Shown piece by piece: positions 1-64,000 of a stretch of 64,000 bases of DNA; the first letter of the stretch is position 1, and each line of letters begins with the position of its first letter. The translations under genes and the position numbers were made by a program. The stretch spans positions 30,059,452 through 30,123,451 of the forward strand of contig CM026426.1 of the NCBI GenBank assembly GCA_014871385.1, in the 5' to 3' direction. The notes under the pieces are model-generated. The model did not search any database, was not told the origin of the DNA, and saw only the letters and a program-made list of their open reading frames with translations. The stretch comes from Ceratodon purpureus (taxonomy: Eukaryota; Streptophyta; Bryopsida; Pseudoditrichales; Ditrichaceae).

Positions 1-1058
1 GCCAGGGTGTCCATGGGTTCCTTGGGGTCTTGTTCAGGTTGATCTTCTGAATCTGCCAAATTTTGCGCCTCGGTTGCCAAGGTTTTGTAAATGTCTCCTA
101 AGCTGAGTTGAGGTGTGTTTGTAGGATTGTTAGCATGATAATGTTTTAATTTTGTGGAGTTAACAATGGTTGCATGGCTGTCAAAATTTTCCTGATTTAC
201 CAAGAGAACAGTATTATTAGGTAATACTAATTGGACCCTATACGGCCCGTACCATATAGATTCGAATTTAGTCTTGCGGATCTTGGGGTCTCTAGGGCAC
301 CATAACACCTGGTCACCTTTCTGAAATATGCGTGGGGGCTGAGAAGCTTGAAAATACCGTGCACTCCTTTCTTGTTTGTGAACTATATTTTTGATGGCGG
401 ATGCGCGGACTTCTTCCAGGGCATGAATATCTTGGATCCGGGCAGCAAGGACTCGATGAGGGCTGTAATCCTTGGGCTGCAGAGTTTGAAAAGTGGGTGC
501 GATATATTCCGTGGGCAAAAGAGGCTGAGTGCCATACACCATTTCAAAGGGGCTGACCTGAGTGGCAGTTTTTATTGCTACCCTATATGCCCACAAGGCT
601 GCTGGGAGATAGTCCCCCCAATCGGATTGATTTGCGTGGATGAACCTGCGTAACATGTTGATCAAGGTTTTATTAGTAGACTCTACTTGGCCGTTTCCTT
701 GGGGATAATATACTGTACTTGTTCTATGTTTTATGACATGATTTTCCATTAAGTCATCTATGACTGCATTAACAAAATGGGAGCCTTGGTCTGATATGAT
801 TTCCAAGGGACAACCAAATCGAGTGATAATGTTTTCATAGATAAAGGTTGCGGTTACCATGGCAGTGTTGGTACGTAATGGTTTGGCTTCAGCCCATTTG
901 GTGGTATAATCCGTGGCAACGAGAATATACTTGTAACCCTGTCTTGTAGCTGGTTTAATTGGGCCAACAAAGTCTAGGCCCCATCGTTGAAAAGGACCAA
1001 GGGGTGGGATGGATTTCAGGGGTACTCGGCCTTGGTATTGGAAATTGGTTGTGGAAAC
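1..1058 (-). pseudogene. Element A integrase core and C-terminus
   Basis: Downstream of the TAG at 1059-1061 the same frame stays open to the window edge. It reads as a retroviral-type integrase catalytic core: a WGLDFVGP block (first Asp), an ISDQGSHF block (second Asp) and a [14 protein letters not shown] block (catalytic Glu). A GPYRV-type C-terminal domain and an acidic, Glu/Asp-rich tail follow. No start codon belongs to this piece; it is the continuation of gag-pol after a nonsense mutation. The enzyme would integrate element cDNA in the nucleus, but this copy cannot make it as one polyprotein unless the TAGs are read through. Confidence 0.85.
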
Positions 1059-2120
1059 CTAGCAAGCATGGCAGTTTTTAACATACTCATGGACGTCCTT
1101 GTGCAGTGTGGGCCACCAATAACGGGCAGCCAAGATTTTTTTAATTGTTGTCTCGGGTCCTTGGTGGCCACCCGCTGGGCCGTCATGGAGAATGGCCATG
1201 AGATTTTGTTCTTGTCCTGTGGGCACGCACAGCCTGGTTTCTTGATCAATGCCTCGGCGGTACAATTGTCCCTGGACCAAGGTGTAAGGTAATGTATTTC
1301 TGACAAAACTAACTTGTCGTGTGCCTGATAAATTGGTGGGGGTTGCTCCTGTGGTCAAGTATCGGATAATGTCACCTCGCGAGTCTGTGGGAATTTCCAG
1401 GTCTAGACTGGCAGCTTGAAGGTATGGCTCGTTAAAGGAGTCGTCGATGCCTTCTTCGGTAGCCTTGGAATCCCTGGATAAGTAGTCTGCAACTATGTGT
1501 CTCTTTCCTGGCACATATACTACTTCAAAATCGTATTCTAGGAGTATCATGATCCACCTTGCTACCTGGCCAGTGACCAAAGGCTGATTTACCAGATACG
1601 ATAAACTGTGATGATCTACCATGAAACGGAACTTGTTGCCCAGCAAGTAGTGCCGGAACTTCTTAACAGCGTAGATCATAGCTAAGGCTTCTCTTTCCGT
1701 TGTGGAATAATTCCTTTCTGCTTGATTTAACAGCCGACTAGCATAGGCAACGCGCTGATCATATTTGCCGTTCAGATTCTGGGCTAGCATGACGCCGACG
1801 GCAATATTAGATGCATCCGTGTGCACATGGAAAGGCTTGGTCCAGTCAGGTGCGATCAAAATTGGCGCATTAGAATACGCAATTTTAATTTTTTCCAAGG
1901 CGGCCTGGGCCGCAGGGGTCCAGTCTTGGGGGTACTTGTACTTGGTATGATTAAGTGCGGTTATGGGGGCAGTGATATGGGCCAGTTTCTCAATATATAT
2001 CCTATTGAACTGTGACAGCTTTAAAAGCCTCTGGACGCCTTTCTGATCCGTGGGTGGCGTGATTTCCATGATGTCCTTGATCTTCTCAGGGTCAGGGAGT
2101 TTTCCATACTTGCAGACTAT
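1059..2120 (-). pseudogene. Element A RNase H and integrase zinc-binding domain
   Basis: This frame lies between the TAG at 2121-2123 and the TAG at 1059-1061. It holds the RT connection, then a Ty3-type RNase H (FHVHTDAS block, a TTEREALAMIYAVKKFRHYL block and a VDHHSL block) and the start of integrase with an HHCC zinc finger (DGPAGGHQG ... YWWPTLHKDV ... CHAC). The terminating TAG falls directly after the last zinc-finger Cys, where related copies have a sense codon. It is in the same frame as the RT piece upstream and the integrase core downstream. Confidence 0.85.
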
Positions 2121-3257
2121 CTAACCCAAGATTACCCCTGCGAAAAATAAAAACATGCACTTCTCGGCATTTAAACTTACCCCATTAGTTCTGCAAGCCT
2201 GGAAAATTTGTCGAAGGTGAGTAATATGGTCCTTTATTTGTCCATACACGGTACCATCATCTAAATAGATTCTGAAGAATCTTTTTAAGTAGGGTCTAAA
2301 GATTAACTCCATGACTCGTTGAAAAGTCATAGGAGCATTTTTGGCCCCAAATGGCATTCTTTCAAAGTGATAAGGCCCCCATTCAGTTGAGAAAGCTGTT
2401 TTACTTTTGTCTTGTTCTGCCATGGCTACTTGGTAATATCCGGAAAAACAATCCAAAAAAGAATACATTTCATGGCCGGCTACTTCATCAATGATTTCTT
2501 CCATGTAAGGCAAGGGGTAATGATCCTTCTTGGTGGCCGCGTTTAACTTTCGGAAATCAACACAGATTCGAAGTGTGCCGTTTTTCTTAGGGATGATAAC
2601 CATGGGAGATAACCAGGGAGCAGCATCTACAGGTGAGATAAATTTGGCTTGGAGTAATTTATCAAGTTCCGCCTTGACCCTTACTGCGTAATTTGGATTC
2701 ATGCAATATCTACGTTGTTGTACAGGGGTGGCGTTAGGTACAAGGTCGATAGTGTGTTTTGCTAGTGTGCTTGGGATTCCTTTCAGATCCTCATGTCCCC
2801 ATGCGAAAATGTCCTGGTATTCATGAAATAGTTCGATTGCTGCTTTTTTCACATGATTTGGTGCATCCGCGTTGATCTTGATGAACTTAGGCTTTTCTGA
2901 AGTGCCGAGATTTACTAGTTCTATTCTATCCTTGGCTCCATGGGTCCACCCTGTGATGACCTCTTGCTGCAAGGCTTGAGTAGCTGGCATAGCTTGTATG
3001 GTTACTGTTTCTTGGATTTCTTGGGAAAAATGCAAGGGTATGTCTAGTTTATCCTGGTCGGTTACCATGCTAGCTAGATGAATTTCTGCTAAGGGAATCA
3101 GATCTGGGTTGGCCTGAAATACCATGGCTTCCTGTTGCGGGGAGAGCCCTTGTACCCAATTGGTTCCAGCTTTGTGGCGGATCTGGTTAGCCTTAGCTCT
3201 GGTGATACAGCTATCCACGGGAATGATAACTGTTTTTCCTTGACGCTGGATGCGGAT
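2121..3257 (-). pseudogene. Element A reverse transcriptase
   Basis: Ty3/gypsy RT with the linker before it. A WLSPMVIIPKKNG block, a RICVDFRKLNAAT block, SFLDCFSGYYQ and the catalytic YLDD (near 2258-2269) are all present, so the active site is intact. The frame ends at TAG 2121-2123, where fragment D has TAC (Tyr) in a matching context. It begins directly after the TAG at 3258-3260, where D has CAG. Apart from these stops it looks recently functional. Confidence 0.88.
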
Positions 3258-5126
3258 CTAATTTCGTGACCAATCATGGATCGCATTCATGTCCCGTAAC
3301 CAAGGTCGGCCAAGGATTATCGGGAAGTTACTACTAACAGGCATATCAATGACCACAAACGTAGCGGGTGTAGAAATACCATGGGTGGTAATAGCAACCG
3401 TGGAGAGTATTCCCAGGGGTGTAACCGGGGCATCATTTGCCATTCTGAGTATAAACTGTGCGAGCTTGGGAGAAGGTAAGCCTAAATGTTTTCTAAGATG
3501 GTTGCTCATGACATTAACACCTGATCCTCCATCGACTAAGACGTTAGTTAATTCATGGTTTCCAAGTTGTAAGTGAATGACCGCGGCATCAGGGTCTAAT
3601 GTTGTGGCGTTGACTTCAATGACTTCAGGACCTTCTGTTCCCGTAGGTAGCGAGGCTTGTTGTAAGTATTTTTGAAGTTCTGGACTCAACTGTAATAATT
3701 TCGAAAGGGTGATGGTTACGTTAGTATCTTCTAAAATTTGTTTGATAGGAGCATCCTGGCTGGTGCTTTCCAATCCTGCTTGTAAGTCTTGACGGATTCT
3801 ATGGAGGCGATCCCAGTGATTTTCTGGGAATGGTTTCCTTGGTTCTACTACATGGTCATCCGTTGTTCCCTTAGATCGCGTGGTTACTACTGCAGTGCTT
3901 ATGGTAGACACAGAGGTTTCCGTTCCATGTACTTCTGTCAGTGTGACACCTCCTCGCCTGGGATTCCCTGGAGTTTTGGAGTTATCTTGGTTACCTTGGT
4001 TCCCGGATTGATACTGTGCCCATCTCTGATGCAGTTGAGGGCAGTCTCTGCGTCTGTGGGTTGTGGATCCACACTCCCAGCAGGCATCGTTCCTGCCCGG
4101 TTGAAAAGCGTCGACGTTAACTTCCTCGGGATACACGGCTGCCGTGGTAGGACGAGAGCGCCGATTATCTTCAGTACGAATTGGATTGTTGGCGTACCAG
4201 CATCGGCCACCATGAATTTTCCCACAATTAGTGCATGGTACCAAGGCGGGTCGGATCTCTAGGCGAACATTGGGTAAAGGCAGCAAAGGAGCTTGGATTT
4301 TGTTTAAGGCCCCTAGTTCCCTACTAATGTCATTAGCAGCAGTAACGATATCCTGCAAGGTCTTGACTCCACGGATTACTATTCCTTGTTGTATCCAGGG
4401 TAATAATCCTTTTTTGAACCACTCACACAGATAATCCTCCTCGGGGCGTTGGTTTAATTTGTCTGCCAATTGTTTGAATCTGTCATAAAATTTGTCCACT
4501 GGTTCGCTTTTCTCTTGTGCAATACTTCCCAGGGCTCTCAATACTTCCGAGCTGGTCTTGAGTTTTCTGAATTTGTGTAGAAAACTTTGCTCCATTTCGT
4601 CCCAAGTGGCATTGGAATGTTCAGTCTCAAAGTCAATGTACCAATTGATGTGGTTGCCTTGGAGAGTTGTACCAAAGATATTTTGTAAATCGGCAGTATT
4701 GGTGACGCCGTTTGTGCGAGCGATAACCTTGAATCTTCTGACATGCCAATCTGGATCGCCAGATTCATCAAACACTGGGTAGGATATCTTGGGGAGCTTG
4801 GAATGTTTGTGTGTATCATTCTGACTAGGTGGCGTGGCAACAGTGTGATTTTCCTGAGGGATAGTAGCTGATCTGAGTGCCTCAGGGAGAGCTTGGGAAG
4901 CTTGAGGTGTGGTGTTGATGGTCTCCTGGTTTCTGTTTTCTTGTAGAGTTTGATACTGGGCACTAAGCGTTTCCAGTCTCGCATTAGTAGCCTCATTCTT
5001 GGCCACTAGGTCGGTCATTTGCTGTCTCATCCATACCAAAAATTCCTTGGTGGTTTCCTGGTCATCTTGGTTGGCAGCTTCCTCTGCTTCATTTGTCACT
5101 ACCAAGGGGAGTTTTCGTGGAGGCAT
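3258..5126 (-). CDS. Element A Gag-protease
   Basis: 622 codons starting at ATG 5124-5126 (MPPRKLP...), just inside the primer-binding site. An N-terminal coiled stretch (about residues 25-70) precedes a retrotransposon gag domain (about 110-290), with the FGTTL...W and F...KFR blocks. Two Cys/His knuckles follow, one CX2CX3HX3C and one canonical CX2CX4HX4C (CWECGSTTHRRRDC). An aspartic protease with VDGGSGVN as active-site motif (D-G-G instead of D-S/T-G) lies near residue 535. The frame stops at TAG 3258-3260 between protease and RT. That is not a natural gag-pol boundary, because D reads CAG there. Confidence 0.9.
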   Translation of the reverse strand: MPPRKLPLVVTNEAEEAANQDDQETTKEFLVWMRQQMTDLVAKNEATNARLETLSAQYQTLQENRNQETINTTPQASQALPEALRSATIPQENHTVATPPSQNDTHKHSKLPKISYPVFDESGDPDWHVRRFKVIARTNGVTNTADLQNIFGTTLQGNHINWYIDFETEHSNATWDEMEQSFLHKFRKLKTSSEVLRALGSIAQEKSEPVDKFYDRFKQLADKLNQRPEEDYLCEWFKKGLLPWIQQGIVIRGVKTLQDIVTAANDISRELGALNKIQAPLLPLPNVRLEIRPALVPCTNCGKIHGGRCWYANNPIRTEDNRRSRPTTAAVYPEEVNVDAFQPGRNDACWECGSTTHRRRDCPQLHQRWAQYQSGNQGNQDNSKTPGNPRRGGVTLTEVHGTETSVSTISTAVVTTRSKGTTDDHVVEPRKPFPENHWDRLHRIRQDLQAGLESTSQDAPIKQILEDTNVTITLSKLLQLSPELQKYLQQASLPTGTEGPEVIEVNATTLDPDAAVIHLQLGNHELTNVLVDGGSGVNVMSNHLRKHLGLPSPKLAQFILRMANDAPVTPLGILSTVAITTHGISTPATFVVIDMPVSSNFPIILGRPWLRDMNAIHDWSRN

Positions 5127-5165
5127 GGTATTAGTTTAGGGGTTTCAGGGCACCTCAGTATTCCA

Positions 5166-5183
5166 TCCCCAGCATGGTCGCCA
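5166..5183 (-). other. Element A primer-binding site
   Basis: On the minus strand this reads TGGCGACCATGCTGGGGA, three bases inside the end of the 5' LTR, ending in the TGG that pairs with tRNA CCA. The 12 bases TGGCGACCATGC are also the core of the PBS of element C. The tRNA has a G discriminator base. I did not identify it; Tat/Ogre elements often use tRNA-Arg with a similar TGGCGAC start. Confidence 0.75.
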
Positions 5184-5186
5184 AAA

Positions 5187-5869
5187 TGTTAGCTGGGGTC
5201 AGACATAGAGATACTGGGCGGGGAAGAGCACGGTTGTAAGGGGGGTCTTATGGTAGCCACGGTCTTAGATCACGGTGGTCACGGTCACCGGGGACAGCTG
5301 TCCCAGGGGTGGGACTCGGACCGTTACTAAATAGTAAGTAGTCAGGGAGCACGACAATAGTCAGTCTACTAGTCTACTGTTCCGTGAATGAATCCGTGTC
5401 CAAGGAACTCGTGGGAACCGAGGGAGAGGGTGAGGTTGTGTGTGAGAGTAACGATTCACTTCATGCAAGCAGATAAGAGGAAACGGGAGGGAAGGTATAG
5501 CGTTAGGGTTGCAGCAATAGCAGAGACGGAAACAGAGATTGTAAGGCAAGCAAGAAGTAAGCTGAAAGGAGGCTGTGCATTACCAAGGGAGTGCGAGAGC
5601 GTTTACATAGCATCAACAGTGAAAGAAGAGCAAAGTACCCTGGCTGTCTAGGTTGCGAGACGACTTCAACTAACAAAATATCAAGAAGTGTAAGCCCTGG
5701 CCCTAGCTACCCTGTTTATACTTGTGGTCTCTTCCTTCTTTCCTGGTCTAACTGCTACTTTCCTAGCGGTAACTGTGACTGTTCTAGTAGTTCGGTGCCG
5801 CTCCTTGTTCCCTTGATTGCCGTGGATGTTGCCTGGTAAGAGGGACCCCGTTTCAGTGGACCCCAAACA
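5187..5869 (-). repeat. Element A 5' LTR
   Basis: Bounded by TGTTAGCTGGGGTC on the left and GACCCCAAACA on the right of the plus strand, so both ends carry TGTT/AACA and a GGGGTC inverted repeat. The left boundary abuts the primer-binding site. Length is 683 bp. The right boundary is inferred from the terminal inverted repeat because the partner LTR lies outside the window. Confidence 0.7.
5714..5721 (-). promoter_or_regulatory. Element A LTR TATA box
   Basis: Minus strand GTATAAAC, about 150 bp into the LTR from its 5' end. The same GTATAAAC appears in the LTR-like segment at 46 kb. Confidence 0.5.
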
Positions 5870-6409
5870 GTTGGTTGCGTTGGTTGAATTTAATAAGCGG
5901 GGTTTGTACTTCAATCGTTTCAGTGTCGCCGGAAGTTGGGGATAAAAACAAAGGACCTTCAGTTATGTCACTTCCGGTCGTCTGCAACATCGATGAGTGT
6001 ACTGTTCTTGTGGAAGTTAATGTTGAATTGTATCTTCCGTCCTGTTTTATGTTTTTGCATGCGTATGGAATTAGAAAATGCTTGTTGTTGTTTGTGATGA
6101 TTGTGTCGTCAATTTTTTTAGTTTGTAAATATAACAGTGAAGACAAAGGAAATGGTGCAAGATGTTCTGTACAGGTGAATTGTTGTTTGCTTGGGAAGCG
6201 TGTTTATCTGCTTGAGCTGTTTGTCTAGTGATGCTAGTAAAGAGGTCAGTTCATGTAGCCGTCGGGAAAGTTTAGCAAGGAGCCGGGTAATCTGTAGCAC
6301 GTAGCCGGGTAAGGACTACCAACCCCGGGATTCACACTTCCCTCTGTACTAACCGGATGCTGGAGGGCACATCTGATGCAGGAGCGTACTGGAGCATCGG
6401 TGCAAAGAA
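5870..6409. other. Host flank between element A and the coiled-coil frame
   Basis: No gene can be supported here. The stretch has open frames of up to about 117 codons without recognisable domains. Near 6275-6310 a short GCCGGGTAA phrase occurs twice. Confidence 0.4.
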
Positions 6410-6805
6410 TTGCGGCAGCGGTGCAAGGGGATTGACGGTGCCTTAGCCGAACGACAGAAGTCTCTACGGGAGGAAGAGCTTAGCTGCGCTAACATGAGGA
6501 GCCGTCGGGAATCTTTGGTGGCTCATTTTTCATCTAGTAGAGGAGGCGTGAGTTTAGAGGGGCAAGACGAATTGCAACCTCGAGAAACTACTGAGGAGGA
6601 GGAAAAGGAGTTGCGAATAATTGACAAGGACTTGGAGTTCGGCCTTCACATTCTGGCACGGGAGAGTGCACGTACAGAGCAACTTAGGCTGGAACAAGAA
6701 GGGCTTGAGTCGGAGCTAAGGAAAGTGGAGAACAAAATCCGGTATCGAGGTGGTCAGTCAACACGGTTAGAAGTGTGGATTAGCAAGCTCACTGAGCAAG
6801 TTTAG
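6410..6805 (+). CDS. Coiled-coil protein fragment (unrecognised)
   Basis: 131 codons, very rich in Glu, Arg and Leu. It predicts two helical coiled-coil stretches (about residues 1-35 and 65-131, containing EEEEKELRIIDKDLEFGLH). The first codon of the frame as given is TTG; no good ATG lies upstream in frame, so the 5' part may be a separate exon. It ends in TAG (6803-6805), immediately followed in the same frame by ATG ATG of the RING-like frame. The two probably formed one coiled-coil plus zinc-finger protein. I do not recognise the family. Confidence 0.5.
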   Translation: MRQRCKGIDGALAERQKSLREEELSCANMRSRRESLVAHFSSSRGGVSLEGQDELQPRETTEEEEKELRIIDKDLEFGLHILARESARTEQLRLEQEGLESELRKVENKIRYRGGQSTRLEVWISKLTEQV

Positions 6806-7007
6806 ATGATGGCCGTGGGATCCGGCATGGGCACCACTCCGCTACCACTAAAGAATCCAAGACAAGCACCAGCAGGGCGTCTGAACAACGTATACATATC
6901 TAATTGCCCAGCGTGTGGCATGAACTTTGCATGCCGCAACATCTCGGTTACACATTGTGATTGTACGTACCATCACTTCTGCCTTGCGGCTTGGCTGAGT
7001 GACGGCA
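6806..7007 (+). pseudogene. RING-like zinc-finger ORF, 5' part (split by LTR insertion)
   Basis: Starts at ATG 6806 and encodes a short Gly/Pro N-terminus, then CPACGMNF and a CDCTYHHFC block. This gives a Cys-Cys...Cys-Cys-His-His-Cys array like the first two-thirds of a RING finger. At 7007 the frame is cut by the solo LTR, after the target duplication cggca (7003-7007). Removing the insertion and one copy of the duplication continues the frame without a shift into 24059-24306, which supplies a further CX4C pair. The intact frame would be 149 codons. RING fingers usually act in ubiquitin ligases; that role is inferred only from the Cys/His spacing. Confidence 0.65.
7003..7007. other. Target-site duplication of the solo LTR, left copy
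   Basis: cggca directly before the TG of the solo LTR at 7008; identical to 24054-24058. Confidence 0.9.
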
Positions 7008-7941
7008 TGTCGGAACAAGGAAACGCAACTAACATCCGGATAGCACTCTAATTGAGCGTAAACTTCCGTATTGTCACTAGGTCCCGAGTATTGTCCAGGG
7101 ATTCAATAGTGTTTCACCAAGTAGTTACTTATAATAGTTCCGAGCCTTGCCACTGATCGGATAGTGTACCCGGAACGTAACTCCTCGACTATCGCTCTCT
7201 CTCTTTCTTGTTCTCGTTAGGTGTTTCGTCCACAAACCCCAACGTCTTGGAACAGCTATCGTTTCACAACTGTCTTAGAGTACTCTGGCCAGCAGGTCAC
7301 ACAAACGACCTTTTCCGATCCGGGAGACTACAACGACAAACCAATCCGGCTCTGGGAGAACCAGGATCCGATTATCCCTAGGCGACCCGTACCACGTTCC
7401 GAATCCCCCTCTCACAGTGTACGGAACCTCTTCAGAAGTTCAGAGAGCCCGATCAAGTACCCCTCGATCCGCTTCGACCCTAGCGACGGCTATTCCGCGT
7501 GAGGTTGGGTTGGGGACGGAACAGTGAGGCTTCACTCCTACGACAATCCACTAAATCTTTCCGCTCAATCCTATTACCTTTCCGGTTCGGGTCTCGTCAC
7601 AACTCCCATCACCTTCCTATCCAAGCTACAGCGGAACTCTCATATCCTTCACTGATCATTCACACTTACCTGGAAACCACGTACAGTACTTGCAAAACAC
7701 GAATACTTTACTGATAAGGAATATAGGGAGAAAACATGCAAAACGAAGACCCGGATTGCATCGCCTTCCCCGTTTAAGTAAGCAGGGGCTTTCACAAAAG
7801 CGGCGGCGCCGGCAGTTCAATCAAAAACCCTAATCCCTAGTTATCTACCTAGAATCCTACTTTACGACTAAACCGGATCTCCCGATCCGAAATCTACTCC
7901 TATAAATCCGGAAAGTGACGGCCAGTTGCAGCGAGAGGAAT

Positions 7942-8572
7942 CTACCCCATCTTCGTCTTCTTGTGGCTCTCCTGCTCGCGGTCCTTCTCCTTCGACCTGG
8001 TCATCCGTGGCTCGGATCCTCCTGCCCTCGCTGCCCGCTCCGCCTGATGCCTAGCACTCCGTTCCGCTTTTGACTCCTTCGTCTGGGCCTCCAAGGACAG
8101 CCGGGTAACGATTCGGTTCTTGGGAGAGTTGGGAGACTTAGGCAACATATGCGTGGGAGGGGTTTCGGTCGTAGGGGTCCGAGTCCCAGTTCCGGCTGTC
8201 CCAACCGGAGAGTTCGCATAGGTTTCCGAGTCGGACCCGGAAATCGTAATGGGGCCCTTCTCTGTCGGATCCTTCCTCTTCCTCAAAACTCTCCGAGCAC
8301 CGGAACTGTCAGCAGGGGAGTCCACCACTGGCGTTCCGGTGGGGGTAGGAGTCACCGTTCCGGTCTTGGCTGTGGGTGAAGGGGTAAGTGCCCCCTCCTG
8401 AATCACTCGGGTCCGTCCGGTTGGTGAAATCGCTCGTCCCCATTCCGCTCCTGCTACCTCCCCTTGATAAGCCGGCATGATCACCGACGATCCGAGTGTT
8501 GGGAGAACAGCCGGCTGCACGGGCCGGGTCACCTCTTCCGTAATCGTCCGCTCTTCGGATCGCCTAACGGTG
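7942..8572 (-). pseudogene. C-terminal part of the LTR-encoded ORF in the solo LTR
   Basis: Homologous to about the last 210 residues of the 731-codon ORF in element B. It has the same VAGAEWGR block, the TPSPTAKTGTVTPTPTGTP Thr/Pro run, an RKRK basic cluster and the basic RMTRSK...SHKKTK tail. The frame is open but its N-terminal half lies 13.4 kb away at 21940-23530, separated by element B. It shows that the C-terminal tail is conserved between diverged family members. Confidence 0.8.
8568..8572. other. Target-site duplication of element B, left copy
   Basis: cggtg directly before the TG of the element B LTR at 8573; identical to 21935-21939. Confidence 0.92.
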
Positions 8573-8700
8573 TGTCGGAACACGGAAACGCAACTAACAT
8601 CCGGACAGTGCTCTAATTGAGCGTAAACTTCCGTACTGTCACTAGGTTCCGAGTATCGTCCAGGGATTCAATAGTGTTTCACCAAGTAGTTACTTCTAAT

Positions 8701-8742
8701 CGTTCCGAGCCTTACCACTGCTCGGATAGTGTCTTCGGAACG
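8701..8742 (-). other. Paired overlapping inverted repeats in the LTR (3' LTR copy)
   Basis: Outer arms cgttccga (8701-8708) and tcggaacg (8735-8742) are perfectly complementary. Inner arms ccgagc (8705-8710) and gctcgg (8720-8725) overlap the left outer arm, so the two hairpins exclude each other. The same structure is at 18410-18451 in the other LTR. It lies downstream of the LTR ORF, near the LTR 3' end in sense orientation. Confidence 0.5.
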
Positions 8743-9505
8743 TAACTCCCGAACTATCTCCTTCTCTATTCTTCTCTCATTAGGTGTTTCGTCCACAAAC
8801 CCCAACGTCTCGGATCAGTTACCGTCTCACAACTGTCCTAGAGTACTCTGGCCAGCAGGTCACACAAACGATCCTCTCCGATTCGTGGGACTACAACGAC
8901 AAACCAATCCGGATCTGGGAGAACCAGGATCCGATTATCCCTAGGCGACCCGTACCACGTTCCGACTCCCCCTCTCACTATGCACGGAACCTCTTCAGAA
9001 GTTCAGGGAGCCCGACCAAGTAGTTCTTGATCCGCTTCGACCCTAGCGACGGCTATTCCGTATGAGGTTGATTTGGGGACGGAACAGTGAGGCTTCACTC
9101 CTACGACAATCCGCTAAATCTTTCCGCTCAATCCCATTTCCTTTCCGATTCGGGTCTCGTCGCAACTCCCATCACCTTCCTATCCGAGCTACAGCGGAAC
9201 TCTCATATCCTTCCCGGATCATTCACACTTAGCGGGAAATCACGCACAGTACTTACGAAACACAAATACTTTACTGATAAGGAATATAGGGGGAAAACAT
9301 GCAAAACGAAGACCCGGACCGCATCGCCTGCCCGGTTTAAGTAAGCAGGGGCTTCACAAAAGCGGCGGCGCCGGCAGTTCAATCAAAACCCTAATCCCTA
9401 ACTACCTACCTAGAATTCTACTTTACGACTAGGACGGATCTCCCGATCCGGAATCTACTCCTATAAATCCGGAAAGTTACGACAAGTGGCAGTGAGAGGA
9501 ATCTA

Positions 9506-11701
9506 TCACTTCTTTGTCTTCTTGTGGCTCTCCTGCTCGCGATCCTTCGACCTGGTCACCCGCGGCTCTGATCCGCCCGCCCCTGCTGCTCGTGCCGCCT
9601 TGCGCCTAGCACTCCGTTCCGCCTTTGACTCCCTCTCCTGAGCCTCCAAAGACAACCGGGTAACGATCCGGGGCTTGGGAGAATTGGGCGATTTCGGAAT
9701 CATATGTGCGGGAGGAGTTCCGGACGTCGGAGTCTGAGTTTCAGTTCCGGTGGTCCTGACCGGAGAGCTCCCATGCGTCTCTGAGTCGGACTCGGAAATC
9801 GTAATCGGCTCCTTCCTTTTCCGCAACCTCCGGAACTCACCGACAGTGTTCTGAGGGGAACCTGCTGCTGGCGTTCCGGTGGGAGTAGGCGTCACCGTTC
9901 CGGTCTTGGCTGTGGGTGAAGGGGTCAATCCCCCCTCCTGAGTTACTCGGGTCCGTCCGGGTGGTGAAATAGGTCGTCCCCATTCCGGTCCCGCTACCTC
10001 CCCTCGGTAATTCGCAATGATCACTTCATCTCCGAGTCGTGGAAGAACATCCGGCGGCACGGTCCGAGTCACCTGTTCCGAAACCGTCCTCTCCTCGATC
10101 CGCCTCTCGGTGACTGTCGTTCCGGTCACCTGCACCTGTCCGGTGGGGATCGCGCAGCTCTGCTGGACTGTACTGGTTCCGGGTGACACCGCCTGTGCTT
10201 GGACTTCTCGGATCGCCTCCGCAATCGTCCGATTTGTCATGGCGGCTTCTTCGGCCGTCATCTGTTCTGCTGCTTGGAGGTTACTCCCTATCGGGGTTCG
10301 GAACCCCACTCCGCGAGATTCTCCTACCACGGCACGGGAGGGCGATCCGGGGAGCGGAAGACCCCGGCCAGCGCCTACGAGACTGGGACTTCCGGTGCTC
10401 GGATTGAGCAGCTGCCGGACCTTCTTCAGGATCATGTTCATCGAATGCTCGCACTTGGAGAGGATCTTGATAATCTTCTGCTTGTCCTCGAAATCAGCCG
10501 GCTGCACTACGTTCTCATCGAACAGCCGGGCCTTGTTGATTACCGCTCCGGAACTTCCCACCAACTTCCGAAGCTCCCCCAAAGTCTCCTCCTGCTCGGC
10601 GTGGAACTTACGGATCTCGTCACTCTTCGCCGCCAGCTCCTTCGTCAACTCCTGCAACTGAAGCTCCAGCCGCTTCTTCTCACTCCGGAGAGTTGGGGCA
10701 TCCTTCAACAACTCCACTTCTCGGATCACCTCTTCCGGTAAGCACCCTCCCAGCGCTGTACAGACCCTCCGGAACAGGGTTTCGATCCGATCATAAGAAG
10801 CTTGAGCCCGGTGAGTCTCCTCCCGAATTCCCCGAAACAGGTCCACCGGAAATCCCCGATCGGAACTGACCTCTCTCCGTTCCGGATCTCCCCGGGCCGT
10901 AGACGGTTCCGCGTGTCGTGACGCGGGCTGCTCCGATCTCGATCTGGACTGAGCCCTAGCAGCGCCAGGGTTCGGAACTTCCCTCGTATCGTCCTCATCC
11001 TCCGAGTCCGTTGTATCAGAGGGCTCACCTCGCGGATCGGGTTCCATTCCGGGCGGAATCTCCGAGAAGTTGAGGCAGTTCTTCGCGTGCGTATACGTCT
11101 CGTCCTCCTTATCGGTCAGCAAGTCATTCGCATGGTAAAGGTGAAAGAGGTAAGGGGAGAGTGGGGTCGGCTTCTTTCCGATCGTCGGAACCATCTTCTG
11201 CACCACTTCCGCCATGAGTGCAGCCCAATTTACCGGACGTTCTCCTGTATACGCTCCGAGGATGGTATTCCCGACCGTAATGGTAACTTGTGCCGGTTTC
11301 TGCGGATATAGGATCGGGACGAGGAAAGCTAAGACCTGCCTCTGCCTCCTATCCTTGCAGGCGTCTATCTCGTATCCATTGTTCCTATGGATCTTCCCGT
11401 GGAACCTATCCTGCACGTACTGATCCGTCCGGGTCGCCCAAAGGAGTCCCTTCTGCTCGAAACCGTAAGCTTCCGCCCACTGTTCCGCATTCCACAGCGT
11501 GGGCTTGCCTCGGATCGTTTTATCCCACCGGTTGTCCGGACCTTCCAGGACCTCCCTCACCATCACCTCACTCTTCAGTAACCACGGCCGTGCCAACAAT
11601 CCCTCACACCTCATCCGAGTGAGGTCGGTGATCAGTTCCTCCATATCCGATTCCTTCACTGGAGTTCCGGGGCTAAGGACGCAACACTGAACGCGTGCCA
11701 T
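9506..11701 (-). CDS. LTR-encoded accessory protein (3' LTR copy)
   Basis: 731 codons, ATG at 11699-11701, identical to the copy at 19215-21410. Residues about 1-210 look globular, with WNAEQWAEAYGF, PVNWAALMAEVV and LSPYLFHLYH blocks; these faintly resemble plant transposon-associated (Transposase_32-like) domains. Next come an acidic patch (about 222-240), an Arg/Ser stretch (248-280), a coiled coil (about 328-382), a Thr/Pro-rich region with TPSPTAKTGTVTPTPTGTP, and a strongly basic tail (last 40 residues, possible nuclear signal). In the 3' LTR this ORF lies downstream of pol. Function unknown. Confidence 0.85.
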   Translation of the reverse strand: MARVQCCVLSPGTPVKESDMEELITDLTRMRCEGLLARPWLLKSEVMVREVLEGPDNRWDKTIRGKPTLWNAEQWAEAYGFEQKGLLWATRTDQYVQDRFHGKIHRNNGYEIDACKDRRQRQVLAFLVPILYPQKPAQVTITVGNTILGAYTGERPVNWAALMAEVVQKMVPTIGKKPTPLSPYLFHLYHANDLLTDKEDETYTHAKNCLNFSEIPPGMEPDPRGEPSDTTDSEDEDDTREVPNPGAARAQSRSRSEQPASRHAEPSTARGDPERREVSSDRGFPVDLFRGIREETHRAQASYDRIETLFRRVCTALGGCLPEEVIREVELLKDAPTLRSEKKRLELQLQELTKELAAKSDEIRKFHAEQEETLGELRKLVGSSGAVINKARLFDENVVQPADFEDKQKIIKILSKCEHSMNMILKKVRQLLNPSTGSPSLVGAGRGLPLPGSPSRAVVGESRGVGFRTPIGSNLQAAEQMTAEEAAMTNRTIAEAIREVQAQAVSPGTSTVQQSCAIPTGQVQVTGTTVTERRIEERTVSEQVTRTVPPDVLPRLGDEVIIANYRGEVAGPEWGRPISPPGRTRVTQEGGLTPSPTAKTGTVTPTPTGTPAAGSPQNTVGEFRRLRKRKEPITISESDSETHGSSPVRTTGTETQTPTSGTPPAHMIPKSPNSPKPRIVTRLSLEAQERESKAERSARRKAARAAGAGGSEPRVTRSKDREQESHKKTKK

Positions 11702-11835
11702 CTCTACTCCTCACTTCTCTCCCTCTACGATCCGACAGCAAGAAACCCGGCAATCCAACTGCCGGTGAATCGGAAAAGACAAGGACACCTCACCGCTCTT
11801 TCACTCTCTACTCCCAGTTCGCAAAAAGGAACTCC

Positions 11836-11906
11836 AAACCCTAACACCCTCGCTTATATACCCCCGGCATAATAAACGCTGTGGCGGCCCGTAATTGCAG
11901 CCGCCA
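11836..11906 (-). promoter_or_regulatory. LTR promoter module (3' LTR copy): GCC-box inverted repeat, TATA box, telo-box
   Basis: In sense order: perfect 7-bp inverted repeat tggcggc/gccgcca (11882-11888, 11900-11906) containing the GCC-box AGCCGCC; TATA box TATATAA (11854-11860); telo-box TTAGGGTT/AAACCCTA (11836-11843). The order and spacing are kept in the diverged solo LTR at 23664-23733, which argues that the module is functional. Confidence 0.65.
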
Positions 11907-12060
11907 ACGTACCGGGGTAAACGCCTATCCGAGTCATGATGACTTCCGCGTCGCTTCGGATCCTTGACGCGGTTACAGTAACGGTCAGTACTCGGATCGT
12001 CCACCCGTTCCGTATCTTATCTTCCGAGTTTCCGGGATCCAGGTTCCGGGGACACTTCCT

Positions 12061-12079
12061 ACGTTAACTGTTTTAACGT
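12061..12079 (-). other. Inverted repeat in LTR upstream region
   Basis: acgttaactgttttaacgt: perfect 7-bp arms, 5-bp loop. Repeated at 21770-21788. It lies in the 5' (U3-side) part of the LTR upstream of the TATA box and could be a protein-binding site (MYB-like core). The solo LTR has only a partly conserved version. Confidence 0.4.
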
Positions 12080-12225
12080 TTCTGGAGTATCCGATTTGCG
12101 TTAACTACTAATGCTGCTAGTGTCTGGCCAGTTTTTACCTAATTAACCAAAAAAATGAAAAATAAATGAAATACTTACGCCGGCTGGGGCCTTTCCGGTT
12201 TATTCTGAGTTTCTCGGATCCCACA

Positions 12226-12238
12226 TTACCCCATTTTC
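12226..12238 (-). other. Element B polypurine tract
   Basis: Minus strand GAAAATGGGGTAA, directly abutting the TG of the 3' LTR, as expected for the plus-strand primer. Confidence 0.85.
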
Positions 12239-12261
12239 AAATGTGAGAGTCCCCGCGAACA

Positions 12262-12699
12262 CTATTCTTCTTCCTCCCCTTCCGGGCTTTCGCTTCCTTC
12301 GGTGTCTGTGAACTCCTCAGGGTTGTAATTCTTCACTCGGGATCCGTTCACCCGGGTTTCGAAGCTATTTCCCTGGAGGTCCGCCAGTTGTAATGATCCG
12401 TTTTCAAAGATCCGCGTAACCCGGTAAGGTCCCATCCATCTCGTATGTAACTTTCCCGGAAACTTTTGGTGCCGATTATCGTATAAGAGCACCAAGCCTC
12501 CTTCTACCACCTTATTGTCCTTAGGAATTTTCTTGTCGTAGGTCTCCTTACGCTTTGCCTGGACATCTACAGCCTGCTGTAGAGCGCCTCTCCTGACTTC
12601 TTCCAGATCCTGTAGTGCCACGATCCGGTACCCCGGATCCTCGACTCTCGTCCCGTGACGGGCAGCCATAACCCGTAAGGTTTCTACCTCCAACTCCAC
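12262..12699 (-). pseudogene. Element B integrase C-terminal domain (frameshifted)
   Basis: 145 codons overlapping the end of the pol frame by 16 bases in a different frame. It encodes the normal end of a gypsy integrase: a helix with YDKK, an LVLLYD strand, a KLHTRWMGPYRV (GPY/F) block and a very acidic tail (EGSESPEGEEEE). There is no chromodomain. The shift comes from an apparent two-base duplication (AG) near 12695-12700, so pol ends about 145 residues early. Its first codon is not a real start. Confidence 0.85.
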
Positions 12700-15600
12700 T
12701 CTGGAACTGCGGATTGTCCAAAAACTAGGAAGAACGGACTCTTACCCATGGTTTTCTTCTCACTGGTATTGTAGGCGTGTACAGCTGAAGGGAGCTTCCG
12801 ATCCCAATCCGTCTTATGAGCCGAGACCATCTTGTTCAGAATCTTTCCGACGATGCCATTGGCTCGTTCCGTCAGCCCATTCGCTTTCGGATTATAAGGG
12901 GTCGTCTTCCGGTGCTTGATGAGATACCGTTCCGTGATATTGATGATGACATCGTTCAGGAAATGTTTTCCCCGGTCACTTACCAGCTCTAACGGATGTC
13001 CAAATCTCATCATTATTTCTTCAAAGAGAAATGTGGCTGCGGCTGCGGCGTCATTCTTCACCGTTGCTCTTGCCTCTACCCATCTGGTCGCATAATCCGT
13101 AGCCAGGATAATGTATCTCCTCTTCCGGGCTGTGACCGGATTGATCGGTCCGATAAAGTCTATCCCCCATTTTTCAAACGGAGCCAAGGGAATAATGGGA
13201 GTGAGGGGCCAGTGGTTTCGGAACGAGGGTGCCCCGGTTCTTTGACACTGGTCACACTGCCCTACGAATTCCTTCACGTCTCGGGAGAGGTACGGCCACC
13301 AATATCCGGCTGATCGGATTCGCTTGATGGTTGTATCCGAGGCGAAATGGCCGCCCGAGGGTCCGGCGTGTAAGGCCCTCATGACCTGCCTTCTTTCGGA
13401 TTCCTCGAGGCACCTCCGTAATACATCATCCGGTCCCATCCGGAAAAGTACTCCTCGGATCAGTGTGAAAGGAGCTACTGTATTCTGAAATACCATCTTC
13501 TCCTCCCGCGTAAATCCCTCCGGGTACCTCCGTTGTGTTAAATACTGGATAATCTCTGAATAATCGGAGTTCTCCGTTCCGGAAATGTGAAATACCTCCG
13601 CCTCTTCCGGAAACTCATCCGGGAACGTGGCGGTGATGTCCGAGACTGCTTCCGGGCCTCGCATCCTTGACAGGTAGTCAGCGTTGGCATTGGCCTTACC
13701 CGGTTTCACTACTACCTCGTAGTTGAATTCCTGGAGCAGCAAGATCCATCGTGCAATACGCCCTGAGAGATCCGGTTTGTTCACCAAATACTTCAGGGAG
13801 TCATGATCCGTATGGAACACGATCTTGTATCCGAGAAGGTAGTGTCGGAACTTCTTGCAGGCGTAAACTACCGCCAAGGCTTCCCGTTCAGTGGTAGTAT
13901 ATTTCCGTTCCGCAAGGCTCATCTGCCTGCTAGCATAATAGATCGGGTGCTCCTTCCGATCCTCCCCTTGCTGCCACAGAATCGCCCCTAGGCACCACCC
14001 GGAAGCGTCGATTGTCACATGGAATTCCTTCGACCAATCCGGTGCTGATAGGATCGGAGCGGTGGTCAGGGCCTTCTTCAGTTCCTCGAACGCTTGCTGT
14101 CTCCGTTCCGTCCACAAAAACTCTTCTTCCTTCTTCAACAGTTCCGTTAATGGGGCTGCCAATTTGGCATATGCAATAATAAACCTCCGGTAGTATCCGA
14201 CGCATCCTAGGAATCCTCGGACCTCTCGGACGTTGGTGGGAGACACTAGAATAAGGATAGCTCGTACCTTATCCGAATCGACTTCCAACCCGTTCCGACT
14301 TACGATGTGCCCGAGAAGAATTCCGGAAATCATCCCCATAAAACATTTTCCGGGGTGTAATTTCAGTCCGGTTTCCCTGCACCTCTGGAAGGTCCTTCGG
14401 AGGTACTCGAGATGTTCCTTCCACTTACTGAACACCGCGAAGTCATCGATGAAGACTTCTAGAAAATGCCTCAAGAAATCTCGGAAAATATCCACCATCA
14501 GCCTTTGGAATGTTCCGGGAGCGTTACACAGTCCGAAGGGCATTCTGTTGAAGGCGAACGTCCCCCATTCCGTGGTGAAGGTCGTCTTCAGCTGATCTTC
14601 TTCCCGGATCGACACCTGGTTGTAACCGGAAAATCCATCAAGAAAGCTGTAGCACTCCTGCCCTGCCACGTGGTCGAGGATAATGTCCGTAAAAGGTAAC
14701 GGAAAGTAATCCTTCTTTGTGGCCGCATTCAGTTTCCGGAAATCTTGACAAACTCGGATCTTGACTTTCCCATCCGAGCCAACCTTCTTCGGAACGACGA
14801 CTATGGGCGATACCCACTCGGAATTATTTACTGGATAAATGAATCCGGCTTTCAGGAGGCTATCGATCTCTTCCTTCACCATCAGAGAATACTTCGGATT
14901 GAGCCTGTACTGGCGTTGTCTGACCGGAACTGATCCGTCAACCAAGTCTATATGATGTTGGCCGAGTTCCGGAGGTATTCCCTTGAGGTCGGATGGTGAC
15001 CAAGCGAATACGTCTAAATATTCCTTTAGTAAATCCACATACTCCTTTCTCTGTTCCTTGCTCATGCTTCGCCCTAGCAGAAATGTCTTTCCGGGGGCTA
15101 CTTCCACCTTCTCATAGTCGGACGGTTTCACAACGTTCTTGACTCGCTCCGATTCCTGTTCCTCTCCCTGATCCGTCCATGCGCTCCACACCCGGACAGG
15201 GGTGTCCGGATCGAGACCCATGGCGGGCAGGTTTCCCTCCTCGACCTGTTGTCGGAACCATTCGGCTGAGAGTGGAACACTTCCTTCTCCGAGAGAGCGA
15301 TCCTCCGGTACCGGGAATTTCACGTGCTCCGATGATGGTTGGGGTTGCTCACTGATCGGATTATGAAATCGGAAGTCATCCTCGGTAACTTCCGAGAACT
15401 GGTTCACGAAATAACTAAATACTTCGTCATCCTCCTCTTCCGGGTCGGACCAATCAGAAGTATACCCATCCGAGCCACTGGTTTCCCCTAGATATCCATC
15501 CATCTTCCACGGAATCCGCTGATTGGTTTTTCCGAGTACGAACTCCTTGGCTCCCCAATCAACGAGGACTCGTGCCATGTATAGCCAGGGTCTTCCCAAC

Positions 15601-16406
15601 AACATCGGAAAGGGACGGCCCGTACTAACTCGGATTATCACGTAATTCAAGAGGTATGTTACCTCTCCGATCGTGGTCGGAACCTGGGACAACCTTCCCA
15701 CGGGTTTAACTCTAGATTGATCCGCCATTCGTAACACCTGATCGGTGGATTCGAACGAGGTGTATCCGAGTTCAAAGGCCGTATCTTCCAGCATCAGGTT
15801 CACACCGGATCCTCCATCTACCGGAACTTTCGGTATAGCACATCCTTCTATTAGCACCGTCAGTTCCGGGGCTCCGTGATCCTCAACCTGTAAGAAGTTA
15901 GTAGCTACAGACGGAAGCTTCACCCCTCGGCGCCTCCGCTTCGTCCATGCCTCTCGGATTACCTTCTGGTAATTCACATTGTCATGGAGCAACTGTCCAA
16001 TCGTGACATTTGCCTTGAGGGATTTGATGTCCCCCAGAATGTCATACTCGTCCACTCTGGGATCGGAAGGAATAACCACCGGAACGTCATCAAACCGGAC
16101 CGAAGGCTTGGTGATCTTCCGGGAAAGGGGATCCGTGAGTTCTTTCCGAACTTCCTCACTGATATCTTCCGGGAGGTTCCCTCCTTCCACCCCATTTTCC
16201 GCTCCTGGACGGTCATTTTCTTCTGGTAAAGCTCTGGTTACCGTAGAGGGTTCGGATCCTGAATCCGAATCCACTCTCCTGGATCTTACCCTCCTCCTGG
16301 TCTTCCGGGATTTCGGAAGCTCCGGTTCCTGGGCACGCTCTCTAGCGGAACTACGGGTTGATACTCTGTGTACTGGTACTTCCGCGCCCTCCTGTAGTTC
16401 CGTCAC
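12684..16406 (-). CDS. Element B Pol: protease-RT-RNase H-integrase
   Basis: About 1,240 codons in the same frame as gag, beginning two codons after gag's TGA. The first possible codon in the track is GTG 16404-16406; I infer entry by readthrough, not initiation. Order: basic linker; protease VDGGSGVN near residue 197; RT with VSPIVVVPKK, FRKLNAAT and catalytic FIDD near 652; RNase H with VTIDAS and TTEREALAVVYACKKFRHYL (about 780-900); integrase with HHCC finger (DQCQRTG) and D,D-35-E blocks (WGIDFIGP, VSDRGKHF, NPKANGLTERANG). It ends prematurely by frameshift at 12684. Confidence 0.93.
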   Translation of the reverse strand: MTELQEGAEVPVHRVSTRSSARERAQEPELPKSRKTRRRVRSRRVDSDSGSEPSTVTRALPEENDRPGAENGVEGGNLPEDISEEVRKELTDPLSRKITKPSVRFDDVPVVIPSDPRVDEYDILGDIKSLKANVTIGQLLHDNVNYQKVIREAWTKRRRRGVKLPSVATNFLQVEDHGAPELTVLIEGCAIPKVPVDGGSGVNLMLEDTAFELGYTSFESTDQVLRMADQSRVKPVGRLSQVPTTIGEVTYLLNYVIIRVSTGRPFPMLLGRPWLYMARVLVDWGAKEFVLGKTNQRIPWKMDGYLGETSGSDGYTSDWSDPEEEDDEVFSYFVNQFSEVTEDDFRFHNPISEQPQPSSEHVKFPVPEDRSLGEGSVPLSAEWFRQQVEEGNLPAMGLDPDTPVRVWSAWTDQGEEQESERVKNVVKPSDYEKVEVAPGKTFLLGRSMSKEQRKEYVDLLKEYLDVFAWSPSDLKGIPPELGQHHIDLVDGSVPVRQRQYRLNPKYSLMVKEEIDSLLKAGFIYPVNNSEWVSPIVVVPKKVGSDGKVKIRVCQDFRKLNAATKKDYFPLPFTDIILDHVAGQECYSFLDGFSGYNQVSIREEDQLKTTFTTEWGTFAFNRMPFGLCNAPGTFQRLMVDIFRDFLRHFLEVFIDDFAVFSKWKEHLEYLRRTFQRCRETGLKLHPGKCFMGMISGILLGHIVSRNGLEVDSDKVRAILILVSPTNVREVRGFLGCVGYYRRFIIAYAKLAAPLTELLKKEEEFLWTERRQQAFEELKKALTTAPILSAPDWSKEFHVTIDASGWCLGAILWQQGEDRKEHPIYYASRQMSLAERKYTTTEREALAVVYACKKFRHYLLGYKIVFHTDHDSLKYLVNKPDLSGRIARWILLLQEFNYEVVVKPGKANANADYLSRMRGPEAVSDITATFPDEFPEEAEVFHISGTENSDYSEIIQYLTQRRYPEGFTREEKMVFQNTVAPFTLIRGVLFRMGPDDVLRRCLEESERRQVMRALHAGPSGGHFASDTTIKRIRSAGYWWPYLSRDVKEFVGQCDQCQRTGAPSFRNHWPLTPIIPLAPFEKWGIDFIGPINPVTARKRRYIILATDYATRWVEARATVKNDAAAAATFLFEEIMMRFGHPLELVSDRGKHFLNDVIINITERYLIKHRKTTPYNPKANGLTERANGIVGKILNKMVSAHKTDWDRKLPSAVHAYNTSEKKTMGKSPFFLVFGQSAVPEWSWR

Positions 16407-16415
16407 GAACCGTCA
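16331..16415 (-). promoter_or_regulatory. Predicted gag-pol UGA readthrough signal
   Basis: Gag ends in TGA (16413-16415) followed by CGG in the sense strand, and pol continues in the same frame. Ten bases further is a perfect 9-bp stem: CGGAACTAC (16394-16402) with GTAGTTCCG (16346-16354), loop 39 bases. GGGCGC inside the loop (16384-16389) can pair with GTGCCC beyond the stem (16331-16336, one G-U), giving a possible pseudoknot. UGA-CGG plus a 3' structure is the known layout of efficient readthrough sites (tobraviruses and others; murine leukaemia virus uses a pseudoknot at its gag-pol stop). Confidence 0.7.
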
Positions 16416-18083
16416 TTTGTCCGGATTCTCTATCCCACCCGAGTGACCGTAGTTTAGCCCAGTCATCTCTCTCGGAGGAACCTCTACCTGTTTGAAAGTC
16501 GGGCGGGGTTGTGCCGGTTTGGCACACTGAGGAGCCGTATGACCGTACTCTCCGCAATTTTGGCACGGAAGGATCCGCGGTGCTCCCTGCCCTTGTCGCT
16601 CAAACGGACAGTTAGGTGCGTAATGATCCGGGCTCCCACAGTTAAAGCAGTACCCGTGGGTCGGCTTCTGGTACATCGGCCTACCCGGAACGTTCTGTGG
16701 GATCCGGTATCCGGCGGGAGGACGGGCTATCTGGATCGGAGCCTTCCCTCGTCCGTAAGTGGTCTGAACCTGATATACAGGTTGGTACTCCTCCATCTGA
16801 AACTCTTCCTCTTCCGGATAGGCAAAGTACACTTCTCCTTCCGGATGGACGTAGTGGATACGTTTCTGGCGGGGTTCAGTACACTCCGGAGGATAATGTC
16901 CTTGCTTTCCGCAGTTAGCACACCACACATTAGCTCTGCTGGTGGGAATCATCTTACGAGGTTTCCGATTCTCGGAAAGGTGGACGTTGAGTTCGGCAAT
17001 CGATTCTCGGATCTCCTTCATCTCCTTCATGACCTTCCGAGAATCGTCATCCTCCACCTTCACCTTGATCAACTCTCGGTTCCGTCTAGGCCGGGTGTCT
17101 CTACTGGAGCCGCCTCGGCGTTTCGAGGCTCCCCTGGAGTCCTCTTCCGACTGATCGGAACTGGATGAAGTGGAATCGCTCTTACTGGTAGAGTCGGAAT
17201 CTTCCGAAGAGGACTCGTGCCTCCGCCGGCGCTCTCTCTCCTTCCGGATCTTCTTACCCCGCTTCTCGGTATGCTTCAGAGACTTCCGTAGAGATTGGGC
17301 CGAGTTCTCATAGTTCTGAGCCGCTTCCACGGCTTCCTGAAGTGTGGCGGGACGGGTTTGTCGGATCTGAAACCCCATCTCCTCTGGGAATCCGGCGACA
17401 AACCATTCCACTTGTACACTCGGAGCTATGGCCGTAGTGAGTTTCTGTATGAGCGCCTTTACTCTCTGACTGTACTTTCGTACTGACTCGGAAGATCTCA
17501 TCGTCATACGACTCAGCTTTCCGAGCGCGCGAGCCTCTCCTCCGGCCTCACGGAACGTGCGTCGGAACAAGGTCACGAAACTGGTCCAGTCGTTACGTGT
17601 GCGTTCCGGAACGTCTTGGTACCACTGTAGAGCTTCTCCCTTCAGAAGACCTTGGAATATCCTTCTCTTCGCGTCCGGATCTTCCTGATTGGCCAGAGCA
17701 ATGGATTCGAACTCACAGAGCCATTCGTCCACGTCTTGACTTCCGTCTCCTTTGAATCGGTTGTACTTCAGTCGGGTAGAGGGTGCCATCGGATTGTCTT
17801 CCTCGTCTTCTTCCTCTTCCTCGGTCTCCTCTTCTACTCCTGCGTCGGCTCCGACTTCGTCAGCTACGACCTCTTCTTCTTCCGGATCTGGAGCTGTACC
17901 TGCTCCGGCTGTGGAGGTTCCGGCCAACGACACCACGATTACGTCTCCTTCTCGTTCTACAGCAGTCTGGATCCGGGGAAGTAGATTCGTTCCCGGTAGA
18001 TCGTGTACCAAAACTCTTCCCCTCTTCTGTAGCAACCGAGTGGATCTTCTTCCCCCTAACTCTTCCGGTTGCGCCCCAACCAT
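16413..18083 (-). CDS. Element B Gag
   Basis: The first ATG of the frame is at 18081-18083, giving 556 residues. The frame is open back to about 18242 without an ATG, so a longer non-ATG form is possible. A very acidic N-terminal region is followed by a retrotransposon gag (capsid) domain with the LKYNRFKGDGSQDVDEWL and ALQWYQD blocks. Next comes a basic Arg/Ser/Lys-rich stretch with poly-Ser, then three CX2CX4HX4C knuckles (CANCGKQGHYPPEC, CFNCGSPDHYAPNC, CQNCGEYGHTAPQC). Three knuckles is more than usual. It stops at TGA 16413-16415, in frame with pol. Confidence 0.93.
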   Translation of the reverse strand: MVGAQPEELGGRRSTRLLQKRGRVLVHDLPGTNLLPRIQTAVEREGDVIVVSLAGTSTAGAGTAPDPEEEEVVADEVGADAGVEEETEEEEEDEEDNPMAPSTRLKYNRFKGDGSQDVDEWLCEFESIALANQEDPDAKRRIFQGLLKGEALQWYQDVPERTRNDWTSFVTLFRRTFREAGGEARALGKLSRMTMRSSESVRKYSQRVKALIQKLTTAIAPSVQVEWFVAGFPEEMGFQIRQTRPATLQEAVEAAQNYENSAQSLRKSLKHTEKRGKKIRKERERRRRHESSSEDSDSTSKSDSTSSSSDQSEEDSRGASKRRGGSSRDTRPRRNRELIKVKVEDDDSRKVMKEMKEIRESIAELNVHLSENRKPRKMIPTSRANVWCANCGKQGHYPPECTEPRQKRIHYVHPEGEVYFAYPEEEEFQMEEYQPVYQVQTTYGRGKAPIQIARPPAGYRIPQNVPGRPMYQKPTHGYCFNCGSPDHYAPNCPFERQGQGAPRILPCQNCGEYGHTAPQCAKPAQPRPTFKQVEVPPREMTGLNYGHSGGIENPDK

Positions 18084-18253
18084 GGAAGAGATTGGGAATT
18101 CTTCTTCTGATCCCTCGGAAGGCGAGATCTGCACGTAAGACTTCCGCCTACCGCATATCCACCTAAATGAAGCCTTCACGGTCTGACTCCACTTTTCTTC
18201 AAATCTGCGCTCACTTATCTTCCGAGTATCCACCTGGTTCACAGCTTATCGAA

Positions 18254-18271
18254 TCCCCGGCAGCGGCGCCA
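18254..18271 (-). other. Element B primer-binding site
   Basis: Minus strand TGGCGCCGCTGCCGGGGA, ten bases inside the 5' LTR end. It is close to the tRNA-Asp complement used by many plant Athila/Tat elements, and differs from the TGGCGACC type of elements A and C. Confidence 0.85.
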
Positions 18272-19214
18272 GATTTTTACGTGTCGGAACACGGAAACGC
18301 AACTAACATCCGGACAGTGCTCTAATTGAGCGTAAACTTCCGTACTGTCACTAGGTTCCGAGTATCGTCCAGGGATTCAATAGTGTTTCACCAAGTAGTT
18401 ACTTCTAATCGTTCCGAGCCTTACCACTGCTCGGATAGTGTCTTCGGAACGTAACTCCCGAACTATCTCCTTCTCTATTCTTCTCTCATTAGGTGTTTCG
18501 TCCACAAACCCCAACGTCTCGGATCAGTTACCGTCTCACAACTGTCCTAGAGTACTCTGGCCAGCAGGTCACACAAACGATCCTCTCCGATTCGTGGGAC
18601 TACAACGACAAACCAATCCGGATCTGGGAGAACCAGGATCCGATTATCCCTAGGCGACCCGTACCACGTTCCGACTCCCCCTCTCACTATGCACGGAACC
18701 TCTTCAGAAGTTCAGGGAGCCCGACCAAGTAGTTCTTGATCCGCTTCGACCCTAGCGACGGCTATTCCGTATGAGGTTGATTTGGGGACGGAACAGTGAG
18801 GCTTCACTCCTACGACAATCCGCTAAATCTTTCCGCTCAATCCCATTTCCTTTCCGATTCGGGTCTCGTCGCAACTCCCATCACCTTCCTATCCGAGCTA
18901 CAGCGGAACTCTCATATCCTTCCCGGATCATTCACACTTAGCGGGAAATCACGCACAGTACTTACGAAACACAAATACTTTACTGATAAGGAATATAGGG
19001 GGAAAACATGCAAAACGAAGACCCGGACCGCATCGCCTGCCCGGTTTAAGTAAGCAGGGGCTTCACAAAAGCGGCGGCGCCGGCAGTTCAATCAAAACCC
19101 TAATCCCTAACTACCTACCTAGAATTCTACTTTACGACTAGGACGGATCTCCCGATCCGGAATCTACTCCTATAAATCCGGAAAGTTACGACAAGTGGCA
19201 GTGAGAGGAATCTA

Positions 19215-21410
19215 TCACTTCTTTGTCTTCTTGTGGCTCTCCTGCTCGCGATCCTTCGACCTGGTCACCCGCGGCTCTGATCCGCCCGCCCCTGCTGCTC
19301 GTGCCGCCTTGCGCCTAGCACTCCGTTCCGCCTTTGACTCCCTCTCCTGAGCCTCCAAAGACAACCGGGTAACGATCCGGGGCTTGGGAGAATTGGGCGA
19401 TTTCGGAATCATATGTGCGGGAGGAGTTCCGGACGTCGGAGTCTGAGTTTCAGTTCCGGTGGTCCTGACCGGAGAGCTCCCATGCGTCTCTGAGTCGGAC
19501 TCGGAAATCGTAATCGGCTCCTTCCTTTTCCGCAACCTCCGGAACTCACCGACAGTGTTCTGAGGGGAACCTGCTGCTGGCGTTCCGGTGGGAGTAGGCG
19601 TCACCGTTCCGGTCTTGGCTGTGGGTGAAGGGGTCAATCCCCCCTCCTGAGTTACTCGGGTCCGTCCGGGTGGTGAAATAGGTCGTCCCCATTCCGGTCC
19701 CGCTACCTCCCCTCGGTAATTCGCAATGATCACTTCATCTCCGAGTCGTGGAAGAACATCCGGCGGCACGGTCCGAGTCACCTGTTCCGAAACCGTCCTC
19801 TCCTCGATCCGCCTCTCGGTGACTGTCGTTCCGGTCACCTGCACCTGTCCGGTGGGGATCGCGCAGCTCTGCTGGACTGTACTGGTTCCGGGTGACACCG
19901 CCTGTGCTTGGACTTCTCGGATCGCCTCCGCAATCGTCCGATTTGTCATGGCGGCTTCTTCGGCCGTCATCTGTTCTGCTGCTTGGAGGTTACTCCCTAT
20001 CGGGGTTCGGAACCCCACTCCGCGAGATTCTCCTACCACGGCACGGGAGGGCGATCCGGGGAGCGGAAGACCCCGGCCAGCGCCTACGAGACTGGGACTT
20101 CCGGTGCTCGGATTGAGCAGCTGCCGGACCTTCTTCAGGATCATGTTCATCGAATGCTCGCACTTGGAGAGGATCTTGATAATCTTCTGCTTGTCCTCGA
20201 AATCAGCCGGCTGCACTACGTTCTCATCGAACAGCCGGGCCTTGTTGATTACCGCTCCGGAACTTCCCACCAACTTCCGAAGCTCCCCCAAAGTCTCCTC
20301 CTGCTCGGCGTGGAACTTACGGATCTCGTCACTCTTCGCCGCCAGCTCCTTCGTCAACTCCTGCAACTGAAGCTCCAGCCGCTTCTTCTCACTCCGGAGA
20401 GTTGGGGCATCCTTCAACAACTCCACTTCTCGGATCACCTCTTCCGGTAAGCACCCTCCCAGCGCTGTACAGACCCTCCGGAACAGGGTTTCGATCCGAT
20501 CATAAGAAGCTTGAGCCCGGTGAGTCTCCTCCCGAATTCCCCGAAACAGGTCCACCGGAAATCCCCGATCGGAACTGACCTCTCTCCGTTCCGGATCTCC
20601 CCGGGCCGTAGACGGTTCCGCGTGTCGTGACGCGGGCTGCTCCGATCTCGATCTGGACTGAGCCCTAGCAGCGCCAGGGTTCGGAACTTCCCTCGTATCG
20701 TCCTCATCCTCCGAGTCCGTTGTATCAGAGGGCTCACCTCGCGGATCGGGTTCCATTCCGGGCGGAATCTCCGAGAAGTTGAGGCAGTTCTTCGCGTGCG
20801 TATACGTCTCGTCCTCCTTATCGGTCAGCAAGTCATTCGCATGGTAAAGGTGAAAGAGGTAAGGGGAGAGTGGGGTCGGCTTCTTTCCGATCGTCGGAAC
20901 CATCTTCTGCACCACTTCCGCCATGAGTGCAGCCCAATTTACCGGACGTTCTCCTGTATACGCTCCGAGGATGGTATTCCCGACCGTAATGGTAACTTGT
21001 GCCGGTTTCTGCGGATATAGGATCGGGACGAGGAAAGCTAAGACCTGCCTCTGCCTCCTATCCTTGCAGGCGTCTATCTCGTATCCATTGTTCCTATGGA
21101 TCTTCCCGTGGAACCTATCCTGCACGTACTGATCCGTCCGGGTCGCCCAAAGGAGTCCCTTCTGCTCGAAACCGTAAGCTTCCGCCCACTGTTCCGCATT
21201 CCACAGCGTGGGCTTGCCTCGGATCGTTTTATCCCACCGGTTGTCCGGACCTTCCAGGACCTCCCTCACCATCACCTCACTCTTCAGTAACCACGGCCGT
21301 GCCAACAATCCCTCACACCTCATCCGAGTGAGGTCGGTGATCAGTTCCTCCATATCCGATTCCTTCACTGGAGTTCCGGGGCTAAGGACGCAACACTGAA
21401 CGCGTGCCAT
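19215..21410 (-). CDS. LTR-encoded accessory protein (5' LTR copy)
   Basis: 731 codons, ATG 21408-21410 in good context (G at +4), identical to the copy at 9506-11701. It lies about 150 bases downstream of the TATA box at 21563-21569, and I see no earlier AUG in the predicted leader. It would thus be the first ORF on the genomic RNA, ahead of gag. Domains: N-terminal globular (1-210), acidic patch, Arg/Ser stretch, coiled coil (about 328-382), Thr/Pro-rich region, basic tail. A similar globular-then-coiled-coil layout is seen in the extra ORF of element C. Candidate roles (RNA/DNA binding, silencing control, particle function) are speculative. Confidence 0.87.
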   Translation of the reverse strand: MARVQCCVLSPGTPVKESDMEELITDLTRMRCEGLLARPWLLKSEVMVREVLEGPDNRWDKTIRGKPTLWNAEQWAEAYGFEQKGLLWATRTDQYVQDRFHGKIHRNNGYEIDACKDRRQRQVLAFLVPILYPQKPAQVTITVGNTILGAYTGERPVNWAALMAEVVQKMVPTIGKKPTPLSPYLFHLYHANDLLTDKEDETYTHAKNCLNFSEIPPGMEPDPRGEPSDTTDSEDEDDTREVPNPGAARAQSRSRSEQPASRHAEPSTARGDPERREVSSDRGFPVDLFRGIREETHRAQASYDRIETLFRRVCTALGGCLPEEVIREVELLKDAPTLRSEKKRLELQLQELTKELAAKSDEIRKFHAEQEETLGELRKLVGSSGAVINKARLFDENVVQPADFEDKQKIIKILSKCEHSMNMILKKVRQLLNPSTGSPSLVGAGRGLPLPGSPSRAVVGESRGVGFRTPIGSNLQAAEQMTAEEAAMTNRTIAEAIREVQAQAVSPGTSTVQQSCAIPTGQVQVTGTTVTERRIEERTVSEQVTRTVPPDVLPRLGDEVIIANYRGEVAGPEWGRPISPPGRTRVTQEGGLTPSPTAKTGTVTPTPTGTPAAGSPQNTVGEFRRLRKRKEPITISESDSETHGSSPVRTTGTETQTPTSGTPPAHMIPKSPNSPKPRIVTRLSLEAQERESKAERSARRKAARAAGAGGSEPRVTRSKDREQESHKKTKK

Positions 21411-21544
21411 CTCTACTCCTCACTTCTCTCCCTCTACGATCCGACAGCAAGAAACCCGGCAATCCAACTGCCGGTGAATCGGAAAAGACAAGGACACCTC
21501 ACCGCTCTTTCACTCTCTACTCCCAGTTCGCAAAAAGGAACTCC

Positions 21545-21615
21545 AAACCCTAACACCCTCGCTTATATACCCCCGGCATAATAAACGCTGTGGCGGCCCG
21601 TAATTGCAGCCGCCA
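21545..21615 (-). promoter_or_regulatory. LTR promoter module (5' LTR copy)
   Basis: Telo-box 21545-21552, TATATAA 21563-21569, and the GCC-box inverted repeat 21591-21597/21609-21615 upstream. This copy is placed to drive the genomic transcript; the predicted start is about 25-35 bases below the TATA box, giving a leader of about 125 bases. The leader contains a 6-bp hairpin (ccggca/tgccgg, 21456-21461 and 21469-21474). Confidence 0.65.
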
Positions 21616-21934
21616 ACGTACCGGGGTAAACGCCTATCCGAGTCATGATGACTTCCGCGTCGCTTCGGATCCTTGACGCGGTTACAGTAACGGTCAGTAC
21701 TCGGATCGTCCACCCGTTCCGTATCTTATCTTCCGAGTTTCCGGGATCCAGGTTCCGGGGACACTTCCTACGTTAACTGTTTTAACGTTTCTGGAGTATC
21801 CGATTTGCGTTAACTACTAATGCTGCTAGTGTCTGGCCAGTTTTTACCTAATTAACCAAAAAAATGAAAAATAAATGAAATACTTACGCCGGCTGGGGCC
21901 TTTCCGGTTTATTCTGAATTTCTCGGATCCCACA

Positions 21935-21939
21935 CGGTG
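21935..21939. other. Target-site duplication of element B, right copy
   Basis: cggtg directly after the CA end of the 5' LTR at 21934; matches 8568-8572. Confidence 0.92.
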
Positions 21940-23063
21940 ACTGTAGTCCCTGTCACCTCCGCCTGACCGGTGGGGATCGCGCAGCCTTGCTGAACCGTGC
22001 TGGCTCCGGGTGACGCCACCTGTCCTTGGTGTTCCCGGATCATATCTGCGATCGTCCGAGCCGGCTTGAAGATATCCGCGTCAACCGCCATCTGCTCCTC
22101 AAGCTGGAGGTTGCGCTCTATTGGGGTCCGGAATCCTACCCCACGAGATTGCCCTACAACGGTCCGGGAGGGAGATCCATGAAACGGGTGGTTCCGACAA
22201 ACGGTTCCGACGCTAGGACTTCCGACTCCCGGATTGAGCAACTGCCAAACCTTCTTCAGAATCTGGTTCATCGAGTGCTCGCATTTGGAGAGAATCGTGA
22301 TGATCTTCTGCTTGTTCTCCAAATCTGCAGGCTGCAATACATTCTCGTCGAACAACCGGGCCTTGTTGACTACAGCACCCGAATTCCCCACCAACTTCCA
22401 AAGCTCCCCCAAGGTCTCCTCTTGCTCGGCATGGAACTTCCGGATCTCCTCGCTCTTCGTCGCCAGTTCCATCGTAAGCTCCTGCAACTGAAGCTCCAAC
22501 TGCTTTTTCTCACTCCGAAGTTTCGGGGCGTCCTTCAAAAGCTCTACCTCTCGGATCACCTCCTCCGGTAAACAGCCCCCGAGAGACGTACAGACCCTCC
22601 TGAACAGTGTCTCGATCCGATCGTAAGAGGCCTGCGCCTGATGAATTTCCTCCGGAATCCCCCGGAATAGTTCAACCGGAAATCCCCGCTCGGAAATGAC
22701 CTCCTTCCGTTCCGTATCTCCCCGGGCCGTGGAGGGCTCCGGGTGCTGCGATGCAGCGTGTTCCGATCGTGACTTGGACTGAGCCTTCGTAGCGCCGGGA
22801 TTCGGAATGATCGTTGTATCATCATCCCGTTCCGTGGACGCTGTATGCGAGGTTTCGCCGTGCGGTTCGACATCCATCCCTGGTGGAACCTCAGCAAAGG
22901 TGAGGAAGTTCTTCGCCGTCGTATAATCCTCCTCCTCCCTCTCCCTCAGCAAACTATACGAGTGGTAAAGGTGGTAGAGAAAAGGGCTGATCGGGGTCGG
23001 CTTCTTTCCGATCGATGGCACCATCTTCTGCACGGTTTCCGCTATGAGCGCGGCCCAATTCAC
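21940..23063 (-). pseudogene. Middle part of the LTR-encoded ORF in the solo LTR
   Basis: Homologous to about residues 158-545 of the 731-codon protein, from the VNWAALIAETVQKM block through the acidic patch, Arg/Ser stretch and coiled coil. It is separated from the N-terminal piece (23159-23530) by a one-base deletion near 23170 and from the C-terminal piece by the insertion of element B. Confidence 0.82.
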
Positions 23064-23158
23064 CGGACGTTCCCCCGTGTACGCTCCGAAGATGGTGTTC
23101 CCGACCGTAATGGTGACCTGTTCCGGTTTCAGCGGATACAGGATCGGAACGAGGAAGG

Positions 23159-23530
23159 CTAAGACCTGTCATGTCTCCTATCCTTGCAGGGGTCTATCTC
23201 GTATCCGTTATTCTTATGGATCTTCCCGTGAAACCTATCCTGTACGTACTTATCCGTCCGGGTTGCCCAAAGGAGTCTGTTCTGCTCGAAGTCGTAAGTT
23301 TCCGCCCACCGTTCCGCACTCCACAGCGTGGGCTTGCCCCGGATTGTATTGTCCCACCTATTATCCGGTCCGTCCAGGATCTCCCTCACCATCGCCTCAT
23401 TCTTCAACAACCACGGTTGTGATAGCAAACCCTGGCACCTCATCTGGGTGAGATCGTCAATCAACTCTTCCATATCCGACTCTCTCACCGGAGTGCCGGG
23501 ACTAAGAACTCTACACTGAACGTGCGCCAT
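23159..23530 (-). pseudogene. N-terminal part of the LTR-encoded ORF in the solo LTR
   Basis: 123 codons from ATG 23528-23530, collinear with residues 1-120 of the element B protein. It breaks frame where the intact copy reads CKDRRQRQ, because of a one-base deletion. The start codon and spacing to the TATA box match those in element B. Confidence 0.82.
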
Positions 23531-24053
23531 TTCTACGTCTCACTTCTCTCCCTTTGCGATCCGACAGCAAGAAACCCGGCAATCCAACTGCCAGTGAATC
23601 GGAAAAGACAAGACACCTCACCGCTCTTTCACTCTCTACTCCCAGTCCGCAAAAAGGAACTCCAAACCCTAACATCCTCGCTTATATACCCAGGGCATCA
23701 TAAACGCTGCGGCGGCCCGTAATTGCAGCCGCCACCGTACCGAACTAGACGCCTATCCGAGTCATGATGACTTCCGCGTCGTTTGGGATCCTAGACGCGG
23801 TTACAGTAACGGTCAGTTCTCGGATCGTCAACCCTTTCCGTGTTTTCTCTTCCGAGTTTCCGGAATGAAGGTTCCGAGAATACTTCCTCCGTTAACTGTT
23901 TTAAGGTTTCTCGAGTATCCGGTTTGCGTTAACTCCTAATGCAGCTAGTGTCTAGCTAGTTTTTACCTAATTAACCAAAAAAATGAAAAATTAATGGAAT
24001 ACTAACTCCGGATGAGGCTCTTCCGGTTTATTCTGAGTTCCTCGGGTCCCACA

Positions 24054-24058
24054 CGGCA
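24054..24058. other. Target-site duplication of the solo LTR, right copy
   Basis: cggca directly after the LTR end at 24053; matches 7003-7007. Confidence 0.9.
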
Positions 24059-24306
24059 GAAGACGCTGCGCTGGTGCAAATTGTGGCAAAGAATTGTCAG
24101 CGGAATGGCTTAATAGTTTCGGAGCAAACCAGGTACGGCAACCGGCACTTCGCACACCGAAGCTCGAGGGCCGCGTAAGCTGTGTTAGTCTTGGAGGCGG
24201 AGATGCAGCCTATGCCGCATCAACGAACTTTGAGTCCCCTACAGCTAGAGTGCTCGGTTCAATTTCTCTTGCTTCGATCTTGTTTGCGAATCGTCGATTC
24301 TCTTGA
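24059..24306 (+). pseudogene. RING-like zinc-finger ORF, 3' part
   Basis: Continues the frame cut at 7007. It contributes CAGANC (the likely last metal pair), a KELSAEWLNSFG helix and a Ser/Ala-rich C-terminus, ending at TGA 24304-24306. Without the 17 kb insertion this and 6806-7007 form one 149-codon frame. Confidence 0.6.
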
Positions 24307-25781
24307 AATTTTGTTCCGCAGAATAGGAACATGTCTTTGCTGTTCATTAATTCCTGCTTGTGAAAGGGAGTGGATAACGCATGGCTATGTCGTGCGGTGA
24401 CTCGGGATCATTTCCAGAATAACAGGGAAATGTGTAGCATTGCGTAAGTCCTCTGTGAAGTTTGTTTGCCATCCATACTATAACTAATTCTGTAGTGAAA
24501 GGGGTCCATTAAATAGGTTTTCCGCGAAATGTTGGCTCAGTGAGTGTCACGCTTGGCTAGAAACGTCCAACGGCAAAGTTTAATACATTTTTTTTGCGTT
24601 ACATACATTTTTTTCGCGTTGGGGTGACAAGTTCAAGGTTCGACTTTGGGGGTCGAGCTGCTGTCTTCTTGGTTCCGTTTCAGTGTGAGAGGGAAATTTA
24701 GCCACTGCGTTCAGGATTTCGGATCACCGAAGTGGCAGTGACGTGTAGAGAGTTTGCGTAGAGAGTGTCTCCTGTAATTTGTTCGTCCTCCAACGACGCG
24801 GTAAGTGAGTCAGTGACGTCTCGCAGTTTCACATTAGTTTCGAGGCAGAGCGCAAAGTTGGAGGTCACTTTATTCTAGGTGTGTTGAACGTGAGGAATGC
24901 GAAACTGCTGAATCAGGTTATGGCCCGTGGGGGTTAACTGTGGTCGCTTTGAGGCACTGTGCTCGCGATGAGTCACATGGCTTCCGGAGTGCTCCAGTTC
25001 TTTCACCGGATGTTGCAATGTAAGGGTAAGCACTCTGTTCTTTGGCAGTGCTGCAGTTTCTTGGACCGCAGTTTCTCAGCTTCTCTACGTGAGTCAGGCG
25101 CGTTGAAGGCGTTCATATCATTGATGGCTGTGGCGTGAGGCCGTTGTCACTGCTTGGGACTTTGTGCATTGCAAGGATGGCGACCAATCACGTGGATCAC
25201 TGATCAGCGTCACTTGTCCGCTGCGTGCCGTGAGTGTGGAGAGGTCAGGGAACTGGTCGCTGCCTCCGTTCTGAAGGTGGACAGTTTTTTCTTTTTTTTC
25301 CCTTTCAGTGCCATTGCACTTTGCTGGCACATTGACATAGACGTGGATACAGCAATGGAAAGTGGTCTAAGTCTGAAAGTGGATACTGCCACCGCAAAGT
25401 CAGACTCACGACAAAACATCATGTCTAGTGAATGCACAGGGTTGCACTAGCTTCTCAAACCCTCTTTGGCGCCCCAGGTAAGTGCAACATTACTGTGATG
25501 TGTAGGAGGTTTACTTTCTGATGACTCCCTCGTTGTAAAAGCACTTACATGGCCTCCTGGTCACTGGACTTTCCGTGAGCCACTTTCCATTGCTGCAAAT
25601 CCTGAGAGTTCACTTCCTTGCCCAACCTCGCTGCGAAAGCACTGTGATCCCGCTTTAGTCACTGGCATTTCCCTAACTGGATGATACGCACTGTTTTTTC
25701 ATGGTCACTCACTTTGCAATGCGGATTCAAGGTAAGTACTCGGCATGCCGAGGTTTTTGATTTCTGGACTGCTGTCTTTAT
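24307..25781. other. Non-coding host stretch
   Basis: No gene supported. There is a short tandem duplication of a T-run phrase (acatttttttNgcgtt) at about 24584-24620, and several CAG-GTAAGT-like donor phrases (25478, 25732) without clear exons. Confidence 0.4.
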
Positions 25782-26762
25782 TTGGAGTTCGCAATGCACT
25801 CAATAGGGCTGAGTATTGGACATGGCGTGTGTGTCAATGTTGCAGTTCATGTGGGGTCGGCTTCAGGGACTCCAGTTTCAGTGAAGCAGGAGGGAGCACG
25901 CACGCCATCGTCGGGACAAGGCCGGACACCAGGGCCTACAAGTTGGAGGACACCGATGTCGAGTGCGGGAAGGGTGTCGGCTGAGGGAAGGGTGGGGCAT
26001 CCGGATACTTCGGTGCTGAAGACCCCCCCAGTGAAGACTGCATCCGGGGTTGCGTCCAAGGCACCTTCAATCTAGAAGATATACATCGTGCACGACACCA
26101 CTTTGTTCCCTGAAACCGAAGAGGTCTATCTGAGCCAGACACATCTTTCTGATCACAGAAGGCTTCCTACAAGAGGTGGCGAGGTAACGAATACGATGAT
26201 CCCAGAGACCTTGCCTAACAGTCAGGGTGGGGTGGGAGAGAATGTGGAGATTAAGGAGGGCGAGATTGAGGATGTGCTCCCGGACTCCATCGTGGTAGAG
26301 GAGGGTGAGAGGGCATCATCCCCAAGCAGCGACGCAGTTCCGGAGACAAGGATGGCGACAGACGAGTCCGAGGAAGGTGGCGGATACACAGTCGTAGAGG
26401 AAACCGAGGTAGCAGCACAAACTTCCTCTCCGACAAAGAAGGGAAACACTGTCGTAGGATAAAGAACTCCCAGCACGCGACGCCAAGCCGCGTTGCACAA
26501 TAAGTTATGTCCTGCGCCGGGTGTCACTCCAGGGACTCCAAGTGAAGGTGTTGTGCTGCCAGGGGCAAAGAAGGTAGCTTCGGGACGAGGGCGGGTCGGA
26601 CATGGAGTGGCACGGGGAGAGAAGGGCTGCAATATGAAGCCCCTGGCAGCATTTGGGCTGCAAGAGAAGTTCAAAGCACCAGCGGTGGTCAGTGACACAA
26701 CGAAGGGTCGAGGACAAGGGAGCAAGCCAGCAAAGCGGAAACGCGATGGAGGTACAGAGTAG
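25782..26762 (+). pseudogene. Decayed Ser/Thr/Pro/Gly-rich protein frame
   Basis: Three open stretches (25782-26075, 26088-26462, 26493-26762) lie in one frame, separated only by TAG 26073-26075 and TAA 26460-26462. The conceptual product has a Thr/Pro/Gly-rich region, an acidic middle (NVEIKEGEIEDVLPDSIVVEEGE) and a basic C-terminus with KPAKRKR, which looks like a nuclear signal. The composition recalls the C-terminal half of the element B LTR protein, but I see no direct alignment. Family unknown. Confidence 0.45.
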
Positions 26763-27513
26763 AATCTGCAGGTGAAAGAGATTGGGAGAAGTGCCAAGGG
26801 TTGTACAGGATCCACCATGCCCACGGACCACTGGTTAAGGGGCTGCGTGTGATACTTTTGCAAACGGGAGGAAGGTACAGGGTATATAGTTGCGTGTATG
26901 CATTTCAGGCTATAAGTTTGCGAAGGCTCTGTTCCATGAGGCTCTTCGCCACTGGTTAGAATGAACATATGCATCTTTGTGGTGTAGTGGATTTTTTTGT
27001 AATATGAAGTAAAATGTTTGCTACTTGGGTATGTTGTTGTGAGCGTCAGATGATGAACTGCAGTACTTGTAAGTGAAATGCAGCTTGAGTCGCATACTGT
27101 AACCCAGTCCAGCACAGATTTCTACGAGGAGTCAAGAACGAAGCGTCATACTTTGTATGAAACATTTACCAACTGAAATGAAGGGAATGACAGTATAAAA
27201 TGCAATGCAATGTGTTGGTGCATGAACTGCACAGCAGTGGAGAACTATGGGATTATGGGATGCACTGTATAACTATTCCGTATTGAAGAAGGCCATGACT
27301 ATGTCGGAGCTGAATATGAAGGCAGGTTTAGTGATAATACTGCATGATAGCTTCACTCTCGCAATCCCTACAACATGTGACCCTGCACGATATTTGTCTT
27401 CGGTAATGCACTATGAAGATTCAAGAATCGCCTTTCATACAAACTTTGATGAAACTTTTTGTTCGAGGCGACTGTCAAAGAAAGGTGGCGTCTTTGACTG
27501 GCCCGCTGCCAGA
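26763..27513. other. Non-coding host stretch
   Basis: Nothing recognisable. Open frames here are short and lack domain or composition support. Confidence 0.35.
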
Positions 27514-27604
27514 GCACTTACATGCCCCTGCATTCATGGTAATTTACGGTCTCCACTGCCTAAGCACTTACGTGCCCCCGCATTCATTAGAATTTACGGT
27601 CTCC
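27514..27604. repeat. 50-bp tandem duplication
   Basis: gcacttacatgcccctgcat at 27514 recurs as gcacttacgtgcccccgcat at 27564, with the following aatttacggtctcc also duplicated: exact 50-bp period, a few substitutions. A third relative of the GCACTTAC phrase is at 25543. Confidence 0.75.
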
Positions 27605-28039
27605 GTCTTCCATAGCTATCGCTTTGAAGTTTACTTCCATCGCATCACCCGCTGCAAAAGCACTGTGATTACGCTTTGGTCACTGCAGTGGCCTCCTACT
27701 TGCCTGAACTGATATTTCCGAAGCTCACTGTGATATTTCTAGGGGTATCCTGGGCAAGTTACGAACTTCCCTACCGCTTAAAGCCTTCACGTGATATAAT
27801 TAAATTGCAAACCAAACTGAGTTCAAGGACTGGTTGACATACAAATAGGTACCGAGACCCAGCTGGTCAGTTCGAGATTGACGGAACTGTGCGCAATTAG
27901 AGCTTTGACGCAAAGTAAAGCACTGGGAGAGGCGGTAGGATCTAGAAGCAGGAAAGTGGCAAGCATACACACAACTGACATGCGAGCCGGATTTTATGAG
28001 AAAATTTCGTCTACAGGGGACATGTTCGTATATACAAGG

Positions 28040-28282
28040 TCAGTTCATGTAGTGCACGACGGCTTTTCTACCCAAAAAATTTCGTCCCTCAGGTCTCTTT
28101 GCAGCTTCCTCCACAAGCCTCTTTGTGACTTCTTCTGCTAACTTTTTAGCCACTTCCTCTGCCTCGAGCCTTCTGCTCACGTTGTCAAGCCGAGCTTGTG
28201 CAGCATCACGCTGTATTTGAAGCGCCCTGAGCTCTTCATCCATCTGCGAAACTTTCAAACTCAGTACTTCTCATTCACCAAA
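28040..28282 (-). CDS. Coiled-coil exon candidate (unrecognised)
   Basis: About 70 codons of heptad-like sequence (MDEELRALQIQRDAAQARLD and following RLEAEEVAKKLAEE). A short distance upstream on the same strand is another exon candidate (28370-28448). It could be part of a minus-strand host gene. No family recognised. Confidence 0.35.
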
Positions 28283-28369
28283 ATCACTTATTGTGAATAG
28301 AAATAAGTTCTCTGATACGCGGACCTGGAAGGTATGACCAACAGTTTTGAATCTGGAGGTCTTTACCTT

Positions 28370-28448
28370 GAAGTAAAGTTACAGCCTCGAGTCTGGCCAC
28401 CTCTTTCTGCCCCGGCTTCACCAATACTTTATCCGACACAATCTGGCA
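28370..28448 (-). CDS. Exon candidate (unrecognised)
   Basis: Bounded by a good acceptor (TTTCTCTGCCAG) and a donor (CAAG|GTAAAG). Encodes a basic helical stretch with VLVKPGQKEVARLEAV. The splice sites are the main support. Confidence 0.3.
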
Positions 28449-29462
28449 GAGAAAGGGAAAAAACTGTTGAATACGGAGTTGACGGACAACATGTCCGGAG
28501 ACTCTGATAATATCAAGCTGATGGTTGAATGAAGTGATCCATTGAAGTCAGGGAGGACATTGCCCAACATCTTCTGAACTATGAACGCAAAATCTCTGTT
28601 CTAGACTCTACCATACGCAGCGAGTGCAACAGAAATGACCGTGAGTGAAGAGGTGCACTACCATGTTGAATTGGGTGGTAACCGTCACTTCCTTCGCCCT
28701 TGTAGCAAAGGCAAGGGTATTGCGCGATTGCACGACATGGCTATGGGCAGGGCTCGTGGTGCAGATAACAGCAGTTATTGCATTTCCTCTCAATGAGTGC
28801 TGTAAGAACCTTGTACACTTGGAGTCTCTGTATGGTACATGTCCACTTTTCTTGCTTCCTCCACTGAAGGAAACAGGTACAACTTAGAACTCCAGATAGT
28901 CGGAACAGAGAGCAAGGCTAATACTCGACTCTTGCAAGAGGAGGCAGGCTGCGAGTGTGGTTATGAAAATCAAAATTTGGAAAATGCGACATGCCTAGGT
29001 TTCCGAGTACAAGTACTCAGAGTTAGAAGATTGCGGTTAATGTGAGCTCCTTCCTTCAGCCTAGCGCCATCAGCATGTGTTTGTGATGCTCTTTCGCTTC
29101 CAGCCAAGTCGACAAAATTCTGCCGAAGAGATCACTATTAGTGGAGTGGAAGAGCAACTGTTGGATGTTGTTCATTGCTAGGAGAGGTACATGTGTTATT
29201 AATCTGAAGTGCTATTATAAGCACTTACACTATGTTTCTGATTCAGGATTGTAGGCATTCCGCAATAAGCAATGGATTAGTTAAATACCGAGATTGGTAC
29301 TAAAGACATTGCTGGAGCCTCAGGAGCAACCCCAAAGGGATGGCTCTCCACCGTCTGCACGGGAAAGAGTTCAATTTATACAGGTATGCAGCCCGGCATC
29401 AATTTTGAAAACAAATAGGTAAACAGCATTTATATTCCTCTCATTCTCACGAAATACACACC

Positions 29463-29598
29463 TGAAAGATGCGGGAGAATAGGAGCATTCTGAGCTTGCG
29501 GCGCACAAGATCTCGCCCGTAGCGCCACATCTGTCATCCTCTCCCTCAAATAAGCTGAAAACCTCTCCCACACATACTCAATTCTGTATCTTGAAGTA
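29463..29598 (-). CDS. Exon candidate (unrecognised)
   Basis: Acceptor TTGTAG and donor CTTTCAG|GTGTGT enclose an open frame with YVWERFSAYLRERMTDVALR, an amphipathic helix. Same strand as the candidates at 28 kb, so they could belong to one gene running leftward. Confidence 0.3.
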
Positions 29599-30310
29599 CT
29601 ACAATGTACACACCGAGCAGAGAGTTTCCGGAACCAGATGAAAACCATACGTCATCTCCAAACGTCAGTAAATTCAGACAGTGGAGGGCTAGTTCACAAG
29701 TAAAAAGAACATGTTCCCACCATATTCATGTGAACATCCCCCGGGCTCATCCCCCTCCGGAACCGCAACATGGTGAACAGCACTCTGTTAGAAAGTGTGG
29801 CGCAATACACAAGCAAAAATGCAGATGAAGCTGCCATAGGTGAGAACTACAGAGGTGCCCCGTGCTTACACGCAAACAAACAGTTACCAGGCTATATCCC
29901 ATGCCGACACAGCGTCTACAAAGAAGGACAGTGCGCGGAAATTGAGAGAACATGTGCAAGCATTGCAATCCAGAAAGGGACCCTCGGAGAGACATACCGA
30001 CATTCTTCACCGTGTTAGCCAGTGCTTGGACAAGTGTCGACCACACTAAGGTGGTGTAAACCCTAAACCTGTACTGAAACAACTAACACTGAACACGCAG
30101 TAGAAAAAAAGTACGGGACACTGTTATGTCAGTGCCAGCATTGGTACTGCTGCTTCTACGCAGAGAAAGTGCTTTGAAGTGGTTCGTAAGTGACCAGTGA
30201 TCAATGAGCGATGGTCATTGGAGCATCAGTAAGAACACCGTGAACGGTCAGTGAAAGCAGCTATACTTTGTATTTCAAGGTCATACATTGTGGAAGAAAG
30301 CGTCTTGGCA

Positions 30311-30530
30311 GTGATAGTCTAAGTGTCGTGGAAAAGGGAAGTCTTTGATGAAGTGGAGACACCTATTCCGCAACAGACTGCAAGTGATACTGACCCTTTC
30401 CGATAAACTTAGCCCGCAGCAAGTGAGTCGTAAGTGATAGTCTAAAGCATCTGGAAAAGGGAAGGTGGATGAAGTGGAGACACCGGTGTCGGACATGACG
30501 TCAAGTGAGACAGAACATGTCCATTTAACT
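30311..30530. repeat. Imperfect tandem repeat, 123-bp period
   Basis: gtgatagtctaag...ggaaaagggaag...gatgaagtggagacacc at 30311 recurs from 30434, with an indel of several bases. Each copy ends near a caagtga phrase. It lies just left of the element C insertion. Confidence 0.6.
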
Positions 30531-30616
30531 TATCTCAGTGGAAGCGGGACGTAAGTTCAGGGAACTGAGCAAAAGTGACCCCGACCCGTGTTGCCAGCTT
30601 GAAGCACTGACTACTA

Positions 30617-30621
30617 CCCTG
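30617..30621. other. Target-site duplication of element C, left copy
   Basis: ccctg before the LTR start TGATAG at 30622; identical to 42414-42418. Confidence 0.9.
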
Positions 30622-31053
30622 TGATAGAAGGAGGATTTACCAACCAAACCCTAATCTCTATAAACCCATCAAAACCCTACAAAACCCAACACATTCAAGT
30701 ACTCCAACCACTCCTAACAAGCTAGAAACATACAATACAAGTGGAGAAAAGAGTCAAAACTGCAATTAATGAGTCAAAACAGCCCATAACCATGGTACAG
30801 CAGCCTCTAACGGTTCTCAGACTCCTCTAACTCTAACTGCTCTAGTCTGGAATGATTACAGGAAACCCTAAAGTTGCCTCTTAAACCCCCTTGAACCTGG
30901 CGGCTATCATCCAGTCGGCTGGACAGAGTTCATCCAGTTGGCTGGACAGAGTTCATCCAGTTGGCTGGATGACTGTCTGGGGACTGCCAATGTAAAAATT
31001 GAGGGGACCTAAAGGAAACTAAGAAAAAGGGGGAGAGTGATCTCCGGTTAACA
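30622..31053 (-). repeat. Element C 3' LTR
   Basis: TGATAG...GGTTAACA, 432 bp. Holds three telo-boxes AAACCCTA (30646-30653, 30672-30679, 30863-30870) and a 23-bp near-tandem repeat (catccag at 30908, 30931, 30954). The tandem units have diverged in the other LTR. Confidence 0.95.
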
Positions 31054-31057
31054 TGAT

Positions 31058-31068
31058 CCCCTTTTTCC
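31058..31068 (-). other. Element C polypurine tract
   Basis: Minus strand GGAAAAAGGGG, four bases upstream of the 3' LTR. Confidence 0.8.
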
Positions 31069-31281
31069 GGTAGTTCTGTCCTCAAAACGTGCGGGTAGCA
31101 GAAAAAAGAAGGAATGCAAACTGGGCCCTAAAAAATGCAACAGGTGAAAATAGCTCTAAACAAAACTGTTTGCGCTAACGGACTACTCTAAAGCCTAAAT
31201 CCGGTGAACACTATTCTACAAACCACACAGAAGCTGTGGGCAAGTCGGCTATGTCGTTGGCGGAGCATCATCGTCCATCAA

Positions 31282-34200
31282 CTAGGGCTGGAAGTCGGGG
31301 TCTCGTTCCTCGAACCGCATTAACCATCGCTGTTGGCGCTGGAAGTCGGCATGATGACTGATGAGGGCGGCTTCAAGGTCTCGGGTCTTGGTTGTAACAT
31401 AGTCTCGCACGGCGCAACTAAGGTCTCGAGGGGGAGATGTCCGGGTGGCGAGCTCTAGAGATAGGCGCTGATTCTCCAAGAGCAACCGGTCGGCTTGTTG
31501 CAAGCGGTTGCTGAGGGTCTGCTCCAACTCCAGACGGCGGAGGGATGGGTCGGGTCGGCTCATTGGAGCGGTGGCGACTGCCAACTGGTCCTGCAGGGTG
31601 GTGGCAGCCAACTGAAGTTCCGCCTTGTCCTTGACAAGCTGATCCCGTGCGATGGCGGTAGACTGTAATGTGGTTGCTAGTAAGGCAACCTGAGCGCTTA
31701 AGTCCCCGACCGTGGTGTTGAGGGCCTCGGCGGATGAGGCTGTTTGCTGGCGATTGGCCTCCAGCTGTCTGGCTGCAGCCTTGGTCCTTACAAGGACAGT
31801 GGCTAAAGCCTGAAGGTTATTCATCAACATGCCAAAGTCAGATGACGGGTCAAGGAAACCCTGGGAAGATGTTCCGTTGGAATCGTCTGGTGGTCCTCCT
31901 GAAGAACCGTTGGGGTGAAGTCGCGTGGTTCGGTGGATGACTGGTGTGGCAGCGTTGCTGGCGCCCTGGGGGTTGCTGACAGGTGTGGTGGTCGCTCGGC
32001 CTGTGTGGTGCTACCGCCCTGAAGCGGTATGGGCAGCTGTGGTGGTTGGGGGATCGGCTGCGGCAGCTAATGGTGGAGCCAAGACGGCTGCAGTAGCCGT
32101 GTTTTCAGGGCGAATGGTTGTGGACGCGAGTATCCCGCGAAAAATGGGAAGTGGCTCCTGCCAGGGGAGAATGGCCCAACCTGAGGAGAGTGGACAAACT
32201 TCGGCTGCTAAGGGAGAATCCGCTCTGGGGGAGGTGCTCTGGCGAGGTGGTGATGAAGTAGCCTGAGTCGGCACGAAGGTTGGATCACCAAGGAGGTCGA
32301 GTGCAGGTTCAGGCACGGTGATGCAGGGTTGACTAGGGGGGAATGGACCCTCAGTCAGCTCGTCATCAGGGGGCAAAATATGGTCCTGTCCAGACACTGT
32401 GGCAGAAGATTTGCCAGACAGACTGCAAAGACGATGAATGGGTACAGTGGGTCTTGTACCGGGGAATTCCGGGTCTGAGGGTTGAGTCGGCTGACCCTGA
32501 AGTTGTGGGCGGGACCGTAGGGGATACCGGCAACTGGGCGAGGCTGTCACTGGGGGAATAGTTGTTGTAGGGGGTAGACGACTGGCTGGGGTTGCTTCCC
32601 CGGTAAAGTCTGGTTGGCGCACCCTCTTGCCATTCTTCACTAGCCAGAGGCGACGTCGGCTGACATCAGACGATCCTTCTTGAGAGTTCGTGGTCGGCTG
32701 TGTCTCAGTGGTTGGGACAAATGCACTCACTGGACCAGGAAACCTATCTCCGCTAGCTCGGTCTCGAAGCTTTGAGCCAGCCAAAGACTGAAGGGGTGGA
32801 TCAGTGGCAGGTGAGCCCTCGTGGCTGCCATCCATGGTGCCGACGCTAGAAGATATATGGGTCGGGCCGACAACCTCTTCACGGTCAGGAAACCAGTATG
32901 ACAACACTGCATCCATGACGGGGGCACCTCGAAGTCGGCGCTTTCCTGGAGCTTCCGAATGGATGTAAATAAGGTGACGACGGAGGTTGGCGAGTACATA
33001 GTGTGACCAATCAAACCTCTCGTTGCGCTCACCAGCCTCCTTAGCAGCGAAAATATGCTCCAATAGGTTGTTGCTGACAAACAGCAACCGCTGCTTGAAA
33101 CCAATAGCATCCCCTAAGGCCTGTGCGCGGGTCTGATACGCAGGAGTAAGGGCAGAGGTACGATTACCATTGTGAATGTGTTTATCTTCAGTCAGCCCAT
33201 ACTTTGCGAATTTGGGATGGAAGCCATCAGTCCTGCGCTGGTCCACTAAGTCGGCACCTGAGTCGAAACCAAGAGCCTCCCGGATGACAAAAGCCGTGAT
33301 CTCCACTGGTTTCCCCCGAACCATGGAGCGGATTGTATCCGTGCTGTCGGCTGAGGAGCGGCGGGAACCCTTAGTTGGTGGAGAGTACTCGAACCCCTCG
33401 AAGAAATCCAAGATAAGCTCGTGGTGGGGCTCAGGCCAACGAAAGTGATAGAATACGTCTAGGCTGGTCAGCCCAGCCCAATCATCGTCCCGCATCTTTG
33501 TCCAAAAGTCCCAGTGTGTGTAAGGTTCGAAAACAACCTCCGAGCGACGGTGGGTATTGCGGGGTACACAAACCTGTTTGGGAAGCCGACCATCCACAGG
33601 GGTGTGTTTGCGCTTGATACCCCTCCTCTGAGTAGGAAGGGTCGGCAGTGACTCGCAGGGTGGAGGAAGTACAGTCGCTGAAAGAACTGGAGGAGCATCA
33701 GCATGATCCAGCTGTGGGGCTCGGTTGACCGCCTCGACGGGCGGTGTGGGCAGCTGACTGCTAGGGCCCGCCTCGTCCATGGATTCCTGCCCGTTGAGGG
33801 TCTGCAATACTCCCCTCGAAAAGTAGCGCTCCAAGGTGCCGATCTGTCCTCTACGACGTTGATGACCGCGCTTAGCAGGTCGGCTGTGATGCTCTGGGCC
33901 TTGCCTGCACTCGAAAAAAGGTGAAGAGCTGAAGACCTGGGAACAGTGGACAGGAAATTCGCCACAGTCGGAGTCGCTGCTAGTACTAGAAAGCTGCAGT
34001 GGATCGTCTCCGTGAGCTTGAAAGTTGGTGGGACAGAATTGGCCTGAGAAAACCCAACCTAACTGTGGCTCTACAACTGTTGCGGAAAGACCTGATTGTA
34101 TGGAACTAGGGTTGCGAAGATAGTGACAGAAAGAGGGTGAAGAAAAGACTGGGGGGAGATTGAGCTGGGATGAAGGAAGGTCCATAAGCAGAGAATCAAT

Positions 34201-34776
34201 GGGCTCAACCTTAACCCGACAAGCTGGCTGAGGTGCCTGACGCGAAACGGGAAAAACAGCAGCAGGAATTGGGGACAAGAGTGACTGTCGAGACTGAACT
34301 TCAAGACAGCAAGGAGGGTGAATAAGGTGAGTGCGATCGAAGGATCGCTGACCTGAACCGCTGGTTGGAGGGAGGTGACTGGAAGGCGCGTCAATGTGGG
34401 AAAAACCCCGCCGAGCGTATGCTGCTGTGACTCCCGGATCAGCCCTAGAAATCGCCTCCAATGTGCAGGGTGGTGAGTGCGAGGATGCTCCGCCTGATGC
34501 TGAGTAACACTGAATCCGCAAAGGAATGCCACCGATAATGCGCTCCTCGCTAGCTGGGTGACCACAAACGGGCCGGCTGGAGATCGGTTGGAGAGGATCG
34601 CGGGAAGAAATGTGTGCTGAGGAACAGCGTGAGCAGGGCGATGGGTGCGGAGTCGGTGAAGGGGAGCGCGGCCTGTGAAACCCTAAGTCGTCCCTAGAGT
34701 GAGCTGTCTCGGGCTGGAGGCTAAAAACACGTTCAATGACTGTATCCCTGGGTCGGACGAGGGCGGCAGTTCGCAA
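31282..34776 (-). pseudogene. Element C extra ORF: Transposase_32-like domain plus coiled coil
   Basis: Two open stretches in the same frame (34776-32011 and the rest down to 31282), broken only by TAG 32011-32013. The first codon of the open stretch is TTG; a later ATG is at 33778-33780. Layout: long Ser/Pro-rich disordered N-terminus; a globular domain (about residues 414-630) with a GKPVEITAFVIREALGFDSG block and a YVLANLRRHLIYIH block, resembling the plant transposon-associated domain Transposase_32; a Pro/Ser/Thr-rich linker; and a C-terminal coiled coil (about 180 residues, LATTLQSTAIARDQLVKDK). The position between integrase and 3' LTR is typical of Tat-lineage extra ORFs. Function unknown. 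Confidence 0.75.
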
Positions 34777-35400
34777 GGCGTCCTCTATACTCAGCGTATG
34801 TCTGCGAGGACGGAGAAGGGGCTCGGTTGGAGCTGCGTCCAGAGTGAAAGAGAGGGGTTTCTGGGGTATGGGGGTTGGATTTTGGCCTGACCCTAACCCT
34901 AAAACGAACGAGATAGCTTCAGCCCGAGTGCTAAATGGCAGACTGCTAGGGCTCTCTAGGGAACGATGAGATTGGAGTGGGGGGCAGGTCTCGCAGGAGG
35001 TGCTGGCCGGGAGTAGGGGTCCGTTAGGGGCGTAGAGTCAATAAAGCAACACGCCACATGAAAAATTGAATTTGCCAAAGTGGCTGAAGCAATGGGTGAA
35101 GACTGAGTGTTGATGGGGGGAAGTTGCTGACTAAAATCTTAAGGGTCCGTCGTGAAGTGAGTTGGGTCCGCCATGGTTGAAGTAGACGAACTCGGGATGA
35201 GAGAATGAGGAAGGGAGCTACCAAAGCTCGGCTCGGCTCTTAAATGCACTCCTTGCTCGGGTGTCCCATCAGCTTGGTCTTCAGGTATTTCCGTGGACAG
35301 TCCTCATGGCAGCTGCTTAGGGCTAATAGTGACCAATTGATCCGCAGAGTAAAAACAGTATGGTTTTAGCTTATTAATGTTGACGATGATGGGGTCCGGC

Positions 35401-36350
35401 TCAAAATGGGCCTCTATTACCAACAAGGGCAGTGTTGTTAGGTAACCTGTACTGAACCCGATATGGGCCAAACCAGCGGCACTTCAATTTTCCTGTATGC
35501 TCCTTCTCCCCCTTGGGATACCAAAGAACATGATCACCCACTTGGAAGTCTTTCTGTCTGTAATGTTGCTGACTCCACAAAGCTCTGTCCCACTGTCTGC
35601 TACGTGCCTCTTCCTGCGCAATAAGTCTGTGGCTGTCTAACTGTTCCAAGTTGGCTGTGCGCGCCTGCAACACTCGGGTAAGAGTATAATCGATGCTGCC
35701 ATTTGTCCTACGGGTAGGGACAGTGTACTCTGTAGGCATCAATGGATGGAGTCCGTAGACTAACTGGAAGGGTGTATACCTAGTAGAAACCTTAAAAGCA
35801 GTCCTGTAAGACAATAGGGCTGTGGGTAAATGTTCATCCCAGTCGGTTCTGTTGTCACTAACCAATTTGGTCAACAACCGACCTAACACCTTGTTGGTTG
35901 ACTCGGCCTGTCCGTTCCCTTGGGGAGAATAGGTAGTACAGGTGCGATGTTGTAGTAGAAAATGCTGCACCAGGTACTCGATAGCCTCGTTGATAAAATG
36001 AGTTCCTTGATCACTGATTAAAGTCAGCGGACAGCCATAACGAGTCAGGATCTGTTCGTACAAGAACTTGGCAGTCACTGCTGCAGTATTGGTGCGTAGA
36101 GCCTTTGCTTCCACCCATTTGGTGGCATAGTCGGTTGCTACCAAAATGTACCTGTTGCCGATTCGAGCTGCTGCTGGCTTTATGGGGCCTACAAAGTCTA
36201 GATCCCACTTCATGAAAGGCTCCGCAGGTAGGCTAGTGACCAACTGAGCCAGACCAATGTTAGCTAATCCGCCGACCCGCTGGCACTTATCACATGCCCT
36301 GCAGTATTCAGACACATCCTTGTGCATTGTCGGCCACCAATAGTCGGCGG
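35401..36350 (-). CDS. Element C integrase
   Basis: Open from the deletion junction near 36350. Zinc finger remnant [10 protein letters not shown] and CDKCQRVG, then the catalytic core with [18 protein letters not shown] and [14 protein letters not shown] blocks carrying the D,D,E triad. The GPYRV C-terminal domain is followed by a stop at 35401. No chromodomain. The frame differs from that of the upstream RT remnant. Confidence 0.88.
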
Positions 36351-37016
36351 TGCATTAGTCAAGCCAAAAGGCATGACTACCCATACGAAAGCACCCCACT
36401 CCGTGATGAAGGCTGTCTTGTGCCTGTCCTCTAGGGCAATGGAAATCTGGTAGTAGCCCGACCTACCATCCAGGAAAGTATACATTTTGTAACCTGCCAC
36501 AGCATCTAAGACCTCTTCGATAAACAGCAGGGGGTAAGGATCCTTCCTGGTAGCAGCATTTAATTTTCGATAATCAATACAAATGCGTAATTGACCATTT
36601 TTTTTAGGGACAACAACAATAGGTGAGAGCCAACTCGCCTCCTCGACTGGTACAATGAACCCTGCTGCCACGAGCTTGTCTATGTCCTGTTTGACAATGC
36701 TGGCATAGTTGGGGTTCATCCTGTATCTAGCTTGATGGCTTGGAGGAACATCCTTCTCCAATACGATGCGATGCTGGGCGATTGAGGAAGGGATGCCCTT
36801 TAGATCTTTGTAAGTCCAGGCAAAAACGTCTGTATACTCTCGTAAGAGATCCTCCGCTGCTTTGGCTAAAGTTGGCTCCAGGTGGCTACCAATCTTCAAA
36901 ATCTTGGGATCTTCCTCAGTGCCGACATTAATCTTCCGCAGCTGTTCCTCCTCAGTTAAATTCTATGCTGCCACCTTCATCTCCGTTAGCTTCTCTCGTA
37001 CTGGGGTCTCATCAAC
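36351..37016 (-). pseudogene. Element C RT remnant (3' part deleted)
   Basis: From 36899 the frame encodes the RT fingers and start of the palm ([46 protein letters not shown]). It then jumps at about 36350 directly into the integrase zinc finger. The catalytic YxDD, connection and all of RNase H are missing, so the element depends on another's RT. A further TAG lies at about 36963. Confidence 0.88.
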
Positions 37017-38789
37017 CTACACCTCTCCCTCTATAAAGGTAAAGAAATTCTCTGGATACGTCGCAGAATCGAGGGTAGGAGAAAGTGCCTTCGCTGAGTC
37101 GGCGATGTCCAAGTCGGCTAGTAAGTCGGTTGCGTCAAAGTCGGCCTTGCGAAGGTCCGGTTGATACAGGTCGGCTTCGTCGTGTAGTGGGACGCGCAAA
37201 GGCTCTGGCAGGGTAATGGTGCCGACTGCAAATATATCTTCTTCTGACTGTAAAAATCGATCTTCTTCCTCATCAGTCAAACCTTCAGCCAGGTTGTAAC
37301 ATACCAGCACTTCTGGTAACTTGGACAAGGGTCCTTGTCTCTGGTTGATGGATATGGTTTTCACTGTACCATTCCCTCGAATCGTCACTACTTTGTTCCC
37401 CCAGTCATGGGTTGCTTTAGCATCTATAAGCCAAGGTCGGCCCAGTAGCATGCTGTAGGCTTCGTTGACCTCCTTATTGCGAATGACTGTGAGACTAATG
37501 TTATACGGAATGCCGTGAATGTGAATCCGGACATTCCTAATCAGGCCCACTGGCTCCACCACTGCCTGGTCTGCCATGCATAATCTATAGGGGGCAGGTG
37601 ATGGCTCCTTGAGTCCCAATCTGATTCGTTCTTCCTCCGTGATGAGATTTACTCCTGAGCCTCCATCCTGCAGGACATTCTCCAATGTTAATTTGCCTAC
37701 CTGCACAGAGATCACCGGTAGACCCCTGTCAATATCCACTGCCCCAACAACGAGGCTAGGATTTACCTGTGAACCTCCTGAGCTCCGTTTCTGAGTTGGC
37801 AAGGTAGCCGACAGTGAGTCCTTGTAACTCTCAGTGGATGAGGCAGAGCCCGTTATAGGCTTTGAAGGTGCTCGGATGTCTGGAAACACCTTAGCCCTCA
37901 CATACTCCGTCAGATTAGGGGCTACTTCCAGCAGCTCTCCCAATGATACCGTGATGGACGTCTGTAATATCTGCCTACTGACTGTTTTTGCCAGGGCCTC
38001 TGGCTGTGAATTTTCTGGACTCTTCACCTCTTCTTCTACAGCTTTCTTGTGTGCTGTCTGCAAGCAATCTGAGTCAGGGAACCCTGCCCAATCTCCTCTC
38101 AAAACCGGCCCCTCTTGAGTCATGGCTTCAGGGTCGGTTGTTTTTGCCCTCTGGTCCTCTTCCTCAGCACGCCTAGCCTCCTCATTTTCCTTGTTGATTT
38201 CTTCTGTGAAGGCTATAAACTCCTTTTGAAGGCGCTCCACCTTGTCCCAGTCTGCTTGAGTTTTGGGTTGCCTCGGTTCAGGTTCCTTGAGCTCCTTATC
38301 CTCTAGAGGGAGCCCAGCCCTCTCCCTAGCAGCCTTAGTCAGAATTGTGGCCACCTCTGGGTCGTCCAATTCCTGTAACTCTACACTGTTGACCCCCACA
38401 GTATTTGTTCCTTGTTTCTTAGCAGCCATGAATTGCTGAAAATCCAATTTATGTGAGCAGTTGCGCATCTGGTGATCAGTGCCTAAACAGAGGAAACAGG
38501 CATCACTTCGCCCTGAACCGCCTGCTTGATAACCTCCTTGTCTGTTGTAAACTGGCCTCCCTGTATTGGTAGTCGGCTGCGTAGCCGACACCTCATGAAC
38601 TCCCACAGTCGGCCGGCCTTCCGATTTCGAGAGTCTATTGTTTGGGTTGGCTGGGTTCACAAAGCAGTATGCATCATCATGCCCAAATTTTTTGCACACA
38701 GTACAGTACCTTCTGTGGATAGTGTCAACCCCCTTTGTCTGAGCAGTGACAGTGTTAGCACGACTACTGGTCGGCTCCGTCTTCTTAGT
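37017..38789 (-). CDS. Element C Gag C-terminus and protease
   Basis: Open frame from just after TAG 38790-38792 to TAG 37017-37019. Two CX2CX4HX4C knuckles (CTVCKKFGHDDAYC, CFLCLGTDHQMRNC), a Glu/Lys-rich helical linker, then a protease with QDGGSGVNLI near 37640-37670 and a YSMLLGRPWL block. The protease active site is D-G-G, as in elements A and B. An acidic Asp/Ala-rich tail follows. Confidence 0.85.
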   Translation of the reverse strand, partial: TKKTEPTSSRANTVTAQTKGVDTIHRRYCTVCKKFGHDDAYCFVNPANPNNRLSKSEGRPTVGVHEVSATQPTTNTGRPVYNRQGGYQAGGSGRSDACFLCLGTDHQMRNCSHKLDFQQFMAAKKQGTNTVGVNSVELQELDDPEVATILTKAARERAGLPLEDKELKEPEPRQPKTQADWDKVERLQKEFIAFTEEINKENEEARRAEEEDQRAKTTDPEAMTQEGPVLRGDWAGFPDSDCLQTAHKKAVEEEVKSPENSQPEALAKTVSRQILQTSITVSLGELLEVAPNLTEYVRAKVFPDIRAPSKPITGSASSTESYKDSLSATLPTQKRSSGGSQVNPSLVVGAVDIDRGLPVISVQVGKLTLENVLQDGGSGVNLITEEERIRLGLKEPSPAPYRLCMADQAVVEPVGLIRNVRIHIHGIPYNISLTVIRNKEVNEAYSMLLGRPWLIDAKATHDWGNKVVTIRGNGTVKTISINQRQGPLSKLPEVLVCYNLAEGLTDEEEDRFLQSEEDIFAVGTITLPEPLRVPLHDEADLYQPDLRKADFDATDLLADLDIADSAKALSPTLDSATYPENFFTFIEGEV

Positions 38790-40816
38790 CTAGAAGTACA
38801 ACTTCTTACCAGACGCATCAGTGCAATTGGTCTCACAGCGTCTTGCTAACTCCTTAAGCTCAGTCAGGGTAGTAGCTGTAGGGCCGCTGGTAGTAACCTT
38901 AAGGTAATCAAGTAACCCAGCTCTGAAGTATGTCAATTTGAATCCCTCTCCCACATCAGTTTGCAGGCAATTTACCAGCTTCATGAAGCGTTCATAATAA
39001 TCTTAAACCTTTTCTCCTTCTCCCTGTTTAAACGTTCGCAATGTCATATAGACCTGCTCGTCTGAATCCTGCTCCCTATATCGCAGTTTGAATGCCTCCT
39101 TAGCCTCCTCCCAAGTGCAGTAGAGATGGTGGTCTAACCAGTCATCAAACCAGCGCTGAGCCTTATCCACCAGTGTTGTACCAAACAGAGTAATGATGAC
39201 CTTCTTGTCTGTTTCGCCATTAAACCAGACACACTTGTCAAAGTACCTGAGGTGGGCATCAGGGTCACTACCCTCCTTGTAGGCCCTATAGGGTAACTGC
39301 TTCCGCTGGGTACTAACAGGCAGCCTTGGCGGAGCTGAGTTGAGGTCCATTGTCCGTACTATTGGTGCTACCGGAGGAAATATTGCTGCCACTGGATAAG
39401 ATGCTGGGACCTGAGGGGCAGTTGGTACAGTGGACGGACCTCCTGGAAAGGCGGTGGAACTGTAGCCGACTGATGCGGGAGCCAGTGGTATGACTGGAGG
39501 GACCCCTTCAGGTATAGGTCCAGGGATGGCCCCCCGAAAGTTGGTTCTACAGTTTTTCTAGAGTACCCAGCTGGTTGGGTCGGCTGTGTGGAATGGTACA
39601 CATCCCCGGTGAGATGATCCACGTATCCTGGCAGCTTATGGACAGTCGAAGAATTCGCTGCAGGCAAGGGGCTAGGTATCACCCTCCCTACGGTTGCTTC
39701 GGGTGCCACTATATATATGTAGGGGGGTTTTGGAATAGTCCCCTCAGGGCGCCCTTGGTCTGGTTTCCTCCGTTGGTCCTCCCACAGGTCCTGCAGTTGG
39801 GCCAACTCCTGTCTCTCACGCTCTAGACGTTCCTGCTCCTTCTGTTGGGCAACCAGCTGCTGTGCTGCCAGTCTTTGCACAGCCTCTTCCACACGACGGT
39901 GTAAATCATCCCCTTGCAATGTTGGGTTCTTCTCTGTCCACTGTGGTTCAGTGTGCCAATGTTGCAATGAAGCCACTCCTGAGGGTACACCTTGTTGTAG
40001 AGCCTCTAACTGCATGAGATATTTCCCTGGATCCTGTCTGCTTTGAGTCTGGCTGGCCTGCTATTGCCTGACTCTCTCCCTTCTTGCCATTAACTCCGCT
40101 GCAAAGGCCTCTAGTGCCCTCTAATCTTCCTCTTCCGGCTCCCATCCTGACCGTAGTCGAAATTCATCCAGAAAATGAACATTTCTGTTAGGAAGATTGT
40201 CTGAGGGGTGAACGGGCCCTTGCTCCTGAACTGATCGACTCCTAGTTTCATCCATCTTCTGCCGCAGGTTCTGGAATGCAGCGGGTAGCGTCTCAGGGGT
40301 CTTTGGCAAGTGTCCTGGTGATACAGGTCGGCTACGTAGCCGGGTCGGCTCCGTCTCCAAGTCGACTCTGCCGGTAACTGTACTCGGCCACTGTGTTGGC
40401 TCCGCGAAGACCTCCTGCGTTTGACGCCTTTCTTCCTAGAAAGTATTGTAGTCGTCCACTGCAGCAGAAAAATCTCTTCTGAATGACGCCGTTCTCTTCA
40501 TGTCTTGGTACTTCCAAGGAGTGTTGGTTGGATCAGGTTTGCGACTCAGCCTATCCCCTTTTTCAGACTGCCTTTCCTCTCCAAATCTGCTCTCTCTTGT
40601 CCTCCCATCTGATGATGAGAGGTCATTCTCCACCTCCATGTCAATCAGCTCACCGACTTGCTTGGCTGCACTGCCCTGCGAGCTAAGTCGGCTCTGCCCT
40701 TCTGTTTGCTTCTGCTCAATAGTCCGTTCTTCATGTTGCATATATCTTCGATATCGCTCCATTGCCTGTCTCTCAGCTTTGAAGTGGTTCATATCACCCT
40801 CCTCCATGGCTTTCAC
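38790..40816 (-). pseudogene. Element C Gag, N-terminal and capsid parts
   Basis: The capsid-like part (39392-38790) has the YKEGSDPDAHLRYFDKC, FGTTLVDKAQRWF and EEAKEAFKLRYRE blocks and is cut by TAA 39003-39005 and TAG 38790-38792. The upstream part (40816-39540) is in another frame, with stops at about 40436 and 40121. It encodes a highly charged helical region (QQKEQERLERERQELAQL). A frameshift around 39520 joins them. Gag is clearly dead in this copy. Confidence 0.75.
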
Positions 40817-41962
40817 TGGCCGTAGTGATCAGGCGACTGTCTCTGTACTGGTCACTCTTGCTTCCAGTCCTGCTTGGCCGTTACTACCTGTCAAAGTGAA
40901 TGCTCCTGGTCGACTGTTCTCAATCAGTTAACAATGACTCCTGGTCTGCCTCTTCGGTAGTCTGTATATCTGCCACTCAGCACTCACTGACCCAACACTT
41001 GGTGTGTGGTCTGGTTAATACTAACAAGCAGTTGTACAGGGTTCCGAACAAGAATAAAGTAATTCAGAACTGCTCTGTCTGCCTATTCCTATCCCCTTTT
41101 TCGCACTGAATTAATCTCTAGAATTTACAGTCTATGGGTGATAGTGTTTAGTTACCACTGTGATTGTCCTGGGTCAAAAATTAACCTTCTGCCCAGGTTT
41201 TCATATCAAACAATTTTCCCAAATTACTTTAAACCCACCTCTCACAAAGTGCCTAAACCGACCCACGTCCTCAACTCGAGGTCCGCAGCCGACCCAAGTC
41301 TCAATTTCAGGTACCCCAATTCAAATTTCAAAATCTCAACAGTTTTTTTTTTCTTTTTTTTTAAATATCTTTGAATCTTCAAACCTAGTGTTTTTGAATT
41401 TTGAATATACAATTTTTGTGGGTTACTTACCTTTCACCCCCTTTTGTTTCAGTGGATGTTCGAATGTGACCTGAATCACCCTCTATCCCCTTTTTCGCTG
41501 TGGAACTGCCCTCAGTTCACAAGGTGGGTATCAGCCAATTTGCTGCTACTTCAACTGCTCACAGTACCTGCGCCCAAACAGCCTGAAGCAAGGTTAATAT
41601 GCTGTTACTGTCTTTCTGAACACGTACTGGACTGCCACTGTGTCAATACCACTGTTTTCTTCGTAGAAAACACCTGAACCCAAAACTGTGCCTGTCCCTC
41701 TCTACTACAGCAGTGTGTGGAATTCAGATATCTGTAGCTTGGCTGTGTGCTTGCTAGCACTACAGCCTGCCCTCTGCAATACTGCAATGGCTCTCAGCAT
41801 CTGCCAGGGACTGCTTAGCACCTCGGACTCACAGGGCAGTGATTTCAGCACTCCTACGAAACGTCTAGCAGTCACTACTGCCTCTCTGCAGGTCGGATAC
41901 TGACTATCAGACCTCTCTAGTGTGTGGACAGCCTACAGCAAGCAGGAGATCACATGGTACAA

Positions 41963-41980
41963 ACTAAAGCATGGTCGCCA
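41963..41980 (-). other. Element C primer-binding site
   Basis: Minus strand TGGCGACCATGCTTTAGT, one base inside the LTR. Shares its first 12 bases with the element A site. Confidence 0.75.
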
Positions 41981-41981
41981 A

Positions 41982-42413
41982 TGATAGAGGGAGGATTTAC
42001 CAACCAAACCCTAATCTCTATAAACCCATCAAAACCCTACAAAACCCAACACATTCAAGTACTCCAACCACTCCTAACAAGCTAGAAACATACAATACAA
42101 GTGGAGAAAACAGTCAAAACTGCAATTAATGAGTCAAAACAGCCCATAACCATGGTACAGCAGCCTCTAACGGTTCTCAGACTCCTCTAACTCTAACTGC
42201 TCTAGTCAGGAATGATTACAGGAAACCCTAAAGTTGCCTCTTAAACCCCCTTGAACCTGGCGGCTATCATCCAGTCAGCAGGACAGAGTTCATCCAGTCG
42301 GCTGGATAGAGTTCATCTAGATGACTGGATGACTGTCTGGAGACTGCCAAGGTAAAAACTGAGGGGACCTAAAGGAAACTAAGAAAAAGGGGGAGAGTGA
42401 TCTCCGGTTAACA
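41982..42413 (-). repeat. Element C 5' LTR
   Basis: 432 bp, about 97 percent identical to 30622-31053. Telo-boxes at 42006-42013, 42032-42039 and 42223-42230. Confidence 0.95.
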
Positions 42414-42418
42414 CCCTG
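42414..42418. other. Target-site duplication of element C, right copy
   Basis: ccctg after the LTR end at 42413; matches 30617-30621. Confidence 0.9.
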
Positions 42419-43581
42419 CCTGGCACACAGCAGCAACGCACTGAAGTTACAAGAGTGACTAGCAAAGCCATGTACTACGTCATGACGGTAGCGGACTCAA
42501 TAGCGGAAAAGGGGTAAGTGATGACACCCAACGTATTCACGTTCACGGTTGTCTTCTGTGCAACTTTGAAGGCAGACAGTGGAGGGCTAGTTTGACGGAG
42601 GGCCTGGCACGCGGAAACAACGCAAAGCCAGTGTTTTGTGAGTGCACGTACCTGTGGAAAATGTAACTGTGCAGCCCTTTGACTCTTGAGATACAACAAA
42701 GGGCGTGGACGCTCTTCACATTCTCCACAGTGTTTAGTGCAAACAGTATGCCGGAGTAGTGCGGGAGGTACAGGACCAGCGTCGACCCTTGAAGACATTC
42801 ATTTCGGCCCACATAGACGCATTAGAAAGCAGGACTTGTAACCTCAATCAACTATTATTGGCAGTAGCCACTAGCAAGGTGCATGTTGTATGGCCGGCAT
42901 GTGCATAAAAGGAGTACATTAGGAGCAACTAAGCCAGTTCTGTTCTCACCGTGAAGTCAAGTACAGCCCACGGCCGATGTTTCTTTGCGCGCCCTCCTCA
43001 CAGCCACTCCACGCAATTCTTGACCTGCGATCTGCAACAGTCTGTATTCCCATGACACTGTAACCACCATCATACGAAATGTTCACAATTAGGATGGTGA
43101 AGGCCCCTGTGCAAATTGACAACCCCGTCCTAGGTTGTGAACCATCTACGCAAAAAAATCAGCAACCCAGAGCTCAGACGTTAGTGAATCTATTCTACTC
43201 CCTTCATGACCCCGGACACAAAGGCGATCAGCACATACAACGAATAATTGTAACGCAACCACTATAGTCGGGTAAGGTAACACAGATGTGTACAATTCAA
43301 GCGAGGCCGCTTCACACAAAACGCATCGGAAATATTGTCCCCAGTGACACGCCGTTCTGCCCTACTTACAGAGAGCGGCAAGCACGTAACCAACTGTTAG
43401 TCCATATCCTGCCAAAAATTACTCTCTGAAATAGAAAACGAGAGAGCGCCAAAATAAGGGGAGGTCATTGTTATGCTCTGTTCACCTAAGTTGAACTATG
43501 TACAAACAGAAGCGTGCCTCTACTCTAGTCATGTCCATGAAAGTGCGTCACTTAAAAATTCCAATGAAGATACTCGAGTCC
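42419..43581. other. Non-coding host stretch
   Basis: No gene supported. Contains a 20-base phrase (42573-42592) shared with 29675-29694 on the other side of element C. Confidence 0.4.
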
Positions 43582-44547
43582 TCAGAGTGTCAGAAGATAA
43601 GTTCCGAGAGCATGTAGATGATTCAGCTTCATATCGAGCTGTCGAAGCTTGTCCTTTGCGATGGTATCCTCAGCTGCGAGTTCCGCTGAAATCTTGTCTA
43701 CGCGCTCCGTCTGCATCTTCAGCTTAAACTCCCACGACTGGAGCCGTGAATTTGCAACACCACATCTGTCATGCCAGGATTTCACCAGCTTCTCGCACAT
43801 CCGAATGAAAGTCTTGATTGCCTTCTTCTCCGTATCATTAGCAGGTGGGTCGTTGTCGAATTTCGCAGCCTCCAATACCTCACGAGCTCGTACGAACTCT
43901 CTCTGGGCTCTGCCGTGGCTGTCAGACTTCTCCGCCACCTTCCGCGCAATGAACTTCAGCTTATCCCGTTCTTCGTTCAGTTGGACTCGAATGCTTTTGA
44001 CCTTCTTTCCAATGGCGAGGCGCGAAAAGTGGAGGCGGGTTCGCTCTCCTTCTAGTGATACGGTCACGTTCGGTCGCAGGAAGATCAACGCGTTCACAAC
44101 ATCTCCCGGTGGTGTTCCACGCACGACATCGTTCACAGGGGCATCGTCCTGCGATGCCACTCCCTCCCGAAGCACTACCGGCACACCGACGTCTCTCGGC
44201 TCCGCTTTCAGAGGACCGCCGCCGGTTGGCACTGCTGGCATTGGGTTAGACTTGTCCACAGGAGACCGCGGATCCATAGCACCGTCGGGCATGTCCGGCC
44301 CAGAGTTTATAAAACCACTGACCATGATCATGTCCTCTGCAGTCTTGGTTTCAGCACGTCCTGCACCTGCATCGGTCTGCCAGGCCAATTCGTCAGCAGG
44401 TTCTCCAAGAAGCCAGGGAGAGCATGATGCATCCCCCGACATGCATGGCCGTCCCCCTAAGTGCCCGAATTCACTTAACCTAATCGAACCCAAAGAATTG
44501 CCGTGCTCAACATACAACATTCTAACAAGTGTATCCCCCATGCACAT
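43582..44547 (-). CDS. Coiled-coil protein, C-terminal part (unrecognised)
   Basis: About 320 codons. A Gly/Pro/Asp-rich linker (about residues 60-160) is followed by a long charged helical region (about 165-320) with IGKKVKSIRVQLNEERDKLK and KMQTERVDKISAELAAEDT, predicted coiled coil. It ends at TGA or equivalent at 43582. It lies just downstream of 44626-45141 on the same strand; a donor AAG|GTGAGG at 44626/44625 and acceptor-like CACTTAG near 44458 could join them, although phases do not match perfectly. Globular N-terminus plus coiled coil resembles the transposon accessory ORFs of elements B and C. Confidence 0.45.
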   Translation of the reverse strand: MCMGDTLVRMLYVEHGNSLGSIRLSEFGHLGGRPCMSGDASCSPWLLGEPADELAWQTDAGAGRAETKTAEDMIMVSGFINSGPDMPDGAMDPRSPVDKSNPMPAVPTGGGPLKAEPRDVGVPVVLREGVASQDDAPVNDVVRGTPPGDVVNALIFLRPNVTVSLEGERTRLHFSRLAIGKKVKSIRVQLNEERDKLKFIARKVAEKSDSHGRAQREFVRAREVLEAAKFDNDPPANDTEKKAIKTFIRMCEKLVKSWHDRCGVANSRLQSWEFKLKMQTERVDKISAELAAEDTIAKDKLRQLDMKLNHLHALGTYLLTL

Positions 44548-44598
44548 GTATCCGCGCCAATCTCAAGATACGTGTGTGCGACCACAAGCAAGTATTAC

Positions 44599-45141
44599 TC
44601 AATTGACATGTCCGAGAGTCCTCACCTTCCCATGAGTGGGAGGCATAATGACATTCAGAGGAGGCAGCGGGGCAGCAAGGTTCGCGAATTCAGGTAGGAG
44701 GCGCGGGACAGTGGTGCAAGACTGGTGCGGATGGGTGGCCCGAAATGCAAATTCGGCCCAATTAACTTGTACTCCCATCGCCTCCGCCAATAACCCGCGC
44801 AAGAAATGGAATGGCAAAATGCCGGTGATTGGCCATGGCTGCTGGAGTACTCGCCTGAATAGCTCCTCATCGTACGGTGCGTGCTCTGGCACGCCCTGGT
44901 CGTGGAAGGTGTAACCATGTCCAACCTTGGGCCCCATGAACTCCGCGAGTGCGCGTTTGGAGGGCATGAACTCGGTAGGCGTGACGGTCGGCGTGAGCCC
45001 ACGGTTGCAGAGCCGCATAAACTCCACAAACCATGGGACGGTGGATGTTTCCGGAAGCGCCATCTCTTGAAATCCTGCGTACAGCTTTGCGAAGGGCAAT
45101 AACCTGAATGTGAGTGAAATGCTCCGCGAGATTCGGACCAC
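44599..45141 (-). CDS. Globular domain resembling plant-transposon ORFs (unrecognised)
   Basis: 180 codons in the open frame; the first codon as listed is GTG and no upstream ATG is obvious. Blocks such as PWFVEFMRLCNRG, FHDQGVPEHAPYDEELF and GVQVNWAEFAF give a folded, mainly helical domain. The VNWA phrase and its position before a coiled coil echo the element B LTR protein (PVNWAALMAEVV). It could be a host gene or a remnant of an older transposon ORF. A donor GTGAGG lies at 44625. Confidence 0.4.
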   Translation of the reverse strand: MVRISRSISLTFRLLPFAKLYAGFQEMALPETSTVPWFVEFMRLCNRGLTPTVTPTEFMPSKRALAEFMGPKVGHGYTFHDQGVPEHAPYDEELFRRVLQQPWPITGILPFHFLRGLLAEAMGVQVNWAEFAFRATHPHQSCTTVPRLLPEFANLAAPLPPLNVIMPPTHGKVRTLGHVN

Positions 45142-45531
45142 GGAGGGGGAGGGAAGCGTGGAAGATAACAGTGCGCGGAAATTTCAGAGACTGCAAGGAA
45201 GGCAGCGGAGTTAAGACCAAATACCTAATGTCTTAGCTCTCAATGAATGAGGTTGCGCAGTTGTGAGAGATTGATGCGATTGCTGCTAACATGGGGAGCC
45301 ACCCTGGGAAATCGTGGGCTCCATATCCTAAAGAGGATCTCTGCGCCGGAAAGTGAGACCCTGTCCATAATTACTGACTGATCAGGCGTAAATTAGTGAT
45401 ATTTTAGGAAGTCACCCACTGACTACACACCATATTAGTGAGTGCAGAACACAATCCACTGTACTAGCAATACAACATTGGAAAAATAATTTAATAAAGC
45501 AATTGAAACAAGTGCTGAGATTTGAAACAAT

Positions 45532-45580
45532 CCAGAAAGAGGATGGCACTCCAAAAAGAGGATGGCACTCCAGAAAAAGG
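45532..45580. repeat. 19-bp tandem duplication
   Basis: ccagaaagaggatggcact followed directly by ccaaaaagaggatggcact and the start of a third unit. Confidence 0.7.
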
Positions 45581-45697
45581 AAGCAATCAAGCCAGATGTA
45601 ACTGAACTATTCGCGTTCTCGTATACATAGGAACAACCAATACCAACGTGTAGAGAGTCCGTTATGACTCAAGTCAAGCAACGATGCAACCACATAC

Positions 45698-45933
45698 CTC
45701 AAATCCCTCAACAGATGACACAGCCGTGCGTATCGGATCATCACTATTATTGGCCAGCAATGCATGCCTTGCTGCTGCTTGAACTTCAAGCAACTTCACG
45801 AGAGGTTCTATGCACTTCTGTTTCTGCAAGTGTGCGGGGCTTGGAGAACGTGCTCCCGATACTAACCCGTCAGGAAGTGTTGAAGGAGGTAACGGGACAG
45901 GAGCAGCGTGTGCAGCATCTGCACTAGTTCTGC
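45698..45933 (-). CDS. Exon candidate (unrecognised)
   Basis: 236 bases between acceptor ACACAG and donor GAG|GTATGT, open throughout. Encodes a Pro/Ser-rich part, then a helix KCIEPLVKLLEVQAAARHAL. The clean splice sites and a 79-codon open frame are the support. Same strand as 43582-45141. Confidence 0.4.
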
Positions 45934-46049
45934 CTGTGTGTCAGAAATTAGACACCTCAGTGAGATAATACGAATGTTGTTAATTCTTAAACAATAACCA
46001 CACACCTTACTGTGACGACGAGAAAACAGTGGCTACCTGTCCTTACCTT

Positions 46050-46742
46050 TGTTTGCACCCCTGAAATATTGTTACTGCCCCAGCAAGGCCAGCGAGGATA
46101 GCCTACGACGGTGGAACTGATAGTGCAACAAGGAGTTACAAGGAGAAGTCTAGTTAGATTAGTATAAACAAGGTACCCAGGGTAGAGAACTCACTCCTCA
46201 GTTTTGCGGTTAGAGTCGAGTCCGGTCTCAGAGCAGCTGGTTTCCCTAGAACAGTTTGTCCCTTCATGTAAGCGCCTGAACCTTGGTGTTCATGGACAGT
46301 CTTGGGTTACTCAGCTAATACTACACCATGCCTTCTCCACCCTCTGCCCTCACCTATCTCGTGTATATGAATCCTGCTTACTGATTACTATTGCTTGTCT
46401 AAACTCACGAGTCTCTGATCCTTACCTTGCACTGTCCCGGCTACCGAGCCCCCTCTCGGAATCCCCTTGCTTCTCTCCCTCTCTTGGTGTTCACGGGGTC
46501 TTGGTTGGGACTACACCTGTCTAGCTTCCTCGGCTGTCTCAGAGTTGAACCGCGCGCCCGTGGAAGACCCAACGGTCTCAGGTCCGGTACTCAAAGGGAC
46601 ACCCTGATGGCCCTATGACCGTGTCCCGAGACTAACACCCACGGACAGTCTTCAGTCTGCCTTTGTAGCTATTCTCCAACTTCTACCCTTAACCCCTCTA
46701 ACTCTCACCTCAGGCACCTCCATGTTATGACCTAGGTTAACA
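46050..46742 (+). repeat. LTR-like segment, possibly an element A relative
   Basis: Starts TGTTTG and ends GACCTAGGTTAACA, compared with TGTTTGGGG and GACCCCAGCTAACA for the sense-strand element A LTR. Length 693 bp (A: 683) and an internal TATA phrase GTATAAAC near 46161. No matching target duplication (acctt versus aatat) and no primer site follows, so it is either an old solo LTR with eroded ends or a misassignment. Confidence 0.4.
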
Positions 46743-49700
46743 AATATCAGCAGGAAGAGCAGGCCAAGAAGCAGGCCTCGACCATGGTAACCTGCTTAAT
46801 GATGTGTAGGTGAGTCGAACATCCGCCGTGTGTGACAAAAGGTATACATCGTGCACGACATCATCATCTACAAGCAATCAACATATTGCGTGTGACAAAA
46901 TTTCATCAAAACCGGTGTTTAATGAACATGGCTATACATTCTACTAGGCATCCAGGTAGTCAATTTGCATAAAATGATGCACCTGAGTACAACAATCCAC
47001 AGAGAAGGACATTGCTAAAGAGCAAGCTAAGTCGAACAAATACCCGTGACGAAAAGGCCGACGGAATGTAAAGAGAAATTCCAAATACCAAGGGAGTGAA
47101 CTCATTATCCATTGCAAGGGCTTCTCTCAATGTCATAATCATGTCCAATCGAGTCTCCCAGTCGCATAAGCTGCAGCATCATTTTAACACAGATTTTTGT
47201 AAGTGAAATCATCAGTTAGGTTCCCAGCATTTCTAAAATCACTCCCTAAAAATTTTCTCAGTACATAACTGAAACCCAAGGCAATCCCACAATACAGTGA
47301 AGCTAGAAAAATCTGAAGCGTCGTCAAGTTACAGTGCTGATAGTGTACAATAATTTCAAAAAATACTTAGGCTCACACATGCAAAATTGCAACCAGAAAC
47401 TTAGATAAAATTAAAACTGAACTATCAGGTGATCCTACCCAGGAGAACTTGGAAATCCCCCCTGAAGTCGATAAAAGCCATTTACAATATCTGGCGTTAC
47501 TATCGCTGCAGAAAAGCGACGACTAGTAGCTTTCACAAGCGCAAGACAAGCAGCAATTACCCAGATTTCCCGCATCCAGAATGGCAAGTACTTCTGGTAG
47601 ATGGTAATCACCAACAATACCAAATGAGCGAAATCCTAACCAACAAGAATATGAGCTTATCCACCACATCAGCATAGACTGCCCAAGCCAACATATAACC
47701 AGGAGCAGGGAAACTTTAGGATACGAGAGAGCTGGGAAATGATACGCCAGGGTCTTAAATAGGGATACGCCAGGATCTTAAGCAGACCTATTTCAATGGC
47801 ATTAATGAAATAAAATGGTATGCATGGCTAGTAACAGCCAATATCAAGATGGCAAATAAAAGAGACCATGTCGTAGAGATTGGACTTTATGTAGGTTAAA
47901 CAAGACGCCATGATCCAACCCCCCGGACTTCAAATAGCAAATCAACCGCGCTAACATGTAATCACCTGCCCATCCTTTTTTTTTGGTTCCCAAATCCGGA
48001 AAATTATCAGTACAGTGCAACTCGGAAATACATGAACTGGCCTCGACTCAACTGATTCAACCCCGACCGTGACACATAAAACCCAGTAAAATAGGTCAAC
48101 CCATGACAGCATCAGTAGCGTCAGAAACCACCAAAACAATCACCATACGAACCGTTAAAAGTACACAACAACAATCCCCCACGACAAACACCACATTACA
48201 ATCCACCGAATTCGACCCAAAAAAAACAAATTGAACAAATAAAGAACAGCACGTACCACGCTTGGAAGTTTAAGTTGGTCGGAGACACACGGGCGCGAGG
48301 CATGTAACGAGTCTCTGACAGCACAGGTGCGCTTCCAATCCCCACGGTCGACACGCGAGCCAAGAAGATGCCCAACACGATCAATTTCCCCGCCCATCGT
48401 GAACTTCCCCTTACCCCATTGCGCTCCTTCTAGCAGAATACCCGTCAGTCCTGCACCTATCATCACCCCCTCCCCCTCCTGCTTTCGTCGCCATCGCCTC
48501 CAACGCCCGAGAGTGGCAAGCCTGTGAACACCCGGAACTTGCTCTGGCAACGTCACAACACCCAGCTGCGTCCCAAACTAAGTGCCGCGATTCAACCCTC
48601 ACGGCAAAACAGCATATAAATTTAGTGGAATACAAAATTTGAATTCACCCACGTCATCATTGCCAGCGCAGGCACATACAGAAAAGCGACCCTCCGTCAG
48701 CGCTAATAAGTGCTAAGTTGTCCTCTATGTCGTCGGTGGCACATTTCTTTCCTGACCTAGCATATACGACAGAGCCCCCCTCAATATGTTTCAATCCGAT
48801 AAAATAACTCAAAACTATACACAAAAACCTGCCATGACCTCACACGTCTAGCGCTTTTAACCAGAGCACATGCTACGATATACATGGCAAGTCATTTCGA
48901 CTTTGCAAAGATGATACAGAAGAGTTCTGGACCAAATAGGCTTGCCCCAGATGGCATAAGTTGGCAAGGTACATAATTTTAGTGATATATGAATGCTCTT
49001 TTCAGGTTTTAGGACAGAATGATTCTTTAATAAATATATTTTAATTTTTCCAAGGAGCGCTCTATGAAACATCACAGCTGCTAGAAATAATCCGTGATGT
49101 ACTTCCTCTCACCTTCCGCAACCGTTCAGGTAGCTCATTCTGGGCAATCTTGGTTTCACACCCATCACTATGACCTTCGTCAATCCCTGCAGAGTAAATT
49201 CCAATGCCCTCTGTAAGTGGACGTAAAATTTACAAAAGGCTCAGTCAAACAGTTGTCCTAAATCCGAGAGCACTGTCTGGGCTTACTGACATTTAAGAAA
49301 AATAAGGCAAGAGTAGAGGCAAAGTACACAAGAGCAGACAAGCGATACAGCCAAATTTAAGCTTAAACTCCCACCTCTGTAGGCCGAGTTTTGACTAGTC
49401 CATTCGATTCCATAGCAGGTCGGAGAAGTTGGTCTTGACATATCTAATAGCTCCCGAAATGACTCAGTGATGAAGAATTTCCACGAAAACAGTCCGTAAC
49501 AACGTTCTGACATAGCAGAGAGCTCTCTCTCCTCACTATCTCAATTCCTGTATCCTCATCGTCCACGTCTTGCAGAAGTTAACAAATTAACTGAAAATTA
49601 TCTGCAAAGCTAATATGAAATGTAAACTTCACAAAATAACGGACTAACAAAAGTGATTCCCACCGAACTAGCAACCTGACAAACCCTACCAATTGCAGAG

Positions 49701-50244
49701 ACTTTACACTATGGAGACCAGGCAGTGAACAAAAACGCGAAGGTGAAATACTCACGGACGACCTGACAAACTCTCTTTTGGCGAAATCCACGCCATGTAA
49801 ACCATGAGATTGCAGTAAGCAGGGGCATTCAAAATGTATTCACGTTCTCTGGAATGTATGCCGCCATAGGTATTCCAAACGTCATTGCTCCCTGCAACGT
49901 CACGGTTTACATAGCGCAGCATTTCGACCATCTGACGCTTATGTAGAATATACATATGTAACCCGGTAAGATGAAGGGCAAACGGGCTACATCCTCAGGA
50001 CACTCCTACACATCAGATCGTCATCTCAAGCACGCTAAGTAAAAGCACAGACGAGGTAATAGAAGACGTTGTTGCAAATTAATGGTGTTTTGTAACTCAT
50101 AATCTTAAGAAATCCAAATATCGTTCTTAGCATTCAAGTTTCAGAATGACTCATACACTCAATGGGCGTAGAAGAGGTTGGTAATCGTAGGGGGGAAGCA
50201 TGGTAAAGTGGACTACAAAAGTGATTAGCTCCTTGACAATTTCA
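46743..50244. other. Host stretch without a confident gene
   Basis: Several minus-strand open stretches with plausible splice sites occur, none recognised. Examples are 48492-48411 (ATG at 48494, Gly-rich start), 47623-47435, 49513-49373 and 49955-49780. They may be exons of a minus-strand gene but cannot be joined reliably by eye. Confidence 0.3.
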
Positions 50245-50320
50245 GCGCCCTCGACGAGGAGGAGTCACACTTACTGAGGTCCCTGGAGTCGAAACTAATG
50301 TATCCACAATCAGCACGGCC

Positions 50321-52276
50321 GTGGTAACCACTAGATCCAAAACTACCACGGACGACCATGTGGTTGAACACAAAAAACCATTTTCGGAAAATCATTGGGA
50401 AAGGCTGCATAGAATCAGGCAAGACCTACAGGAGGGCCTAGAAGGTTCACACGACACCTCGTCATTACAACAGATCTTAAATGACACCAATGTCACCATC
50501 ACATTGTCCAAGTTAATGAAATTAAGCCCAGAACTTCAGAAATACTTACAACAAACAGCCTCACCGGATGAACCATCCAATCCAGAGGTTGTTGAAGTTA
50601 ATGCTACTACCTTGGATCCGGATGCTGCAGTGATACATTTACAACTTGGGAACCATGAATTAACCAATGTATTAGTAGATGGAGGCTCTGGAGTTAACGT
50701 TATGAGCAATTATTTAAGAAAACAATTGGGATTACCATCACCCAAGTTAGCCTGGTTTATCCTGCGCATGGCAAATGATGCCCCAGTAACACCCTTGGGC
50801 ATAATATCAACCGTAGCCATTACTACACATGGAGTATCTACCCCAGCTACCTTCGTAGTAATTGATATGCCTGATAGCAGTAACTTCCCTGTCATCCTGG
50901 GAAGACCATGGCTGAGAGATATGAATGCTGTACACGATTGGTCCAGGAATCAGATCCGAATTCAGCGACAAGGAAAAACCGTGGTCATCCCAGTGGATAG
51001 CTGCATCACCAGGGCAAAAGCAAACCAGATTCGACACAAGGCAGGAACAAGCTGGGAAGATGGTCTTTCCCCATCCCAAGAAGCCTTGGTTTTCCAAGCC
51101 AACCCTGACTTGATTCCAGTAGCAGAAATTCACTTGGCCAGCATGGTAGCTGAGCAAGACAAAATGGACATACCTCCACATTTTTCCCAGCAAACTCAAG
51201 AAGCAGTAACCATAAATGCTATTCCTGCAGACCAAGCTCTGCAAAAGGAAGTGATTACTGGTTGGTCTCATGGTGCTAAAGACAAAGTAGAGTTAGTAAA
51301 CTTGGGAACCATAGAAAACCCCAAGTATATCAAAATCAACGCTGATGCCCCTGAGCAAATCAAACAAGCCGCGATAGCCCTGTTCCATGAATATCAGGAC
51401 ATTTTTGCATGGGGCCACGAAGATCTAAAAGGGATACCTCCAACGCTAGCAGAACACACTATAGACCTGGTCCCGAATGCCACACCTGTCCAACAACGGA
51501 GATACAGAATGAACCCGAATTACGCAGTACGAGTCAAGGCTGAACTGGACAAACTCTTGAAAGCCAAGTTCATTTCACCAGTAGACTCTGCACCCTGGTT
51601 ATCTCCCATGGTGATTATTCCCAAGAAAAATGGAACCTTGAGAATCTGCGTAGACTTTCGTAAATTGAATGCGGCTACCAAGAAAGATCATTACCCCCTG
51701 CCTTACATGGAAGAAATTATTGATGAAGTAGCTGGTCATGAGATGTACTCTTTCTTAGATTGTTTTTCAGGATATTACCAAGTAGCCATGGCTGAGCACG
51801 ATAAAAATAAAACGGCTTTCTCTACCGTGTGGGGACCTTATCAGTTTGAAAGAATGCCTTTCGGAGCTAAAAATGCACCCATGACTTTCCAACGTGTCAT
51901 GGAATTAATTTTTAGACCCTATTTGAAAAGATTCTTTAGAATATATCTCGATGATGGAACGGTTTATGGACAGATTAAAGATCATGTGTCACAACTCAGG
52001 CAAATATTCGAAGCTTGCCGAGTCAACGGGGTTAGTTTGAATGCAGAGAAATGTATGTTTCTCTTCTTTGCGGGTATGATCCTCGGCTACATCGTATGCA
52101 AATACGGAAAACTCCCGGATCCCGAGAAAATCAAGGATATCCTAGCCATCACCCCTCCCACAGATCAGAAGGGGATACAACAATTATTGGGCTTATCTCA
52201 ATTTAAGAGAATATACATAGAGAAGTTAGCCCATATCACTGCCCCTATCACAGCATTGAACCACGCAAAATACTAG
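50321..52276 (+). pseudogene. Fragment D protease and RT
   Basis: 651 codons: gag tail, protease (VDGGSGVNVM near 50678-50710), linker, RT with WLSPMVIIPKKNG, FRKLNAAT and intact YLDD at about 51943-51954. It is open where element A has TAG at 3258 and 2121, so it documents the sense codons there. It ends at TAG 52274-52276. No proper start; the ATG used is internal. Confidence 0.88.
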
Positions 52277-52964
52277 TACCCTCAGGACTGGACCCCTGAA
52301 GCCCAGGCCAACTTGGAAAAAATCAAGATAGCTTATTCTCGGGCCCCTATTCTCATAGCCCCAAATTGGTCCAAACCATTCCATGTTCATACAGATGCCT
52401 CCAATATCGCTGTGGGCGTCATGCTTGCTCAGAACTTGAATGGAAAATATGACCAACCAGTAGCATACACTAGTCGCCTGTTGAATCAAGTAGAAAAGAA
52501 TTATTCTACCACCGAAAGAGAAGCTTTGGCTATGATTTATGCTGTCAAGAAATTCCGCCATTATCTACTAGGCAAGAAGTTCCGTTTTATGGTTGATCAT
52601 CACAGTTTATCTTACATGGTAAATCAACCCTTGGTCACAGGGCGCGTAGCCCGCTGGATCATGATTCTCCTGGAATATGATTTTTAAGTGGTTTATGTAC
52701 CAGGCAAACGGCACATAGTGGCTGATTTCCTATCCAGGGATTCCAAGGCAACCGAGGAAGACATTGATGATTCATTTAATGAGCCGTATATCCAGACTGC
52801 TAGCCTTGAAATTAGTATTCCCACGGACTGGCGTGGAGACATCATACGCTATCCAACTCAAGGCGTAACACCAGAAGGCCTTTCAGGGACAAGGAAAGTC
52901 AGTTTCGTACGCACAACCTTGCCATATACCGTGGTTCAGGGACAACTCTACCGCCTCGGGCCAG
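52277..52964 (+). pseudogene. Fragment D RNase H remnant
   Basis: Continues the same frame after the TAG. RNase H blocks FHVHTDAS, TTEREALAMIYAVKKFRHYL and VDHHSL are intact, then TAA 52685-52687, then the start of the linker to integrase until homology ends around 52956-52964. Confidence 0.85.
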
Positions 52965-54105
52965 ACCTTTCAGTCCAATTTCAGTCCTTTGTGACTCTGT
53001 AAATGACTCTGCTGCAAATGACATTAACCAAGACCGAACTCCAGTGACGTGTTTGCTTGTTGTAGTTCGAAGGGTAAAAACTGAGCCAGATACGAATTAC
53101 ACAATTCCAGCGGGGTATAATTCAAATCACCTGAATGTACACGAGGATAAGAATGTTACAAAATCTTCTTGCTGTTGATCTGGAATTTTCAGATACCGTT
53201 TCCTTATTATCTATGACATCTAATTACTATTCTATGATTGTGATATAATGAACGAATGCCGGTAGAAGTCGCGGGCCCCATCGTTCGGAATAACAGGGAT
53301 TACACAGATCTTCGTAACGCACTTATTCTGGCAGGGCCAGAATTCATCACCACAAGCACATGTGTCTTTATGAAATCTCCCACTTTTCAAGTAGCTGATA
53401 ACTTTCTACAATCACCTTCGTCTGCTATTCTTGCATTCTGATTCGAAGATGTGTAAACTTGCTTAAAGGGTGAATGTGTTGTTTACAGTATTTGAGCATA
53501 GTCTACAATTTTCTCTCCAGACATGTACAAATCCAACTGGAATCCCCTGTTCTCTTTGCATGTATTCAATAACTCACTTACATAGTTATATGTGGTCTAA
53601 TTAAATTAACAAACAGAATAGCGGATTAATAATTGCAGCATTCGATCTGAATGTAAAACGAAAAAGGAAAAACAGACATTACAATAGATAACTTTTTAAA
53701 CCACAATTTTTGATCAAATAAAACAACACGATTGTACAAATTCTGAGGAGCATATCCATTGAAAAAGTTGCTACTCACAGTTTTATTGAAGATTCAGGAT
53801 AAAAACCAGGCGCACAGTCTATTGCTCCCGGACCTGCCTTCCATTGACACAAAACAGTAACTTATTTATCTAACGAAATCCCTATAGGTGGTAACACTCT
53901 TTGCATTTCACAGCTCTCGTATACAAAAACTTCGCGTTAACACATCAGGTATACATCACATATTTTGTGAACCAGCTACACTAAAAATCTTGCAAACTCT
54001 TGAGCTATGTGCTACTGACATGTACACATAATCTGCATGGAATTATGTTGTTCGACATGGGACCATAAACCCAAACTACCAGTTCACTCACACTAGAACG
54101 ATGGA
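52965..54105. other. AT-rich non-coding host stretch
   Basis: No gene supported; short open frames only. Confidence 0.4.
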
Positions 54106-54240
54106 ATGTTCAAGCGCAAACTAGGGTTACTTTGCATGCACATCTCTTTTCTGGCTCATTATAAATCTGGGATCCCTCAGAACAGATACCATGTAGCAAA
54201 TTACAATTACTTGGTTCTGATATGCGAGAAAGTTATAGTC

Positions 54241-54735
54241 ATGGACGAGTTAGTTGAATGTGTGAGGCGGCTTGCGACCGCAGAGATGAACACTCTGATC
54301 ATAACACTAGACATTCAGGTTCTGAAGGCGGAACTAAACTCGATAGACGTACCTGCACTTAGGGAGGCATTGACAGACGCGCAGGAAGCGTATGAGAGTG
54401 AACTGGATGTCCTGGCCAACATTCTTCAACTATTCACCCCCGCACGTCCAAGGCGTGGATTGGCCGATGTTGATAGGAGAGTTGCTAGGCATCTGAGAGA
54501 TGTAATGAATGCGAAGGAGGCGAAGGAGGAAGCGACAAAGCGGTGGTGGCATGGAACACGAAGATCTCATAGTTTACAATGCCAGATCAGGATCGCGGAG
54601 GTAGAATTTGTTGATCTTGAAGCAGTTGAACAACTCACTAGGGAAGACTGTTATGCGCCAATTATTGACTTGGCTCGTGGTTGGACAGGTTGTAAGGCAA
54701 TTTGTAGGAACTCTCCATGTAAACTCCATCTGTAA
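54241..54735 (+). CDS. Small coiled-coil protein (unrecognised)
   Basis: 164 codons from ATG 54241 (MDELVECVRRLATAEM) to TAA. An upstream in-frame ATG exists at 54106, but the sequence between is hydrophobic and atypical. Mainly helical and charged (about residues 10-120), with a Cys-rich end (CKAICRNSPC). Surrounding sequence is AT-rich non-coding. No family recognised. Confidence 0.45.
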   Translation: MDELVECVRRLATAEMNTLIITLDIQVLKAELNSIDVPALREALTDAQEAYESELDVLANILQLFTPARPRRGLADVDRRVARHLRDVMNAKEAKEEATKRWWHGTRRSHSLQCQIRIAEVEFVDLEAVEQLTREDCYAPIIDLARGWTGCKAICRNSPCKLHL

Positions 54736-55111
54736 CACTTTCACAATAAGCATAATGTGAGAAATTTTGAGCTTACAGTATACCATCTAACAAACAGTAT
54801 GCAAATGTTATCAATATGTTTTTCCATAACCACTGTGTGAACCAAAGCTTTAATCAATCCCTATGTCCAGTTAACAAAACACACATCTGCTTCGGTATAG
54901 TCATGTCTCTTCACTGTGAACTGTTTTGTTTTGTACATTGTTTTCAATGGCAATCCGAACAATTACTTAATGAATCTTGTAGAAAATGTTGTTGCTATCC
55001 GATTACAATGTGCTATACACAGCCAAAAAAAAAAAAGAGGATGTACTGCGGATGTCTACTACTGAACAACATTGAGGAGGCTTTCACACATATGTCAAAG
55101 CGTGCACTCAC
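54736..55111. other. AT-rich host stretch
   Basis: Nothing recognisable except an A-run of about 12 bases at 55025-55036. Confidence 0.35.
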
Positions 55112-55910
55112 CGCTTGAAGAATCTCCACAATGCGCGACTCTTTTATTGACCAGGGTCTATCTTTTTGGGTAGCCTGTCCAAAAGTACAGCAATAAATCA
55201 TCTAAAAAGTTAACCACGACCCAGGACCACAACGACTCAGAGTAAAGATAGTACAGATGTAAAGAATGTGATATCAACACATACATTTCAGCTCTTCAAG
55301 TATTACGGTGCCGTTCCTGTCAATTTCAATCGCATTTGAACTCATCTCGCAGGTCCTGAATATCAGAGCTATAATCGAGCCTGCGCGCTAGAGCCTGCAA
55401 GAGATCAAAAGAAATGCATGATGTCAACTACACATGGTCAAAACTAGATGCATAATTGTGATCGTAAAAGGAAGGTGATAGGAGATAGTATTGATGAATA
55501 CATACCCTTAGATTAAACTGCGTGAAGCGGGTGTATTTCAAGGTCTCCCTCATATTGGACAATACGGAAATGTCGTATTGTATGTCCGGAACATCTTCTC
55601 TTTCTTTCGACCACGAATGAGCTACATATATTAAACATAAGTTTAGCTGGTAAGTCCTTCCAAAGAGTCCTTCTGAAACACTAGGATACAGGAACTTATT
55701 CCTCTTCCAGCTCGACTCTCATATTACGTTCTAACAGAAAAAAACAGAAATGGGATTAAAGGTTTCTTTACTTACACCAAGTTAGAGCGGCAGTAAGTCT
55801 CACAGCGGCATCATTCACCAGTGGTTTCTTGACAAAATCCTTGGCACTCCGGCTGAATGTTGGCCATGGCTTCTCCCTAAAGTCTGGCTTCTTTTTTAAC
55901 GGCTCAGAAC
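55112..55910 (-). pseudogene. Calcium-dependent protein kinase (group IV CDPK) pseudogene, four exons
   Basis: Exons 55910-55776, 55621-55506, 55394-55285 and 55174-55112, each with AG/GT borders. They encode in order the end of the kinase domain (KKPDFREKPWPTFSRSAKDFVKK), the junction/autoinhibitory segment (ISVLSNMRETLKYTRFTQF), the first EF-hand (DRNGTVILEELK) and the next linker (RPWSIKESRIVEILQA). This matches CPK16/18/28-type kinases, which sense calcium. An extra base in exon 3 (near 55330) creates a TGA in frame, and exon 3 to 4 phase does not fit. The kinase catalytic exons and later EF-hands were not found nearby. Confidence 0.75.
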
Positions 55911-56728
55911 CTAAAAAGATGCACGTCAGCTTCGGCATGCTTTCATAAAAACCAGTACGGTCATTCGGCTCCCTTGTAGCAAACATTATATTCAAGCAGG
56001 AATAGGATTGCACTTGATGAACTTTCCAAGCACTTCTAAGGACAGGACGTAGATTAACGCATACCAAATCAAAACAAAATGAAATGAATTGATAAACAGA
56101 GTATCTTATAATATTTACCGGAATCATAATAACATTGAAGCATATTTTATTTCTAACCTATCATACAACAATCGCAATTAAGAAGTATCAAGCAGAAAAG
56201 AGGAACACCAAGAAAACTAGATTAATAGCAGACTCAGAAAAGGGGTTTAGTGTCGACAACGTCTATAACAAACAGTTGTTTATCAATTTCTCCGCAACCA
56301 GACAGAATTTACAAAGCTTTACAAAAATGAAGTTATTCACTGACTGAACCCGGGCATAACTGCGTAGAAACAAAATTGTGGGCTGCTACGAAAATATTAT
56401 AAACTTCAAATGTGTTTAAGTTTGATTAGCAGACGAACACTGTTTATGAAAAAAACAAAATGATTACGGTCACACAAGAGAACTACGCTCTAAATACGGT
56501 CCTACAGTAATCTATCCTAGCAGCCGCGTCCTCCATGCATCTGCATCATTCGCAATATTCCTTTGTCAGGAACGTAATACACTTACACATTTATCAGAAA
56601 CAGTTATGCAAAAAAAGGATAGCATTCTCATCACCTATGCGAATGGTCTAAGCAGCTAAGTGGTACGAGTGATAAAATTGAACGATAACAAATAGATGAC
56701 CATTGAGAGGAGTTGAATATATGTACCT
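55911..56728. other. AT-rich host stretch
   Basis: No gene supported. I looked for the catalytic exons of the CDPK here and did not find them. Confidence 0.35.
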
Positions 56729-57279
56729 TCACACACTCTTCGCGCGATTTCCCGGTGTTACCCAAATGGTATCAATTCTCTCCTGACCATCTCCCGGGAT
56801 CACGTCCACTGAGACCATCCATCCGCTGGTGAGTAACATGAACAAGGATACTAACTCGGAGTTCGACAGATCACCAAGTGCCGCGGTCCTTAGCCTCATG
56901 GGCAACGGTTTTGCAACACTCCACGAGTTGGAGAAAATGATCACAACTCTGTCAAAGTCTTCAACGGGGTTACAGCCGGCCTACGGAGCCAGTTCGTGTT
57001 ACCGAAACGGGTCTTGCTGAGGGAGGACGCAGCGCGAAGAGCATTGTACTCGACGCGGCTCCGCATCGCCAGGTTCCACGCCTTCGAAAGGCACGCAAGC
57101 TGAGGAATGAGCTCCAAAATTTCCTGCCTGTCGATGTGTAGACGATCAACAGATGTCCAGCTCTCCGCAGGCTCACAAGCGAACTCCAGCACATGGTCTA
57201 TCATGACATCCGAAGCTACCATTTCGAAGCGGCCCTTCTTCAGTTCAGAGAACTGCGCTATCCATCGCAGATCCGACAT
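56729..57279 (-). pseudogene. F-box-like frame, apparently frameshifted
   Basis: ATG 57277-57279 opens 112 codons (to 56941) with an ILELIPQLACLSKAWNLAMR block, reminiscent of the second half of an F-box, which binds SKP1. An overlapping second frame (56944-56729) continues with a Ser/Leu-rich part and GWMVSVDVIPGDGQERIDT. The two frames look like one protein split by an indel. The F-box call rests on weak pattern similarity only. Confidence 0.4.
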
Positions 57280-57569
57280 TGTGAGAGACAATGAGCCTTC
57301 GAGGTGTTCACAGAAGAAGAATAAAGAGTACGCAGACAGTGTTGAGGGGCTGAGAAGCCAAATTGAAGGAAACGAGAAGACTCAGCAAACAAATGAGATT
57401 GATGAGCGCCTTACCTCTGGAAAATATATATTTCAGTTGGTTTGGGGAGACGATTGCGACGGGCCTGTCAGCCGCCTCTAATCCGACAAGGAGCCCATAA
57501 TCCTGTAGTGCTCTTGATGCTTCATGAGTAGATTAGACATCAGGTCATCGAGTCTCACGTCACACTTGG

Positions 57570-57869
57570 TTAAGGGAGGAACTGATTTGAGAGCATAGGC
57601 TGGTTATCATACCCTTGAGACCGATTATGGTCATCATGAAAGTACCAGCATGTACAAACGGGACCCCGTATGATTATCAATGATGTCCACTGAGTTGACA
57701 TCCACCCATCAGACTCAGCGCTCGGAAATCCGCTCATTTCGTCTTTGAATCCTAAAACCATGGAATTCCACAACCTCTTGAATCGAGCAGCTTCTAAAAA
57801 TCGCTCATGCATACTACATTGGACACATATGGGTCCCCGACTAAATACACGAATTGGAAGAGCAACGCG
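57570..57869 (-). CDS. Terminal exon candidate with RVALPI motif
   Basis: After acceptor TTCAG at 57870 the frame opens with RVALPI and runs about 99 codons to a stop at 57570. It includes a short Cys pair, FLEAARFKRLWNSMV and SDGWMSTQW. The first 21 bases are identical to part of the gene at 61525-62931 (around 61861-61881). Its GWM...QW block resembles GWMVSVDV in 56729-57279. In phase with the exon at 58036-58104. Confidence 0.4.
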   Translation of the reverse strand, partial: RVALPIRVFSRGPICVQCSMHERFLEAARFKRLWNSMVLGFKDEMSGFPSAESDGWMSTQWTSLIIIRGPVCTCWYFHDDHNRSQGYDNQPMLSNQFLP

Positions 57870-58035
57870 CTGAAGGAAAAAAACACATCATTCATTGAAA
57901 AAAAAAGAATTTAAAACCTGAAAAAATGTAAATAAAAAAACCCAGAACTGGCTAAGTCTAGTTTCAGCGGAAGCCATTACATTGATCAAGGTAGCCGGAA
58001 ACCCCATCAACGGTCGGGAAGAGGTATTATCTCAC

Positions 58036-58104
58036 CATGTATGGATGTGCAACTTCTTCCATCGCTGATGGTTGCTCATATCTTATTTCTTGCAGTCCTT
58101 TACC
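58036..58104 (-). CDS. Internal exon candidate
   Basis: 69 bases, 23 codons, acceptor CTACAG and donor ATG|GTGAGA. Encodes GKGLQEIRYEQPSAMEEVAH. Phase 0 at both ends and compatible with the next exon at 57869. Confidence 0.4.
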
Positions 58105-58471
58105 CTGTAGCAGAACTGGTTATATCTGTATAGCACCTCACATGAGATAATGAGATGCAGAGTTCCATGATAAACACCTCAACATTAAAAGATAAATCCG
58201 TGTATATACCGAGCTAGTGTTATTTTTAATTGTGTTTTTATTCTATATTTATTTATTTATTTATTACTGGCCTCCCTCGTGAAAATCAGATTGAAATGCT
58301 TCATCATAAGAATCGTAGCCAATTGTTCAAAAAAACACTCATGATGGCATTTTCTGTTTAAGTCCAGTATCAACGGCTGTAGAGTCATTAAATGGAACAT
58401 CACGAACGTGAGTCTCCAATATGTAAAAAAACACTACAGCGGTTTTCATAGCATTGTCTAAACAATCGTAC

Positions 58472-58530
58472 CTATTGAACGCGTCCACCTTTGAATTTGC
58501 TCCGTAGTTAGTCTTCGACCTCCATCGATC
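58472..58530 (-). CDS. Internal exon candidate
   Basis: 59 bases between acceptor ATTTCAG and donor AATAG|GTACGA. Encodes DRWRSKTNYGANSKVDAF. Its phase does not fit the exon at 58104 directly, so another exon may lie between them. Confidence 0.3.
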
Positions 58531-59429
58531 CTGAAATGCAGATTATGGTCGAGGCAAAGCTCTAATATATTTCTTAAACAAGTACAGCTTACATGAATAA
58601 AACTCTATTTAGTGGTACGATAAAATAAATCATGTAGTCATATAAATTCATACGACTAAATGAAGAACATTCTACGACTTTGTAAGTCCACGTTTCTAAC
58701 CAGAATCAAAAAACGGTGAAACAATCAAATTCACGCCAACAAAAAATTCATTCCTGCACGAAATATATGCTTCTTTGATTAGCCAGTAAGTAAATACATC
58801 ATCTTTAGTGCGTAACTTTTAGAGGTTTGTAAAATCGGGAAGAGGCAACACTTGCTGACTCTATATCTCCCTCAGTCTCACAAAACCCATGCATTTAAAA
58901 TGCAGAAAATTTCAAAGAACACTGTGCCAAGTAAAACAGTATCATGTACTTTGAAATTTCTCGAGTTCACGATGACCCTCAGTCTCTCAGCGTCTTTGAA
59001 TCTCCGATCTGCATTCACAGCGCGAACCCCCGCTTCTCTTTAAATTACTATTGCTATTATATTTAGGTACCTAAGGAAAGCAGCGAATGTTCATACAAAA
59101 CATCATAGTCAGTCATTGATTTCAAAACTCAACCTTCATTGACCCGAAGTCTTATATTGTACATGTATGTCGGTAAACAGTGCATACAAAAGATACAGAG
59201 ATTCCCTTTCCCCCTCTAAAGTTATATCTAAATTACATCCAGTAATTCCAGAGTGCAGCATCCACTACAGTCATCATGCACCAGAAACAAGTAAAATCAT
59301 TGATATATTTGATCAGTTCCTAATAGACTTGAATACGTTAATTGTGTACCGTGTTCACCATTTCCTATTGCCGAGTACTGTATAAAAGAAAAAAGACATG
59401 TAAAGTCAACATTGCCAATACTCACCTCT
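58531..59429. other. AT-rich host stretch
   Basis: One possible minus-strand exon near 59040-58955 (helical, KDAERLRVIVNSRNFK), otherwise nothing recognisable. Confidence 0.3.
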
Positions 59430-59976
59430 TCAGGAGTTCTCCTTTGAGACAATAATCTCTTCATCAAGACATGCTTTAATGCGTTGTTCTTTTCTTCTCC
59501 GCACCTCCACAAAATGGTTATGTCGTAGCTTCCACAGTTTTTTTTGTTCCTCATTAGAATAAGGGGAGTTCACTGCGTCGATGCAAACGCTGCGTAGATC
59601 TTCCGAAGGACCAAACTCGGCCTCGTTCACTTCTGACTGGCACATGAATTCCTCCATCGTTAGCTTTATCAAGTCCGTATGTGGATCGTTATCAACGTCT
59701 GCACAGTGCTCGGCGTATTTCCTCGCAATCTCAGAATCAATTTCTGTCTTTCCTCCAGCCATTGTACCCATCTGCACGGGGTCAGACACAGAGCTATTAG
59801 ATTCTCCCTGCAGATAGCGAATTCCATCTTCCGGCAATCCCACTTCCTCTGCCTTTCTCTTCCGGCGACGATTGAAACCTCTGTCCAAAACGTCTAGTAA
59901 TGAAGGTTGTGTCTCGGGTATATCCTCTTCGTACTCTGAAGAAGACTGTGATCGGAGGTTTGGTTCCGCCCCTTCG
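59430..59976 (-). CDS. Acidic nuclear-type protein exon (unrecognised)
   Basis: Open frame of about 182 codons following a possible acceptor AGTCAG at 59977. Acidic start (SSEYEEDIPETQ), a basic cluster NRRRKRKAEE, then a helical part with EIARKYAEHCADVDNDPHT and RSVCIDAVNSPYSNEEQKKL. Ends in TGA at 59430-59432, with a GTGAGT a few bases later that might be used instead. No family recognised. Confidence 0.45.
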
Positions 59977-60824
59977 CTGACTCATTTCTCCGATAAAGAA
60001 GTGTTCCCGTAACTTCCATCTCATTCTGTTACGCCTGTATCCCCCTTTTATATTGTTTGTACTACCTCCTGCAGAGCAATTGGATCACTGGACTTTCCCT
60101 TCTTCAAATCCATTACACTAGAGGCTCTCTTCTGAAAATCAAACTCCTCGTCTGACACGGAACGCAATCGAATCCTTAGAGAAATGAACATGTAATTACA
60201 ACTTCGAGCATAGTGAAACTCTTATACAGCTACGAAAAAGATAACGATGCCTTCTAACAGATGACATAGAATCACTGAAAGAAAATCTGGATGTTAGAGG
60301 TAACTAGTGTCAAACAATAAGAGATGTCCTTTTAAGACGAGAAAAAGTGACTACAGATCACTTATGCGTGACTCCAGTGATAAACTCTCTAGAAGATAGA
60401 AAGGTAGCTCACTTTCAGATCGTCTTAAGTGCAATCTCATCGAGTGAAGTATGGAGAATCAATGAAAGTGAATTTTTGAAAGAAAACACAATGCGTACTT
60501 GAAGTTCAGTGAAAGATACATAAATAAATGAAATGTGTAATATTTACCGTGCAAAGAACTTATGAATAGGGAGTTCCAATTGAAATCAAAAAACGTTGTT
60601 CCGTACATGAACTCAACTTACAAATAGGGTGTTTTGAAGTTAAATCAGAAAACTGTGTTCCGTGTACTTACCTGCATGTGCTCCTGCTTTTCGAGTAACG
60701 AGCAGACTGTGAACATACCAATTCCAAAAAACAATAACACCATGGATAACAAAACCAAACCACTGTTCAGACAAACGTGCCTCAATACTATAATATAACA
60801 AACTATCCTTCAATTATTCCTTAC
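59977..60824. other. AT-rich host stretch
   Basis: Likely intron or intergenic; no coding signal. Confidence 0.3.
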
Positions 60825-60959
60825 CGTTTTCAACAAGGCTGACAATGTTCAATGTGGACCACAAATTCTGACCAACATGGGATGGAGATAAGTCCGAACC
60901 ACTTTCTAAGGTGTCACTTCGAGTATTTGAGAAGAATGCAAATACGAAAATAGTCTTCT
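60825..60959 (-). CDS. Exon candidate (unrecognised)
   Basis: 135 bases, acceptor CCTTTCAG and donor AACG|GTAAGG. Encodes a hydrophobic strand, then RSDTLESGSDLSPSHVGQNL. Confidence 0.35.
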
Positions 60960-61524
60960 CTGAAAGGATGGGGGAAACAAGAAGGAAAACAAAATCCGAC
61001 AACTAAACGACATTGGACCTAAGAAATTAATCCAATGTATGATGATCTGTCTAACTCCAAGGGTTAATTGGAGAGACTCATCAAATGTGTTGTTGTCACT
61101 AAGAGGTGTCGTATTATCCCATTACATATCTCTCCATAACTGAGACGGTACATTCACCTTCCTATACACAACTTCTTCTTCCAATCTGCCAAAAACTTAT
61201 TACGTCCATAGCCAAAACACTGGATTACAAGCACTGTCAAGTCCCAAAATTACGTCGGTAAGTAACATTTGTCGAACAATTCCAAGCTGACGCTCCACGA
61301 CCCACTTCCAAACGTTTCACTCCACTGTGTAAGAAATCGAAGCTACGGAAACAACAACAAGATGAATGTTCCACTCCGTTTTTCTCAATGTGATTGACAA
61401 AAAAAATCTACCCAAACGGTGCGAAGACAGTGTGACCATAATATTGCATTTCGCGTTTCCTGACAGTTTCTAAAAAATGAGAAATATGTATATCGAGCCT
61501 TGTGACACTAACATCAATGTGGGA
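60960..61524. other. Intergenic host stretch
   Basis: No gene supported. Confidence 0.35.
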
Positions 61525-62931
61525 TCACTCTTTTTCTGACTTCGCCTTCCCTTTGCCTTTTCGATCGGTTTCCTCATCTGCCTCTTTCTTTGCATCAACG
61601 TCGTCATTATGTGTGGATTCTGGGTCTGCCGTAGACGAGATCATAATCCGACCAGAGGAACCGCCATATTTTGGAGGCTCAACAATTCTCTTTCTCTTTA
61701 ACGCTGGACCATCATCATCGTCACCACCTGCCAGGCCAACCTCGATAGCCCATTCAGTTACATTTGAAACACCATCGACAGGGAAACCATTTTCAAACTC
61801 CCACTTCTGTAGTGGAGTATACAACCCGTGAATAGAAGACGTCATTCCACCTTCGGCACAAATTGGAAGAGCAACGCGCTGCGCAATTTTACGCACAAGG
61901 AGTACTCCAACATATCCTCCTGTATTGTTAACGCGAGGAATTTCAGTGACGGGGCCTTGCTCTCCAACTGCATTCTCTTCTGTTACGGTATCTAAGGATT
62001 CTTTGTCTGTCTCGTCGTCTTCGGATTGGTTGAGAATTTCTTCTGCCACATCGCGTGCGCTTGAGCGAGCTTCCTCTTTCGCAGACTTGATTTCTAGCAG
62101 GTTTTCATACGAATTTGAGGAAGAGATTGTACCTTGAGCACTCACTCCCACCGTGGACGGTCCGGGTATCCTCAACCAAAGTCCCCACTTCTTACGAGCA
62201 CCCCGTAAATTATGGAGCACATTTATATCTTTGCATATGGCTGTAACATGAGCGATAGCTTCTGCAGAAATGTTCTGCTCCGTCTTCGGGGGGTCAGTGG
62301 TTTCCTCGTCGGCTGGACGTACGATCACTTCATTATCATCTATGCCACTAGTGATGTTCATCGCGGCATCCCCTTCCTTTGCAACAAACAGGTCGGTAAT
62401 CCTTGAAACATTTTGAACTTTGTCGCAATCAGCAATCGGGTCTTCAACAAAAACTCCCACTATTACAATAACATATGAAACACAATATTCAAGTACTATC
62501 TTCAGTAGAACAATCCATCATTCACACATTAACGCAACTCAACACGAAGAGACTGAACCACTTCAGTAGAAGATTTAGTTACAACAGAATATCTTATAAT
62601 ATTTAGTTGCTCCAAGAACAGCTTGCTCAAACAATACGACATAACTAAAATAACTCTTACAAACAGGTTTATCTGGGAGTCATGTTTTCGAAAAGTAACA
62701 AAAACGAGGATATATATATTCATTGCTTAGATTTTTTTCGTAACCACACACAGGCTCACGTGTGTAGAAAATCTTTGATAGCCATCATCTGATACAGTGG
62801 AAGCTCAAACATCACCACATGCGAAATGTAAACTTACATTCTTCACAGTGGATATCTTCTGTTACGGGATTTGGTGACGCTGAATTTCCCGTTGACGTCA
62901 TGTTGTTTTCCTTTGCTGATTCCATGGACAT
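61525..62931 (-). CDS. Two-exon host gene, acidic nuclear-type protein (unrecognised)
   Basis: Exon 1 62931-62838 starts at ATG 62929-62931 and ends at donor GAAT|GTAAGT. Exon 2 62459-61525 starts after acceptor AATAG. The split codon joins in frame to give 342 residues. Features: Ser/Asn-rich start, an acidic helical part (SAKEEARSSARDVAEEIL), a conserved-looking centre with RVALPICAEGGM and LYTPLQKWEFENGF, then DDDDGPALKRKRI and a basic/acidic tail KGKGKAKSEKE suggesting a nuclear location. Upstream exons are possible. It shares the RVALPI exon sequence with 57570-57869, implying a local gene family. Confidence 0.6.
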
Positions 62932-63541
62932 CCTGTCTTGATAATACGGTAAACAACTGCAGGGTCCGTTCAGGTACAATTAAACATAAGCCACAATAGA
63001 CAACTTTGGATGCGCATTGCTTGCAACCTCCCTCACACTTTGTAGGATGAGATTCTCTAATCGAAAACGCTGCGCCGTATACTAATATCCACGTAAACCA
63101 TACATCAGAAGACGTTGTTACAGTAAAGAATGGAGCATCCACGCAGCAAATTCATATGACCGAACCCTTCAACACATCCATACATTGTACCTAAATATAA
63201 TTACATGAGAACTTCCAGCCTACTCAAACACGTCAGTGGTCACGCTGTAGTGAAACAATCCAGTTAACGAAGTCGCTTAGTTCAAACGGATACCATAAAC
63301 TACACTGTCCCATGTGTTTTTTGTTACATCTTCAAGCATAAACATGAACTACAGCAGCAAGCCCCGATCACCATAGCTAACCTAAAACGCAGCAAGTAAA
63401 CATTTACTTCTCAATGAACATGCAGCGGACATTACAACCAGAGAGAATGGATTGGAATTACAAAAGGCCAGACCATGAACTACGCTACCTCCGCCACCGA
63501 TGGAAATCTAAGATACATCAGACCTCTCGGAAACAACTCAC
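62932..63541. other. AT-rich host stretch
   Basis: A Cys-rich minus-strand open frame (63142-62932) overlaps this stretch but gives no recognisable domain. Confidence 0.3.
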
Positions 63542-63604
63542 CAGCGAAGCGAATCGTTCGGTATCGATAATGTGCTTCCTTCCCTCTGTTCCAGAAGAAA
63601 CATG
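63542..63604 (-). CDS. Exon candidate (unrecognised)
   Basis: 63 bases, 21 codons, between acceptor TTGGCAG and donor CTG|GTGAGT, open in one frame. Splice borders are the only support. Confidence 0.2.
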
Positions 63605-64000
63605 CTGCCAAAATGAGAGAGATAACCCCTTCCTGATAATCAACAGAAATCTTCAAAAACTTCAAAATAAACGAAGAGAACGATCCATGAAATGTAGAAT
63701 GTACCACAAATGAACATAAAAAAGGCGGCTTCTCTGGAAATCTAGGAAAATGGGACATTTCAAGAAAGAATAGCGATCTAACGTACATCTGTAAAAACCA
63801 AATGTCAACTAATGAGTACCTTGTCCGTAAACTGGAGCGTCGACTGTGTCAACTCTGGGTGCGTGAAAGGACATCCTGGGACCGATGATTTCGAGTAAAC
63901 GTCTCCTCCTCTAGCTTTTTATGATGCGAATATTATATTGGATGTTAGACATTATCATTAATGATTTCAGTTCGCTCCATGAATGATAAATCTGCACCCG

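Follow-up and report, generated by a model that had tools for sequence, protein, structure and literature searches.

A moss LTR retrotransposon lineage with an accessory protein gene inside its long terminal repeats

A lineage of Ty3-type LTR retrotransposons in the moss Ceratodon purpureus carries an accessory protein gene that lies wholly inside the long terminal repeat (LTR), and this gene is under purifying selection. It is described here from an element, termed element B, in the window, which is the entire stretch of 64,000 nucleotides that was analysed, and from its relatives across the genome, which include a diverged sister family with a homologous gene in its LTRs. The best explanation, which is held with moderate confidence, is that each LTR would act as a gene cassette for a nuclear accessory factor, and that the genomic RNA would start downstream of this gene, which would then belong to U3.

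The sag gene of the mouse mammary tumour virus (MMTV) is located in U3, and it is expressed. It encodes a superantigen within the LTR (PMC3026287), and element B resembles MMTV in having an accessory protein encoded within the LTR, to which the unusual length of the LTR is due (PMC3026287). MMTV, however, is a mouse retrovirus with an LTR of ~1.3 kb while element B is a moss element with an LTR of 3,653 bp, and the moss gene is served by a TATA box and a poly(A)-like site of its own within the LTR and is longer by hundreds of codons. The moss protein also differs in matching no Pfam family and in having a diverged sister family. In plant LTR elements, additional open reading frames (ORFs) are placed in the internal region by a 2020 review (PMC7264820), and a 2019 survey sought such ORFs both upstream and downstream of the polyprotein (PMC6317226). 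Athila, Ogre, Retand, Grande and SIRE, which are in part of the Ty3 type, share with element B large LTRs and an extra conserved protein (PMC7264820, PMC6317226), but their extra ORF is described as internal, most often downstream of pol and ahead of the 3′ LTR, whereas the gene of element B is inside the LTR and does not occupy the internal position seen in those plant elements. Phygy, from the moss Physcomitrella, is a non-chromovirus Ty3 clade (PMC6317226) and is comparable as a moss Ty3 lineage. The 1,036 aa of element B pol that were scanned, up to the last part of the integrase region, which is in another frame in the window, gave no chromodomain match. Compared by description, Phygy is short, is nearly filled by its polyprotein and has an NCGN target preference, unlike element B (PMC6317226). 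No protein-coding plant LTR surfaced in literature listings on ORFs inside LTRs or on moss elements, and the single "within the LTR" passage in the text of PMC4299795 that was covered concerns another matter. Element B offers a plant parallel to the gene that MMTV encodes in its LTR, and its many copies and diverged sister family allow comparison, in the genome of a moss, Ceratodon purpureus, that is open to experimental study of the LTR gene.

Element B and the older LTR in the window

Element B, a retrotransposon of the Ty3 type, has an LTR pair, a 5-bp target duplication, a primer binding site (PBS) and a polypurine tract (PPT), and it lies on the minus strand, as do all of the features located below. 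Its 5′ LTR (18282..21934) and 3′ LTR (8573..12225) are each 3,653 bp in length, start with TGT and end with ACA, and differ from each other by one mismatch, and the target duplication CACCG flanks the element on its 5′ side (21935..21939) and its 3′ side (8568..8572). The PBS-like sequence TGGCGCCGCTGCCGGGGA (18254..18271), which we take to be tRNA-Asp-like, lies ten bases past the 5′ LTR, and the PPT-like sequence GAAAATGGGGTAA (12226..12238) is directly ahead of the 3′ LTR. The gag gene (16413..18083; 556 codons, ending in TGA) and pol (12684..16412; open from the gag stop and encoding protease, RT, RNase H and integrase) are in one frame with a single TGA between them, and the Pfam domains are those of gag, with capsid and a zinc knuckle, of RT and RNase H, and then of integrase.

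As stated in a preliminary description of this DNA, each of the 3,653-bp LTRs contains an intact, ATG-initiated sense ORF, which was found to have 731 codons in both the 5′ copy (19215..21410) and the 3′ copy (9506..11701) and to span LTR positions 525-2720. The longest ORF in 300 base-shuffled LTRs has 193 codons. The same description had placed a TATATAA box about 150 bases 5′ of the ORF with no earlier AUG in the leader, and this proved correct: the box (21563..21569; LTR position 366) is 159 nt from the ATG and the leader contains no ATG. No other canonical TATA box was found in the LTR of element B; TATATAA is present in 9/9 LTRs covering the site, and is a candidate promoter of an ORF mRNA. 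The ORF is followed by a poly(A)-like signal, AGTAAAG, with a T/G-rich stretch (18960..18984), and AGTAAAG is kept in nine of the ten aligned rows that cover it, the tenth (L038) having AGTACAG. The TATA box ahead of the gene, the leader and the poly(A)-like site after the gene are conserved in B-family LTRs, which suggests that a complete transcription unit is contained within one LTR; of the diverged copies, L031 is without the TATATAA stretch and L034 has an ATG in its leader.

The insertion of element B has split an older LTR (24053..7008) that is 82-86% alike to the B LTR. Its upstream part (21935..24053) contains the first part of a broken ORF, with an ATG at 23530, and its downstream part is at 7008..8572. 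This is a true solo LTR because TGCCG is duplicated outside both of its ends. The ORF is indeed recognizable in this diverged LTR, as had been noted, but its frame is broken. There is a 1-bp deletion in the frame, an adjacent aligned TGA may be part of the same event, and a reading that begins at the ATG of this copy meets its first stop at codon 124.

A sister family and the start of the genomic RNA

A search with a distant relative, P0025, led to the sister family, represented by the C9 element, which has two 3,832-bp LTRs that are 99.95% alike, a target duplication (AAATG), and a PBS and PPT that resemble those of element B. The gag proteins of the two elements are 53% identical and the pol proteins 67.5%, and no DNA match between the C9 and B LTRs was found at E 0.001. 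The protein encoded in the C9 LTR is homologous to that of B (42% identical across B residues 14-199), as is that of the sister copy L063 (31% identity over B residues 12-432). The C9 copy's own frame stops after 326 codons, and other sister copies encode 621-629 aa. The family is small, as the search gave 72 rows and the lower-scoring ones (~30% identity) are copies of the B family. Five single LTRs of the sister family were examined; three of them are solo LTRs that have an exact duplication and an open frame of 621-629 codons (L070, GTCTT; L071, AGATA; L072, TTTAG), the other two (L063 and L064) being without matching duplications. Between L063 and L064 dN/dS is 0.20 at a dS of 0.06, and between L063 and L070 the silent sites of the ORF are saturated (pS 0.70). 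Since a homologous gene is found in the LTRs of both families despite the divergence of gag, pol and the gene itself, the arrangement is old, and the gene has been passed down in the LTR together with gag-pol at least from the split of the B and sister families onward. The proposal of a lineage with an LTR-resident accessory gene is therefore upheld, both by purifying selection and by the sister LTRs. That the gene had been moved into the LTR is upheld only as to its residence there, as no relative with the gene in its internal region, which would give the direction of any such move, was met.

The sister family also bears on where the RNAs start. It has no TATA box ahead of the gene, one copy has six upstream ATGs in its LTR, and a promoter-like motif, CACGTG and then TTTAAAAGGG, is found downstream of the gene. 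Two of its sub-lineages, L062 and L063, share 47-83% identity across U3, leader and ORF, with most of this stretch near 60%, and 89-100% over the last 1.3 kb, and the border of this mosaic is sharp and lies after the gene, ~130 nt 5′ of the CACGTG/TTTAAAAGGG motif. The motif and the mosaic border would put the gene in U3, and a mosaic of this type is the expected trace of the exchange of U3 modules between RNAs, which speaks for a start of the genomic RNA downstream of the gene. The earlier statement that the LTR gene would be the first ORF of the genomic RNA is not established in this light, as a gene in U3 would precede that start. From the sister motif and the mosaic, we prefer two start sites, the second of them probably after the gene. 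A counterpoint in element B is that its post-gene motif is weak: CTTAAAC (19044..19050), which was matched by eye to TTTAAAAGGG of the sister family, is a weak candidate for the second start region.

The main rival is a model with one promoter, in which the RNA would start just past TATATAA, the ORF would be the first cistron of the genomic RNA, the R region would be ~2.6 kb long and coding, and gag would be reached by splicing, internal entry or reinitiation. This is in accord with a conserved box that precedes the ORF and has no canonical equivalent elsewhere in the B LTR, with the ATG-free B leader, and with the poly(A)-like site after the ORF. However, gag would then be ~3.4 kb from the cap and behind both the ORF and seven further ATGs, the sister family has its promoter-like motif after the gene and no TATA before it, and the border of the sister mosaic fits a U3 module. 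A single promoter is the less probable model.

With two start sites, each LTR would be a small gene cassette in which a TATA promoter, a short AUG-free leader, the ORF and a poly(A) signal are all within the same LTR, such that full elements and still-intact solo LTRs could each produce the accessory mRNA independently. A second site just after the gene would be the more likely start of the genomic RNA, with the gene placed in U3, and the LTR protein would act in trans, in the nucleus, to help the replication or expression of the family. A bolder and more tentative reading is that of a self-spreading "LTR gene", where every intact LTR, including a solo one, would be a full unit for a trans-acting protein, and where a module consisting of U3 plus the gene would be swapped between lineages. 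The basis for exchange of such a module is the downstream part of the LTR that is shared in the sister family. If the LTR-gene reading is true, loss of the internal region would not silence the helper function of the family.

The encoded protein

The B protein has a conserved N-terminal domain, a coiled-coil-like middle and a basic tail, with basic clusters near the C-terminus. Relatives elsewhere share the N-terminal domain, and many of them also the middle part, and the basic tail is found in P0002 and P0008. The protein matched no Pfam family at E 5, including those of superantigens, gag and env, and gave no notable match in the PDB, and searches of viral and prokaryote contig collections returned pattern matches but no confirmed relative. 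One sister-family protein gave a weak match to PF20167, Transposase_32, a putative plant transposon protein, that spans most of the profile (13.9 bits compared to a cut-off of 45; E 0.049; profile positions 19-170 of 177); the score is below the curated cut-off, and the B protein has no match to this family. Kinship with the 724-aa ORF of another element, C, is not claimed (35 aligned columns, probability 1.5%).

Most likely, the LTR protein is an accessory factor that works in trans in the nucleus and aids the family in its replication or expression. The C-terminal basic clusters would suit a nuclear protein, these basic residues being the one feature that points to a nuclear role, and the biochemical role of the protein is a guess. 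It is rather unlikely that the protein is instead a structural or particle protein, either env-like or gag-like, and not a regulator. Accessory genes of plant elements are often termed env-like (PMC7264820), and the most constrained stretch of the protein is the coiled-coil-like part (dN/dS 0.10, followed by the N-terminal domain at 0.20), both of which would suit a particle protein, but the gag and env families of Pfam are unmatched and the C-terminal tail is basic.

Copies across the genome and selection on the gene

The genome-wide searches covered the 362.5-Mb assembly that contains the window. The best 61 of 2,121 candidate matches to the LTR-ORF protein were scored and 61/61 are open; these were ranked by protein identity and hence are not an unbiased sample. 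The union of the scored matches, the 12 stop-free rows among 65 of diverged copies, and 66 of 69 further rows (three were dropped) amounts to 97 distinct copies whose match contains no stop, a lower bound because another search turned up further copies; at least two of the 97 are not whole genes, as L031 has lost its promoter and start and L033, read from its own ATG, meets a stop at codon 9. There are at least 28 same-strand, element-length pairs 9.66-9.71 kb apart. Among 30 excised loci, the PBS follows 15, the PPT precedes 13, and two are solo LTRs, each flanked by an exact duplication (L011, GTCTC; L020, AGGAT). A DNA-based sample was also taken, consisting of 10 LTRs from 40 rows of a search with the non-coding LTR/PBS junction and therefore not chosen by protein, and eight of the ten have the full frame with no stop or frameshift, the other two being split by other insertions.

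Solo LTRs are usually regarded as regulatory leftovers that lack coding capacity. Among the diverged copies here, exact 5-bp duplications flank the solo LTRs L031 (GTTAT), L033 (CTAAG), L035 (CCACC), L036 (AGGTT), L037 (ACAGG) and L038 (CTTCA; 69% identity), the duplication of L032 agrees at four of its five positions, none is clear around L058, and L034 and L059 were traced only short of their far LTR ends. In L032, L034, L035, L036 and L037 the frame is open for 735-740 codons from the homologous ATG. The idea that solo LTRs are lasting promoter-gene cassettes is thus only partly sustained: some do carry promoter-like sequence and an open gene, but solo copies decay, with only 12/65 rows of diverged copies free of stops. 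The stronger idea that selection keeps a working gene in solo LTRs is not supported, since the solo LTR of the window is broken and the 12 stop-free rows include the defective L033 and L031. That some solo LTRs here are open accessory genes bears on repeat annotation, and also changes views of help in trans and of the meaning of solo-LTR formation for the family.

Selection on the gene is evident at several levels of divergence. Between element B and the solo LTR of the window (729 codons), dS is 0.617, dN is 0.145 and dN/dS is 0.235, with 109, 97 and 238 changes at the first, second and third codon positions, respectively. The 28 pairwise values of dN/dS among eight sequences (B and L031-L037) are 0.22-0.35, those of the B gene with three old broken copies are 0.29-0.31 at a dS above 1, and those of the eight open DNA-sampled LTRs are 0.13-0.24, with a pooled value of 0.199 that leaves out L046 and L047. 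A ratio near 1 across copies, which the preliminary description had named as evidence against its reading, was not found in any of these comparisons. The eight open LTRs contain 193 distinct variants of which 116 are silent, and under neutral placement of these changes the number of silent ones averages 58.6 and is at most 77, while stops average 6.3, with a minimum of 0. As neutral placement can reach zero stops but no more than 77 silent changes, it is the excess of silent changes, and not the absence of stops, that is the strong evidence. The young copies were set aside as a test of selection (ratios of ~0.02-0.11), the copies having been picked by protein identity, and the within-element LTR pairs (n = 12) have two silent and two replacement changes, too few to judge selection after insertion.

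These ratios leave little room for a passenger, that is, a captured host or foreign gene without function that is carried on young copies. Many of the copies are young and near-identical, as a passenger would be, but dN/dS remains at ~0.2-0.35 down to saturated silent divergence and the homologous gene sits in sister-family LTRs, which makes this explanation very improbable. It is scarcely credible that the open frame is a by-product of some other conservation of the DNA or RNA: the non-coding parts of the LTR are well conserved, but in 21 pairs the divergence at fourfold sites of the ORF is 1.4 to 5.7 times that of U5, with the amino acids kept, silent changes are in excess, and the 692-nt U5 has no exceptional RNA fold (z -0.01, 20 shuffles). 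In these elements gag is under tighter constraint than the LTR gene, with a dN/dS of 0.03-0.09 in seven of eight; two of those seven carry stops, and the interrupted copy L055 is left out of the range.

Conserved and mosaic regions of the LTR

In the LTR of element B, the Ty3-type retrotransposon whose 3,653-bp LTRs each carry a 731-codon ORF (the LTR gene), a stretch of about 680 nt in the non-coding U5 (LTR positions 2976-3653; window 18282-18959) is well conserved across diverged copies, and the predicted fold of this conserved region is nothing exceptional. The LTRs of five copies of the sister family (L062, L063, L064, L070, and L071) are mosaic in make-up, such that the U3, the leader and the gene share only about 60% identity between sub-lineages while the remainder of the LTR is 89-100% alike, and the border between the two parts falls directly past the gene. 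Two copies of the element, L053 and L056, the LTR loci of which are L043 and L048, have stop codons in gag while their LTR gene is still open.

Reading frames of gag and pol

The gag and pol of element B lie in the same frame and are separated by one stop, a TGA followed by CGG (window 16413-16415, - strand), which is a leaky-stop context. This single TGA-CGG is present between gag and pol in seven of the eight copies examined (L049-L056), the remaining one being interrupted. In C9, an element of the sister family, gag and pol are likewise split by one TGA, here followed by TAT. The final stretch of element B's integrase region (window 12262-12741, - strand) is out of frame with the remainder of pol; other copies have both parts in a single frame.

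Other elements and ORFs in the window

Two ORFs of 321 and 278 aa (43582-44547 and 61525-62361, both - strand) gave no match to Pfam at an E value of 0.1. A second retrotransposon, element C (30622-42413, - strand), has 432-bp LTRs (97%) and, in the usual position after pol and before the 3′ LTR, a 724-aa ORF (32011-34185) with no family assigned, for which one relative was found (protein P0013). A further gag-pol element is present as two mutually inverted copies (1256-3956 and 50255-52955) that are 75.5% alike.
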